From NCBI GenBank assembly GCA_018004935.1, contig JAGNBF010000049.1, forward strand, positions 1-53,466: a stretch of 53,466 nt of DNA. Reading direction: 5' to 3'. The position numbers and the translations under genes were made by a program. The notes under the pieces are model-generated. The model was not told the origin of the DNA and ran no database searches. It saw only the letters and a list, made by a program, of their open reading frames with translations. Positions 1 to 53,466 of the stretch are shown one piece after another; position 1 is the first letter of the stretch, and the number at the start of each line of letters is the position of its first letter. The DNA is from Chloroflexota bacterium. GTDB taxonomy: Bacteria > Chloroflexota > Anaerolineae > Promineifilales > Promineifilaceae.

Positions 1-29
1 TGAAGCCTGAGCACATCTGATCAAATAAT

Positions 30-60
30 GCCGGGCGTCCCGTTCTGCGGAACGCCCGGC
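30..60 (-). terminator. Hairpin after the lipoprotein gene
   Basis: A 13-bp stem with one mismatch (GCCGGGCG... paired with ...CGCCCGGC) and a 5-nt loop lies 12 bases beyond the lipoprotein stop codon. On the minus strand it is followed only by ATTATTTG, not a strong U-tract, so terminator strength is uncertain. Confidence 0.55.
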
Positions 61-72
61 ACGTTCATTCGC

Positions 73-1947
73 TTACTGCACAGGCTGAGTGTCCGACAAG
101 GTATTCACCGGGGTGATAGCGCCAGTCACCCCATCCAGGGTGAAGACATTCCACCACACACCATCACCTGTCGTTGGCACTGTGTATGTACCAATCTCTT
201 GATCACCGCGATACACTCTCACGACTGCCCCGGATGCAGAAAGTGTGCCCCCGCTATTACCCGTGAAATTAAGCACGGCATAGGTGTAGGTTCCGCTACC
301 GGCCAACTGTACAATGGTAATTGTTTCAGGCCCTTCGCCACTTACATCGTCCAGGTCTAACTTTACATTCTCGATGGTTAGACCTTTCACGTTATAGTCT
401 ATTCTCGTGGCACTTGGTAGCCACAGCGTCGAATCCAGATCGCTGGGGGCCGTTCCCCATGTGAGCACAATACGCAGTTCACCCGCGGCTAACTCCGGCG
501 ACAGGGCAACGGGTTGTGTAGTCGTTGCCCCCGCCACGATGGCGACCGCTTGATCGTTGACCGTAATGTATCCGCCTGCCGTCACATTCAGCACCTGATC
601 GCCAGCGGGTGCGTCGGAAACGGTGTAATTCCCATTCGCATCGGTGGTAGCACAGAGGCTTGTGCCATTGATACATACCTGGGCGTTGGCGATGGCACTG
701 CCAGAAACGGCGTCTGTTACCTGCCCTTGTAAGGTTGTGGGCGCAGGCGGGGGCGCGGCCGCAATATTTGCCCCGCCCTGGCAAGCATCATAGGGGTAAG
801 CTGGTGTACCAACCCCACCCCAGGCCGCCCCGCTGTTGGCCGTGGCAAACGCATTGGTGTAATCAGGGGATTTGTAGAACACAACTTCGGTATTGTTCGG
901 CAGATTGATCAGCACATTCACCAGATCTGAGACCGTAAACTCTATGACACGAGTCGGATTGGTCTGCAAAACAGCCCGGACGTACAGTGGTTTGTTCGCA
1001 TCCAGGTAACTTTGTTCGACCTGTAATTTGACACAGGATGGGGTACGCTTTTCGTAATCAAAGTTCCAGTAGGAAAAGTGGCTCACTTCTGCGCTACAAC
1101 TCCCGTCGCCTTCAACCGTTACGGTTCCTTCTTCTACCCAAAGCCCCGTGCTCGCATCATAAGACCACACGGTGAGAACTTCGTCGGGTCTCGGCTCGCA
1201 GGGGATAGAAATCTCGGCGGTTGCGCCATCGGCCAGGTTATATTCAGTGCCGCCCTCATCCGTAAATTCGGCATAGAACGCGCCTTCGCTCTCCATGTAC
1301 ACCGGCTCGCCATCCGTATTCGTACCGCTCATGTCGCCGACCATTTCTTCATTTTGCAGGTCATAGGTGTACATGTTCAGCGACACATCGCCAGCGGGCG
1401 GGTTGCCGTTTTCATCTACAAGCTGATTGGGGGCAATGTCAATCTGTGTGCCATGACTGTCTTCAACCGCCACACCATCGGCCGGATTAATCGTGAAGGT
1501 TTCAACGGGCTGGAATTCGAGGGTCAGGCTCTCCATGGCCGAACCGATGTGAATTTGGGAAATGGGCAGATAACCTTCTTTGTCGGCGTTGATCACATAG
1601 CGGCTGTCATCGGCACGGGGTACGGATAACTCAAAGGCCCCGTTGGCGTCGCTCTGGGCGGTCACGCCGTTGATGCTAATAATGACATCACCGAGAGCAG
1701 ACATATCGGTCGCGGCCGCGTTCCCGGCCCAACGGTCACTCGGTGCGTCGCTCACCGGTTGATCAGTTGATTCGGTGGTTGGCGCAGGTTGATCGGTCTC
1801 ACCTTCGCCCGTAACCGTCTCCTGCACATCTGAAACGACATTGGCGGCCTCTGTGGCAATGGCGGCCGGGTCCACCGTGCCACCACAGGCTACCAGGGCC
1901 AAAAGCGCAAAAAGCAATAAAACGATAAAAATCAGGTTCTTCTTCAT
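73..1947 (-). CDS. Secreted lipoprotein with carboxypeptidase-regulatory-like and YfaP-like domains
   Basis: This 624-residue protein is probably anchored on the outer face of the cell. The start at 1947 is chosen because MKKNLIF follows an AAAGGAG ribosome site seven bases upstream; the reading frame is open further upstream but without such a site. The signal peptide ends in a lipobox (LVAC, Cys21), followed by a Thr/Pro/Asp-rich linker. About residues 85-130 and 402-480 are Ig-like carboxypeptidase-regulatory folds (GQVTDAVSGSAIANAQV...DANGNYTV). Between them is a ZU5/adhesin-like stretch. The C-terminus (about 488-615) starts LTWGTAPSDLDSTLW, the hallmark of the YfaP/DUF2135 family. It is a binding or structural surface protein; no catalytic site is visible. 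Exact ligand unknown. Confidence 0.85.
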   Translation of the reverse strand: MKKNLIFIVLLLFALLALVACGGTVDPAAIATEAANVVSDVQETVTGEGETDQPAPTTESTDQPVSDAPSDRWAGNAAATDMSALGDVIISINGVTAQSDANGAFELSVPRADDSRYVINADKEGYLPISQIHIGSAMESLTLEFQPVETFTINPADGVAVEDSHGTQIDIAPNQLVDENGNPPAGDVSLNMYTYDLQNEEMVGDMSGTNTDGEPVYMESEGAFYAEFTDEGGTEYNLADGATAEISIPCEPRPDEVLTVWSYDASTGLWVEEGTVTVEGDGSCSAEVSHFSYWNFDYEKRTPSCVKLQVEQSYLDANKPLYVRAVLQTNPTRVIEFTVSDLVNVLINLPNNTEVVFYKSPDYTNAFATANSGAAWGGVGTPAYPYDACQGGANIAAAPPPAPTTLQGQVTDAVSGSAIANAQVCINGTSLCATTDANGNYTVSDAPAGDQVLNVTAGGYITVNDQAVAIVAGATTTQPVALSPELAAGELRIVLTWGTAPSDLDSTLWLPSATRIDYNVKGLTIENVKLDLDDVSGEGPETITIVQLAGSGTYTYAVLNFTGNSGGTLSASGAVVRVYRGDQEIGTYTVPTTGDGVWWNVFTLDGVTGAITPVNTLSDTQPVQ

Positions 1948-2037
1948 GGAATGTCTCCTTTTGCTAAGTTGGGTTGACAGGTCATTCAAACGCTGGGTTG
2001 GAAATCTAAATGTATTTTCTATATTGGGTGCTTCCAA

Positions 2038-2100
2038 AACGCTTCCACACCGTCGTAGTGGGTGCGAAAGCTGGGGGGGTGGTTATAATTTGGAAGCGTT
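2038..2100. promoter_or_regulatory. Paired 10-bp inverted repeat upstream of lipoprotein gene
   Basis: AACGCTTCCA (2038-2047) and its exact complement TGGAAGCGTT (2091-2100) flank 43 bases that contain TATAAT at 2084-2089. This lies about 90 bases upstream of the lipoprotein start and could be an operator or the ends of a small element. No regulator can be named. Confidence 0.3.
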
Positions 2101-2156
2101 AAGCTCCAAACAAGAGGCAACCACAGAGCAGGCAGATTCAGGTGCGTCCCCGGTTT

Positions 2157-2260
2157 AGACCTGACAGGTTTCCGAAAACCTGTCAGGTCTAGGCGGTGCT
2201 TATTTTTGTAGGACGATTTGGTAAATCGTCCACTGGGCGATTTACCAAATCGCCCTACAT
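2157..2260. repeat. Two dispersed hairpin repeats between the divergent genes
   Basis: 2157-2190 is a perfect 15-bp stem around CCGA (AGACCTGACAGGTTT arm). 2205-2260 is a longer palindrome of the GTAGGGCGATTTGGTAAATCG type. The first type recurs at 11894-11927, 15532-15553 (truncated), 16789-16822 and 32106-32136 (degenerate). The second recurs at 16607-16663 and 45953-46010. The second overlaps the upstream ATG of the LysM gene frame, which is one reason for choosing the later GTG start there. Confidence 0.85.
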
Positions 2261-2277
2261 TTTCGCGGGAGGAAACG

Positions 2278-4986
2278 GTGAGAGAAAAGACCAGTGCTGG
2301 GCCAACAGAAATCTATACCGTGCAGAAGGGGGATCATCTAACCCGAATAGCCAGGGCTTTCGCCGCTGATGGGGCGATGGAACTGTCTGAGTTTGTGGCT
2401 GAGATTTACGCGCTGAATAAAGATGTGATTGGCAACGATAAGAATATCCTTCGCCCCGGCCAGGTGTTGCACATTCCTGTTGGTTCACGGTCAGGCGTTC
2501 TCGCGGCCGCAACCCAGCCCCACCCCATCACCGTTGGCGCCATCATCCACCTACAAAGCCAACTCCCCGACGGCGGCTATCTGGAAGCACGCGGCTCCGT
2601 TACCGATAAACCGGTGATCACCCAATGGCCGAACCCCCATATTCGCGCCTTTGTCGCCACCCACAAGAGCAAAAATCGGTCTAAGGGTTCCGGTAGTTGG
2701 AAAATTATTTCGGCCACGGGCAAACCAGAAGGCCAACCTTTGACCGATGGCGACACCATTTATTTGCTCAACATGAACCCCAACGTTGGTTATCTCGATA
2801 CCTTTGAATGGGTCAGAAACCTGGGGCCATTTAAGCAGTACACAACGATGACCATCGGCGTATTTACATCAAACGTTCCCCGGAGAGGGGATGGTGTTTC
2901 GGGCATCTGGACGATTCGCTCGCAGGTGGGCAACGCCCCCAGCCAAAAGGAAATCGTAACGGGCGAAACGATATACCTGGAGAATTTGTTTCCTGGAGCC
3001 GGTTATCTCGTCGCCCATGGTGACGTGGCGGCCCATCCCATGTTCAGCGATTATGACGGTCAGCACCGGTTTGTGTTTACAACCCCGCTGAGGGATGAGG
3101 ATAAGGTTGCCTACAGTTGGGCCATTACCTTAAGCGACCAGCCATCGGCCAAACAGTCCCATACCTACCATGTGTGGCAGGAGCAAGAGGGCACGTTGGT
3201 AGAAGCGGGTGCGTTCAGCTTCATGCTGCCGCACAACCAACCTATTCTCTCTCTGGATGTCCAATCAACGGATAAGGGGCAAACTTTTACCGGGGTGGCC
3301 AATAAGACGATAGCGGTTGACGGGGAGTGGATCGCGGCCGCGTACCAATATCGCGTCGTTGCTTCATCAGACAAGAATGAACCCCTCCATTGGCAGGTGG
3401 GGGGGCAGGTGGCCCAGCTCATCTTGGAACGAAACGAGTCCCAGGCCCGTCGCGTGGATGGTACGATTACCTATCCGGCACAAGGGGCTATCAAGTTTAA
3501 GGCGATTCAGGCTCTGGCCCTCAATTGGCAACAATTTTTTGAGGCCACGCTGTGGGAATCACGTATCAACAAGATCAATGTGGCCTTGCAAGCGGCCGGG
3601 TTGGAGCTTAAACACATTCTCGCCGCACCCGATGGTCTGAACGCGGCCGCGGACGAAATCACCTTTCTCAAAAATCAACTGGCCCACATGCAACAGCTAC
3701 AGCTAGACATGGTCGCGTTTTGGCAACTCTTTAGCCAGGCCGCCATGAAACAGATCAACCCGTTGCATCAAAACGGTTTCCTGCCCCCCGTCCATCTGAT
3801 CAAGGCCTGTTTTCAAGAATTTACCCGCGATTTTGAAATCATCCAGCGGGCCATGCAACAGCGCCGCTGGCTGGATGGGGCGGACGGGGAAAGCCCCAAC
3901 AATGCCCAACCCCAAAGTTTGATTGTCACCGACAAATTAGCCGCTATGGCCCTGACCCCCTTTCAACATCTGATCACCGATTCGTCGGCGGTCATTCCCA
4001 TCACCTATTTCAGCCAGAAAATACACATTCGCCGCCTGCCCTACGTGGATAAATTCGTCCTGGTGGGCATCACCTACGATTTATCCATAGATTCCTTGTT
4101 AGAGACTTCACTGCCTTTTGAGCTGATGGCGATTCCCCATGAGGTGGGTCACTTCATCTACCATCACGGCAAGCTAACGCCGGACAAAACCCATGCCTAC
4201 ACCTCGTTGGCCCAACTATGCGCGAGCGAAACGTTCTTGAATCACCCCTACCAGCGTTGGTTTGAAGAGATTTTTGCCGATTTATACGGCTGTATGGTGG
4301 CTGGCCCGCTAACGGCTTTAGGCTTATTGGCTTTGCTGGCGACCGGGGACAAAGAGCGATTGCTGATGGATGACGACGATCATCCCACCCCCATTTTGCG
4401 CCCCTTCTTCTTATCGGAAATGTTGCGGATTTTAAGTGACCGAAATGACCACTGGGACGCCGGGGCAACAACGGCTAAACCGTATGATTTTTCCGAGGTT
4501 GCCAAGAGTCTCGATGCCAATTGGACGACGATGTTGGAACGATGGGGTTTTGTGACGGAAGGGGTCACGGATGGTCGGCCCGCCAGAATTCAGATTCCCA
4601 GCCAGACCCAGGCCCATTGGGAAGGGTTCATCAATGTGGAAACGGCCATTGTGAATGTCAGAAAAATTATTGTGGCCTTTGTAGATGTGTTGAGTCACGC
4701 CTACCGCCAACGTGAAAAGAAACCATTGTTGCCCTGGTGCCAGGAACGAGGCGGGTTGGATGAGTACATCGAAGAAATCAAAGCCCTGCCGCGCTCCCAA
4801 CGGCTGGCCGCCAAAAAAGCCGTCCTCTTGGCCGAAGCCAGGGAGCCAGAGCAAAGAAAACAGATCATCACCAACAGGCTCCCGGGTTTAGAGGAAAACC
4901 AGGACGAACTCAGTCGCACCGTCTTTCTGGACATCTTAAAAGGATGGGAAGACAGCGGGCCACATGTCACCGGCGGCCACGATTAG
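2278..4986 (+). CDS. LysM-domain protein with central repeats and HExxH zinc-metallopeptidase domain
   Basis: The protein has 902 residues from GTG 2278, preceded by GGGAGG five bases upstream. The in-frame ATG at 2218 lies inside a dispersed hairpin repeat and has no ribosome site. Residues about 12-72 form a LysM domain (YTVQKGDHLTRIARAF...LRPGQVLHIP). Three successive modules follow, each with G-x-x-I-x-L then GYL and closed by a W-x-I (GSWKI, GIWTI, SWAI), suggesting a beta-trefoil-like carbohydrate-binding fold. The C-terminal half has HEVGH at 621-625 and a downstream EEIFAD at about 663-668, a gluzincin-type zinc site (His621, His625, with Glu664 or Asp668 as third ligand). No signal peptide is visible, so export would need another route. 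Substrate unknown. Confidence 0.8.
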   Translation: MREKTSAGPTEIYTVQKGDHLTRIARAFAADGAMELSEFVAEIYALNKDVIGNDKNILRPGQVLHIPVGSRSGVLAAATQPHPITVGAIIHLQSQLPDGGYLEARGSVTDKPVITQWPNPHIRAFVATHKSKNRSKGSGSWKIISATGKPEGQPLTDGDTIYLLNMNPNVGYLDTFEWVRNLGPFKQYTTMTIGVFTSNVPRRGDGVSGIWTIRSQVGNAPSQKEIVTGETIYLENLFPGAGYLVAHGDVAAHPMFSDYDGQHRFVFTTPLRDEDKVAYSWAITLSDQPSAKQSHTYHVWQEQEGTLVEAGAFSFMLPHNQPILSLDVQSTDKGQTFTGVANKTIAVDGEWIAAAYQYRVVASSDKNEPLHWQVGGQVAQLILERNESQARRVDGTITYPAQGAIKFKAIQALALNWQQFFEATLWESRINKINVALQAAGLELKHILAAPDGLNAAADEITFLKNQLAHMQQLQLDMVAFWQLFSQAAMKQINPLHQNGFLPPVHLIKACFQEFTRDFEIIQRAMQQRRWLDGADGESPNNAQPQSLIVTDKLAAMALTPFQHLITDSSAVIPITYFSQKIHIRRLPYVDKFVLVGITYDLSIDSLLETSLPFELMAIPHEVGHFIYHHGKLTPDKTHAYTSLAQLCASETFLNHPYQRWFEEIFADLYGCMVAGPLTALGLLALLATGDKERLLMDDDDHPTPILRPFFLSEMLRILSDRNDHWDAGATTAKPYDFSEVAKSLDANWTTMLERWGFVTEGVTDGRPARIQIPSQTQAHWEGFINVETAIVNVRKIIVAFVDVLSHAYRQREKKPLLPWCQERGGLDEYIEEIKALPRSQRLAAKKAVLLAEAREPEQRKQIITNRLPGLEENQDELSRTVFLDILKGWEDSGPHVTGGHD

Positions 4987-5012
4987 CACCCTACGAAACA
5001 GTTTCTTGTAAA

Positions 5013-5150
5013 GTGTACAAGAGAGAGGTTACACAGAGATTCACAGAGGAGGCACAGAGGTTCACAGAGAAGCATTTACAAATCTCCGTGTATCTCTGTG
5101 TCTTCTCTGTGCCCTCTGTGTTCCTTCTTCTTGATTCTGGCTTGTCCAGG
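5013..5150. repeat. CACAGAGG inverted-repeat spacer element
   Basis: Runs of CACAGAGR on one side are mirrored by TCTCTGTG/CCTCTGTG on the other, giving a long imperfect hairpin between convergent genes. A second copy in inverted orientation lies at about 29283-29435, sharing GGTTACAC and GAACACAGAGGGCACAGAG blocks. It could act as a bidirectional terminator. No coding content. Confidence 0.75.
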
Positions 5151-5169
5151 TTAGGGAGTGTGGTGGAAC

Positions 5170-8067
5170 TTATTGGAGCCGTTCGGCCAGGCGGGGATTG
5201 TTCAGGGTAAGATTTAACTGGCGGGCCTGTTGTTTGGCGTTGAGGCTTTGGGCCATGTCCCCCATTTCAGCATACAGCTGGGACAGATAGTAGTAAGAAT
5301 AAGCCTGCTCAAACAGGTCGCCTAGCTCACAGAAGATGTCTAACCCGGCCAGGAGTAAGGGTAGCCCCTGGTGTGGCTCTTGTCTGGCCTGATGGAGCAG
5401 ACCTAATTGCGTCTTCACCAGCCCTTCCAATCGCAAACTGCCCAAGATGTGGAACAGGTCTAAACATTCATATCCCACCGCCAGGGCCGCCTCAAACTGC
5501 TGTTGTTTTTTGTGCAGGAGGAGCTTTTCATAGAGCGCGGCCGCGTACTCCCCCTTATCCTCTTGCTGGCGACTGACCTTCAGGGCCTCCACCAGACACA
5601 CCTCAGCCGCCAGATAATCTCCCGCCATGCTTTGCACCCGCGCCAGGTAACGCCATGTTTCGATGGTGGTAGACGACACCGGCAGTGGCCGCTGTAGGGC
5701 CAGCGCTTGTTCCAAACAGGTCTGGGCCGTCTGGAAATCACGGTTTTGTTTGAAGTGGTAAACGGCGATGAGGTTCAAATTTTTGGCGACCCCCAGTCCA
5801 TCTTGCTCCTCGGCAAAAATTCGTTTCGAGGCCTCAAACTGCGCCAGGGCTTCCTCATCCCGCCCCTGTTCACTCAGGATACGACCATACAGATATTCGG
5901 CCTGGGCAATACCCAGGCTGTCTTCCCACCGGGTCAACGTCTGCATCGCGGCCGCAAGGTGATCCGTCGCGGCCGCATACGCATTCAACTCCATCTCAAC
6001 TTCACCCAGGCGCAGGAGCAGACGGGCCAGGGCGAGGTCATCTGGCAGGGCCGCGGCCGCATCCAACGCCAGCGTCAACCCCTCCCGCATCTCATTAAAC
6101 CGAATCTGCCGGAACCACGGCTCAGCCAACACCTGCACCCAATCCAACACCCACTGCCACTCGGCCAGGGAATGTGCTTTGGTTATCGCGGCCGCAAAAT
6201 TGCGCCACTCCGGTTGTAACTCTGCATAATCGGCCCGGTGGTCGTGGGCGAATTGATAAAAGTAGCGGACAAACGCCCGGTTCAGTTCTGGGGTGCGGCT
6301 TGCCAGTTTGTCGGCCGCGAACTGGCGCACCAGGCTGTGCAAACCGTACCGTTCCGGCTCGTGCTGTTGTTGCAGGAGCGATTTTTCACCCAGCAAATCC
6401 AGGTCGAACGGGGTGGCCTGGGCTATCTCTGCGGCCGCGTCTGCCGTAAAGGTAGTGGGGAAAACGGACAGGGCCGCCAGCACCGCCTGTTCCCCAGGGG
6501 TGAGCAACTGCCACGAGGTCTCGAACACCGCCCGCATACTGCGATGGCGCGGGTCCACGTCGCGCAGGCGGGTGCTGAGGAAGTCGAGCGACTCACCGAT
6601 AGATGCAATAATTTGGGCCAGGGAACGGCGGCGTACCCACGCGGCCGCGAGGGCAATGCCCAGGGGCGAACCATCTACCAGATCGCAGATGTGGTGAACC
6701 TGGGGCAGGTTGGCGGCGGTCACGGCAAAATCGTCACGGGCCATGCGGCCGCGGTCGGCAAACAGGGACGCGGCCGCGCTCATACCCGTTTCCCCTCGCG
6801 GCAACCCATCCAGCAGGATCACCGATTCGGCCTGGAAGTTGAGCGGCTCGCGGGAAGTCGCCAGAATCGCTACCTGGGGTGCTCGCCGCAACCATTCGGG
6901 AATAAAACCAAGTTCATCCAGGGCCACCTCGCAATTGTCCAGGATGAGCAACAGCCGTTTGTCGCGCAAGCGGGCCAACACCTGTTCCCCGGTCAACTGT
7001 TTGCCTGCCTGCCCCAACCCCATCACCTCACCCACCGCCATTTTGATGCGCTCGGTGTCCCCTTCCAGGGCATCCAGCGAGACAAACCAGACCCCATCGG
7101 GAAAGCTCAGCTTGACCTGCCTGCCCACCTCAACGGCCAGGCGTGTTTTGCCGATGCCCCCCGTGCCCACCAGGGTGATGAGGCGATAGGTGGGGTCAAC
7201 CAGCCGTTGCAGGAGTTGGGTCTGTTCGGTGGTGCGGCCAAAAAACAGGCCGGTGGGTAAGGGCAAATTGTCCGGGATGGCGGCCTGACCGGGCACAACC
7301 AGGGCGTGATCAGAGATTTGTTGGTAGAGCTGTTGCGTCGCCGCCTCTGGTTCAACCCCCAATTCATCACCTAATTTTTCCGCGCACAAAACGTACTGGG
7401 CGAGGGCGGCATTGCGATCCCCCAGGTGGGCGTGCGCCTGCATCAAGGCGCGGTGGGCCGCTTCCAACCAGGGTTCCAGACGGAGTTGCCGTTGGGCGAT
7501 GTCGAGCACGGCGGCCCACTCCCCCCGCGCCATTCGGGCCTCACGCAGAAGAGTCATCGCCTCTAACACCCTCTGTTGGACATGCTCGCGTTGGGCGATG
7601 AGCCAGGTTTCCCAGGTGTCGCTGGGGAAGTTCAGCCCGGCCAGGAACTCGCCGCGCACGAAATCTACCGCTTCTTGCAGATGGGCCAGGCAGGTGGGAC
7701 AGCCCGCCAACTGCCGGTGGGGATGGCTCTCCACGGTGGTCAGGAGCCGCCCAAACTTTGTCACATCTACCCCGATGTCGTCGCCGGTGCGGAGCGTGAT
7801 TTGTTTGCGGTCAATGTCCAACCAGGGGGGAATGGCGTTTTCGTCGCCTATGGCATCACGCAGGCGGGTGAGCCGGTTGCGGAGATAGGTGAGGGCTTCG
7901 GTGTCGGGGCGGTCTGGGGAGAGCAGACCGGCGAGGGTGTCGCGGCGTTGGGGGATGCCCTGATGGGCGGCCAGGTAGGCCAGCAACACACGCTCGGCAT
8001 CGGTACGGAACGCGGCCGCGGCCGCGCCCACACGCACCTGCAATGGCCCTAACAACTCAATCCTCAA
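5170..8067 (-). CDS. SARP/BTAD-NB-ARC-TPR transcriptional regulator (AfsR/MalT-like STAND protein)
   Basis: The 965-residue protein starts at TTG 8067 with GAGGGG six bases upstream. Residues about 1-90 form an OmpR/SARP-type winged helix (MRIELLGPLQVRVG...LTYLRNRLTRLRDAIG) and about 95-245 a bacterial transcriptional activation domain. An NB-ARC ATPase follows, with Walker A GTGGIGKT (Lys307) and Walker B RLLLILDN. The C-terminal third is TPR-like. By analogy with AfsR and MalT it should be an ATP-switched activator whose TPR end senses a ligand. It is divergent from the small peptide gene at 8508 across a 440-bp spacer. The gene carries many GCGGCCGC octamers, often read as Ala-Ala-Ala. Ligand and target are not visible. 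Confidence 0.88.
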   Translation of the reverse strand: MRIELLGPLQVRVGAAAAAFRTDAERVLLAYLAAHQGIPQRRDTLAGLLSPDRPDTEALTYLRNRLTRLRDAIGDENAIPPWLDIDRKQITLRTGDDIGVDVTKFGRLLTTVESHPHRQLAGCPTCLAHLQEAVDFVRGEFLAGLNFPSDTWETWLIAQREHVQQRVLEAMTLLREARMARGEWAAVLDIAQRQLRLEPWLEAAHRALMQAHAHLGDRNAALAQYVLCAEKLGDELGVEPEAATQQLYQQISDHALVVPGQAAIPDNLPLPTGLFFGRTTEQTQLLQRLVDPTYRLITLVGTGGIGKTRLAVEVGRQVKLSFPDGVWFVSLDALEGDTERIKMAVGEVMGLGQAGKQLTGEQVLARLRDKRLLLILDNCEVALDELGFIPEWLRRAPQVAILATSREPLNFQAESVILLDGLPRGETGMSAAASLFADRGRMARDDFAVTAANLPQVHHICDLVDGSPLGIALAAAWVRRRSLAQIIASIGESLDFLSTRLRDVDPRHRSMRAVFETSWQLLTPGEQAVLAALSVFPTTFTADAAAEIAQATPFDLDLLGEKSLLQQQHEPERYGLHSLVRQFAADKLASRTPELNRAFVRYFYQFAHDHRADYAELQPEWRNFAAAITKAHSLAEWQWVLDWVQVLAEPWFRQIRFNEMREGLTLALDAAAALPDDLALARLLLRLGEVEMELNAYAAATDHLAAAMQTLTRWEDSLGIAQAEYLYGRILSEQGRDEEALAQFEASKRIFAEEQDGLGVAKNLNLIAVYHFKQNRDFQTAQTCLEQALALQRPLPVSSTTIETWRYLARVQSMAGDYLAAEVCLVEALKVSRQQEDKGEYAAALYEKLLLHKKQQQFEAALAVGYECLDLFHILGSLRLEGLVKTQLGLLHQARQEPHQGLPLLLAGLDIFCELGDLFEQAYSYYYLSQLYAEMGDMAQSLNAKQQARQLNLTLNNPRLAERLQ

Positions 8068-8507
8068 GATTCGCCCCTCTCTGAGGAGTAAGGCATCCCC
8101 AGATGCCGGTGGTGGTGCGCCGTTCGCACGTGGGCGTGCTCACTCCTCTCTATATCCGTGTTAATTCAAATCGTATCTATTCAGGTGCGAGAACTCATTC
8201 CCACGCTCGGCGTGGGAATGCCCTCTGGGACGCTCTGCGTCCTATAAGACGCGGAGCGTCACCGGGAGCATTCCACGCCGAGCGTGGAACGAGAGTAGGA
8301 AACAACTTGCCCTCACCCCCCAACCCCTCTCCCGATGCGGGAGAGGGGAGCAGTTCCCTCTCCCCAAGGGAGAGGGCTAGGGTGAGGGGCTGTACAGCCT
8401 TCCTTTGGGTGCGGTATGGGTGCGAGGCCCCCGTATTTTGTGGTCATCAACGCGGCTCCTTCAAAGCCGCAAGAAAAACCAGATCACATAACTCACGGAG
8501 GTCTCTC
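8068..8507. other. Divergent spacer between regulator and peptide gene
   Basis: The spacer holds a CGTGGGAATG/CATTCCACG palindromic repeat (about 8190-8295; relatives at 38618-38670 and 48104-48165) and a GC-rich repeat (8308-8398: CCCTCACCCC... mirrored by ...GGGTGAGGGG). A short hairpin (GCGGCT 8452-8457 with AGCCGC 8465-8470) lies just before the peptide gene. No confident sigma-70 promoter was found. Confidence 0.6.
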
Positions 8508-8624
8508 ATGAAACAGTTCAAAAATTGGAAAGCCATTGTCGTTGCCAGCATCGTCCCCCTGCTTATCGCCCTGCAACCCGCCGTCACCTACGCTTGCAGT
8601 GTTGGCACACACACGGGCTGTTAA
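8508..8624 (+). CDS. Small secreted cysteine-bracketed peptide (38 aa), candidate signal or bacteriocin-like peptide
   Basis: The ATG at 8508 follows a consensus GGAGG (8497-8501) with six-base spacing, strong support for a gene this short. It encodes 38 residues: a basic N-terminus (MKQFKNWK), a hydrophobic core (AIVVASIVPLLIALQ) and a likely signal-peptidase site after TYA. Cleavage there would release CSVGTHTGC, nine residues with a cysteine at each end that could close a disulfide or thioether ring. The sequence before Cys is not a good lipobox (TYAC). A perfect 15-bp hairpin follows the stop. It is divergent from one SARP-STAND gene and convergent with another, so a peptide signal read by a TPR sensor is an attractive inference. 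I do not recognise the family. Confidence 0.7.
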   Translation: MKQFKNWKAIVVASIVPLLIALQPAVTYACSVGTHTGC

Positions 8625-8649
8625 GGAATAGCAACGAAATAATCTGCTC

Positions 8650-8685
8650 AAGATTGGTTCAATCTTCATTGATTGAACCAATCTT
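8650..8685 (+). terminator. Perfect 15-bp hairpin after the peptide gene
   Basis: AAGATTGGTTCAATC, a 6-nt loop (TTCATT) and the exact complement lie 25 bases after the peptide stop. There is no long T-run after it, so it may terminate, stabilise the short mRNA, or serve as a protein-binding palindrome. Confidence 0.55.
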
Positions 8686-8708
8686 CACCCAATATCAATT
8701 TGAACGTG

Positions 8709-8732
8709 GAACCTGTCATTCAGACAGGTTCT
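8709..8732. terminator. Hairpin at convergent gene ends
   Basis: AACCTGTC and GACAGGTT pair around ATTCA, followed on the plus strand by CTATTTGTT. It abuts the stop codon of the minus-strand SARP gene and follows the peptide gene, a position typical of a bidirectional terminator. Confidence 0.5.
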
Positions 8733-11700
8733 ATTTGTTGGTGCTGGTTGGCACATCTAAATAGTTGACGATAGCCCTGGCACGTTCTAGAAAACGTGGA
8801 TTTTGGATTTCTCTGGCTAACGCAACCGCTTCCGCACCATACTGTCCCGCTTCTTTGGCCCTGATTGTGCCTAAAAGCTCGGCCATACCAATTAGGGCAT
8901 CACACTCAGCGTATCTTAAGTTGTTTTCGCGGGCGATTTTTAGCGCGTGACTGTACAGAGTTTGTGCCCGTTCGAAATTGCCTTGCTCCTTTTGGTTTTC
9001 GGCCAAGTCAATCATGGCCATTGCCGTTGAAGAGCGATTCCCGATTAACTCTGCAATGCGTAAGCCTTGCTCCAAATTTTCGCGGGCCAACTCTAATTCG
9101 CCCTGTAAATGATAATTTTTGCCGAGGTTAATGAAAATGTCCCCTTGCCCTACCAGATTGCCGCTGGTGGTGGCTAACTCAAGACCAAGTTGCAAATAAT
9201 ATTGAGCACCTAAATAGTCGCCTTGTTCAGTAGCAATTATGCTGAGGTTGTTGACTAGAGCGGATTGGCGATGGTGATCACCTAACTGCTCACAGATGAC
9301 CTGTGCTTTCTCCCAGGCATCTTGAGCGGCTTTTAGCTCCCCTTGATGGTAGCAGACAAGACCAATACTGTTGAGACTGCCATTCAGGGCCTGGGCATTG
9401 CCTGTTTTTTGCCAGGCGGCACAGGCCTGTTGTAGATGATCGTGGGCGATGGTGTAGCGGCTTTGGATGTCGTTGATGATGCCCAGATGATGGTGACACC
9501 AGCCAATGATGAGTGTGGCGTCAATAGCCTGAGCAACGGTGAGGGCGTGGTTGAGTTTGGCCGCGGCCGCGTCGTACTCCCCCAACCGCCACAACGATTC
9601 CCCCCACAACACCTGGCCCATCCCCTCAGCCCACCGATCCCCCCCTTGCGCCGCCAGCTTTAATGCCGTTTGCACCGCTTGCATGGCCGGACGATATTGG
9701 CCGAGCCGGTTCTGGAACCGCGCCCGCTCCAACCCGGCATGGGTCGCCAGAGTGAGGCCAGCAGTTCCCCACGCCGTAGCCGTGCTGACGGTGGTGTGCA
9801 TGATGGCTTCCGCTTCATGGGCCAGACCGCGCAGTTGATAATAAATCGAGAGTGAGGTGAGCGCGTCAAACAACAGGTCGGCTTTACCCTCGGCCAAACC
9901 CGTCTGCCAGGCCAGCCGCACATTGTCCATGTCTGGTTCAACGACGTTGATGGAATGTTGCGGCGCACTTTTTTGCAGGGGTTCGGTGTGTTGCGCCAGC
10001 AGGGTGAGGTAGTAGTGCGCGTGTTGGGATGGGGTTGGATCGGTGGGGGGCAGGTGCGCGGCCGCATACGCCCGGATGATGGGGTGAAGGGTGTAGCGAT
10101 CAGTCGTGGCCTGGTAGGTTAATAACGACTTATCACCGAGCGCAGTGATTTGGTCTGCGGCCGCGTGTGTGATTTGTTGCGCGGCTGTCTGTGTAAAACC
10201 GCCCCGAAACAACGCCAGTCGCGCCAGACATTGTTGCAGGGCCGGGGTCAAGGTGCGCCACGACATCTCAAAAACAACATGCAGACCCCGATGGCGTTCT
10301 GGCACATCACGCAGAGAGGTGGTGAGGGCATCAAAACCATCACGCAAACGATCCGCCACCACCCGTGGGCTGGTATGGCGGGTTAAAGCGGCCGCCAACT
10401 CAATCGCCAGCGGCAACCCTTCTACCATCCGGCAGATGGTACGAACGGCGAGCAAATCATCCGCGGCCACCGGCTCATGTTGTTGTTGGGCATACCGCGC
10501 CCCAAACAGTTCCACCGCTTCCGAGGGCAATTCATCGCTGTCGCTGGGCGGATAACTCAACCCGTTCAAGGCCACCGTCCATTCGGCCCGCAGGCGTAAC
10601 GCCTCCCGCGATGTCACCAGCAGTTGCACCGTTTCGCACTGCTGGATCATCTCCTGCACCAACTGAATCCCCCCCAGCAGATGTTCAAAGTTATCTAGCA
10701 CCAGCAAAATCTGTTTGTATTTCAGGTGGTTGAGCAGTTGTTGGGCGGGCGTTTCTGAGCCAGTGAGCCGCATGTCGAGAACGGTGGCGATTTCTACGGC
10801 TATCGCTTCGGCCACATCGTCATCATCGGGGTCAATATCGGCCAGTTCCACCAGCCAGACGCCATCCGGGTATTGGCGCAGACGACTGCGGGCGATGGTG
10901 GTGGCGAGGCGTGTCTTACCCACGCCCCCCTGCCCCACCAGGGTGACAACTCGGCACCAGGGCTGATCGAGGCGGATATAAATCTCTTGCTGGACGGTTT
11001 GGCGGCCAAAGAATTGATCGGTTTCCGGGGGCAGGTTGTGCCGCACGGTGGAGGCCCGGTAGGCCGGGGTGGCCGGTGGGGGTTGGATGGTTTTGATCAA
11101 TGCCGTCAGGGGGGCGGGTGGCTCAATGCCCAATTCGGTCCGTAGGAGATGGGCGCAATCGTCGTAATGGGTGAGGGCTTCGCGGCCGCGACCCGCTTTA
11201 AGCAATAGTTGAATGAGCAACGTGTGCGCCGTTTCATCCAGCGCATCTACCTGGAGCCAACGCCGGGCGACCTGGATACCATCGTCCACCTGGCCCGACT
11301 TGAGCCGGTATTGCCCCAGCCGGTCATACGCGGCGATGACCTGACGGCGAATCTGTTCACGGGTCTGCGTCGCCCACGCATTGAATTGGGGGGCATCGGG
11401 CAGGGAGAAGTGGGCCAGGAACTCACCCTGATAGGTGGCGAGGGTGGTGTGCAGGGCGGTCGCGGCCGCGTCCGAATCTACGGGTCCCAGGTTGGTTAAT
11501 GTCTGCACCAGGCGCAACGAATCAACATCTTGCTGATTCTCCGTTGTCAGGGACACCGTTTTTTGGGTGATCAGCAACTCATCACCCACTTGCTTTCGCA
11601 GGCGCGACAGGATGGTGCGTAAATTGGACAACGATTGTTTGGTGGAACGGCTCTCCCAGAGCAAATCGGCCAGAAAATCACGCGAATGGGTTTGGCCGGT

Positions 11701-11808
11701 ATGGGCCAGGTAGATGAGGAGCGCGGCTTCTTTTTGGCTACGAAACTGGCTCAGGGGCACGCCGTCTAAAGACAGCACCACTTGACCGAGCAGTGAAAAG
11801 GATAACAT
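8731..11808 (-). CDS. SARP/BTAD-NB-ARC-TPR transcriptional regulator
   Basis: This is a 1025-residue paralogue in architecture of the regulator at 5170-8067. It has an N-terminal winged helix (MLSFSLLGQVVLSLDGVPLSQF...LSNLRTILSRLRKQVGD), a BTAD helical domain to about 245, NB-ARC with Walker A GQGGVGKT (Lys298) and Walker B KQILLVLDNFE, and a long C-terminal TPR array (about 620-1015) with clear repeats such as ALNGSLNSIGLVCYHQGELKAAQ. ATG 11808 is used; only a weak GAGAG precedes it. It probably couples ligand binding on the TPRs to ATP-dependent oligomerisation and DNA binding. Its 3' end faces the small peptide gene. Target unknown. Confidence 0.88.
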   Translation of the reverse strand: MLSFSLLGQVVLSLDGVPLSQFRSQKEAALLIYLAHTGQTHSRDFLADLLWESRSTKQSLSNLRTILSRLRKQVGDELLITQKTVSLTTENQQDVDSLRLVQTLTNLGPVDSDAAATALHTTLATYQGEFLAHFSLPDAPQFNAWATQTREQIRRQVIAAYDRLGQYRLKSGQVDDGIQVARRWLQVDALDETAHTLLIQLLLKAGRGREALTHYDDCAHLLRTELGIEPPAPLTALIKTIQPPPATPAYRASTVRHNLPPETDQFFGRQTVQQEIYIRLDQPWCRVVTLVGQGGVGKTRLATTIARSRLRQYPDGVWLVELADIDPDDDDVAEAIAVEIATVLDMRLTGSETPAQQLLNHLKYKQILLVLDNFEHLLGGIQLVQEMIQQCETVQLLVTSREALRLRAEWTVALNGLSYPPSDSDELPSEAVELFGARYAQQQHEPVAADDLLAVRTICRMVEGLPLAIELAAALTRHTSPRVVADRLRDGFDALTTSLRDVPERHRGLHVVFEMSWRTLTPALQQCLARLALFRGGFTQTAAQQITHAAADQITALGDKSLLTYQATTDRYTLHPIIRAYAAAHLPPTDPTPSQHAHYYLTLLAQHTEPLQKSAPQHSINVVEPDMDNVRLAWQTGLAEGKADLLFDALTSLSIYYQLRGLAHEAEAIMHTTVSTATAWGTAGLTLATHAGLERARFQNRLGQYRPAMQAVQTALKLAAQGGDRWAEGMGQVLWGESLWRLGEYDAAAAKLNHALTVAQAIDATLIIGWCHHHLGIINDIQSRYTIAHDHLQQACAAWQKTGNAQALNGSLNSIGLVCYHQGELKAAQDAWEKAQVICEQLGDHHRQSALVNNLSIIATEQGDYLGAQYYLQLGLELATTSGNLVGQGDIFINLGKNYHLQGELELARENLEQGLRIAELIGNRSSTAMAMIDLAENQKEQGNFERAQTLYSHALKIARENNLRYAECDALIGMAELLGTIRAKEAGQYGAEAVALAREIQNPRFLERARAIVNYLDVPTSTNK

Positions 11809-12887
11809 CGCATCTCTCTGATTAGCAGGCGTTGTACCTCTTGAAGTTGGATCCAGGAAACGCGCAGGGTCTGTAAAAGATTAAGTTTTGTCCAGACCTG
11901 ACAGGTTTTCGGAAACCTGTCAGGTCTACCCCAGACAATATTATTTTGGCTCTTTGGGAATTGAGGGTGGTTGACACCAGATGTACGGGCTGGCCTTGTG
12001 CCTGCCCGGTGTGGGGCAACCACAAGGGTTGCCCGTACCCCGCGAAACCCTAAAGAACCGTTATTTTTACGGACCCGCACCACATTGGGTTTCCATTATA
12101 ACACGTACCAGAAGCGGCGTACCTTCAAACACCCTAATCAGCAATTCTCAATTTAACCAACGGTTAAAACCATTGCCCGCCAAATGCACACCCGAAAAAT
12201 GGCCCAACCCGTAGAACAGCCTTTCAGGCTGTTCGCCCTACACATCCTCGGGGGCTGAGCTTGCCGAAGCCCGGTTCTGCTTGTATAGAGAGCGCACAGC
12301 CTGGAAAGGCTGTGCTACACCCAGTTGACCGTCGGGTTATCAATACCAGGCCCTACGGGCTAAAACAGCAGGCCAATGGCCTTCGTAACCATAGCCAGGC
12401 CCGTTTTACGGCCGGGCGGCCGCACCATTTTTAGACGTTCAGACCAAATTGATACTTACCACGGTTATAAAGTGACATTTTGTTGGCGGCAACAGATTGG
12501 GTAGTTTTGGGCTAGAGACCTATCCCCCGTCCCCTTCTCAAAAGGAAGGGGAGAAACCCATCGGCGCGGTTGGGGGGCAGTCGCCCCCCAACCGCGCCGA
12601 AAAAAGTTCCCACCCCTGGGGGCGAGGTTAGGGGTGGGGGTGGTCTCGGATGTTCCCAACATGGGGATAAAGCGGCACGGCGAGACGGCAGGAAAATGTC
12701 AGATTATGCCCTTTGGCAGTAGAGAATTGCTGGGGTAAGGGGCTGTATTTACAATAACATTATCTTTTCGCTTATAATTGATTGACACGTTTTTATTGAC
12801 TCGCGGTAGCCAGCCGTTATTTAGACCTTTCCCCCAACTTTACCGGTTCTCCTGCCTATGTTATTTACCTGTCTAAAGTGAGAACTT
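11809..12887. other. Repeat-rich spacer, about 1.1 kb
   Basis: In order: a 34-nt CCTGTCAGG hairpin (11894-11927); a CAACCACAAGGGTTGCCCGTACC block (about 11940-12065; other copies about 39074-39185 and, inverted, 27034-27140 and 41252-41372); a composite of small palindromes (about 12146-12450) that recurs inverted at about 48305-48655; and a long-hairpin element (about 12506-12664, stem 12562-12599) that recurs with its flanks at about 48763-49001. I see no gene here. Confidence 0.75.
12749..12778 (+). promoter_or_regulatory. Probable sigma-70-like promoter of the STAND gene at 12888
   Basis: TTACAA (12749-12754) and TATAAT (12773-12778) are separated by 18 bases. Transcription would begin about 12785, leaving a leader of about 100 nt before the ATG at 12888. 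Confidence 0.55.
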
Positions 12888-15500
12888 ATGTCACTCATTC
12901 AAATTGACATTCTCGATTGGATTCCCGAAACGGTGCGTCAACAAACCCTGGATGGCTGTGTGGATTTTCTCGCCACCCGGCTGGACGGCGTCAAAGAGGG
13001 CAAACTCAGCCACACCATCACCCAGTTTCGCTCCGACTACACCCTGCAAACCGCTATCAACAACGGACTGAAACAGGCAACCGACCGCTTCATCCAGGAG
13101 TACATGGCAACCGATGAAGACCTGGTACTTGCCATTGCCCGCGACCCCGCTTTCTGGCAGTCCGCCTCTGTCCGGCAAGCCCTTGTAACATTGGTCGAAA
13201 ACCCCACCCTCTATCTGGAAGGGCAACAGACCCAGGTGGCCCGTGGTTTTGTGGATGTCCTGCACCAACGCATCAACCGGGAACGAGTAGACCAGGCTGT
13301 CACTTTCTACCTGCGCTGTGTAGCCGAAGCCCTGTGGCATCTGGAGCCGTTCCGCCCTGTCTACCAGATGTACCTGCACCGGATCAGTGCCGAACAGGCT
13401 ACCACCATGGTTCAGGAGCTGCGTGGCTTGCGGGCCGAACTACGCGAGACACTGCTCCTGGCGGTACGGCAGTCCGAGGCAACCCCACAACTGGCTTCTC
13501 CTGCAAAACCCGCCCTGCCACCCCCAACGTTCGTACGCCACAACCTGCCCCAACGCGATTACGGTCAGTTTGTCGGGCGCACCGCCGAACTGGCTCAGGT
13601 CGCCCGCATCCTGCGCCCTTATCCCCATTCCCAATACCCTATCGTCACCATTGATGGGGTGGGGGGGATTGGCAAAAGCGCATTGGCGCTGGAAATCGCC
13701 CACCGTTATCTGCAAAGTTTCACCCAGATACCGGTTGAAGAACGGTTTGCGGCCATTATCTGGGTCAGTGCCAAACAGACAATGCTGACGGCCGAAGGCA
13801 TCAAACGCCGCCGCCAGCCCATTGAAACATTGGACGATATTTTCGCCACCATCGCCATCACGCTGGAACAGCTTGACATTAATCAGGCGCAACCCCCAGC
13901 CCAGGAACAACTGGTGCGCCAGGCTTTAACCCGGCAACGCACCCTTCTCATTGTGGATAATCTGGAAACAGTAGATGATGAAGCGGTTTTGACCTTCCTG
14001 CGTGAAATCCCCGCCCCCACCAAAGTCATCGTCACGACCCGCCACCGGCTGGATGTGGCTTATCCGGTGCGCCTGGTGGGGATGCCCTGGGAAGAAGCCA
14101 GCCAGCTCATTGCCCAGGAAGCCCGGAAGCGGGCGGTGCAGTTACAAACAAACGAAAGGCAACGGCTGTACGACCGGACGGGGGGTGTGCCCCTGGCGAT
14201 TGTCTGGAGCGTGGCCCAGATGGGGTATGGGTATGGCATCCAGGCGGTTCTCCATCGTTTGGGTGAACCGACCAGTGATCTGGTTCGTTTCTGTTTTGAA
14301 AATGCGCTCATGCACATTCAAGGTCAACCGGCGCACGCGTTACTCATGGCCTTGTCGCTTTTTACGCCCGATGGCGGCCGCGAAGCGTTGGGGGTTGTGG
14401 CTGATCTGCTCGTTCTGGATAGGGATGAGGGGCTGGTGCGGCTTGAAAAACTCTCGCTGGTGAACAAAAACGAAGACCGCTTCTCGTTTCTGCCGGTGAC
14501 GCGGGTGTTCGCGGCCGCGGAACTTGAAAAAGATCATGTTCGTTACCTGCATTTTGGCCGCCGCTGGGTAGATTATCTCAAACAACAATACATCATCCCC
14601 GACTACGGGGCCGACCGCTACTACCGCCTCTTCCTGGGCAAACACACCTCGCCCGCCGATGGGCCAAGCCTGCTGGCGGCGATTGAGTGGGCTTACCAGC
14701 ACGGCACGGCTGAGGACATTTTTGTGCTAACGATTGCGGCCGCGGATTACCTGGATGTCACGGGGCAATGGCAGGCACTCCTCGAACTCATTGACCAGAG
14801 CCTTTCCCTGGCCCACAGCAGTGACAATCCCACGGCGGTGGGTCGTCTGGCGGACATCAAGGGGTGGCAGTTAGAGCAGAGAGGGGAGTACGCGGCCGCG
14901 GAGGCCAGTTTCCGCGAAGGGTTGGAGCATTACCGTGAGGTGGGAGATGAGGAAGCCGAAGCGGTTTTCCTGCAACGGCTGGCCGGTATCCAGCGCAAAT
15001 ATGGGCATTTTGACGCGGCCGCGGACCTTATCGAAGAAGCCTGGGCGATTGCCGCAAGGCTCAGTCAGGCGGATTTGAAAGCGCTCATCCACACCCAACG
15101 GGGCAAGTTAGAACGGGATAGAGGCAACTGGACAGCAAGCTGGCACTACTTTTCTCTGGTGCAGGATTGGTTTGAACAACGCACCGAACAAACGCCTCTG
15201 GATGAAGAGCTGGCGGTGGGCACGTGGGGGCATCTGGCCTTTGTTGCCTACCAACTGGGTCGCCCGGAAGAAGCCAGGGAACTTTGTTTGCGGAGTCTCT
15301 CTTATTTTGAGGGGCGGGGGACTAAAGGGTATTACGCCGCACTCCTATACCGGTTGGCCCTGGCCGAAGAAGCGTTGGGTAATCGCGCCTCAGCCCTTCA
15401 GCATGCGACTGAGGCTCTGGAATGGTTTACCCGTTTGGGGATGAAACCGGACGTTCCGGCGGCAGAGGTACTTGTGACAACATTAAACAGTGACTCTTAA
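12888..15500 (+). CDS. NB-ARC-TPR STAND protein with an unrecognised helical N-terminal domain
   Basis: The 870-residue protein has no SARP domain, unlike its two neighbours. Residues 1 to about 195 are mostly helical (MSLIQIDILDWIPETVRQ...) and match no family I can name. A proline-rich linker (PAKPALPPPT) and FVGRTAEL lead into NB-ARC: Walker A GVGGIGKS (Lys263), WVSAK, Walker B TLLIVDNLE, and VIVTTRHR as the sensor. Residues about 600-860 are TPRs. In STAND proteins the N-terminal domain is usually the effector or its adaptor, so this could be a signalling or defence protein; that is inference. ATG 12888 has only weak GTGAG upstream. Several Ala-Ala-Ala triplets in the TPRs are encoded by GCGGCCGC. 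Confidence 0.85.
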   Translation: MSLIQIDILDWIPETVRQQTLDGCVDFLATRLDGVKEGKLSHTITQFRSDYTLQTAINNGLKQATDRFIQEYMATDEDLVLAIARDPAFWQSASVRQALVTLVENPTLYLEGQQTQVARGFVDVLHQRINRERVDQAVTFYLRCVAEALWHLEPFRPVYQMYLHRISAEQATTMVQELRGLRAELRETLLLAVRQSEATPQLASPAKPALPPPTFVRHNLPQRDYGQFVGRTAELAQVARILRPYPHSQYPIVTIDGVGGIGKSALALEIAHRYLQSFTQIPVEERFAAIIWVSAKQTMLTAEGIKRRRQPIETLDDIFATIAITLEQLDINQAQPPAQEQLVRQALTRQRTLLIVDNLETVDDEAVLTFLREIPAPTKVIVTTRHRLDVAYPVRLVGMPWEEASQLIAQEARKRAVQLQTNERQRLYDRTGGVPLAIVWSVAQMGYGYGIQAVLHRLGEPTSDLVRFCFENALMHIQGQPAHALLMALSLFTPDGGREALGVVADLLVLDRDEGLVRLEKLSLVNKNEDRFSFLPVTRVFAAAELEKDHVRYLHFGRRWVDYLKQQYIIPDYGADRYYRLFLGKHTSPADGPSLLAAIEWAYQHGTAEDIFVLTIAAADYLDVTGQWQALLELIDQSLSLAHSSDNPTAVGRLADIKGWQLEQRGEYAAAEASFREGLEHYREVGDEEAEAVFLQRLAGIQRKYGHFDAAADLIEEAWAIAARLSQADLKALIHTQRGKLERDRGNWTASWHYFSLVQDWFEQRTEQTPLDEELAVGTWGHLAFVAYQLGRPEEARELCLRSLSYFEGRGTKGYYAALLYRLALAEEALGNRASALQHATEALEWFTRLGMKPDVPAAEVLVTTLNSDS

Positions 15501-15554
15501 TAATCGTCCTAAAATAAGTTCCGCGCCGACCGACAGGTTTTCGGAAACCTGTCA

Positions 15555-15809
15555 CTAATGCCGAAAGTGGACAAAGATACGGCCAAAATTTTTGTCATCC
15601 TTCTCTATCCGGTGATATAACTTTTTGATGTGTCCCTGGTTTAAAAAGCGTAGAACCTTTTTCTTTAACTGACCACTTCCCTTACCCGGAATGATCTCGA
15701 CCAGCTCAATTTTCTTGTCTATCGCTTCCTGAATAATGCGATTTAGTTCAGCGTCAATTTCGCGGCCGCGATTATAGATGTCATGCAGGTCGAGTTTAAG
15801 TTTAGCCAC
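15555..15809 (-). CDS. Small Smr-domain protein
   Basis: The 84-residue protein begins at GTG 15809, eight bases after an AAGGAT ribosome site. It is a stand-alone Smr (small MutS-related) domain: the LDLH motif at residues 6-9 and EIIPGKGSGQLKKKVLRFL near 38-56 match the conserved LDxH and GxG features. Smr domains act on nucleic acids; stand-alone bacterial members cleave mRNA on stalled ribosomes or nick branched DNA. A degenerate hairpin copy (15532-15553) follows the stop and may terminate. It overlaps no neighbour, but a 33-codon frame ends seven bases upstream. Confidence 0.88.
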   Translation of the reverse strand: MAKLKLDLHDIYNRGREIDAELNRIIQEAIDKKIELVEIIPGKGSGQLKKKVLRFLNQGHIKKLYHRIEKDDKNFGRIFVHFRH

Positions 15810-15816
15810 AGTCGTT

Positions 15817-15918
15817 CTATCCTTGAGGGGTTGTCATCTTCGGCACAAATTCCAGCCCTTGTTGGGCAATTTGTTCCAGCCATTCTTCTGATAAGGCACA
15901 ATGTGTCAGGTAAGTTAT
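15817..15918 (-). pseudogene. 33-codon frame upstream of smr, possibly a small gene with a damaged start
   Basis: The frame reads ITYLTHCALSEEWLEQIAQQ and so on to the stop at 15817, with protein-like composition. AAGGAG lies seven bases before the first codon, but that codon is ATA rather than ATG, and there is no other standard start. It ends just before the Smr start, a layout typical of translational coupling. It is either a decayed short gene, an ATA-initiated one, or chance. Confidence 0.35.
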
Positions 15919-16997
15919 AGTGTTTCTCCTTTTTAGTCATCTGGCAACTCCTTAAGGTTAGGATCAGCAATTCTCAATTTGAAGGGCAAGCATTCCCTTA
16001 ATCCGCCCGGCGGTCAAACCGCCAGGCTATCAGTACCAGGCCCTACGGGCTAAGACCCCAGGCCAACGGCCTTCGTAAATATAGCCCGGCCCGTTTTATG
16101 GCCGTGCGGCCGCTCCATTTTTAGAGGCTCAGGCCAAACTGAGAATTGCTGAATGTACACGACCACCTATTGCGGCATATTTTTACTAATGTTAGAATTT
16201 ACGCATCTTTGTAGCCCCCACCGTGCCATTTTCCCTGACATGATTTCATATACCTTTCGGTTATGTGTTTTCAAGTAACTACTAAGTGATCGTCCGTATT
16301 TAACTGAGCGATTTACTGTGGCTGGTCTCCTGACTGTGCCCCTTTGAGTGAGCAGGTTATTTAATTCCCATTCTTAGTAACCGTTCGCAATTAACTGAGC
16401 GATTTGCTGTGGCCGATCTCCTGACCGTGCCACCCATCTTATTTCCGAACGATTACTTAGTAGTTACATTTGCAAGGAAAATCATGCTCCACTCCCTCTT
16501 TTTCGGTAGCAGATACATGAAGATGATCATGCTTACCAGGTAATTTTGGCATTGCTAAAAACCTGGATAATCCAAATTTTGGCGTAGTTCAAGTCAGTTT
16601 TACAAATTTGTAGGACGATTTGGCAAATCGTCCACTGGGCGATTTACCAAATCGCCCTACAAAATGTTAAGCACCGTTTAGCGATTTTTGAACCACGCCC
16701 AAATTTTGAAGAAATGACACAGCCGAATACAAGGGCAACCCTTGTGGTTGCCCTCAACTAAGTAATCGTCCAAGAATAAGTTCCGCGCAGACCTGACAGG
16801 TTTCCGAAAACCTGTCAGGTCTAAACCGGGAAGTTATTTTTAGATGTTCACTAAGTAAACATAAGGCCAGCCCCTTCACTATCGCTCACCTCGCGAAATT
16901 CCAAAAACCCCGGAATTTTTTCACACGGTAACATTACGAATAGACATAACCACCCTTCAATCGGATGGGTCTTCATAAGGGATAAGGGAGAAGAGAA
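15919..16997. other. Repeat-rich spacer upstream of the kinase gene
   Basis: It contains a palindromic repeat (about 15985-16140, related to parts of 12330-12430 and 48320-48430), an element with 22-bp terminal inverted repeats (16275-16467), a GTAGGGCGAT palindrome (16607-16663) and a 34-nt CCTGTCAGG hairpin (16789-16822). The block 16545-16710 recurs inverted around 45905-46040. No gene seen. Confidence 0.7.
16275..16467. mobile_element. 193-bp ORF-free element with 22-bp terminal inverted repeats
   Basis: The ends read GTAACTACTAAGTGATCGTC and, on the other strand, GTAACTACTAAGTAATCGTT: 20 of 22 positions match. Inside, a unit containing TTAACTGAGCGATTTRCTGTGG occurs twice about 96 bp apart. 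A smaller relative at 44853-44936 has perfect 13-bp ends (AAGTAATCGTTCG). This is a MITE-like structure; no target duplication was clear. Confidence 0.65.
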
Positions 16998-19900
16998 ATG
17001 ACAAATAATTCCATCCCCTCAGGCATTAGCAAGCGTTACATATTGCACGAGCATTTAGGTACGGGCGGCATGGGTACTGTCTATCGTGTGACAGATCGTC
17101 TGACAGGGCAAATTGTCGCACTAAAACGAGTGACTGCCGCACCTGAAGAACTTGCCTTTGCCTCTAAAAGAGACAGCAATTCTAATCTCCTGGCCCTTGC
17201 CGGTGAGTTTCGCACCCTTTCCTCACTGCGACATCCCAATATCATTAGCGTGCTCGACTATGGCTTTGATGAGGTGCACCGCCCTTACTTCACAATGGAA
17301 TATCTCCCCAATGCCCAACCGATTGTTGAGGCAAGTAGAGGTGCAATTCGTCAGGTGCAACTTGAATTAATCATCAAAATATTGCAGGCTTTAGTTTGCC
17401 TCCATCGGCGTGGGATTCTTCATCGCGACTTGAAACCTGGTAATGTCTTGGTATCTAACAAACAGTTGAAGGTGGTAGATTTTGGTCTTTCTGTAGAGAC
17501 GAATACCGACTCGGTGAAGCATATTACTCAATCAACCGCCGGAACATTCGCCTATATGGCACCAGAATTGTTTCGTGGTGCTCCCGTTAGTCGAGCCTCG
17601 GACTTATATGCTGTTGGCGTTATCGCCTATGAACTGTTTGTTGGACATCATCCTTTTAGGACTAACAATATCGCTCTTTTGGTTAATGAAATCTTAAATA
17701 AACCTGTGAATGTATATAACCTTGGACTAGAAGTGGAGTTGGCTATGGTGTTGCGCCGTCTACTAGCAAAGACCGAGGAGGCGCGGTTTAGTGATGCCAA
17801 TGACGTTATTAAAGCTTTATGTCAGGCAACCAACTTGCCACTTCCGCCAGAGACTGAGGCTATTCGTGAGAGTTTCTTACAGTCAGCGAAATTTGTTGGA
17901 CGCAAAGCCGAGTTTGGCGAACTTGTTGATGTATTGGATTCAGTGTTGGATGGACATGGTAGTAGCCGATTGGTAGGAGGCGAAAGTGGTGTCGGTAAAT
18001 CACGCCTTTTGGATGAGCTACGAACATTCGCCCTGGTGAAAGGAGCCATTGTATTGCGCGGACAAGCGGTCAGCGAAGGGGGTCGCGTCTTCCAGATATG
18101 GCGAGACATGCTCCCTTTATTGTGCCTGCTCAGCAGTCTTGACGATTCTGAAGCAAGTATTCTCAAGCCACTAATTCCCGATATTAATGATTTGCTGGGC
18201 CGGGAAATCGCAGATCCACCACCGTTAGATCCGCAAGCCACTCAAGTCCGTTTGTTTGCTCTTATTACAGAGTTGTTCCGACGCCAGCATCACCCCATGG
18301 TGCTAATCCTGGAAGACTTACAATGGGCTGGTAGCGGAAGCATAGGGCTACTTAATCATATCATCCCAGCGGTACCCAATATGCCCCTATTGTTGATCGG
18401 GACCTATCGTGATGATGAATCTCCTCATCTACCAAAACATTTACCAGGGGTCCAAGTCGTAAAACTTTCCCGTCTCGATAAAGCGAGCATTATGGAGTTA
18501 AGTGCTTCGATCCTGGGTGAAACTGCCCATGATCCGCAGATTGTGGACCTATTACAGCGTGAGACAGAGGGCATTCCGTTCTTTCTGGTGGAGATAGTAC
18601 GAGCATTAGCAGATCATGCGGGAGAACTTAATCAGATCGGACGCGGCTTTCTACCCGAAAAACTCCTCGCCGGAGGAATCAGGCAAATAATCGAAGGCCG
18701 CCTGAGCCGTGTTTCTGAAGAAATCCGCTACTTGCTTCAGATAGCGGCGGTCATTGGGCGCGAGTTGGATTTGAATGTGTTGCAGACCTTCAGTGGGCCA
18801 GAAGATTTAGAGTCATGGCTTACCCTGTGTGCCAGCGTGGGCATATTGGAGGTACAAGAGAATCGCTGGCGTTTCACACATGACAAACTACGCGAATATT
18901 TATTGGAAGAATTGGATGCAGAAGTACGGCCTATTCTTCATCGCCGTGCGGCTGAAGCCATGGAAGATGTTTCCTCGGATAGTATCAGACATGCGGCGAT
19001 CTTGGCCCATCTCTGGCGTGTGGCTGGAGTAGAAGAGAAAGAATTGTATTACTGTGAAGTAGCTGGCCAACAGGAGCTTACGAACAGTGTGTACGCTGAA
19101 GGTATCCGATTCTTGCAACGTGCTCTGGAGTTGGTATTGAAGAAAGTTGATACATCAGAAAGGGCAGAACATGAGTTAAGAGTGCAACTCTTGTTAGGTC
19201 CGGCACTAATGAATCATTATGGGCATAGTCACCCGATTGTAGCGGATACTTATTCGCGGGCGGCTCAACTCGGTCAAGAAATTCAACAGTCTGAAACAGT
19301 GTTTCGGGTGGTGTGGGGGTTATGGGCCAATGCGGGAGTGGGTGGTAACTTGCCCGTTGCCCAACAGATGGTGCGCCGGTTGTTTGATGTAGCGCAACAA
19401 ACTGGTCAACCCTTTCATTATATGGAGGCTAATCATGCTGGTTGGTCAACTGCCATTTGGCAAGGGGCGACCCGTGCCGCCGAAGAGTACTATCAAAACG
19501 GTATGGCACACTATAACAAGGAGCAGTATCAGCAAGACTGTATTTCGTTAACCGGGCATGATGCTGGTGTGTGTGGTTGGGCGTTGGGTGCCATGAATGT
19601 TTGGTTGTTAGGTTATCCAACGCGTGCTTTACAGAGGTCTATTGAGGGGCATAGTCATTCTCTCGAAGTACCGCATTCGTTTATTCGTAGTCATGGCTTG
19701 TTTGGTAGTGCGGTTGTAGGCTGGTTGACTGAAGATTTGATACAGCTTTCACAATATACTGAGGCGTTTTTGGATCTCTCGGCAAAAAATAAATTGACAT
19801 TTTTTATGATGCTTTCTCGCTTATGTCATGGCTGGTATCTTACACAAACCGGTCACTTTCAATCAGGAATTGACTTGTTGAATGGGGCGGCTGAAGTGAT

Positions 19901-20324
19901 GCACCAGGCTAAAATTTATGGCCCACGCCCGTTGTTGATCAGTTGCTTTATGGATGTGTACTTGCGTGCCGGGCTGATTATGGATGGTCTTCGAGTGTTT
20001 CTCAAAGAACAATCAGAATACCCGTTAATGGGAGAGCGTATCATGGAATCCGAAATCCATCGCCTGCGTGGTGAGTTGCTTCTGGTGCAGGGGGATGTAC
20101 AACAGGCTGAGCAAACCTTTCAGCAAGCTTTGCTCATTGCTCGTCGGCAAGAGGCCAAATCTCTTGAGCTACGCGCCGCTATGAGCTTGGCGCGGTTGTG
20201 CCAGGCTCAGAATAAGCGTCATGAAGGTTATCAAATTCTTTCCTCAGTCTATACCTGGTTTACGGAAGGTTTCGCTACCACAGATTTGCAGGCGGCTAAG
20301 GTATTGCTAGAAATGTTGTCATAA
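16998..20324 (+). CDS. Ser/Thr protein kinase fused to AAA ATPase and TPR-like region
   Basis: The 1108-residue protein has an AAGGGAG ribosome site eight bases before ATG 16998. Residues 14-275 form a complete Hanks-type kinase: glycine loop GTGGMGTVY (21-29), Lys43, HRDLKPGN (catalytic Asp144), DFG (Asp161) and APE. FVGRKAEF then opens an AAA_16-type ATPase with Walker A GGESGVGKS (Lys334) and LILEDLQWA as Walker B. About 650-1108 is helical and TPR-like, as in multidomain kinases such as PknK and in MalT-type sensors. No membrane segment, so it is cytoplasmic. The gene has no GCGGCCGC and is AT-richer than its neighbours, which suggests later acquisition. Targets unknown. Confidence 0.88.
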   Translation: MTNNSIPSGISKRYILHEHLGTGGMGTVYRVTDRLTGQIVALKRVTAAPEELAFASKRDSNSNLLALAGEFRTLSSLRHPNIISVLDYGFDEVHRPYFTMEYLPNAQPIVEASRGAIRQVQLELIIKILQALVCLHRRGILHRDLKPGNVLVSNKQLKVVDFGLSVETNTDSVKHITQSTAGTFAYMAPELFRGAPVSRASDLYAVGVIAYELFVGHHPFRTNNIALLVNEILNKPVNVYNLGLEVELAMVLRRLLAKTEEARFSDANDVIKALCQATNLPLPPETEAIRESFLQSAKFVGRKAEFGELVDVLDSVLDGHGSSRLVGGESGVGKSRLLDELRTFALVKGAIVLRGQAVSEGGRVFQIWRDMLPLLCLLSSLDDSEASILKPLIPDINDLLGREIADPPPLDPQATQVRLFALITELFRRQHHPMVLILEDLQWAGSGSIGLLNHIIPAVPNMPLLLIGTYRDDESPHLPKHLPGVQVVKLSRLDKASIMELSASILGETAHDPQIVDLLQRETEGIPFFLVEIVRALADHAGELNQIGRGFLPEKLLAGGIRQIIEGRLSRVSEEIRYLLQIAAVIGRELDLNVLQTFSGPEDLESWLTLCASVGILEVQENRWRFTHDKLREYLLEELDAEVRPILHRRAAEAMEDVSSDSIRHAAILAHLWRVAGVEEKELYYCEVAGQQELTNSVYAEGIRFLQRALELVLKKVDTSERAEHELRVQLLLGPALMNHYGHSHPIVADTYSRAAQLGQEIQQSETVFRVVWGLWANAGVGGNLPVAQQMVRRLFDVAQQTGQPFHYMEANHAGWSTAIWQGATRAAEEYYQNGMAHYNKEQYQQDCISLTGHDAGVCGWALGAMNVWLLGYPTRALQRSIEGHSHSLEVPHSFIRSHGLFGSAVVGWLTEDLIQLSQYTEAFLDLSAKNKLTFFMMLSRLCHGWYLTQTGHFQSGIDLLNGAAEVMHQAKIYGPRPLLISCFMDVYLRAGLIMDGLRVFLKEQSEYPLMGERIMESEIHRLRGELLLVQGDVQQAEQTFQQALLIARRQEAKSLELRAAMSLARLCQAQNKRHEGYQILSSVYTWFTEGFATTDLQAAKVLLEMLS

Positions 20325-20344
20325 GGAAGGCAAGTATGGTGGCC

Positions 20345-20457
20345 TAGATGGAACACGGATGAATAGGGGTGAATGTCGCGGCCGCGTACTCTCCTCTTTC
20401 TCATTAACCATTGGCTATTAACCATTGACCATTCGTTTTTCGCGGCCGCGTTCCCCA
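20345..20457. repeat. Dispersed intergenic repeat bracketed by two octamers, copy 1
   Basis: The block runs from GATGGAACACGGATGAA through an octamer, TCTCCTCTTTCTCATTAACC, ACCATTGGCTATT and a second octamer to GTTCCCC. Copies 2 and 3 are at about 22383-22505 and 23513-23628. They vary in the ACCATT/TCACC direct repeats. Copy 3 supplies the last codons of the nitrilase gene. Confidence 0.8.
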
Positions 20458-20565
20458 GCAAGGATAATAAAACCAATTAAACAATGGGTGGGGGTGGCAC
20501 GGTCGGGAGACGCGGCCGCAGCGGGTGGGTTTGTGAAACGGGAACACCTTGTCACAGTACGGCAG

Positions 20566-21240
20566 TCACCTTTTGATTCTCTCCACCAACGCCTCCGCCG
20601 CGATCCCCATCATCACATCGGCATCCTCCAGCCCATACAAGGACTGAGTTGCCTCCTTGTTCGCCGTCACCTGTTCCGCCAAACTGACCAGTGTCGCAAT
20701 CACCGTTGCCGTGTAGGTACGGGGGTCAATGTCCGTCCGTACACTGCCATCGTGTTGCCCTTCATCCAGGTAGACGTGCGGCGTGTCGCCTACCAGCAAG
20801 CCGCTAAAGATGTCACGATATAGATGAACCAGTTCTACGGGGGAGTCATGCGTGCCGTAATAAAAGTCTACCATCCCCATTAAGCGGAACAGGTCTGGAT
20901 AATGCCGATAGGCGTCCACCAATTGCTCCACAAATTGGCGAAACTTTTCGTACCCATTCCCCAAAAATTCTAGCCGCTCGGCATGATAGTCGCCCGTGTG
21001 TGCCTCTACTTGTTGCCGCAAAATGGCGTATACCAACGCCTTCTTCGACGGATAGTAGCGGTACAATGTCGCTCGGCTTAACTGTGCCGCGGCCGCAACT
21101 TCTTTCATGTCCAAATCCACCACACCCTTTTCCAGACACAGGGCCATTCCTTTGTGGAGAATTTCCTGTTTGTGCTGATCTTTGAGCGTGTTTTGTTCCT
21201 GTTCGCGCAATATCTTGGTGCTGTTTGATGTTCGTCTCAT
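20566..21240 (-). CDS. TetR-family transcriptional repressor
   Basis: The protein has 224 residues from ATG 21240; a GTG codon immediately before it is an alternative. The N-terminal helix-turn-helix is typical of TetR: MKEVAAAAQLSRATLYRYYPSKKALVYAI. The rest is the helical ligand and dimerisation domain. It is divergent from two small membrane proteins, and the spacer has overlapping promoters with repeated operator-like sites, so it most likely represses both itself and that operon. An extended -10 (TGATATAAT) ends six bases before the ATG and there is no ribosome site, so the mRNA may be leaderless. The inducer is unknown. Confidence 0.9.
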   Translation of the reverse strand: MRRTSNSTKILREQEQNTLKDQHKQEILHKGMALCLEKGVVDLDMKEVAAAAQLSRATLYRYYPSKKALVYAILRQQVEAHTGDYHAERLEFLGNGYEKFRQFVEQLVDAYRHYPDLFRLMGMVDFYYGTHDSPVELVHLYRDIFSGLLVGDTPHVYLDEGQHDGSVRTDIDPRTYTATVIATLVSLAEQVTANKEATQSLYGLEDADVMMGIAAEALVERIKR

Positions 21241-21246
21241 CACTGC

Positions 21247-21298
21247 ATTATATCAATGAGACATGTGTCTTGACAAGAGACATATGTCGCATTATATT
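21247..21298. promoter_or_regulatory. Overlapping divergent promoters with two TetR-operator-like sites
   Basis: Plus strand: TTGACA (21270-21275), 17 bases, TATATT (21293-21298), serving the membrane-protein operon. Minus strand: TTGTCA (complement of 21271-21276), 18 bases, TATAAT (complement of 21247-21252) with an extended TG, serving tetR. The two -35 boxes overlap. GAGACATGTGTC (21258-21269) and GAGACATATGTC (21277-21288) lie one in each spacer; the second contains the perfect palindrome GACATATGTC. One repressor bound here would block both promoters. Confidence 0.75.
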
Positions 21299-21320
21299 TG
21301 GGGGGAATTAGAAACCGCAG

Positions 21321-21352
21321 TTGTTCTGGCCCTCACGCATGGGCCAGAACAA
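21321..21352 (+). promoter_or_regulatory. 12-bp hairpin in the 5' leader of the membrane-protein operon
   Basis: TTGTTCTGGCCC and its exact complement surround an 8-nt loop, between the predicted start site (about 21305) and the ribosome site of the first gene. It could attenuate or stabilise the leader. No U-tract follows, so a terminator is unlikely. Confidence 0.5.
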
Positions 21353-21375
21353 CCCCATAAAAGAGGAGCGAAATT

Positions 21376-21810
21376 ATGTTGCAAGCCTTCAAGGACACAG
21401 GCATTGTCCGTATCCTGCTCACAGGTGTCGTTGTATGGATCATGCGGCTCACCATCCTGTTTCCATTTTTAAACGAGAACGGGAATGTGCCTTCCATCTC
21501 GGCTGATGGGCGCATTCCCGCCAATGTCGAATACTTTTTCTCAGCCTTCATTGCTGTGATGACCCTGGCAACCTTGTCAGGTGTCCTATACCTCTTCAAC
21601 CGACCAACCATAGCCAGCCCCGCGCAACAAGGTGGGGCGATTGCCATTGGGATAACACTCGGCGTCGCACTAATGGACATCCTCTTCACTGTTGTTTTAC
21701 GGGGGAACGGGCTGTCCACCTGGTTCCTCAACATGGCATTGGATTACTCACCCCTTGTTTTTAGCCCACTTTTTGTCGGGTTTATTCTGCAACACAAAAC
21801 AAAAGGATAA
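21376..21810 (+). CDS. Small integral membrane protein, TetR-regulated operon gene 1
   Basis: The 144-residue protein follows GAGGAG seven bases before ATG 21376. It has about four hydrophobic segments (near 9-30, 54-75, 88-108 and 120-138) and a short extracytoplasmic loop after the first (NENGNVPSISADGRIPANVE). I do not recognise a characterised family. It is co-transcribed with the next gene (five-base gap) and under the divergent TetR promoter, which by analogy suggests a role in handling whatever compound the repressor senses. Confidence 0.75.
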   Translation: MLQAFKDTGIVRILLTGVVVWIMRLTILFPFLNENGNVPSISADGRIPANVEYFFSAFIAVMTLATLSGVLYLFNRPTIASPAQQGGAIAIGITLGVALMDILFTVVLRGNGLSTWFLNMALDYSPLVFSPLFVGFILQHKTKG

Positions 21811-21815
21811 ATTTT

Positions 21816-22217
21816 ATGAACACAAACGCCATTCCCCGTTGGATTCTCTGGTACGCTGGCTTTCTGACCCTGTTAAGTCTCAGCACATCCCTCATGGGTT
21901 ATTTCGCGCCTCAGTACATCTTTGCCAACCTCGGTATTGATTTTGTCCAGGCGGAACCCATTTCATATTTTTATGCCGCACGCAACGTGGGCGTTCTCGT
22001 GCTGTGTTTGTTTGGGCTATTCACGCGGGATTCAAAAACCCTGCTCGCCATGTTCGTCTTGCGCTTTGTGGTTGAATCGCTTGACCTGATCGCCACGCTG
22101 AAATTTGGTATTGGCGGGATGAATCCCGTGGTGATGGCAGTTACCTGGCTGATTGTTTTTCTTGTTCCCGAATTCTGGGCGGTGGTTACGCTGTATAAAA
22201 AAGAGTTCACAAAATAA
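21816..22217 (+). CDS. Small four-helix membrane protein, TetR-regulated operon gene 2
   Basis: The 133-residue protein begins five bases after the previous stop; the AAAGGA near the end of gene 1 can serve as its ribosome site. Four hydrophobic segments are visible (about 9-30, 45-65, 72-92, 103-125), resembling small DUF-type membrane proteins often found beside TetR regulators. The conserved-looking FYAARNVGVLVL and LRFVVESLD stretches carry the only buried charges. Function not assignable. Confidence 0.75.
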   Translation: MNTNAIPRWILWYAGFLTLLSLSTSLMGYFAPQYIFANLGIDFVQAEPISYFYAARNVGVLVLCLFGLFTRDSKTLLAMFVLRFVVESLDLIATLKFGIGGMNPVVMAVTWLIVFLVPEFWAVVTLYKKEFTK

Positions 22218-22583
22218 CAAAGGGCCAATAACATAAAAGGTTAACGTTCAGTTCCCTGAGAAAATGAACCTTCTGAGGGTTTCAGTGTGCGTGTTGATCA
22301 GTGGTATAACTTTTGGAAGGCTGAACGGTTTCATCCATCACCCTTCACCCTTCACCATTCACCATTTACAGTTTTTGAGCCACGGATAAATGGAACACGG
22401 ATGAACCGAGGGGTGGATGTCGCGGCCGCGTACTCTCCTCTTTCTCATTCACCATTGGCTATTGACCATTTACCTTTCGCTTTTCGCGGCCGCGTCCCCC
22501 CGTCCCCCCGTTCCCCATTCACCATTCACCATTCTCTTCCTCCTCACTCCCCCGCCCCGCCTCAATTATGCTAAAATAACCCC
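22218..22583. other. Spacer with octamer-pair repeat copy 2
   Basis: It contains CAGTTCCCTGAGAAAATGAA (about 22240-22260, a relative inverted near 38710-38745), then CACCATTCACC-type short direct repeats and the repeat copy at 22383-22505. An extended -10 (TGCTAAAAT, hexamer 22572-22577) lies just before the next gene. No gene within. Confidence 0.65.
22383..22505. repeat. Octamer-pair intergenic repeat, copy 2
   Basis: Same order as copy 1: CACGGATGAAC, octamer, TACTCTCCTCTTTCTCATT, CACCATTGGCTATTGACC, octamer, GTCCCCC. It lies directly upstream of the PD-(D/E)XK gene. Confidence 0.8.
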
Positions 22584-23459
22584 ATGAGTCAGAAAACACC
22601 CCCCGTCCTCTGGCATCGGCTCATTGGGACGCTGTTCAGCGAACTTCTCACCCCCGTCAACATCACCGTCCAGACCGAAGTCCCCCTATTGAGCAAACCC
22701 CCTCTGGCGGATCTGTTACTCATTCGGCGCGAGGGTCGGCAGTGGACAGCGGCGCAGAAAGCGTTACTCCCGGATGGCATCTGGCAAAACAACGCCCGTG
22801 AGACTTTAGTTGAGGTGAAGGTAACGGAATCTGTCAACGAAGATGTTGTGCAGAAGGCGGCCGGGTACGATGTGTTGTATCGGCAAAATCAAGGGTTAGG
22901 CCCAAATGAGTTAGCGACGGTGGTGATCAGTGCGATGCGGCCGCGAGCCAGTATGCTCACTCGTCTGGGTTATCAACAAAGCGAGGCTCCCGGTGTTTAC
23001 CACAGTGCCTTACCCATTATGCGCCGCGTGGGCATCATCTCCCTCAACGAACTGAGCCACGAAGCCCACAACGCCTTCGCCCAATGTTTTGCCAGTCAGA
23101 AAAAGATCAAAGAGCAGGCTTTTCAAACCCTGGAATTAACCGGTTATGGGTTGGTTGGGGTAACGGTTATGACCTTTCTGGTCGGGTTACGCCAATATTG
23201 GTTCACAGGAGATACCGAAATGAGTGCGGAATTGACAGCGGAAAAAGTGATGGCTTTAGGTGAAAAATGGATTCAACTGATGCTCCAGACCCTCTCACCG
23301 GAAGAACGGCTGGCCGGTTTGCGTCCCGAAGACGTTTTGGTCCATTTTCGTCCAGAGGAACGGTTGATGGGATTACAGCCGGAAGAGATCGAAGCCTATT
23401 TGCAGAAATTAAAGAAGCAGGAAAAGTTGGGGCCTGGTGGCCGCCAGGTGGAAGCATAA
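22584..23459 (+). CDS. PD-(D/E)XK nuclease-like protein with PEERLxGLxPEE tail (Rpn/DUF4351-like group)
   Basis: The 291-residue protein shows the nuclease core: Asp43 in LADLLLIRR and Glu77-x-Lys79 in ETLVEVKV, spaced as in PD-(D/E)XK folds. The tail has degenerate repeats, EERLAGLRPEDVLVHFRPEE then RLMGLQPEEIEAYL, seen in many Chloroflexota and cyanobacterial relatives often annotated as Rpn-like or putative transposases. Family members can nick DNA or promote recombination, but this one has no known role. There is no ribosome site; an extended -10 box ends six bases before the ATG, suggesting a leaderless transcript. The spacers on both sides carry copies of the octamer-pair repeat. Confidence 0.75.
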   Translation: MSQKTPPVLWHRLIGTLFSELLTPVNITVQTEVPLLSKPPLADLLLIRREGRQWTAAQKALLPDGIWQNNARETLVEVKVTESVNEDVVQKAAGYDVLYRQNQGLGPNELATVVISAMRPRASMLTRLGYQQSEAPGVYHSALPIMRRVGIISLNELSHEAHNAFAQCFASQKKIKEQAFQTLELTGYGLVGVTVMTFLVGLRQYWFTGDTEMSAELTAEKVMALGEKWIQLMLQTLSPEERLAGLRPEDVLVHFRPEERLMGLQPEEIEAYLQKLKKQEKLGPGGRQVEA

Positions 23460-23512
23460 GGTTTTACATCTGCTGTTGTTGCTCGCGGCCGCATTCACCA
23501 TTCACAATTTCT

Positions 23513-23628
23513 GAGCCACAGATAACCGAAATATGGATGCCGCGGCCGCGTTCCCCCCTCTTTCTCATTCACCATTGGCTATTGACCATTAACCATTGAC
23601 CATTCGTTTTTCGCGGCCGCGTTCCCCG
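23513..23628. repeat. Octamer-pair intergenic repeat, copy 3
   Basis: GGATGCC, octamer, TTTCTCATTCACCATTGG, GACCATTAACCATTGACC, octamer, GTTCCCC. Bases 23589 onward are also the 3' end of the nitrilase frame (residues GERGREKRMVNG), so the repeat has been read into a protein C-terminus. Confidence 0.8.
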
Positions 23629-25292
23629 GTTGTCAAAATCCCCTGCACCAACCACCAGGGCCGGTTAGCGACCAGATCCGTTTTTTGGGAGATGAGCCGG
23701 TTGGCGGCCTGGGCGGGGTAAACGGTCGCCCGTGTCAGGCCGGGGGTATGGGGGGCACGGGTGATGATGGGGTAGTTGATGTTGCCATCGAATGGCTTCT
23801 CCCACTGCGTCCACAAGGTAAAATCTTTGTCCAGGGCGAAAATGGCACTCGTGCCGTGGGCTGATGGCTCGGTCGCCACCACCAGATTCATCCGGTTTTC
23901 GGCGGCGCGTTCCAGAAAACCGGTCTGCATCTCCCACGGCTCCAGCACGCGCGTGGGCACAGCTACCACGTCCACATCCTGCAAGGCCGCCAGCCGGAAC
24001 ACCTCCGGGTAGATGGCGTCCCCACCCACGACCAGGGCCAGCCGCCCCCAGGGTAAATCGAGCACCTGCACCTGCTCCCCGAATTGCTCGATCCAGGGAT
24101 GGCGGCCGCAACGATGCAGTTGGGGTTGGCGCAACAAAATCCCTTCCCGGCCCAACAAAATCCCCACATGCGCCTTGCCCTCGGCGATGGTGGTGGCGAT
24201 GAGGCAATCTGAATCGCCCAGCGCGTGTTGCAGGGCGGTGATCGCTGATGCGGCGGGGGGTGGGGGGGTGTCCCCGTGGTGGTAGAACAGTTCGGGCAGG
24301 ACGAGGAGAGAGAGGGATTGGGACGCGGCCGCGTGTACCAACCCCACCGCCTCAGCCACCCGATCCGGTCCGGCCAGTTGCCCCACGGCTACTTCGAGAT
24401 GGGGCGAGGGGGCGAGGGGGCGACGCGGCGACGGGGGTGCGGCGAGGGGGTGGTACAAATCGGGGCGGCGCGACGCCAAAATATCGGTGCCATCCGGGCG
24501 ACGTTTGTTTTCCGCCTCGGCCAGTTCCACATCGGCAAAAATAACCGCTTCCCCTGCGCGGGGTGCTTTTGCCAAAACCGTGCCATCCGGGGCCAAAATC
24601 TGGCTTTCCCCGGCTCCCGCCACCGCTGAGGCGGGAATTTTGAGCCGGTCGGCTACGATTTGGGCCATCTCCGGTGGGACGAGGCCGCCTACCTTGTTGG
24701 CCGCTACCACAAACACCTTATTTTCGCCGGAGCGCACAGGGATGTGTAAGGAAGCCTCATCGTGGGCGAAGGAGTTGAGGCTGTTGAGGAGAATGTGCGC
24801 TCCCCCCACGGCCAGGGCGCGGGCTGGCTCCGGAATCACCCCATCCATGCAACAGTACATGCCCAGTTTGCCGAACGGCGTGGTGATGATTTCCGCTGGT
24901 TCGGTAGCCGGGGTGAGAAAGTTGTTCTCGTTGCCCATCAAAATCTGTTTGTCGGTGATGGCGACGATCTCACCGGATGGCGCGAAGAGGATGTTACTGC
25001 TGGTGACGGTGTGGTTGGGGCGGCGCAGGGTGACGTTGACCTTGAGGTAGAGCGCGTGTTCCCTGGCCTTATCACCCAGAGCACGGAGAAATGGCCCGTC
25101 CGGGTCAACGGAGACGCGCCAGCAATGGTCGGCGTCGTCAAACCAGAGGATGTGGTTGATAAATTCGGGGGTGACGATGAGGTGAGGGTGATGGCTCGCG
25201 GCCGCGTCTATCATCCGCAGACAGGTCGCCAGGTTTGCCTCTACATCATCACTGGTCGCAAATTGGATAGCGGAAAGTCGTATTTGGGGCAT
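23589..25292 (-). CDS. Tandem carbon-nitrogen hydrolase (nitrilase superfamily), second domain degenerate
   Basis: The 567-residue protein has two nitrilase folds. Domain 1 (about 1-290) keeps the Glu-Lys-Cys triad: Glu43 (TPEF), Lys115 (TDKQIL) and Cys148 (MYCCMDGVIPE). It should hydrolyse a nitrile or, more often in this superfamily, a linear amide. Domain 2 (about 302-555) keeps the fold and the Glu (LPELF) but reads LVVGGDAIYPE where the catalytic Cys belongs, and has no clear Lys, so it is probably structural. The domains are joined by a Pro/Arg-rich linker. There is no ribosome site at ATG 25292, and the C-terminus runs into an intergenic repeat. It sits downstream of the aldolase gene in a same-strand cluster. 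Confidence 0.87.
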   Translation of the reverse strand: MPQIRLSAIQFATSDDVEANLATCLRMIDAAASHHPHLIVTPEFINHILWFDDADHCWRVSVDPDGPFLRALGDKAREHALYLKVNVTLRRPNHTVTSSNILFAPSGEIVAITDKQILMGNENNFLTPATEPAEIITTPFGKLGMYCCMDGVIPEPARALAVGGAHILLNSLNSFAHDEASLHIPVRSGENKVFVVAANKVGGLVPPEMAQIVADRLKIPASAVAGAGESQILAPDGTVLAKAPRAGEAVIFADVELAEAENKRRPDGTDILASRRPDLYHPLAAPPSPRRPLAPSPHLEVAVGQLAGPDRVAEAVGLVHAAASQSLSLLVLPELFYHHGDTPPPPAASAITALQHALGDSDCLIATTIAEGKAHVGILLGREGILLRQPQLHRCGRHPWIEQFGEQVQVLDLPWGRLALVVGGDAIYPEVFRLAALQDVDVVAVPTRVLEPWEMQTGFLERAAENRMNLVVATEPSAHGTSAIFALDKDFTLWTQWEKPFDGNINYPIITRAPHTPGLTRATVYPAQAANRLISQKTDLVANRPWWLVQGILTTGERGREKRMVNG

Positions 25293-25301
25293 AGGGGGAT
25301 T

Positions 25302-25428
25302 GGGGGGATTGGTATATTGGTATATTGGTGTATTGGTGTATTGGTGTATTGGTATATTGGTATATTGGTGTATTGGTTATTGGTGTGCTGATGACATTGG
25401 CTAATACACCAATACACCAATAACTAAT
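25302..25428. repeat. Period-8 satellite array between nitrilase and aldolase genes
   Basis: Units of GGTGTATT/GGTATATT repeat head to tail (about 25302-25380), then a short array of the complementary unit (AATACACC, about 25403-25425), so the whole can fold back. Similar arrays lie at about 26231-26342, 28441-28635 and 30176-30198. Confidence 0.9.
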
Positions 25429-25431
25429 CTC

Positions 25432-26205
25432 TCAGTCTCTCTCTTCAACCGGCAAAAACCCTTGCGCGGCCGCGAGCCACAGCCATTGCGACGCCGCCAG
25501 AATCATCTTCGCCCCACGGGCCACCTGACGTTCCGCATCGGCACGGGTTCCGGCAGTCATCCCGGCAGATACGTTTGCCTTGTGCATGAGGGCGATGGCC
25601 TGGTCAATCACCGCCTGCACTTCGGGATGTTGTGGCCCATCGGGGAAACCCATTGCCAAGGACAGGTCACGTGGGCCGATCATGCAGGCATCCACTCCCG
25701 GTACGGCACACAGCGCAGGCAATTCTGCCAGGAGACGGTCATCTTCAAACTGGATGATAACCATTGTTTCCTCGTTTGCCAGACGGATGTAGGCCGGGGC
25801 TTCATGGCTATAGGCCATGTACCCCGACGCCCGCGACAACCCTACCCCCCTTTTGCCCTGTGGCGGATATTTGATCGCCTCGACCAACATCTGCACTTCA
25901 GCGACACTTTCCAACCCCGGCATCATCACCCCCATCATCCCGGCATCCAGGTATTGCAACACCAACTTCGGGTCTTTGGGGCCGATGCGGACGAGCGGGG
26001 TGATGTTGGTTCGTTCGCAGGCGCGGATGACATTGACGGCCTGGGTGGGCGAGATGAGACCGTGTTCGGCATCTAACAGGTAATAATCAAACCCGGCTAA
26101 CCCACACAACTCCGCCAGTTGCGGATCATCGGACGTGGCAATCACGCCGTAGACGGGTTGGTTTTGGCGCAGTTTTTGTTTGGTACGATTGGGAGAGATG
26201 AACAT
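25432..26205 (-). CDS. HpcH/HpaI-type class II aldolase
   Basis: The 257-residue protein is full length for the family. Catalytic and metal-site residues are present: His48 (DAEHG), Arg73 (LVRIG), Glu154 (QFED) and Asp180 (GPRDLS). Family members cleave 2-keto-3-deoxy acids, such as 4-hydroxy-2-oxoheptanedioate, to pyruvate or another 2-oxo acid plus an aldehyde; the exact substrate cannot be read. It lies between the nitrilase and PPC-domain genes on the same strand, separated by satellite arrays. There is no ribosome site before the ATG; the start is preceded by CATCCCC. Confidence 0.88.
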   Translation of the reverse strand: MFISPNRTKQKLRQNQPVYGVIATSDDPQLAELCGLAGFDYYLLDAEHGLISPTQAVNVIRACERTNITPLVRIGPKDPKLVLQYLDAGMMGVMMPGLESVAEVQMLVEAIKYPPQGKRGVGLSRASGYMAYSHEAPAYIRLANEETMVIIQFEDDRLLAELPALCAVPGVDACMIGPRDLSLAMGFPDGPQHPEVQAVIDQAIALMHKANVSAGMTAGTRADAERQVARGAKMILAASQWLWLAAAQGFLPVEERD

Positions 26206-26230
26206 GGGGATGACTCGTGGGAATTGGGGA

Positions 26231-26342
26231 GTGGTATATTGGTGTATTAGTTATTGGTTATTAATTATTCCCATTAGTACACCAATACACCAATACACTA
26301 ATACACTAATATACTAATAAACTAATACACTAATAACCAATC
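26231..26342. repeat. Period-8 satellite array upstream of the aldolase gene
   Basis: A short GGTGTATT-type run (26231-26260) faces a longer run of CCAATACA/CTAATACA units (26275-26335) and then CTCTCGCTCTCTCACTCC. It lies between co-directional genes. Confidence 0.85.
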
Positions 26343-26352
26343 TCTCGCTCTC

Positions 26353-26829
26353 TCACTCCCCCACATCCGGCAAATCCCACAACATCAGCCCCGTCCCGGC
26401 ATGGTGGGCGCGGTGGACGGGGTGGCCGTCGTAGGCGGTGAGGGTGAACTCGATGGCGAAGGCGATGGCCCGGCTGACGTGTCCGGCGAGGACGACGATG
26501 GGGTGGGGGGTCGCGGCCGCGTCCTGATAGGCCACCACCAGATGCAAATGAACCTGGGGCTGGCCCTCCAGCAGGGTGATTGTGCCATGACCAGCGACGA
26601 TTTCTTGCGGCCGCGATAATCTCAGCGGGGCTTGCCGTTGTTGGCTGTTAAAATCAAACGCCCGAAACTCCACCTCATGCAGTCCACCCAACAGGTCAAA
26701 GGTGGCCGTCTGGATGTTGTGCCGGGTGGCAACTTCAACCAGGGCCGCGTGAACATCCGCCCCATCGGTCAATGTGCCCATAAAAACACGGGTTCCCTGT
26801 GGATTAACCTGCCGCAAATGAATCGTCAT
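26353..26829 (-). CDS. PPC/DUF296-domain protein
   Basis: The 158-residue protein is a single PPC (plants and prokaryotes conserved, DUF296) domain. The GHGTITLLEGQPQVHLHLVV strand-turn-strand with His94 and His96, and HVSRAIAFAIEFTLTAY near the C-terminus, are diagnostic. Bacterial members form trimers and bind a metal or small ligand through these histidines; some occur beside amidase genes. It may be an accessory or sensory subunit for the amide pathway suggested by its neighbours, but no reaction is established. No clear ribosome site. Confidence 0.85.
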   Translation of the reverse strand: MTIHLRQVNPQGTRVFMGTLTDGADVHAALVEVATRHNIQTATFDLLGGLHEVEFRAFDFNSQQRQAPLRLSRPQEIVAGHGTITLLEGQPQVHLHLVVAYQDAAATPHPIVVLAGHVSRAIAFAIEFTLTAYDGHPVHRAHHAGTGLMLWDLPDVGE

Positions 26830-27211
26830 TGGCTTTTCTGTTGTCTAGCAGACTGTCGGAGAAAGAAATTTGGACACGGATATTCACGGATAAACACGGA
26901 TTTGGGTAGGGGTCCAAGTCAAAAATCCGTGTAATCCGTGTGAATCCGTGTCCTATAAAACAAGAAAAGAGTTTTCCGACAACCTGCTAGTGAAAATGAA
27001 CTTCACCAACACCCTAACCTGGACAAGGGTCTTCGGGATTTCGTGGGGTACGGGCAACCCTTGTGGTTGCCCCACACTGGGCAGGCACAAGGCCAGCCCG
27101 TACATATTGTGTCAACCCCCTAAATTCCCAAAGAGCCAAAAATTCGTGTTAATTCGTGTAATTCGTGGCTGATCTTCTTGTTTTCTGTACAAGAAGTTGA
27201 CTCGTGGGGTA
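26830..27211. other. Spacer with a MITE-like element and a dispersed repeat block
   Basis: 26845-26990 is an inverted-repeat element, and about 27034-27140 an inverted copy of the CAACCACAAGGGTTGCC block also found near 11940, 39074 and 41252. No gene. Confidence 0.7.
26845..26990. mobile_element. 146-bp element with about 20-bp terminal inverted repeats
   Basis: The ends are CTAGCAGACTGTCGGAGAAA and, on the other strand, CTAGCAGGTTGTCGGAAAAC (16 of 20 matching). Inside is a second palindrome of CACGGAT/ATCCGTG units. It has no ORF. It looks like a MITE; no target duplication beyond a possible TA was seen. Confidence 0.7.
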
Positions 27212-28408
27212 CTAAATAACCCCATCCCCCTTCAGCCGCGCCACCTCTTCCGGCGACAACCCCAGCAGGCCACCATACACCTCATCGTTATGCTGACCCA
27301 ACAACGGTGGCGGGCTAAACGTCTCTTCATGCGTCTCCGACAGCTTCACCGGGTTGCCCGGCATCCGGGTCGAACCACCAAGTGGATGGGCCACGTCCAC
27401 AATCATGTGACGGAACAGCACCTGTTCATCGTTTAGAGCCTGGGGCAAATTGTTCACCGGGGCGCAGGGAATCCGCGCCGCTTGCAACCGCTCCAGCCAA
27501 TATTGTTGCGTGTTGGTCGAGAAAATTTCGTTCAGGCGGCCGTTAATGAGCGCCTTGTTCTTGAGCCGCCCTGGTTGATAGCGATGCTCTTCGGTGTTCA
27601 AATCTGCGGCGGGAATGACCGTCAGCAGGGCTGTCCAAAAATTATCGGCGATGATGGCGATGATGATATGCCCATCGGCACAGGCGAAGGAGTCATAGGG
27701 CACATGGACAAAATGACCGTTGCCCAGCTTGTCGGGGATGGCCCCGGAGAGGAAGTGCATGGTTGCCATGTAGTTGAGCAGGCTGATCTGCGCGTCGAGC
27801 ATCGAGATGTCCACATGCTGGCCGCGCCCGGTGAGGTGACGGGCGTTTAGGGCCGCCAACACCCCCACCGTCGCCATCAGCCCACCCCCCAGGTCGCCAA
27901 TAGGAATCCCGGCACGGGTGGGTGGATGGCCTGGTTGGCCGGTGATGCTCATGCCGCCCCCCATCGCCTGGGCCACCATGTCGAAGGCGGTGCGCTCCTT
28001 GCCTGGCCCCGTCTCGCCGAAGCCGGTGACGGTGCAGGTGATAATGCGGGGATTGATCTGGCTGAGGTGGGCATAATCCACCTTGAGCCGTTCTGTCACC
28101 CCGGCACTAAAGTTGCTGATAACGATGTCGGCGGTTTTGACCAATTCGTAAAAGAGAGCCAGCCCTTTTTCCGCTTTGAGGTCGAGGGTGACGCTCTTTT
28201 TGTTCCGGTTGAGGGTCATAAAATACGCCCCGAAACCGTTTAGGCTGTTGGCGGGGTCTTTCTCTAACAAACGGCGTGTGCCTTCACCCCCTTTCGGCGG
28301 CTCCACCTTGATCGTCTCCGCCCCCAAATCAGCCAGCATCATGGCGGCATAAGGGCCGGAGAGCATGTGGGTAAGGTCTAATAATCTGATTCCGTGTAAG
28401 GCTTTCAT
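27212..28408 (-). CDS. Family III CoA-transferase (CaiB/BaiF type)
   Basis: The 398-residue protein matches the usual length. The N-terminus GIRLLDLTHMLSGPYAAMMLADLGAE and the nucleophile motif GIPIGDLGGG (Asp172, forming the aspartyl-CoA anhydride) are clear. It moves CoA between an acyl-CoA donor and a carboxylic acid acceptor. In this cluster it would activate an acid released by the amidase/nitrilase steps before aldolase or beta-oxidation chemistry; that link is inference. The gene has no octamer GCGGCCGC. A weak GGAG lies 12 bases before the ATG. Confidence 0.92.
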   Translation of the reverse strand: MKALHGIRLLDLTHMLSGPYAAMMLADLGAETIKVEPPKGGEGTRRLLEKDPANSLNGFGAYFMTLNRNKKSVTLDLKAEKGLALFYELVKTADIVISNFSAGVTERLKVDYAHLSQINPRIITCTVTGFGETGPGKERTAFDMVAQAMGGGMSITGQPGHPPTRAGIPIGDLGGGLMATVGVLAALNARHLTGRGQHVDISMLDAQISLLNYMATMHFLSGAIPDKLGNGHFVHVPYDSFACADGHIIIAIIADNFWTALLTVIPAADLNTEEHRYQPGRLKNKALINGRLNEIFSTNTQQYWLERLQAARIPCAPVNNLPQALNDEQVLFRHMIVDVAHPLGGSTRMPGNPVKLSETHEETFSPPPLLGQHNDEVYGGLLGLSPEEVARLKGDGVI

Positions 28409-28440
28409 GGATGGGTTTGACTCCGTGTGGGAGGGGGGAG

Positions 28441-28635
28441 ATTGAGGTATTGGTGTATTGGTGTATTGGTGTGTTGGTGTATTGGTGTGTTGGTGTATTG
28501 GTGTATTGGTGTATTGGTGTGTTGGTGTGTTGGTGTGTTGGTGTATTGGTGTATTGGTGTATTGGTGTGTTGGTGTATTGGTAATACACTAATATACCAA
28601 TATACCAATATACTAATATACCAATATACTAACAA
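28441..28635. repeat. Largest period-8 satellite array
   Basis: About 17 head-to-tail units of GGTGTATT or GGTGTGTT (28446-28580) are followed by about six units of the complementary type (AATATACC/AATACACT, 28581-28630), so the array can fold back. It lies between the amidohydrolase and CoA-transferase genes. Confidence 0.9.
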
Positions 28636-28641
28636 CCCCCT

Positions 28642-29265
28642 TCACCTGTCCTGCAAATACCCCATCACTTCCTCTTGGCTGACCACGTCGCCGTATTTGG
28701 CGTGGATGTCGAAGAGGTTGGCTTCGTGGGGAGCGGGGTGGCGGTCGCCGACACATTCACGGGGGATGATGACACGGAAACCGTATTGCATCCCATCTAC
28801 TGCTGAGGCCCGGACGCAACCAGAGGTGGAACAGCCGGTGAGGATGAGGGTATCTACGCTGAGAGAGGTCAACGCGGCCGCGAGCGCCGTCCCAAAAAAC
28901 GCCGACGCATACTGTTTCACAATGACCGTATCATCGGGGGTGGGGGTCAGGTCGGGGACAATCTCTGCCAACGGTTCCCCTTCGACCAGCGTTTTGAGGA
29001 CTGGCACTTTTTGCACAAAAATCCCCCCATCCCGGTAATTTTTGTTGTACAACACTTTGGTAAACAACACCGGTATACGTTTCTCCCGCGCCAGGGCCAG
29101 TAATGACCTGGTTGCCTGCACTGCCGTGACGACATCAGGGGCGTACAGCGGGGAGCCGGGTGTGGTGTAGGCGTTGATAAAATCCACAATAAGGAGCGCG
29201 GGCCGTTGCCCAAAACCAATCCGCCCCTCGAAAACACCTTTGTAATTCGTCTGTAACTCTGACAT
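28642..29265 (-). CDS. Isochorismatase-like cysteine amidohydrolase (N-carbamoylsarcosine amidase/maleamate amidase type)
   Basis: The 207-residue protein has the cysteine hydrolase triad Asp28 (LLIVDFINAY), Lys117 (VKQYASAFFGT) and Cys150 (TGCSTSGCVRASAVDG). The STSGCVRA signature fits the N-carbamoylsarcosine amidase branch, which includes maleamate amidase of nicotinate catabolism, rather than true isochorismatases. It should hydrolyse a small amide to acid plus ammonia. A maleate-isomerase-like gene in the same cluster makes a maleamate or related substrate attractive, but unproven. No ribosome site is evident before ATG 29265. Confidence 0.88.
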   Translation of the reverse strand: MSELQTNYKGVFEGRIGFGQRPALLIVDFINAYTTPGSPLYAPDVVTAVQATRSLLALAREKRIPVLFTKVLYNKNYRDGGIFVQKVPVLKTLVEGEPLAEIVPDLTPTPDDTVIVKQYASAFFGTALAAALTSLSVDTLILTGCSTSGCVRASAVDGMQYGFRVIIPRECVGDRHPAPHEANLFDIHAKYGDVVSQEEVMGYLQDR

Positions 29266-29282
29266 AGTTCACGATACCCTAA

Positions 29283-29435
29283 ATTGGACGAGCCAGAATC
29301 AATAAGAAGGAACACAGAGGGCACAGAGGATGCACAGAGATACACAGAGATTTGTCAATTCTCCCAATTTTTCTCTGTGAGCCTCTGTGCCTTCTCTGTG
29401 CATCTCCGTGTAACCTCTTCCTGTCTGTTTGTACA
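29283..29435. repeat. CACAGAGG inverted-repeat element, second copy
   Basis: An inverted-orientation relative of 5013-5150. AGGAACACAGAGGGCACAGA on the left is mirrored by CCTCTGTGCCTTCTCTGTGC on the right. It fills the spacer before the amidohydrolase start. Confidence 0.75.
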
Positions 29436-29439
29436 AGAG

Positions 29440-30126
29440 CTAGACCCGTGGAACACCAAACTGTTGCCGGGTATACACCAGTAGTTTGTGGGCGGCCAGG
29501 GCAAAACAGAGCCACGACACCGTGTTGATGCTCTCCTCAACCCATTGCAGGGCGATGGTTTGTTCATCCATCCGCGCCAACCCGTTGAGCAGAAAAATCC
29601 CCACCAGATTGACGATGAAGAGCCAGCCCACCAGCGGTAATTTTTGCCGGAAACCGAAGACGATGAGCAGGATGCCGGTAGCGAACGTTGCCAGCACCAT
29701 CACACTCAACAGCACCCGTTCCCAGGCGGGGGAAGTGGGGTTGGCGGCATAGAGATAACCCGAACCGGTCAGCATGAGGGTGATGAAGGCCAGCGGCACG
29801 AGCGACGCGTGGCGCATCGGTTTGTGATTGACGTGGCGCACAACCTGCCACACCGCCCACAACAGCAGAACATACCCCGGTGCCATCCACACAAACAGCC
29901 CCTCGTCCAGCCACCGGATGTCTATCGCCCCATCGGATGAGGCCATGAGGAGTTTCCACACTGCTTTGAGGAAGCCCCCGGCTACCGTGAGAATAGCCCC
30001 GGCGTAGGCAACTCGGCCATGTGTCTGGCTGATGTGCGTTACTATCCGGGCAATGTTTACCAGCCCAATGGCGGTAAAGAGGACGGGCAAAAAGTCTACG
30101 AGGGCGAGGGGGAGGGTGTAGTTCAT
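29440..30126 (-). CDS. Seven-helix integral membrane protein, unknown
   Basis: The 228-residue protein has about seven hydrophobic segments and few polar loops. A GFLKAVWKLLMASS segment and a central IDIRWLDEGLFVWMAPGY loop are the most polar parts. I do not recognise the family. It lies head to tail with another membrane protein of similar size (30206-30841); the two may be distant paralogues or partners. There is no ribosome site; the ATG follows CCCCTCCCC. No octamer GCGGCCGC. Confidence 0.7.
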   Translation of the reverse strand: MNYTLPLALVDFLPVLFTAIGLVNIARIVTHISQTHGRVAYAGAILTVAGGFLKAVWKLLMASSDGAIDIRWLDEGLFVWMAPGYVLLLWAVWQVVRHVNHKPMRHASLVPLAFITLMLTGSGYLYAANPTSPAWERVLLSVMVLATFATGILLIVFGFRQKLPLVGWLFIVNLVGIFLLNGLARMDEQTIALQWVEESINTVSWLCFALAAHKLLVYTRQQFGVPRV

Positions 30127-30205
30127 GGGGAGGGGTTGGGAGACTGAGAGATTAAGAAACTGAGAGACTGGAGACTATCAATACACCAATACACCAATCC
30201 TTCTT

Positions 30206-30841
30206 TCACGTTAAAAACTTCCTGGCGGTGTAGACGTTGCCCAGGCTGAGGATGAGTTCGCCGATGTTGGCGATGTAGAAACGCTCACCCATGCCGAGGC
30301 CCGCGGCCGCGAACATTAACATCGCTCCTACCGCCAGCCAGGGCCAACTCCGGTTGCGCCACAGGGAAACACCGTAGCCAATCAAAAACAGGATGGTCAC
30401 GATGGCCGGGAGCGGCGGCCCCGGTAAGCCGCCTTCGTTGCGATAACGCAAAATATCGGCGGATGGGGTGCTATACAAATCCAGCCGCAGGATGTCGGAG
30501 TAAGCCCCCAACAAGATGAGCAAGGTCGCTACCACACAAACGATGATATGGGCTGTGCGCCCTTGTGCCCAGGAAATACCTGCCCGGCGCAACACCCCAA
30601 AACCAAAAATGATCATCGTTGGGGTGAGCAGGGCATGTATCCAAAACCGCCCCACACTCAGCGTTTCCAGCAACGCACCCTCTCCGACAAACCGCCCAAT
30701 GCCAATGATGAGGTTGTCATAGAACAACCCGATCAGCACCAGCCACAACAGCACCAGGTAACTGTTCTGCTTCATGGTAACGGTCTGCCAGACCAACCCC
30801 CCAAAAATCGCCGTCAAAACGAGAAACAGAATAGTGAGCAT
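30206..30841 (-). CDS. Six- to seven-helix integral membrane protein, unknown
   Basis: The 211-residue protein starts at ATG 30841 with GGAG seven bases upstream. The frame extends 58 codons further upstream, but that part is a copy of a tandemly repeated spacer (30865-31200) and is not credible coding sequence. Hydrophobic segments cover most of the protein; GRFWIHALLTPTMIIFGFGVLRRAG carries the only striking polar residues. It is paired with 29440-30126. Function unknown. Confidence 0.72.
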   Translation of the reverse strand: MLTILFLVLTAIFGGLVWQTVTMKQNSYLVLLWLVLIGLFYDNLIIGIGRFVGEGALLETLSVGRFWIHALLTPTMIIFGFGVLRRAGISWAQGRTAHIIVCVVATLLILLGAYSDILRLDLYSTPSADILRYRNEGGLPGPPLPAIVTILFLIGYGVSLWRNRSWPWLAVGAMLMFAAAGLGMGERFYIANIGELILSLGNVYTARKFLT

Positions 30842-30864
30842 GGCGTTACTCCTACGAACATAGC

Positions 30865-31200
30865 CACGGATACAGGAAACACGGATAGGAAGAAACACGG
30901 ATGAGGATGAAAAGGGTGGCGTTGTTTTCATCCATCTGGGTGCGCCGCAAATTGTAGAGACGCAAGATTTTGCGTCTCTACTGTAAAACACCCCATTTAC
31001 CAAATCACCCGACAAGTTTTCATCGGGAAATAGTCACGGATACAGGAAACACGGATAGGAAGAAACACGGATGAGGGTGAAAAGGGTGGCGTTGTTTTCA
31101 TCCATCTGGGTGTGCCGCAAATTGTAGAGACGCAAGATTTTGCGTCTCTACTGTAAAACACCCCATTTACCAAATCACCCGACAAATTTTCATCGGAAAG
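30865..31200. repeat. 170-bp tandem duplication of a spacer
   Basis: Two near-identical units (start 30865 and 31035, period 170) each hold CACGGAT repeats, a GAGACGCAAGATTTTGCGTC hairpin and GTAAAACACCCCATTTACC. The hairpin arms are AGAGACGCAAG and CTTGCGTCTCT-type complements. Each unit mimics a short reading frame because the period is not a multiple of three. Confidence 0.9.
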
Positions 31201-31230
31201 GTCAGTCGTCAATAACCAATCCCCAATCTC

Positions 31231-32043
31231 TCAGTCTCTCAATCTCTCAGTCTCATCCACTCCCGCCGCAAACTCCCGCACCAACTCCGCTATAACCTGC
31301 GGATGGGTGTCGCAGAGGTAGGGGCCTGCACCGGGGATGATGGCCATGTGGCCCTGGCGGAGCAGACGGTAGGCGGGTTCGAGGCTGGGGCGCAGGGTGT
31401 CGTGTTCGCCGCAGAGTACCAGGATGGGGATGTCCAGGGCCGCCAGTTGCTCGGCGAACGGTTGGGCGAAAACGGCGTGATAAGTCTGGACCGCGGCCGC
31501 GCCCGCCATCTGCGTCAACAATAACTCCCTCTGCACCAGTTCCAGGGGTAAGGCCGGGTCCCGTTGGCGAATCCTCTGCCACGTCCCCAGCAGATGTTCC
31601 CCTTCCGTCATCAAGGCAAACGGTTTCAGGCCCGCCTGTAGTCCGGCTACCTGCTCCGGGCTGAGGAGCGGCGGCCCCGATAGCACCAACCAGCGGGCCA
31701 ATTTCGGGTAGTCATAGGCCATTTGCACCGCTAACGCCGCCCCGGTGTGATGCCCCAGCAGATAACACTGCTCAAGCCCCATGTCTGACAAAGCGGCGTG
31801 TAACGCGGCCGCAAGCTCACCCATCGTAAACGAATCCGGCGTAAACGAGTTACCGAAACCAGGCGTATCCGGGGCAATGGTGGGGAAATCCGCCGCCAGA
31901 TGGCCCATCAACGGCTCAAACATCAGGCCGGAACTGGCTGTCTGATGGAGCAGGACAAGCGGCGTCCCGGCTACCTGCCGACATTGGCGGAAGTGTATCT
32001 GGCCGAGGGCTGTGTGACTGTATCCTTTGAGGAACTTTGACAT
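31231..32043 (-). CDS. Alpha/beta-hydrolase-fold protein with an altered catalytic triad
   Basis: The 270-residue protein starts at ATG 32043 (CAGGGG four bases upstream); the longer frame start lacks a ribosome site. The fold is clear: oxyanion strand PLVLLHQTASSG, PGFGNS, nucleophile elbow YLLGHHTGAALA and acid motif LCGEHDTLRP. The elbow reads G-H-H-T-G, putting His99 where Ser, Asp or Cys is expected, and the usual C-terminal GxGHF is GAGPYLCD, lacking the base. So it may not be a hydrolase in the classical sense; C-C lyases and cofactor-free enzymes occur in this fold. It is divergent from the maleate-isomerase-like gene. Confidence 0.82.
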   Translation of the reverse strand: MSKFLKGYSHTALGQIHFRQCRQVAGTPLVLLHQTASSGLMFEPLMGHLAADFPTIAPDTPGFGNSFTPDSFTMGELAAALHAALSDMGLEQCYLLGHHTGAALAVQMAYDYPKLARWLVLSGPPLLSPEQVAGLQAGLKPFALMTEGEHLLGTWQRIRQRDPALPLELVQRELLLTQMAGAAAVQTYHAVFAQPFAEQLAALDIPILVLCGEHDTLRPSLEPAYRLLRQGHMAIIPGAGPYLCDTHPQVIAELVREFAAGVDETERLRD

Positions 32044-32055
32044 GATACCCCTGAA

Positions 32056-32072
32056 TGTTATAATGTTATAAC
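32056..32072. promoter_or_regulatory. Palindromic divergent promoter region
   Basis: GTTATAATGTTATAAC (32057-32072) has 7-bp inverted arms. It contains an extended -10 (TGTTATAAT) on the plus strand for the gene at 32160 and a similar TGTTATAAC on the minus strand for the alpha/beta-hydrolase gene. It could be both promoter and operator. Confidence 0.5.
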
Positions 32073-32159
32073 AATTGAAATATTTGGTCAAATGACCACC
32101 TCATCAGACCTGACAGGTTGCCAAAACCGGTCAGGTTTTGTTCCAAAAGGGAGAAACCA

Positions 32160-32906
32160 ATGACCGATGCACTGGGCTGGCGCAAAAAATTCGGGGTAAT
32201 TGTTCCCAGCACAAACACCATTGTGGAGCCTGATTTTTACCGCATGACCGTGCCGGGGGTGACGCCGCACATTTCGCGTATTCATATTCGGAACCAAAAT
32301 TTGAGCAGTGATGAAGCGTTCGAGGAGTTACTGCGGCAGATTCGGGTGGAGATTGAGTATGCGGTAGAGCGAGTGATGACAGCCGAGCCAGATTACATGG
32401 TGATGGGCATGAGCGCGGAGACGTTTTGGGATGGGGTAGAGGGGAACCGCAAATTTGCCAAAATGATCTCTGATTGGGCGGGTGGATTGAAAGTGGCAAC
32501 AGGCGCGGCCGCGTGCGAACGGGCATTGAACCTGTTTGGTGTGAAAAAAATCGGGGTGGTGACGCCTTATCAGCCGGTGGGCGATAGAAATGTCATCCGC
32601 TTCTTCAACGACATCGGTTTTGAGGTGACGGCGTTGAAGGGGTTGCGTTGCCCTACGGCGATTGCCATTGCCAACGTGTCTGAGAACGAACTGCGCCAGG
32701 CCCTCATTGAGGTGAACAAGGATGCGGATGCCCTGGTGCAGGTGGGCACGAACCTGAGCATGGTGGGGCTGGCCGATGAGGCGGAGCGGTGGCTGGGTAA
32801 ACCGGTGATCGCCATTAACGCCGCGACCTGGTGGATGGCCTTAAGGGATAACGGCATTGAGGATAAGGTGTATGGGTGTGGGCGGTTGTTGCGGGAGTTT
32901 TAGTAA
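32160..32906 (+). CDS. Maleate isomerase/arylmalonate decarboxylase-like protein (Asp/Glu racemase fold), catalytic Cys absent
   Basis: The predicted protein (about 247 residues) starts at ATG 32160 with AAAGGGAG six bases upstream. FGVIVPSTNTIVEPDFYRM is the classical maleate cis-trans isomerase N-terminal motif. In that family two cysteines, one per half, do proton transfer. Here the first position reads VMGMSAET (about Met84) and the second VQVGTNLS (about Gly196); the only cysteines, Cys119 and Cys164, lie elsewhere. It is therefore either a different activity on the same fold or a non-catalytic homologue. It is divergent from the alpha/beta-hydrolase gene and followed by a strong hairpin. 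Confidence 0.82.
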
Positions 32907-32914
32907 AGCTTAAG

Positions 32915-32952
32915 GGCCGTTTTTCGCGGGCAAACGCCCGCGAAAAACGGCT
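32915..32952 (+). terminator. 17-bp hairpin terminator-like structure
   Basis: GCCGTTTTTCGCGGGC pairs with GCCCGCGAAAAACGGC around AAAC, shortly after the stop at 32903. Size (17 bp, 4-nt loop) and the TTTTTCG core match the stems of the long-hairpin spacer family, though the GC-rich tail is missing. Confidence 0.65.
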
Positions 32953-33049
32953 CAATCGTTAGGGGAATGGGTTCATTGGGGGGAGTATGTAATCGCCTTA
33001 CCGTATGTGTCGCTTTATCGCCGTGTATGGTGGTGCTAACAGGTCTTGA

Positions 33050-36000
33050 CTACTGTGTCTCTGATCCCTGGTCGTCGGGCGTTAATAGTAGTTGAATGAG
33101 TGTCGCCAACCCCTTCAGGCTTACCGGTTTGGTTAAATATTCATTGGCACCAGCCGCCAGACAACGTTCTCGATCCCCGGGCATGGCCAGGGCTGTCAGG
33201 GCAATAATGGGGATGGTGGCAAAGTCAGGTCTGGCACGCAGGCGACGAATTGCTTCTAATCCGTCCATTTCCGGCATTTGGATGTCCATCAAAACCAGGT
33301 CCGGGTGGATGGTATGGATGAGTTCGATGACCTCGCGCCCGTTTTTGGCGACGGTAATCTGGTAATTGCGGCTCTTCAAAAAATCGGCAATCGCCAGGAC
33401 GTTAATTTCGTTGTCTTCGGCCAGCAGGATGTGTGCGCCTGCGGGTTTTGGTTCTGGCAGGGTGGGATGGGGGCCGTTTTTCGCGGCCGCAATCCGGCCC
33501 AATGCCTGGCGCAACATCTCCCGTGAGATGGGTTTGACCAGGTACGCGGCCGCGCCCGCCGCCAGCCCGCGTGACCGTTCATCTACTACCGAAACAATCA
33601 GCACCGGAATAGCCCGTGTCTGGGGTTCTGCCTTCAGGTCGGCCAAAATGTCCCAACCTGACCGATCTGGCATCAGCAAATCTAGCAAAATAGCGGTGGG
33701 TTGTAAGCGCATGGCCTGTTTCACAACCATCACCCCTTGTGATTGAACCACAGCCTCAATTTTCATTTCTTGCAGATAGTGAACCAACTGCGCGGCCGCG
33801 CTGGGCACATCTTCCACTACCAACACCGTCGCCTTCTCCTGAAACGGGTTCAACTGTCCCGTATCCAGCTTCTTGGTCAACGCCATAACCGGTCGGTAGG
33901 GCAAGGTAACGGTAAAACGACTCCCGTCACCGGGTTTGCTCTCCACCGTCACACTACCCCCATGCAATTCTGTGAGCCGCCGCACCAACGCCAGACCTAA
34001 CCCCGTACCCTCGTGCTGTCGGCTCAGGCTGGAATCCAACTGGGTAAAGGGTTGGAATAATCGAGCCACGTCTGCGGCCGCGATACCCACCCCCGTATCC
34101 TGTACCACATAATGAATCACGCTGGTATCCCCATCTACCCGCACTTCCAGGCTCACCTTTCCCCCTGATGGCGTAAATTTCACCGCATTACTCAGCAAAT
34201 TCACCAATATCTGCTTCAACCGCTTCGGATCCGCTTCTACCTTCGCCAACTGATTATCAAGCTGAAAAGCCAGCTTCAATTTTTTCTTGAGAGCCATCTC
34301 TTTGACAAAGAGTAAACTGGCCTGACACACCTCCACCACCGCCACCTCTTCAAAATGGAGTTCCATCTGCCCGGCTTCCACTTTGGACAGATCCAAAATA
34401 TCATTGATCAACGAGAGCAAATGCATCCCACTGCCTTCAATATTATGAATCCAATTCTTCTGCCGGTCATTCAGTGGGCCAGGAATCTCTTCCAACAAAC
34501 TTTCACTAAATGTCAAAATAGCGTTGAGTGGTGTCCGTAACTCATGACTCATATTAGCCAGGAACTCATCCTTCAGGCGGGCCGCTTTTTCCAACAGATC
34601 ATTGGCGGTACGTAATTCATCCCGGCTTTGGCGCAATGCCTCTTCGGCCTGTTTACGCAGGGTAATATCCCGGAAAATCCCATTGGTGGTTATCTGACCA
34701 TTACTCTCCCGATCAATACTCACCCCTCCCTCCGCCACAACCACCTGTCCCGTTTTGGTGACAAAAACCACCTCAAAATCATGCGACTGTCCTTTTAGCG
34801 GCAGTCTGCCCAAGATGATCTGACAGCGATCATGGTATTGCGGGGCAATGACATCAAACATAGTCAGCTCTAACGCTTCCTCTAAACCATAACCCAATGT
34901 CTGGCACCAGGCCGGGTTCACATAAATATACCGTCCATCCTGATCCGTCCGTTGAATCAAATCGCTGGCTGTATCCAAAAAGTTCTGCAAACTGGCCTGG
35001 CTCTCACGTAAGGCTTTTTCTGCTTTGCGCCGTTCGGTAATGTCGAAAAGGGTGGATCGGCTCTGCACAAACTCCCCCTGTTCGTTGTAGATAGCCGTGG
35101 CGTTCAGCAAAACCGGTAAGATGGTACCGTCTTTCCGCACCATTTCGAATTCTATATCTTTGGCCAAACCATCCCGTTTGAACTGGGTGAAGATCGAGTT
35201 AAGGAGTAAGTGGCTGGACGGTGCTACTAAATCTCGGAACGACTTTTGGCCCAAAACCTCGTCACGGTGATACCCTAACCAATCGAGTTCCGTTTGATTC
35301 ATCATCAAAAACATGCCGTTAGGATCAACTGAATGATAACCCGTGGGGGCATGGTCATATAAATCAATGACTTCGGCGGTGCGCTCCTGTATACGTTTTT
35401 CCAGGGTGTGGTTGAGTTCTTCTAACTCCTGCTGAATCTGTTTGAGGTTGTCTATGTCGGTAGAATTGACAAGCGCAAACATCACCTTGCCTGCTTCATC
35501 ATGAATGGGTTGTATCGTTGTCCGGTTCCAACGATATTGGCCCTGCACAAATGTTTGGGCCTCAGAAATGACGCTCCTATCTTCATGGATGGCCCGTTGT
35601 ATGCTTGTCAGTTGTCGGCTGGCAACTGGCTCAGGAAAGAGGTCGTACATGGTTTTGCCGATAAAATCAGAGGGGACACCGTTCAACTGCGCGGCCGCGC
35701 GGTCATTCATATACAAAAACCGCCCATCCTTATCTACGGTAGCAACCACACTGTCCAGACTCTCCATCAATCCGCGATACAACTCCTCACTCTGACGCAA
35801 CTCAGCTTCGGCCCGTTTACGCTCGGTAATATCTACTGAAAGAATAAAAATACCTTCGGGAATGGGTTGTATGCTCAGCTCAAACCAGCGGACTGTGCCA
35901 TCAGGGAAAACGAATTCGTTTTCCAGATGATTGCCTACCCTCTCTTCCATACATTGCTTCAGCACAGTGAAAACATGTGTTGTTTCAATGCCCGGCCAAC

Positions 36001-38347
36001 AATCCATATAAACATGGCCTGACAGCTCCTGATTGGGCCGATGGTTATGCTTTTCAGCCGTCATATTCAAAAAAAGATAACGCCACTCAAAATCAAGAAT
36101 TTGGGCCCCTTCCAACATGTTGTCAAAAGCGGAACGGAAACGTTCTTCACTTTTGCGTAAAGCATCCAGGGCCAATTTGTGGTCGGTGATGTCCCGAACA
36201 ATCGCTAACACTTCCTCTTCGCCGCTGGGAGCCATCCGGGCTTCATAATCACGCCACCCCCGTCCGGGAATATCTAACTGATATTCAAATGTCTGGACCC
36301 CACCATTTTCAAGCGTCGCCGCAATTTTCTGCTCTATCAAATCGGCAAATTCTGCGGGTGCCACATCCCGGTTGCGTTTGCCGATAAGTGGGGCTTCGGT
36401 CTGCGCGTATAACTCTTGAATGTCCGCTTTGTAATCCAGAAAAACGCCCTGCCGATCCAAACGGAACATGAGATCCGGAATGGCTTTCAGCATTGCCTGG
36501 GCGCGATTTTCACTTTCCCGGAGTGCTTCTTCAACCTGTTTTCGCTCTGTGATGTCTTGAATAACCGCCAACATACGGATGGGCTGACCATCTTCCCTGT
36601 AAGTCACCTTACCTTGTTGATGTAACCAACGTTCGCGGCCGCTGGCCAATATAACCCGATACTCATAATTTATATCCATGCGCTGGGCAAACAATCGCCT
36701 ATCCATTTGTTGGAGATAATCCCGATCCTCAGGGTGGATCATTTCCGCAATCACCTTTGGGGAAAGTGCCGTAGTCGGGGGCAGTTCCAGAATGGCGTAC
36801 AACTCATCCGAACATATTAATTGACGATCCGGGGCCGTCCACTCCACATGCCCCATACGCCCAATCCGTTGCGCCTCGCGCAATAAACCTTCATTCTGTC
36901 GCAGAGATTCTTCCATCTGCTTACGTACCGAGATATCCTCATAAACACCCAAAACACCCATCACCTCACCAGCCGGGTTCTGCAAGGGCACTTTACTCGT
37001 GTTTAACCAGATGATATTCCCTTCCGGTGTTGTTTGGGGTTCCACAATATTGGTTTTGGGTTGGCGGGAGCGCATCACCGTGCGATCATCTTGCTGATAG
37101 AGTGGGGCTTGTTCATGCCATATCAGAGCAAAATCATCTTTGCCTACAATCTCCTCTGGCTTATTAAAGCCTGCATCCCTGGCAAAAAGCTGGTTACAGC
37201 CCAGGTAGCGCAGGTCACGATCTTTCCAAAACACACGCACCGGGATGGTTTCGATGATGCTTTGTAACATATTGTGAGAAGAGACCAATTGTTGCACCGT
37301 TGCCTCCAGTGCCTGCTGTTTTCCCACAATTATTATTTCCATCTCCCTGCGCTCAGTTATGTCCTGCACCGTGCCAATGACGCGCATGACATTACCGGTG
37401 TCATCCAATTTCACCTGTGTCCGCTCTTGCACATGGCGAATTTGACCATCAGGCAAAATAATGCGGTGCTCAATAAGGGCAACGTGTTTTTCATCTAACA
37501 TTTGCTGGCGCTGGCGCAGGAAGCTCTCTTTGTCTTCGGGATGAATATAGCTTTCAAAAGCCGCCCCCGAAGGGGCAAATTCACCTGGGGTAACACCAAA
37601 AATGCGGTACACCTCATCAGACCAGAGCAAGGTTCCTTTTTGTAAATCCCATTCCCAATTGCCTATATGGGCTAATTGTTGCGCTTCCAACAGTCGTTCT
37701 TGTGCCTCTTGCAAATGAATCGCTAACTGTTTATGCCCGGTAACATCTGTGTGTGTGCCAATGACACGCAGAGGGTTCTTGTTTTCATCCCAGGAGATGA
37801 CCTTACCCCGGTCTAAAACCCATTTGTATGTGCCATCTTTACAGCGGAGGCGGTATTCGTTGGTGTAGACAGGGGTTTGAGCGGCAAGATGTTGCTCGAT
37901 TTGTGCCATGACCTGGGCCACATCATCGGGGTGGATGCGTTTTTGCCACTCATCTGGGGAATCACCAATTTCGTCGGCGGCAAAACCAAGCATTGCTTTC
38001 CATTGGCGGGAGTAAAATACCTGGTTGGTTTGGGCATTCCGATCCCAAAGGCCATCGTCAGATCCTTCCAGGGCAAATTGCCATCGGGTATCGGACTCAT
38101 GTAGGGCTTTGGTTATCGCCACTTGTTCATAATAGGTACGGAGCCGGGATTCACGCCAGCTAAGGATGATCGCGGCCGCGATTGCTCCAGTTAACATCAC
38201 CCCCAAACCAGTAAACTCCCGCCGTATAACCGGATCGGAGTGAACATAAAGACCGTAGCCAATGCCCAGGATCGTCAGAACGATCAATATGAAAACCAGG
38301 ATGAGGATCCTTAAAGCGCGGTTTTCCTTTCCGTCATATCTGTCCAT
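33050..38347 (-). CDS. Membrane hybrid histidine kinase with nine PAS domains and two receiver domains
   Basis: The 1765-residue protein has two membrane segments (about 13-34 and 46-63), then nine successive PAS/PAC units from about residue 86 to 1240, many linked by ALRESE-type helices; a coiled coil (EELEELNHTLEKRIQERT-like) lies between PAS 7 and 8. HisKA follows (NMSHELRTPL, His1268), then HATPase_c and two receivers with phospho-acceptors Asp1556 (ILLDLLMPD) and Asp1688 (LVLMDIQMPE). It senses through the PAS array in the cytoplasm and passes phosphate internally. There is no HPt domain or adjacent response regulator, so its output partner is elsewhere. Nine PAS units is unusually many. 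Ligands are not visible. Confidence 0.93.
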   Translation of the reverse strand: MDRYDGKENRALRILILVFILIVLTILGIGYGLYVHSDPVIRREFTGLGVMLTGAIAAAIILSWRESRLRTYYEQVAITKALHESDTRWQFALEGSDDGLWDRNAQTNQVFYSRQWKAMLGFAADEIGDSPDEWQKRIHPDDVAQVMAQIEQHLAAQTPVYTNEYRLRCKDGTYKWVLDRGKVISWDENKNPLRVIGTHTDVTGHKQLAIHLQEAQERLLEAQQLAHIGNWEWDLQKGTLLWSDEVYRIFGVTPGEFAPSGAAFESYIHPEDKESFLRQRQQMLDEKHVALIEHRIILPDGQIRHVQERTQVKLDDTGNVMRVIGTVQDITERREMEIIIVGKQQALEATVQQLVSSHNMLQSIIETIPVRVFWKDRDLRYLGCNQLFARDAGFNKPEEIVGKDDFALIWHEQAPLYQQDDRTVMRSRQPKTNIVEPQTTPEGNIIWLNTSKVPLQNPAGEVMGVLGVYEDISVRKQMEESLRQNEGLLREAQRIGRMGHVEWTAPDRQLICSDELYAILELPPTTALSPKVIAEMIHPEDRDYLQQMDRRLFAQRMDINYEYRVILASGRERWLHQQGKVTYREDGQPIRMLAVIQDITERKQVEEALRESENRAQAMLKAIPDLMFRLDRQGVFLDYKADIQELYAQTEAPLIGKRNRDVAPAEFADLIEQKIAATLENGGVQTFEYQLDIPGRGWRDYEARMAPSGEEEVLAIVRDITDHKLALDALRKSEERFRSAFDNMLEGAQILDFEWRYLFLNMTAEKHNHRPNQELSGHVYMDCWPGIETTHVFTVLKQCMEERVGNHLENEFVFPDGTVRWFELSIQPIPEGIFILSVDITERKRAEAELRQSEELYRGLMESLDSVVATVDKDGRFLYMNDRAAAQLNGVPSDFIGKTMYDLFPEPVASRQLTSIQRAIHEDRSVISEAQTFVQGQYRWNRTTIQPIHDEAGKVMFALVNSTDIDNLKQIQQELEELNHTLEKRIQERTAEVIDLYDHAPTGYHSVDPNGMFLMMNQTELDWLGYHRDEVLGQKSFRDLVAPSSHLLLNSIFTQFKRDGLAKDIEFEMVRKDGTILPVLLNATAIYNEQGEFVQSRSTLFDITERRKAEKALRESQASLQNFLDTASDLIQRTDQDGRYIYVNPAWCQTLGYGLEEALELTMFDVIAPQYHDRCQIILGRLPLKGQSHDFEVVFVTKTGQVVVAEGGVSIDRESNGQITTNGIFRDITLRKQAEEALRQSRDELRTANDLLEKAARLKDEFLANMSHELRTPLNAILTFSESLLEEIPGPLNDRQKNWIHNIEGSGMHLLSLINDILDLSKVEAGQMELHFEEVAVVEVCQASLLFVKEMALKKKLKLAFQLDNQLAKVEADPKRLKQILVNLLSNAVKFTPSGGKVSLEVRVDGDTSVIHYVVQDTGVGIAAADVARLFQPFTQLDSSLSRQHEGTGLGLALVRRLTELHGGSVTVESKPGDGSRFTVTLPYRPVMALTKKLDTGQLNPFQEKATVLVVEDVPSAAAQLVHYLQEMKIEAVVQSQGVMVVKQAMRLQPTAILLDLLMPDRSGWDILADLKAEPQTRAIPVLIVSVVDERSRGLAAGAAAYLVKPISREMLRQALGRIAAAKNGPHPTLPEPKPAGAHILLAEDNEINVLAIADFLKSRNYQITVAKNGREVIELIHTIHPDLVLMDIQMPEMDGLEAIRRLRARPDFATIPIIALTALAMPGDRERCLAAGANEYLTKPVSLKGLATLIQLLLTPDDQGSETQ

Positions 38348-38427
38348 TGCTCATTCTCCAACCACGCAAACGGGAGCCATCGGTAAAATGTTTTTCCCAT
38401 AACGTAACAACTATGACCCTTAAATTT

Positions 38428-38615
38428 TTAATCGGGTAACGCCTTCATTGACCCCATCCCCCCTGCCGATTCCTGCAGGAAGGGGGGAATTCCAATGGGG
38501 CATTTTTCGGGGCATTCGCCCCGAAAAATGCCCCATAGAAAAGTTCCCCGCCCCTGGGGGCGGGGTTAGGGGTGGGGGGGATTCCATTACCTGATTAATT
38601 TTTTAAACGACAACT
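38428..38615. mobile_element. Long-hairpin element with TTAATCGGG ends, copy 1
   Basis: The left end is TTAAATTTTTAATCGGGTAA; the right end, on the other strand, is TTTAAAAAATTAATCAGGTA. The middle has a 17-bp perfect stem (38497-38534) and the GC-rich tail GTTCCCCGCCCCTGGGGGCG. Copies 2 and 3 lie at about 46074-46274 (same orientation) and 47905-48103 (inverted). Confidence 0.75.
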
Positions 38616-38800
38616 GCGTGGGAATACCATCTGGGACACTCTACGTCCTACGCGACGCAGAGCGTGGAGCATAGGTTTGTACCACTGGTCAACATCTACA
38701 CAGAAACCTTCACAAGGTTCATTTTCTCAGAGAACTGAACGCTTACGACCAAATTGAAAATTGCGGAATTTTTTCGGGCAACTTGTTCATTATGGAGTGA

Positions 38801-39019
38801 GTGTTCAGTTAGGTTGCTTCAACGGATTAAGAATTTGAGTTCAGAGCGAGAGCGAGAGCGAGAGGGTTTTCCAGAGTAATTCCCTTTCGCTCTATCCTCT
38901 CGCTCTAAACTCAGGTAAGAAATAAACGGATTTTCCAGAGGTCATCTTTAATCCGTTCCTTTTTAAATCCGTTGAAGTAATCCAAAATGGCCTAAAATCA
39001 TCTCGGAACTGAACGGTTA
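38801..39019. mobile_element. TTCAGTT-ended element carrying a nested insertion
   Basis: The ends GTGTTCAGTTAGG and (other strand) TAACCGTTCAGTTCCG bracket CAACGGATTAA...AATCCGTTGAAG. Flanking duplications CATTATGGAGTGA (38788-38800) and CATTATGGAGCGA (39020-39032) match at 12 of 13. Compared with the 131-bp copy at 49256-49386, this one is 88 bp longer because another palindrome (about 38836-38914) sits inside it. Confidence 0.75.
38836..38914. mobile_element. GAGTTTAGAG palindrome nested in the preceding element
   Basis: A palindrome of about 80 bp (GAGTTCAGAGCGAGAG... / ...CTCTCGCTCTAAACTC) flanked by TAAGAATT and TAAGAAAT, a likely 8-bp target duplication. Relatives lie at 44768-44846 and 46408-46486; at the latter TGAGAA flanks both sides. 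Confidence 0.7.
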
Positions 39020-39310
39020 CATTATGGAGCGAAGAAATCAAGGACAGTAGTGACAGATGTCATCACTTGTTTTAGTTCTTGGGGAATTCAGGGGTTGACA
39101 CCCGATGTAGGGGCTGGCCTTGTGCCTGTTCCGTGTGGGGCAACCACAAGGATTGCCCGTACCCCATGAAACCCCAAAGAACCACTTGCTTTAGGTCTTT
39201 GTTGTTCTTGTCGTCAGCCAGGGATACCTTGCCGTGCCCCTTCGTATCCACAAAAGTGAGATGCCCTTTCCCCGGCGTTGCCAATTCGTCCCAGACCCAA
39301 CTAACACTGG

Positions 39311-39316
39311 TATAAT
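39311..39316 (+). promoter_or_regulatory. Extended -10 box for the ABC exporter operon
   Basis: TGGTATAAT (hexamer 39311-39316) ends seven bases before the GTG at 39324. A start site would fall at or next to the codon, so the message may be leaderless. No good -35 at 17 bases, as expected for an extended -10 promoter. Confidence 0.55.
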
Positions 39317-39323
39317 TTCCGGT

Positions 39324-41090
39324 GTGATACCCTGGACCTCTCCTTCTTCCACAGATGTGCACATTTTGCGCCGCTGTTTTGCCTACCTGCGGCCGCAACG
39401 CCGCCTCGTGTTTGGTCTTTATCTGACCATGTTCCTGATCAACGTCAGTAATGTCATCGCGCCCCAGCTGTTGCGCCGGGGAATTGATGAAGGCATCTAC
39501 GGTCGTAATCTAACCTTACTGGGGCAAACTACAATTCTCCTGCTCGGTATGCGCCTGTTTCAGGGAGTAATGACCTTTTACCAGGGCAAATGGAGTGAAG
39601 TGACCTCGCAAAATGTGGCCTACGATCTGCGCAACGAACTGGTGCAAAAGCTGGCGGCTCTTTCCTTCTCTTTCCATGACCGCACCGAAGCCGGGCAGAT
39701 TCTGACCCGTGCCATGCAAGACGTAGAGCGCATTCGCTTTCTGACGGGGCGGGCCGTACTGCGGATTGTTGAAGGAGTTGTCCTCATTGTCCTGACAGCG
39801 GTTGTTTTATTAGGGATGAATTGGCGTCTGGCCCTGCTCATTCTGTTAACCTTGCCGCCATTGGTTCACCGGGCGTACCATTACGGGCGGCTTTTTCGCC
39901 CCATCTCCTTCAAAATACAAGATCAGTTAGGCCAGTTGACCACTCAATTGGAGCAAAATTTGCGAGGAGCACGGATTGTCAAAGCGTTTGCTCAGGAAAC
40001 AACGGAGATGACTCGGTTCGCGGCGGAAAATAATCACTGGTTTGCTCTCTCCCAGCAAGCGGTGCGGGTGCAGTCGGTGAATTCGCCTCTGCTGGACCTG
40101 ATCGCGAATCTGGGCACGGTAGCGATTCTCTGGTATGGTGGTACCCTGGTCATTAATAATCAGTTGACGCTGGGAGAGTTGGTTGCCTTTACCACCTACC
40201 TGGCGATGTTGATTGGGCCGATTCGTAACATTGGCCGGATTATTCCTATGTTGGCGATTGCGGCCGCGGCCGGGGAACGCATCTTCGCCATTTTGGACGC
40301 CCCAGAAGAGGTGGCCGATGTCCCGAATGCCCAACCCTTGCCCCGGTTACGCGGCCGCGTCCAGTTTGATCATGTCTCCTTCGGCTACCAACCTGACCAT
40401 CCCATCTTACACAATATCAGCTTCACCGCCGAGCCGGGCCAGATTGTGGCCCTGATGGGTGCAACCGGCTCCGGTAAATCTACCCTCATCAACCTGATTG
40501 CCCGCTTTTATGAACCAACACGCGGCCGCATCCTTCTCGATGATCAGGATAGCCAGATCACTACGATTAGCTCCCTGCGCCGCCAGATCGGCTTCGTCAT
40601 GCAAGACACACTCCTCTTTGCCGCCAGCATGCGCGACAATATTGCCTTCGGCAATCCCCAGGCCAGTGATGAAGCTATTATTCAGGCGGCCAAAGATGCC
40701 CAGGCCCATGAGTTCATCATGGCAATGCCCGAAGGTTACGAGTCACGGGTGGGAGAACGAGGAGTTACCCTATCTGGGGGGCAGAAGCAACGGATCTCCA
40801 TCGCCCGCGCCCTACTGACCGACCCCCGCCTGCTCATCCTGGATGATGCCACCGCCAGCGTAGACACGCAGACAGAGCAGTTAATCCAACAAGCACTGGA
40901 TCGGTTAATGCGCGGCCGCACCACCTTTATCATCGCCCACCGTCTTAGCACCGTACAACGCGCCGACCTAATTCTGCTGTTAGAAAACGGCCACCTCACC
41001 ACCCAGGGCCGCCACGAGGAATTGCTCGGCCGTTCACCCCTTTATCGGCAAATTTATGAATTGCAGACAGAGAAAAATAGTAACTACTAA
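39324..41090 (+). CDS. ABC exporter half-transporter with degenerate ATPase site (subunit A)
   Basis: The 588-residue protein starts at GTG 39324, chosen because an extended -10 sits just upstream and the N-terminus then fits the family (HILRRCFAYLRPQRRLVFG). The ATG at 39234 would add 30 residues of spacer-like sequence. Six membrane helices (about 25-310) precede an ATPase with Walker A GATGSGKS (Lys385), signature LSGGQKQ and Walker B LLILDD, where Asp508 replaces the catalytic Glu. That substitution marks the non-hydrolysing site in heterodimers such as BmrCD and TM287/288. The partner gene follows at 41378. Substrate (drug, lipid or peptide) unknown. Confidence 0.88.
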   Translation: MIPWTSPSSTDVHILRRCFAYLRPQRRLVFGLYLTMFLINVSNVIAPQLLRRGIDEGIYGRNLTLLGQTTILLLGMRLFQGVMTFYQGKWSEVTSQNVAYDLRNELVQKLAALSFSFHDRTEAGQILTRAMQDVERIRFLTGRAVLRIVEGVVLIVLTAVVLLGMNWRLALLILLTLPPLVHRAYHYGRLFRPISFKIQDQLGQLTTQLEQNLRGARIVKAFAQETTEMTRFAAENNHWFALSQQAVRVQSVNSPLLDLIANLGTVAILWYGGTLVINNQLTLGELVAFTTYLAMLIGPIRNIGRIIPMLAIAAAAGERIFAILDAPEEVADVPNAQPLPRLRGRVQFDHVSFGYQPDHPILHNISFTAEPGQIVALMGATGSGKSTLINLIARFYEPTRGRILLDDQDSQITTISSLRRQIGFVMQDTLLFAASMRDNIAFGNPQASDEAIIQAAKDAQAHEFIMAMPEGYESRVGERGVTLSGGQKQRISIARALLTDPRLLILDDATASVDTQTEQLIQQALDRLMRGRTTFIIAHRLSTVQRADLILLLENGHLTTQGRHEELLGRSPLYRQIYELQTEKNSNY

Positions 41091-41377
41091 ACCTTTTGCC
41101 TGAGCCTGTCGAAGGCAACCGGTTTAGTATAGATGTTCAGAAAATCATTTGGGGTTTTGGTTGGTAGTAACGGCTTTAGCCGTCCAGCGTGGGACCGCTA
41201 AAGCGGTTACTACGAACCCAAAATCTTTTTCTTGAAAGCTATAGTTACAAAATAATGGTTCTTTGGGGTTTCGTGGGGTACGGGCAACCCTTGTGGTTGC
41301 CCCACACGGAGCAGGCACAGCCCCTACCTTTGGTGTCAACCCCCTGAATTCCCCCAGAACCAAAATAATTAAGTCTT
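41091..41377. other. Spacer between the two exporter genes
   Basis: It holds a 118-bp palindromic element (about 41130-41247) and an inverted CAACCACAAGG block (about 41252-41372). AATAAT at 41364-41369, eight bases before the ATG, may be a -10 box for independent transcription. Confidence 0.65.
41130..41247. mobile_element. 118-bp element with TATAGATGTTCAG/TATAGCTTTCAAG ends
   Basis: The ends pair imperfectly, and an inner hairpin (GTAGTAACGGCTTTAGC with GCTAAAGCGGTTACTAC) fills the middle. A full copy lies at about 44647-44763 and a half copy at about 47858-47904, where it is cut by the TTAATC-ended element. Confidence 0.7.
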
Positions 41378-43186
41378 ATGAGCTTTAATTTTAGTCCCAA
41401 TATTGGCCCACGCAGTGCAGTCAGTGATTTTGGGCAAGAGAGCAGGGATGGTCGCGCCTTCGACAAAAATGTCATCGGCGGCATGTTAACCTTCGTCAAA
41501 CCCTATTGGCGGCCGATGATCGGGGCCTTTGTCCTGATGCTAGGCGTAACAACCTTTACCCTGTTCATCCCCTACCTCATCAAAGAAGCTATTGACATCT
41601 ATATTGCCCGTAGCGATGGTGAGGGATTAGCCCGGCAGGCACTTTTTATTGCCCTTTGTTACGTCGGTCTTTACGTGAGCACCGCCGGGCAAGATTACCT
41701 GCTTGGCTGGACTTCACAACGAGTACTGGCCGACGTGCGTGCCCAAATGGTGGAACATTTACAGCGACTGTCGTTGGCCTACCACGACCGCACCATTGTC
41801 GGTGTCACCGTCTCCCGCGTCATTAACGATGTAGCCGTCATCAACGATCTGCTCACCCAGGGCATCATCTCCCTGTTGGGAGACGTACTCATTCTTATCG
41901 GCATCATCATCATCATGATTACGATGAGTCCACCACTGGCCTTGCTCACCTTCATCGTTCTACCCCTGATGGTGCTGGCGACCTACCTTTTTTCCCGCCA
42001 GGCCAAAAGTGCTTTTCGGCTGACGCGGCGGCGGGTAGCGGCAATGGTGGGCAATCTGGCCGAAAACATCAACGGAATGCGCGTCATTCAGGCGTTTGCT
42101 CAAGAGCAACGAGTCGAGGCACAGTTTGAGACAATCAACGACGCCAACCGGCAATCTCACATTGCGGCCGTGCGTCTCTCCTTTATTTTTCTGCCTACCA
42201 TTGAATTTTTGGGTGTGGTTTCAACGGCGATTGTGTTGTACTTTGGCGGCCGCGCCGTGGCCCAGAACGAAGTGACCCTCGGGGTGATGGTGGCTTTCCT
42301 GGCCTATGTCACCCGTTTCTTCCAACCTATCCAGGAGTTAAGCCGCATTTACACCACCTTACAAGCGGCGATGGCTGGAGGGGAACAGGTTTTGCGTCTG
42401 CTCAATACACCCGCCGAACTTGTAGACCCGCCCAATGCCCCAGAAATGCCCGCCATTGTGGGTGAGGTCAGGCTGGAGCAGGTTTCCTTTCATTATGGGG
42501 CTGAGGGGCCAGAGATTTTGCACGAGATAGAGTTGCATATTGGGGCCGGGCAAACGGTAGCCCTGGTTGGTCCGACCGGTGCAGGCAAAACGACGCTGGC
42601 CAATCTGATCGCCCGTTTTTATGAAGTGAGCCAGGGGCGGGTGCTCATTGACGGCCATGATGTACGCCAGGTCCAACAGGCTTCCCTACGTCGCCAGTTT
42701 GGGCTGGTGCCCCAAGACCCGTTCCTTTTTGCTGGAAGCATTGCCGATAACATTCGCTTTGGGCGCCCGGATGTCCCCCTGGAACAGGTGATGTCCGCGG
42801 CCGCGCTCGCCAATGCCCACGACTTTATCGCCGGACTGCCCCACGGGTACGACACCCAAATTCTGGAGGGGGCGGTCAACCTCTCGGTGGGGCAGAGGCA
42901 ATTGTTGTGTATTGCTCGTGCCGCCCTGGTGGACCCCCGCATCCTGATTCTGGATGAGGCCACCGCCAGCGTGGACACAGTAACCGAGGTATTGATTCAA
43001 CGGGCGTTGGACAGGTTATTACGCGGCCGCACGGCCATTGTCATCGCCCACCGGCTGAGCACCATTCGCAATGCCGACCTCATTTGTGTGGTAGATGGGG
43101 GGCGCATTGTGCAACGCGGCCGCCATGAGGAACTGCTGGCGCAGGACGGCCTGTATCGAGAGTTGTACCGAAGAACGGTGGTATGA
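41378..43186 (+). CDS. ABC exporter half-transporter with canonical ATPase site (subunit B)
   Basis: The 602-residue protein has six membrane helices (about 45-325) and a complete ATPase: Walker A GPTGAGKT (Lys404), signature LSVGQRQ, Walker B ILILDEATASVD with catalytic Glu527, and the H-loop IVIAHRLST. With subunit A it should form a heterodimeric type IV exporter with one active and one degenerate site, exporting lipids, peptides or drugs across the membrane. There is no ribosome site; an AATAAT box ends eight bases before ATG 41378, so transcription may start at the codon. Several octamers occur in both subunits. Confidence 0.93.
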   Translation: MSFNFSPNIGPRSAVSDFGQESRDGRAFDKNVIGGMLTFVKPYWRPMIGAFVLMLGVTTFTLFIPYLIKEAIDIYIARSDGEGLARQALFIALCYVGLYVSTAGQDYLLGWTSQRVLADVRAQMVEHLQRLSLAYHDRTIVGVTVSRVINDVAVINDLLTQGIISLLGDVLILIGIIIIMITMSPPLALLTFIVLPLMVLATYLFSRQAKSAFRLTRRRVAAMVGNLAENINGMRVIQAFAQEQRVEAQFETINDANRQSHIAAVRLSFIFLPTIEFLGVVSTAIVLYFGGRAVAQNEVTLGVMVAFLAYVTRFFQPIQELSRIYTTLQAAMAGGEQVLRLLNTPAELVDPPNAPEMPAIVGEVRLEQVSFHYGAEGPEILHEIELHIGAGQTVALVGPTGAGKTTLANLIARFYEVSQGRVLIDGHDVRQVQQASLRRQFGLVPQDPFLFAGSIADNIRFGRPDVPLEQVMSAAALANAHDFIAGLPHGYDTQILEGAVNLSVGQRQLLCIARAALVDPRILILDEATASVDTVTEVLIQRALDRLLRGRTAIVIAHRLSTIRNADLICVVDGGRIVQRGRHEELLAQDGLYRELYRRTVV

Positions 43187-43628
43187 GGGTGGGGAATCCT
43201 TCCCCCCAAACCACCCCAGAAACAGTAGCACCAACCCCCAGCTAAAGACCACGATTCCCCAAGGGCAGGGGGAAATACCAGAAGTGCCTGTTTTCGAGCG
43301 CGGGAACGCGCTCGAAAACAGGCACATTAAAAAAGTTCCCCGCCCCTGGGGGCGGGGTTAGGGGTGGGGGTCCTTCCCCCCAAACCACCCCAGAAACAGT
43401 AGCACCAGCCCCCAGCTAAAGACCACGATTCCCCAAGGGCAGGGGGAAAGCCCAACAGCGCAGGTTTTCGGGGCGAAGGCCCCGAAAACCTGCGCCGAAA
43501 AAAGTTCCCCGCCCCTGGGGGCGGGGTTAGGGGTGGGGGTCCTTCCCCCCAAACCACCCCAGAAACAGATCACAAAAACACGGCTCAATTCTCGCCATGA
43601 GGGTCAAGAGCGTGGCGACTTAGAGGGA
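43187..43628. repeat. Tandem long-hairpin units after the ABC operon
   Basis: Two units of about 172 bp (from 43198 and 43371, with a third start at 43542) share CCTTCCCCCCAAACCACCCC and the GC-rich tail GTTCCCCGCCCCTGGGGGCG, but have different stems: GTGCCTGTTTTCGAGCGCG (43284-43325) and GCGCAGGTTTTCGGGGC (43458-43495). Both stems are perfect. No gene. Confidence 0.85.
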
Positions 43629-44540
43629 TTATTGATTTCGACCCTGTCCACCACCACCCCCACCCTGGCCCCCGCCGCCACCATTGCCATTGTTCCCCAC
43701 ACCAGCCCAGAGAGGACGCCCATTGGGGTCGCGCAAGAGAACCCGCAATCCGGTGGCAACTTGAGTAATATCTCCGGCCATAAACTGATCTCCCTGGTAG
43801 AAACCTACAATAATGACCTCATCACCTACCTGGAAGGTAACACCCTGGGCGGCGAAGAAGCGAGGTTGCCCACTTTGTAAGGTGATGAGTTGTCCATCAT
43901 CAGCGGCTACAGTCATAGAATTACCCTGGTAAGCCATGATAGTGCCGGTGATGGTGATCCAGGCGTCAACCTGGACCTGGGGATCAGGTGTGCGGGAGCC
44001 GTCGGCTGTGCCCGCGGCCGCGCCCTGCCCCTGCCCATTGGTAGCTCCGCCACTCCACAAGGGTTGGCCCGTGTCACTGCGAACCTGGAGCGTTGACCCA
44101 TCGGCTAGTTGCACCTGGGAGGCGTGAATCATGCCTTCGTTAATCGTGCCGATGACGGTGGCTCCCTGTCCCACGGTGAGAGTGATGCCCTGTGTTTGCC
44201 AGTAAGTGGGCGGCCCCAGTTCAATGTAGACGGTTTCGCTGGTATCCAGAGTCATATCAAACCCAAAATCATCTACCCCGGCGATGGTTCCACTGGCCTG
44301 CCAGGGGTCGCCCTCGGCTCCCTGAGCGACGGGGGTTCCCGGGGTAGTGGCATTGACGTTGGTTTGTCCGTTGCCACCGGGTACGACAGGGGTGGGTTGG
44401 TTGACTGTGGTGTTCGCCGCCAGGGGGTCGGGCAGGGTGCTGGCGGCTGTGGCGGGGCGAGAAGATTGGTAAAGGTAAGCGGCCGCGGCCGCGCCAATTA
44501 CGGTCAATAACAAAACGCCGATAATCATTTTCTTCAACAT
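43629..44540 (-). CDS. Membrane-anchored protein with two duplicated beta domains and Gly-rich tail
   Basis: The protein starts at ATG 44540 with AAAGGAG seven bases upstream (303 residues); the longer frame start lacks a ribosome site. An N-terminal membrane anchor (MIIGVLLLTVIGAAAAAYLY) leads to a Thr/Pro/Asn linker. Two homologous units follow: ASGTIAGVDD...LQVRSDTGQPLWSG and ITGTIMAYQG...LRVLLRDPNGRPLWAG, each ending in PLWxG, resembling OB-like DUF5666 repeats. The C-terminus is glycine-rich (GNGGGGGQGG). It is extracytoplasmic and probably binds a ligand or other surface polymer. Function unknown. Confidence 0.8.
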   Translation of the reverse strand: MLKKMIIGVLLLTVIGAAAAAYLYQSSRPATAASTLPDPLAANTTVNQPTPVVPGGNGQTNVNATTPGTPVAQGAEGDPWQASGTIAGVDDFGFDMTLDTSETVYIELGPPTYWQTQGITLTVGQGATVIGTINEGMIHASQVQLADGSTLQVRSDTGQPLWSGGATNGQGQGAAAGTADGSRTPDPQVQVDAWITITGTIMAYQGNSMTVAADDGQLITLQSGQPRFFAAQGVTFQVGDEVIIVGFYQGDQFMAGDITQVATGLRVLLRDPNGRPLWAGVGNNGNGGGGGQGGGGGGQGRNQ

Positions 44541-44767
44541 GAAGGGTCTCCTTTGACGGTCAAACAGTTCGAGGCGTTGTCCCTCGGGTAAGTAAAGCGA
44601 AGTGAACATTTGTGATGTTAGTCTGAGACTGTGAAGAAAGTATGAAGTATAGATGTTTAGAAAATCATTTGGGCCTGGTTGGTAGTAACGGCTTTAGCCG
44701 TCCAGCGTGGAATCGCTAAAGCGATTACGACAAACCCAAAATCTTTTTCTTGAAAGCTATAGTAACT

Positions 44768-44846
44768 TGAGTTTAGAGTTCAGAGCTAGAGCTAGAGGGT
44801 TTTCCAGAGTAATTTCCTCTTGTTCTCTCCTCTCGCTCTAAACTCC
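44768..44846. mobile_element. GAGTTTAGAG palindrome, second copy
   Basis: Ends GAGTTTAGAG and CTCTAAACTC with GGTTTTCCAGAGTAATTTCC at the centre. Flanks AGTAAC and AGTAGC may be a 6-bp target duplication with one difference. Confidence 0.65.
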
Positions 44847-44852
44847 AGTAGC

Positions 44853-44936
44853 AAGTAATCGTTCGGAAATAAGATAGATGGCTCGGTCAGAAGACCGGCC
44901 ACAGCAAACCGCTAAGTTAAAAACGAACGATTACTT
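44853..44936. mobile_element. 84-bp element with perfect 13-bp terminal inverted repeats
   Basis: AAGTAATCGTTCG at the left end is exactly complementary to CGAACGATTACTT at the right. The middle has a CGGTCAGAAGACCGGCC hairpin and CACAGCAAACCGCTAAGTTA, shared (inverted) with the larger element at 16275-16467. Confidence 0.7.
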
Positions 44937-45232
44937 AATACTGTTGCAAATGAAGGCTCGTAGTTTCCAGGGGAACCCACTCGGCGGGCAAAATCGGGGC
45001 GAGGCTTAATACTGTTGCAAATGAAGGCTCGTAGTTTCCAGGAAAACCCACTCAGCGGGCAAAATCGGGGCGAGGCTTAATACTGTTGCAAATGAAGGCT
45101 CGTAGTTTCCAGGGGAACCCACTCGGCGGGCAAAATCGGGGGCGAAGCCCCCGATTTTGCCCGCCTTAAAAAACCCCCCGCCCCTGGGGGCGGGGTTGGG
45201 GGTGGGGGAACTCCAAGTATGCAATCATCCTA
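44934..45232. repeat. Three 71-bp tandem units ending in a long-hairpin element
   Basis: Units start at 44934, 45005 and 45076 (CTTAATACTGTTGCAAATGA). Each unit carries only the left stem arm (GGCGGGCAAAATCGGGG); only the third continues into the full hairpin (45125-45165), the GC-rich tail and the end TATGCAATCATCCT, which matches the right end of the 182-bp element at 49012-49193. Confidence 0.85.
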
Positions 45233-45487
45233 AATTCCCCGTCCCTGGGGTGGACACGGGTAAAAAAAGTGTATTGCCTGCGGCCGCGCAGGGTGATTGA
45301 CAAAAGGAGCCAGGAGTAAATATAGAGTCTTGAGGACGTGTAGGGCGAACAGCCTGAAAGGCTGTTCTACGGGTTAGGCCATTTTTCGAGCGTGCTTTTG
45401 GCGGGCAACGGTTTTAACCGTTGGTGTCAACCCCCTGAATTTCCAAAGAACCCAAATTTTGAGTAAACAGCTTGACGCTACGGGTAT

Positions 45488-45868
45488 CTATTCACCACGC
45501 CGCTGGGCATAGGTTTGTTGAATTTTGCGTAAACCGGCTACACGCGCCACAGGTAAAACGAAAAGAATGCCATTAGCATCGTTATTAAGGTCACCGGTGA
45601 CAGCCTGCGTGATGTTGATAATGTGATCAACCATTGGCTCCCCTTCGACAACGGTCATAAAGATACGGTTTTGCTGTTCGCGGCCGCGCATAAAATCCAA
45701 CAGGCTGGGCATAAACGGAATACTTTCCCAATCTCTTACCTGGCGAACCCCACCCAGACCCGTCCCCTCCATGATGGTCACACCAGGGACACCATTTTCT
45801 TCCCAGGCATCCAACACGGCAAAGCTGTTATCAAGATTAGAAATAATGAGCATAATCATGTAATACAT
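45488..45868 (-). CDS. PII-like small regulatory protein
   Basis: The 126-residue protein starts at ATG 45868 with AGGAG six bases upstream. It has the ferredoxin-like PII pattern: MIMLIISNLDNSFAVLDAWEENGVPGVTIMEGTGLGG at the N-terminus and an alternating second half ending in VLPVARVAGLR. It lacks the classical Tyr-uridylylation T-loop of GlnB, so it belongs to the divergent PII-like group, which binds nucleotides or ions and often regulates an adjacent transporter. A cation/proton antiporter lies upstream on the same strand, separated by 670 bp of repeats. Partner is inferred. Confidence 0.72.
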   Translation of the reverse strand: MYYMIMLIISNLDNSFAVLDAWEENGVPGVTIMEGTGLGGVRQVRDWESIPFMPSLLDFMRGREQQNRIFMTVVEGEPMVDHIINITQAVTGDLNNDANGILFVLPVARVAGLRKIQQTYAQRRGE

Positions 45869-46073
45869 CTTGGTCTCCTGAATGTGGGGGTACCATAAAG
45901 CCGAAAAATCGTTTTTGGGCGTGGTGCAAAAGTCGCTAAACAGTGCTTAACATTTTGTAGGGCGATTTTGTCAATCGCCCACTGGACGATTTACAAAATC
46001 GCCCCACAAATCTGTAAAGCTAATCGTAACCGTTCAGTTGAATTAATTCATCTGCCAGGCCCGCCCGGTCGTA

Positions 46074-46274
46074 TTGTTCATTAAATTTTTAATCGGGTAA
46101 CGCATTCATTGACCCCATCCCCTCTGCCGATTCCCACGGGAAGGGGAGAATTCCAATGGGGCATTTTTCGGGGCGGATGCCCCGAAAAATGCCCCTTAGA
46201 AAAGTTCCCCGCCCCTGGGGGGGGGGTAGGGGTGGGGGGATTCCATTACCTGATTAATTTTTTAAACGACAAAA
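46074..46274. mobile_element. Long-hairpin element with TTAATCGGG ends, copy 2
   Basis: Same layout as 38428-38615: TTGTTCATTAAATTTTTAAT at the left, TTTTTTAAACGACAAAA at the right, stem GGGGCATTTTTCGGGGC (46158-46195) and GC-rich tail between. Confidence 0.75.
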
Positions 46275-46407
46275 CGACCGGGCTATGGTTACAAAGGCCG
46301 CTGGCCTGGCCCGCAGGGCTTCGTAAATTTAGCCCGGCGGTTTGACGAACCACGAGCCAGGCTATAGATGAAACCTGCCGCAGGTTTACCCCGGAATATT
46401 GAGAACT

Positions 46408-46486
46408 GGAGTTTAGAGCGAGAGGAGAGAGCGAGAGGAAATTACTCTGGAAAACCCTCTAGCTCTGGCTCTGAACTCTAAACTCA
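46408..46486. mobile_element. GAGTTTAGAG palindrome, third copy
   Basis: GGAGTTTAGAGCGAGAGG... pairs with ...GAACTCTAAACTC. TGAGAA precedes and follows the element, consistent with a 6-bp target duplication. Confidence 0.65.
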
Positions 46487-46538
46487 AGTGAGAAGATACC
46501 TTAATCCGTTGTTGTATCTCAACTGAACGGTTACGTGT

Positions 46539-47822
46539 TTACTCCGATTTTCTCTCCACGACTTCTGAGATGGGTGTTTCTACCGGTTTGGTCGGTTGCG
46601 GAGCAGGCGATTTGGCCTGTGGTGGTTTAGGGGGTGTTTTCTGTATGGAGGGAGCAAAAGCCAGGCGTAACAGGGGTGGCGTAACCAGCGTTGCTACGAT
46701 AACCATAAAAACGGTAATAGCAAAGTTCGTTTCACCGAAGGCGTTTTGGGCCAGGGCAAAACTGGCCACAATCAACCCTACTTCACCGCGCGAAATCATA
46801 CCGACACCCAATTGTAATGATTCGCGACGGGTCAGACCACCCCACATACCACCCAGACCACACCCCGCTAGTTTACTGACAATGGCGACGATGGTGAGCA
46901 CCAGGGCAAACCCAAAACTTGATCCCCCAATAGCCGTTAGATCGGCATTGAGGCCAATGTTGATAAAGAAGATGGGGACAAAGAAGCCGTAGGCTATTGA
47001 TGAAATGCCGGTGTCAAAGCGTTTTTTGAATGGTGTGCGCCCCAGAAAAAGCCCTATCATAAATGCCCCGGTAATCGCGGCCATACCCCCTACGACCTCT
47101 GCTAACCAGGCATAAAGCAGGCAAACAACCAGGGCAAAGGCGACAAGTCCCTGGCTGATGGGGAGCCGTTCTACCCGAATTGCCAACCAGGGAATGAGTT
47201 TGAGTCCCAACACCGCGGCCGCAACCAGATATAACCCCATTTGCCCTATCGTTAACAAAATATTGCCTTCCCCACCGGCTAAAATAGCCCCGATGGAAAG
47301 CAACAAAATGACCAGAATGTCATCTACCACTGCCGCTCCCAAGAGTGACAGCCCCACACGGCTACGCAACTGCCCCAATTCCATCAGCGTTTGCGCCGAG
47401 ATGCTCACACTGGTGGCTGACAAGGCCAGTCCAATAAAAGCGGACTCAAGCAAGCCCTGACCAAAAATCAACCCGGTGATTAATCCCATCACCAAAGGCA
47501 GAATCACCCCAATTGTTCCGGCCGAAACCGAGACTCGACCAGCCTTTAGCAGTTCGGATAGGTTAAGTTCTAAACCAGCCAGCATCATCAACAAGAGGAC
47601 ACCTAGCTCGGCCAGGTAATGAATGGCTTCCGTGAGCAGTTCGTCATCGGCAAAGGGGCCAATGTGAAACAAGTTGATCAGCGTGGGGCCAAGGATGATA
47701 CCAACAAGAAGTTCACCGAGGACGGCCGGTTGTTTGACGCGAATGCTGAGATAACCACCCGCTTTTGCGGCCGCGATGATGATTACCAGTGCCAGCATAA
47801 AGTTAAGAAACCCCGACTCCAT
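46539..47822 (-). CDS. CPA2-family cation/proton antiporter (NapA/KefB type)
   Basis: The 427-residue protein starts at ATG 47822; the SD-like GAGGTGG lies just before it, while the frame's earlier start is TTG. About 12 hydrophobic segments span residues 5-385. The TSVS stretch (about 137-140) and the paired acids Asp167-Asp168 in GAAVVDDILVI match the ion-binding site of electrogenic CPA2 antiporters such as NapA. Unlike full KefB/KefC it has no RCK/TrkA-N nucleotide-binding domain; the C-terminal 40 residues are a Lys/Pro-rich tail. It exchanges Na+ or K+ for protons at the cytoplasmic membrane. A PII-like protein downstream may regulate it. Confidence 0.9.
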   Translation of the reverse strand: MESGFLNFMLALVIIIAAAKAGGYLSIRVKQPAVLGELLVGIILGPTLINLFHIGPFADDELLTEAIHYLAELGVLLLMMLAGLELNLSELLKAGRVSVSAGTIGVILPLVMGLITGLIFGQGLLESAFIGLALSATSVSISAQTLMELGQLRSRVGLSLLGAAVVDDILVILLLSIGAILAGGEGNILLTIGQMGLYLVAAAVLGLKLIPWLAIRVERLPISQGLVAFALVVCLLYAWLAEVVGGMAAITGAFMIGLFLGRTPFKKRFDTGISSIAYGFFVPIFFINIGLNADLTAIGGSSFGFALVLTIVAIVSKLAGCGLGGMWGGLTRRESLQLGVGMISRGEVGLIVASFALAQNAFGETNFAITVFMVIVATLVTPPLLRLAFAPSIQKTPPKPPQAKSPAPQPTKPVETPISEVVERKSE

Positions 47823-47904
47823 GTACCACCTCAAAAATAACCAGATAAAGCCCCTTCTATAGATGTTCAGAAAATCATTTGGGGTTTTGGCTGGTAGTAA
47901 CGGC

Positions 47905-48103
47905 TTTTGTCGTTTAAAAAATTAATCAGGTAATGGAATCCCCCCCACCCCTAACCCCGCCCCCAGGGGCGGGGAACTTTTCTAAGGGGCATTTTTCGGG
48001 GCGAATACCCCGAAAAATGCCCCATTGGAATTCCCCCCCTTCCCGGGGGCAGGGGGGATGGGGTCAATGAAGGCGTTACCCGATTAAAAATTTAATGAAC
48101 AAT
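47905..48103. mobile_element. Long-hairpin element with TTAATC ends, copy 3, inverted
   Basis: TTTTGTCGTTTAAAAAATTA at the left and AAATTTAATGAACAA at the right, stem 47986-48023 (GGGGCATTTTTCGGGGC). Opposite orientation to the copies at 38428 and 46074. Confidence 0.75.
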
Positions 48104-49011
48104 TGCGTCCTACGTGACACAGAGCGTTGCAGGGAGCATTCCACGCTCTGCGTGGAACGAGTACCTGAATAGATACAAACAGACAACGTTTACCAGGGGC
48201 GTTTTTCAAACCACCCTACAAATCCCTGAATTCCTCAAAACCCAGAACAATATTTTGATTATAACGTCTAAAGTAATTTTATAACCATATAACCCCTCAC
48301 TTCCGCAATTCTCAATTTGGTCTGAACATCTAAAAGTGCCGAGGCCGCCCGGCCGTAAAACGGGCCGGGCGATGGTTACGAAGGCCATTGGCCTGCTGTT
48401 TTGGCCCGTAAGGCCTGGTACTGATAGCCCGGCGGTTCAACTGGGCGTAGCACAGCCTTTCCAGGCTGTGCGCTCTCTATACAGGCAGAGCCGGGCTTCG
48501 GCAAGCTCAGCCCTCGCGGACGTGTATCGTTACGCCCATTTTTTGTTTTCACAGGAGGGCGAACAGCCTGAAAGGCTGTTCTACGGGTTGGGCCATTTTT
48601 CAAGCGTGCTCCTGGAGTTCAACGATTTTAACCGTTGGCTAAATTGAGAATGGCTGTCCTCACTTTAACTCTCTTCCACCGGGAGGGGGAGCCAACTTTT
48701 CTGTCCCATTTCGGGAGCGGGGTGGGGGGTGAGGGTCAGCCATTGCCTATGGGGGTGTTTTAAATGAGTTGAATATACTTACCACGGTTATAACGTGACA
48801 TTTTGTTGGCGGCAACAGATTGGGTAGGTTTGGGCTGAAGACCCATCCCCCGTCTCCTTCCCAGTGGGAAGGGGAGAAACCCACCGGCGCGGTTGGGGGG
48901 CGTCTGCCCCTCAACCGCGCCGAAAAAAGTTCCCCGCCCTGGGGGCGGGGTTAGGGGTGGGGGTGGTCTCGGATGTTCCCAACGTGGGGATAAAGCGGCA
49001 CGGCGACACGG

Positions 49012-49193
49012 TAGGGCGATTGTATACTCACCAGAATGAACCCATCCCCCTACCCCCCTTCCCGAAATCGGGAAGGGGGAACCCACTCGGCGGGTAAAAT
49101 CGGGGCGAAGCCCCGATTTTACCCGCCTTAAAAAACTCCCCGCCCCTGGGGGCGGGGTTGGGGGTGGGGGAAATCCGAATATGCAATCGCCCT
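49012..49193. mobile_element. 182-bp MITE-like insertion with 10-bp target duplication
   Basis: The ends are AGGGCGATTGTATA and, on the other strand, AGGGCGATTGCATA. GGCGACACGG occurs immediately on both sides (49002-49011 and 49194-49203). The uninterrupted site is present at about 12679-12688 (GGCGAGACGG), in a stretch otherwise matching on both sides. The interior has a CCCCTTCCCGAAATCGGGAAGGGG hairpin-type palindrome, an 18-bp stem (49089-49127) and the GC-rich tail. No ORF, so it would need a transposase supplied elsewhere. Confidence 0.85.
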
Positions 49194-49255
49194 GGCGACA
49201 CGGCAGGAAAATGTCAGATTATGCCCTTTGGCAGTATAATTAATTGTTGAACTGT

Positions 49256-49386
49256 AAGCGTTCAGTCGAGTTACATCAACGGATTAAAAACAAGCGGATT
49301 TTCCAGAGGTCGTCTTTAATTCGTTCCTTTCTAAATCCGTTGAAGTAACCAAAACGGCCTAAAATCGTCTCTGAACTGAACGGTTA
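49256..49386. mobile_element. 131-bp element with TTCAGT ends and 11-bp target duplication
   Basis: AAGCGTTCAGTCGAG at the left and, on the other strand, TAACCGTTCAGTTCAG. TGTTGAACTGT flanks it perfectly on both sides (49245-49255 and 49387-49397). The same element with a nested insertion lies at 38801-39019. Confidence 0.8.
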
Positions 49387-49501
49387 TGTTGAACTGTTGA
49401 ATTGTTGAACTGTGAATGAAACTGTAGCACAGCCTTTCAGGCTGTTCCCCCTCCCAAGAAAACGGCAAACGCCAGGAGCAAACCAAACATTTCCATAAGC
49501 C

Positions 49502-52500
49502 CTATACGCTTATTTGTTCCAACGCGGCCGCAACCGCCCGCATACTCCCCTGCCTCTCTGACCGGTCACGGACAAGCAGGGTTTGTAGGAGTTCCGCCAG
49601 AGCCGGGGGAAGGCCAGGGCGGGCCTGGACCACATCTGGCAGAGGGTCTTGCAGAATGGCGGCCAGGGTGGGAGCAAAATGGAGCTTATCGAAGGGATTG
49701 CGGCCGCAGAGCATCTCTATCACCATCACCCCAAACGACCACACATCCGTCCGCGCATCCAGGTCTTCCCCCTTCAACGCTTCGGGACTCATGTAAGCCA
49801 CCGTCCCCAGTGTCGCCCCCTGGGTCGTCAGATGGGTGTGCCCCTGCGCCAGGCGGGCAATGCCAAAATCGGTCAGGCGGGGGGAGCCATCCGGGGCGAT
49901 GAGCACATTGGCCGGTTTGAGGTCACGGTGGACGATGTGCCGGTGATGGGTGCGGGCCAGGGCGTCGGCCAGCTCCAGGGCGATGGTGAGCACCTGGGGC
50001 AACGGTAGCAACGGGGTTTTGTCCAGCCAATCGCGCAGTGAGCCACCGGCCACATACTCCATGACAATCATCAGGTTTTCCCCTTCACCCACCGTGTCCA
50101 ACAGTTTGACGATGTTGGGGTGATTCAACTGGCGTAACACCTCGGCTTCTCGTTTGAAGCGGGTGATCATTTCCGAACCGGGGACGATGAGGTGGGGCAG
50201 GAGTCGTTTGATGGCGACGGGTTGGTTGGTTTGGGTATCGCGGCCGCGGTACACCTCCCCCATTCCCCCTCGCGCCAACAAATCCCCCACCTCAAACCGG
50301 CTCGATACCAGTTGGGGTGGGTTACTCTCCCTTCGGCTGATGGGTGTATGCGGCAGGGGTGTTGTGTCATGGAGCGGGGGGTTCGTCGGGATGGGCGTCA
50401 GGCTATTCTTATCCCGCGTCAGTTGCCCCAAAACCGTCCGGGCCTCTACCGTTTTAGCCTGCTCTTTCAGGGCTGTAATCTGCCCGGCAGGCAGGTCTGC
50501 CTCAGCCTCAGCCAGCCGTTTTTGCGCCTCTTGCCGGTGTTCCGCCAGACTCATCTCGTTCGCCAGCACCCAATAGAGTAACACCATCGCCTCAGTCGTG
50601 CGCCCCAACGCCAGGTAAAGGCAACCCGTTTCATACAACACCTGGGGCACAATATGGGGAATCGGTTCGGTCAACGCTTTGTTTAGTGCCCATTGCAGTT
50701 CGGCGCGAGCCTGCTCGTACTCACCCATTGCCGTATGAATACTGGCCAGGGTGGCTTGAGCCTGGAGATAAAATTGGAGTGAGTTAATCTCCAGAAATGT
50801 TTTTGCCCCGGCCAACATCAACCGCTCCGCTTCGTCGTAGGCTTTGGCCTGATAGGCGATGGAACTTAAATTACAGAGGGTGATGGCTTCCGCCGAGCGA
50901 TCTTCGGCTTTCTGGCAGAGGGGTAACACTTCCTCGTAATAAATTTTGGCCTGTTCATAATCGGCTTGCAGGTAAAACACATTGCCCAGATTGACCAGGG
51001 AAGTCCGCAGGCTATGTTCGTCTCGCATCTCCCGGCCAATGGCGACACTTTCTTCCAGGTATTGGCGGGCTTCAACCAGTTCGCCGGTAATGTTGCCCAC
51101 CGCCCCCAACGCACTGAGGGCATCGGCGACACCCCCGGAATCTTCCGCCCGCCGGTAATAATCGAGGCTGGCGCGGAATTGGGTTTTGGCGTTGGGGTAG
51201 TCACCACCCAGGACGGTGTAGTAGCCGTAGTTGAGCAGGGTCAGGCCCAGTTCACCGGGATCGGCAAACTGGCGGGCCGTTTCCAGGGCGGAGAGGAAGA
51301 GGGGTTCACAACGCGGCCGCATTCCCCCCCACAAATAAAACCCGGCCAATCGCCCCTGCACCTGCCCCAACATCTGCCGGGCCGGTAGGTTATCCGGCTC
51401 CTGGGCGATGACTTCTTCAAGCATCTGGGCCGTTTTTTCCAACCACGCCATCCCTTCCCGATACCGCCCCTGTTCGTTGTAAAAAACCCGTAGCAGGTGT
51501 AAACCCTTTTCTAGAAGGGGTAAATCCCGTTCCTGAACGGCCCAATCCCAGGCCGCCCGAATGTTCGCATGATCGGTGATGAGGGCGCGGAAAGTGGCCG
51601 TTTCCTGGGGGCCGTTGAGGTGTTCCGTTTCTTTGTGTAGCCAATTGAGAAAATATTGCGCGTGACGATTTTGTAACGGCTGACGGGCTGACAGGCTGAG
51701 TTGCTGATCCGCATATTGGCGCAGGCGTTCATGTAGTTCGTAGCGGCCATTGGCCTGCCGCCGCAGGAGTGATTTGTCTACCAATGAGGCCAGGGTGGGG
51801 ATGGTGATGCCGGTGACGCCGTGCGCCGCTTCCCGGCTGAAACTGCCGCGAAAGACGGACAGGCTGGCGAAGGCGGTTTGTTCCGGGGGGGTGAGGAGTT
51901 GCCAGGAATGGTCAAAGACGGCGCGAAGACTGCGCTGGCGGGTGGGCATGTTGCGCCGGGTGCTGGTGAGAAAATCGAGGTTGGTGGCAATCTCCTGGGC
52001 AATGTCAGCACAGGGCAGGACATGCACCCAGGCCGAGGCCAGTTCCAGCCCCAGCGGCAGACCATCCACTAATTGACAGATGTGTTGGATCGCGGCCGCG
52101 TTCTCTTCGGTCAGGGCAAAATCATTCTGCGCCCGGCGGGCCAGGCTTATGAATAACTGCTCCGCTTCGGACTGGGGCAGGCCGTCCAGCTCCACCACCC
52201 ATTCGCCGCTCAGGTTGAGCCGCTCCTGCGAAGTGGCCAGAATTTTGATGAGCGGGGCCTGTTGCAGAAGCTCGTTGAGCCATTCGCTTTGCTCCAGCAG
52301 ATGTTCCAGGTTGTCCAGCACCAGGAGCATCTCTTTGTGGGCCAGGTGGTTGATGAGTTGTTGCGGCAGGGGCAGGGAGCCAGCTAATTTCAGGGCCAGG
52401 GCATCCACCAGGGCGAAGCGCAGGGCGTCCGGGGTGGCCGGGTTGACACCGGCCAGGGGGATGAAGCGGACGCCGTTGAGGCAGAGGGGCTGGTACGCGG

Positions 52501-53413
52501 CCGCAAGCTCCAATGCCAGCCGTGTTTTGCCCATGCCACCAGGGCCAACCAGGGTGAGCAGGCGGCAGGTTGGGTCACTCAGCCGTTGGTGCAGATCAGA
52601 GAGTTCCCCCACCCGGCCAATGAACGGGGTCATGGGGGTGGGCAAAGGGGATGGGGAAGATGGGGAGCCACTCGCGGCCGCACGGATACGCTCGTACAAG
52701 GTGTGGGTTGGTGGGGCCGGTTCCGTGCCAAAAGCCTCTTGCAAGGTGCGGCGGCAGAGGTCGTACTGTTGGAGCGCGGCCGCGATCTGTCCAGAACGGG
52801 CCAGAGCCAGCATTAGATGGCGGTGGCTTTCTTCGTGCCAGGGGTCGAGGCGGAGCAGGTGGGTGGCCGCTTCGCCAGCCAGGTCGAACTGGTTGTGCTG
52901 GAGATACCAGGTGGAGAGGGTGTGCAGGGTGTGCAAGGCCAGTTCGCGCCAGTGGATGCGTTGGGCGATGGCCCAGTCGTCAAATTCCAGGGCGTCCCGC
53001 ACCTGAAAACCGGCCAGGAAGTCACCATGGTAGAGCGCGGCCGCGCACCGAAGTTGTTCCGCCTGGGCCGCTGTTTGCAGAGGGGTGTTGTCGCGGATGA
53101 GCCGGTCAAACTGGGCCACATCGAGAACATAGGGCTGGGCGGTGTTAAATTCGACGGAATCCCGGCTGATGTTCAGGTGGGCTTCGAGCAGTTTGCGTAA
53201 GTTGGAAAGGGCCTGGCGCAGATTATTTTTGGCATCGGCGTCGGGCAGGTCGCCCCAGAAGAGGGTCGCGAGGGTGTCACGGGAATGCGGCCGCGGTTCC
53301 ACCGCCAGGTAAGCCAGCAACGCCGGAACCTTATTGGAAATGAAATCGGTCAGGGGAGTCTCCGCCTGCGCGATGTGTAAACCACCGAATAAACGAATCT
53401 GCAATTCGGTCAT
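49502..53413 (-). CDS. SARP/BTAD-NB-ARC-TPR regulator fused to a C-terminal Ser/Thr kinase
   Basis: The 1303-residue protein is chosen from ATG 53413 (MTELQIRLFGGLHIAQ); a TTG eight codons earlier is possible, and neither has a strong ribosome site. Order: SARP-type winged helix (about 1-95), BTAD (about 98-245), NB-ARC with Walker A GPGGMGKT (Lys296) and Walker B MLLVLDNLE, TPR array (about 600-960), a linker, then a complete Hanks kinase (about 1040-1303): GGMGEVYRG, Lys1069, HRDLKPAN (Asp1164), DFG (Asp1182), SPEA. No membrane segment. One polypeptide thus combines DNA binding, a STAND switch, a TPR sensor and phosphorylation. I know the parts separately; this order looks unusual. Confidence 0.9.
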   Translation of the reverse strand: MTELQIRLFGGLHIAQAETPLTDFISNKVPALLAYLAVEPRPHSRDTLATLFWGDLPDADAKNNLRQALSNLRKLLEAHLNISRDSVEFNTAQPYVLDVAQFDRLIRDNTPLQTAAQAEQLRCAAALYHGDFLAGFQVRDALEFDDWAIAQRIHWRELALHTLHTLSTWYLQHNQFDLAGEAATHLLRLDPWHEESHRHLMLALARSGQIAAALQQYDLCRRTLQEAFGTEPAPPTHTLYERIRAAASGSPSSPSPLPTPMTPFIGRVGELSDLHQRLSDPTCRLLTLVGPGGMGKTRLALELAAAYQPLCLNGVRFIPLAGVNPATPDALRFALVDALALKLAGSLPLPQQLINHLAHKEMLLVLDNLEHLLEQSEWLNELLQQAPLIKILATSQERLNLSGEWVVELDGLPQSEAEQLFISLARRAQNDFALTEENAAAIQHICQLVDGLPLGLELASAWVHVLPCADIAQEIATNLDFLTSTRRNMPTRQRSLRAVFDHSWQLLTPPEQTAFASLSVFRGSFSREAAHGVTGITIPTLASLVDKSLLRRQANGRYELHERLRQYADQQLSLSARQPLQNRHAQYFLNWLHKETEHLNGPQETATFRALITDHANIRAAWDWAVQERDLPLLEKGLHLLRVFYNEQGRYREGMAWLEKTAQMLEEVIAQEPDNLPARQMLGQVQGRLAGFYLWGGMRPRCEPLFLSALETARQFADPGELGLTLLNYGYYTVLGGDYPNAKTQFRASLDYYRRAEDSGGVADALSALGAVGNITGELVEARQYLEESVAIGREMRDEHSLRTSLVNLGNVFYLQADYEQAKIYYEEVLPLCQKAEDRSAEAITLCNLSSIAYQAKAYDEAERLMLAGAKTFLEINSLQFYLQAQATLASIHTAMGEYEQARAELQWALNKALTEPIPHIVPQVLYETGCLYLALGRTTEAMVLLYWVLANEMSLAEHRQEAQKRLAEAEADLPAGQITALKEQAKTVEARTVLGQLTRDKNSLTPIPTNPPLHDTTPLPHTPISRRESNPPQLVSSRFEVGDLLARGGMGEVYRGRDTQTNQPVAIKRLLPHLIVPGSEMITRFKREAEVLRQLNHPNIVKLLDTVGEGENLMIVMEYVAGGSLRDWLDKTPLLPLPQVLTIALELADALARTHHRHIVHRDLKPANVLIAPDGSPRLTDFGIARLAQGHTHLTTQGATLGTVAYMSPEALKGEDLDARTDVWSFGVMVIEMLCGRNPFDKLHFAPTLAAILQDPLPDVVQARPGLPPALAELLQTLLVRDRSERQGSMRAVAAALEQISV

Positions 53414-53466
53414 GATGTTATGAGTTTCGAGTTCCAACTAAGCCATGACCACGTAGGGTTTTAGAA

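Follow-up and report, generated by a model that had tools for sequence, protein, structure and literature searches.

A putative peptide signalling module with AfsR-type SARP-NB-ARC-TPR regulators in Chloroflexota

In the RRNPP(A) systems (Rap-Phr, NprR-NprX, PlcR-PapR, Rgg-SHP and AimR), the gene of a small exported propeptide adjoins that of a cytoplasmic TPR regulator, in which an HTH_3 domain or the Rap helical bundle is joined directly to the TPRs (HTH/phosphatase + TPR). AfsR of Streptomyces, a large SARP built of SARP, NB-ARC/NOD and TPR parts, activates afsS, a short gene, from an operator of 11-bp repeats placed just upstream of the -10 element; its product has been described as a regulator of secondary metabolism and not as an exported peptide. 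The activators MalT and GutR also contain a STAND switch, in which an inducer is bound by the sensor domain, and their DNA-binding domain differs from the SARP type. These inducers are maltotriose and glucitol, while it is stated as unknown whether any inducer binds the TPR domain of AfsR (PMC10936776). In SARP operators, direct repeats recur at a distance of 11 or 22 bp, and 8 bp separate the 3′ repeat from the -10 element (PMC10936776); SARP sites have also been reported as heptamers with 4-nt spacers, e.g. the heptameric direct repeats at the single target promoter of PimR and other SARP-LAL proteins (PMC5930380). The target of the latter is a regulator of antibiotic genes and no peptide is linked to them.

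The window analysed in this study, i.e. the whole stretch of 53,466 bp, derives from an 8.0-Mb genome of a Chloroflexota bacterium. It carries a locus in which a 38-codon gene is placed between two genes encoding SARP-NB-ARC-TPR proteins, designated regulators A and B. As in the RRNPP(A) systems, a small propeptide gene, with a leader whose sequence suggests export, adjoins TPR regulators, it is apparently targeted by its own circuit, and several paralogous pairs occur in one genome; the best bacterial matches to the TPR fold of B include RRNPP receptors. In contrast to the RRNPP(A) receptors, A and B combine a SARP/BTAD domain, an NB-ARC ATPase and TPRs, and neither has an HTH_3 domain or a Rap bundle joined directly to the TPRs; moreover, there are two regulators per peptide, the peptide contains two Cys residues, and the host belongs to the Chloroflexota. 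The locus would work like an RRNPP system and yet be no member of that group, since its DNA-binding and ATPase architecture differ. It shares with AfsR-AfsS the regulator architecture, the position of the operator and a short target gene, with the SARP-LAL proteins the repeats and the single target promoter, and with MalT and GutR the STAND switch. In our opinion, it is probably a self-contained peptide signalling module, with autoinduction via one operator (box 1) and output via another (box 2).

The peptide precursor gene (8508-8624, + strand) encodes MKQFKNWKAIVVASIVPLLIALQPAVTYACSVGTHTGC, composed of a 29-residue signal-like leader and the C-terminal sequence CSVGTHTGC. The original prediction described 38 codons with a perfect ribosome site and a perfect hairpin after the stop codon, and all of these features proved correct. 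The site (GGAGG; 8497-8501, +) is located 6 nt before the ATG, and its GGAG core is retained in all seven genomes that carry the peptide. The first hairpin (13 bp; 8652-8664/8671-8683) is not followed by a long T run. The second (8709-8731) precedes the sequence TATTT, an arrangement that would suit a terminator shared by convergent genes; both hairpins of this convergent intergenic stretch (8652-8683 and 8709-8731) were read directly from the sequence.

A 38-codon ORF alone constitutes weak evidence, and could in principle have arisen by chance in an intergenic region. This explanation is already refuted here, and we give it practically no weight, in view of the seven orthologues, the purifying selection, the dedicated promoter and the lack of any match in 40 shuffles. 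The pN/pS ratio among the seven orthologues ranges from 0.25 to 0.67 (0.31-0.60 for the window peptide against each of the other six) and is <1 in 21/21 pairs, the exact values being rough because synonymous sites are near saturation in several of them. The frame and its ribosome site, whose loss or neutral drift would have counted against the original prediction, have persisted at every assembled locus that retains both regulators. A search for the peptide motif in 154 kb of intergenic sequence flanking SARP genes gave 11 real matches and none in 40 dinucleotide shuffles; the control is clean, while the count of 11 is descriptive, since the motif was defined after the members had been seen. 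The small ORF is therefore real. A mechanically called ORF of 173 aa (8103-8624) was rejected as a gene, because the same frame in the relative G015 opens just 5 codons upstream. Searches of Pfam and NCBIfam with the peptide matched no family, and a tblastn search of a plasmid collection gave no match; a 38-codon gene absent from family libraries is nevertheless recognisable by its operator. A GC-rich dispersed repeat of ~88 bp (~8310-8398), which ends just upstream of box 1, has dozens of copies in the genome and was not seen at the corresponding place in aligned relatives.

Counting that of the window, the seven genomes represent six genera of one family and a Caldilineaceae MAG; all named relatives are MAGs. 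Protein and profile searches revealed the orthologues of the five other genera (G015, G002, G018, G054 and G044), and the Caldilineaceae locus was found by its promoter pattern. A class-wide profile search of 396 genomes independently found the same place in G296, a genome of another family; above noise it gave nothing but core members. Regulator A (5170-8067, -) is divergent from the peptide gene and regulator B (8731-11808, -) convergent with it, exactly as had been predicted, and this order is common to the core loci of two families. A zincin-like gene and box 2 are located beside A wherever the contig reaches far enough, except in G044, where the zincin-like gene has no adjacent box 2. The contig of G018 ends inside A, and A of G002 is split between contigs; in both cases the parts present match A. 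Genome G066 contains two A-like genes (46-50%) with no assembled peptide, and G018 a second B without A or peptide.

The leaders of the seven orthologues align end to end, and their tails (CSVGTHTGC, CSAAGSHGGC, CDAGQNGHCGG, CDWAAGHCGG, CDAGSHTGCV, CATGSHCGG and, in Caldilineaceae, GGCGGHTGC) each contain two Cys and one His. The C-x7-C end proposed originally is not a fixed feature, as the spacing varies from C-x5-C to C-x8-C. Judging from the leader, the peptide is probably exported; signal peptidase may cut after TYA to release CSVGTHTGC, which is probably closed by a disulfide. The first Cys of the Caldilineaceae tail lies two residues past the predicted cut, and some paralogous peptides (described below) have no clean AxA site, e.g. 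...IGTTMC.

Two other readings of this precursor deserve consideration. In six of the seven core members a Cys directly follows the hydrophobic stretch, as might be seen if the product were retained in the envelope, as a membrane peptide or small lipoprotein, and informed A and B about export or the state of the envelope. We consider this highly improbable: the core peptides contain TYAC, TFAC, SFSC or VFAGGC at this point, and not the lipobox [LVI][ASTVI][GAS]C, which appears as L[VA]AC in the box-2 lipoproteins of these genomes, and the Caldilineaceae Cys is placed two residues later. The conserved leader and the shorter, variable tail also recall a RiPP precursor, whose leader would guide an enzyme encoded elsewhere to yield a modified natural product under the SARP regulators. 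SARPs commonly control biosynthetic genes, and the NCBIfam STAND-TPR model of a cyclophane RiPP cluster (HaaT) gives hits in the TPR parts of both regulators that fall far short of its cut-off. However, the leader is built like a Sec signal peptide and not like a recognition leader, and the conserved neighbourhood contains no RiPP enzyme, which makes a RiPP origin very unlikely.

The promoter of the peptide gene contains box 1, TGGGTGCG-GTA-TGGGTGCG (8406-8424, +), whose second repeat is followed after 9 nt by the -10-like element TATTTT (8434-8439, +). We predict that it is a SARP-type operator of this gene. Both boxes have an 11-bp period and 9 nt between the 8-mer repeat and the -10-like hexamer, in agreement with the SARP operator pattern, in which direct repeats recur every 11 bp and ~8 bp separate the 3′ repeat from the -10. 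The box-1 consensus is TGGGTGCG-N3-TGGGTGCG-N9-TA(T)NNT, the second repeat across the seven promoters being [TG]GGGTGCG. Both GGGTGCG heptamers are perfect in 7/7 peptide genomes, with exactly one site per genome, and the hexamer has T1 and A2 in all seven and T6 in six; these genomes contain no site with one mismatch, and sites with two mismatches are below control level. Among 52 genomes of the family, the exact box occurs at eight sites (reversed control, 0), six at the peptide promoter and two in unrelated sequence. The extended pattern matched seven stretches in 84,980 species genomes (the window's own genome possibly having been omitted), of which six are the peptide locus. Matches in G051, G008 and a Streptomyces were rejected, as no such peptide is encoded downstream.

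Between the promoter and the ribosome site there is a hairpin, GCGGCT...AGCCGC (8452-8470, +), with C-G to U-A changes in the relatives; permuting the species gives pairing as good as that observed in 24 of 5040 cases. The inverted repeat outside it, TGTGGT...ACCACA (TGTGGTC...GATCACA in the window, 8439-8485), also shows matching changes in relatives (47/5040 permutations). The latter overlaps the expected transcription start, so it may be a DNA and not an RNA element.

Box 2, TGGAAGCG-TTT-TGGAAGCA (2029-2047, -), differs by one mismatch from the consensus TGGAAGCG-N3-TGGAAGCG-N9-TATAAT and is followed, 9 nt after its second repeat, by the -10-like sequence GAAAAT (2014-2019, -). It is placed upstream of the zincin-like gene but faces away from it. 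A first reading, in which it faced this (protease) gene, was rejected, since the spacing to the -10 and the leaders encoded downstream indicate that it faces the divergent gene. The exact core GCTTCCA-N4-GCTTCCA is present in nine of the 52 family genomes, i.e. in 7/7 with a B orthologue (52-68% identity; B of G010 is truncated at a contig end) and in 2/45 others (G001 and G047), a co-occurrence with a chance probability of 2.7e-7. The G047 match, which lacks a -10 and has different flanks, looks like noise and was rejected. When mismatches were allowed, ten genomes yielded 23 real and 4 control sites. In 14 of the 15 distinct exact sites, A2 and T6 are invariant in the hexamer 9 nt downstream (consensus TATAAT), although the -10 formed no part of the query.

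The box-2 target in the window is a gene encoding a lipoprotein, MKKNLIFIVLLLFALLALVAC..., with a CarboxypepD_reg domain (73-1947, -); its G054 orthologue (64% identical, AbfB-bearing) is likewise located behind box 2. The genes behind this box in other genomes encode (i) a lipoprotein in G018, (ii) two giants in G044, one of the FG-GAP/Ig type and one, behind a site with two mismatches, cadherin-like, (iii) beta-helix, VWA and exported proteins in G015, (iv) a propeller/PKD protein in G002 and (v) a Fib_succ_major protein in Caldilineaceae. Many of the targets have signal or lipoprotein leaders. Several have no visible signal peptide, such as DUF4332, VWA or PMP-repeat proteins (L232 1510-2379; L238 212-1654; L051 1-2153), and these may exit by another route or act inside the cell.

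The zincin-like protein (2218-4986, +) contains the motifs IPHEVGHFIY and WFEEIFADLYGC, preceded by an N-terminal LysM and OAA-lectin-like region. Its gene is found on the far side of A in G000, G015, G054, G044 and Caldilineaceae, and homologues are also located beside box 2 in G002 and G010. The sequence HE[VIA]GH followed by W[CF]EEIF[AS]D or EEIF[AS]D is conserved in all five homologues that were read; zincin metalloproteases have HExxH and a third ligand further downstream. The catalytic part has no Pfam match and the protein no obvious export signal; the AlphaFold model, built from just 2 sequences, reached a pLDDT of 33. A long N-terminal extension is present in two genomes (window 2218-4986; L230 6204-9122), and the G015 homologue gave a weak MPTase-PolyVal match.

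Pfam identified BTAD, NB-ARC and TPR domains in both A and B, which corresponds to the architecture of large AfsR-type SARPs (SARP + NB-ARC/NOD + TPR). B matches AfsR structures over residues 2-590 (PDB 8k60 at 2.1e-17), and the NCBIfam AfsR model gave 2.7e-43 for B and 1.5e-25 for A, both below the equivalog cut-off. When 74 SARP-STAND proteins were placed in a tree, the regulators convergent with paralogous peptides clustered with A in a single clade (support 0.97), and B formed a separate one (support 1.0). A box-2-like site adjoins the second, B-type gene of G018 (C166), which has neither A nor a peptide, as well as a B relative in G001 (C9). On these grounds we propose B as the reader of box 2, and A as that of box 1, which stands beside it. 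A search with PADLOC revealed nothing apart from a generic TPR match.

Conservation of the TPR and SARP parts is 51.6 vs 68.7% in A and 53.1 vs 52.9% in B (four A sequences); the less conserved TPR part of A fits the idea of A as a sensor of a changing peptide. Residues 590-1025 of B were modelled by AlphaFold as a TPR superhelix (pLDDT 93), whose best structural match is LGN (Z 31), a peptide-binding TPR protein. The first bacterial matches are NprR (Z 27.6; 25.3 with NprX), RapI (26.9) and Rap with CSF (26.6). Many other TPR chains score close to these, and LGN scores above the RRNPP receptors; as TPR superhelices resemble each other, the fold is consistent with peptide binding but does not prove it. 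Regulator A of G015 (L051 4123-7062) contains one in-frame TAG, a sequencing error or the mark of a decaying copy. Near the module, the window also encodes an NB-ARC/TPR protein (12888-15500) and a Ser/Thr kinase-AAA-TPR protein (16998-20324); beside a large SARP-STAND gene at its end (49502-53437), no peptide of the core type was found.

We also scanned 68 further SARP loci of three genomes, as well as the loci of B-like genes. Paralogous SARP-STAND genes at six of these loci proved to have a peptide built alike next to them (L074, L083, L115, L081, L091 and L134), so that the core and paralogous peptides number 13 in total, the latter being distant versions with related tails. Three of the six are again placed between a divergent and a convergent regulator. 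Other repeats with an 11-bp period, including the words GCTGACG, TGACGGT and CAACGATAGTT, are present upstream in L081, L091, L134 and L074, and are less clear in L115; the upstream region of L083 contains no convincing repeat of this period. Most of the SARP genes scanned have no such peptide, and in G000 only the window locus does. A second profile, built from the paralogues, found in 52 genomes its own members, noise, one core member and nothing else. In the paralogous loci of G052 and G054, a gene for a PF03547 membrane transporter is divergent from the peptide (L081 3185-4150; L091 7117-8082), a possible exporter or importer.

In the mechanism that we propose, the 38-aa precursor would be exported by Sec and cut by signal peptidase I after TYA, and the resulting CSVGTHTGC, probably closed by a disulfide, would accumulate and then be taken back up. 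It may bind A, a STAND regulator of the AfsR type, at its TPR superhelix (and perhaps B too), releasing autoinhibition and enabling the SARP domains to dimerise on heptamer repeats with an 11-bp period just upstream of the -10. A on box 1 would increase transcription of the peptide gene (autoinduction), and B on the sister box 2 would activate the genes of lipoproteins and of large proteins that are exported or located at the surface; the zincin-like gene adjoins the promoter in question. Since box 1 occurs on the peptide gene only, a loop driven by A without B would have no other output.

The main rival holds that the peptide is itself an output: A and B would sense something else and switch on, along with the exported box-2 proteins, a peptide that acts outside the cell as an antimicrobial, a metal binder or a modifier of the surface. 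Box 1 marks the peptide gene as an ordinary SARP target, a tail with Cys and His might bind metal or serve as a small bacteriocin, and the box-2 targets are largely exported proteins. We nevertheless regard this as unlikely, given a dedicated regulator of ~1000 aa with a 38-codon gene as its only strong site, the tight linkage of the peptide to both regulators, the paralogous pairs with changed tails and changed operators, and the conserved module devoid of any immunity or modification gene. An autoinduced peptide signal is the most economical reading. It is favoured by the linkage of peptide and regulators, by an operator with a single site and by paralogous pairs in which the tails have changed; the variable Cys spacing and cut site, the generic nature of TPR superhelices, the restriction of box 1 to the peptide gene, the interruption of A in G015 and the MAG origin of all named relatives count against it. 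The circuit of peptide and STAND receptor envisaged in the original prediction is partly supported. It is strengthened by the SARP operators, present both at the peptide promoter and in front of an exported-protein regulon, by the paralogous STAND genes that have a version of the peptide next to them, and by the fold of the TPR domain, with RRNPP receptors as its best bacterial matches; A and B themselves are not RRNPP proteins.

A literature search revealed, outside subscription papers, no paper linking SARP-STAND proteins with exported peptides or SARPs with peptide pheromones, and no peptide pheromone reported for the Chloroflexota; the words Chloroflexi, SARP and NB-ARC are absent from a large RRNPP survey (PMC10075063). 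The module looks like peptide cell-to-cell signalling of a kind hitherto undescribed in this phylum. That AfsR-type SARP-NB-ARC-TPR receptors for exported two-Cys peptides constitute a new class of peptide quorum sensing is a proposition for which we judge the arguments evenly balanced. If it is true, the Chloroflexota would gain their first family of peptide pheromones, and surface and exported proteins would be controlled through several insulated channels in each genome, every channel having a separate peptide, regulator pair and operator word. Peptides would then also be suggested as ligands of other large SARP/STAND regulators, which are abundant in these Chloroflexota; three genomes contain 24 to 30 BTAD genes each. 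For the open question of the ligand of AfsR-type TPR domains (PMC10936776), the module names a candidate ligand, receptor, two operators and output regulon, and its parts are small enough to be rebuilt in a laboratory host. Wastewater plants harbour abundant filamentous Chloroflexota, which affect solid-liquid separation (PMC10746286); if some of the MAGs come from such plants, as judged from isolate names, peptide control of surface proteins would be relevant there.
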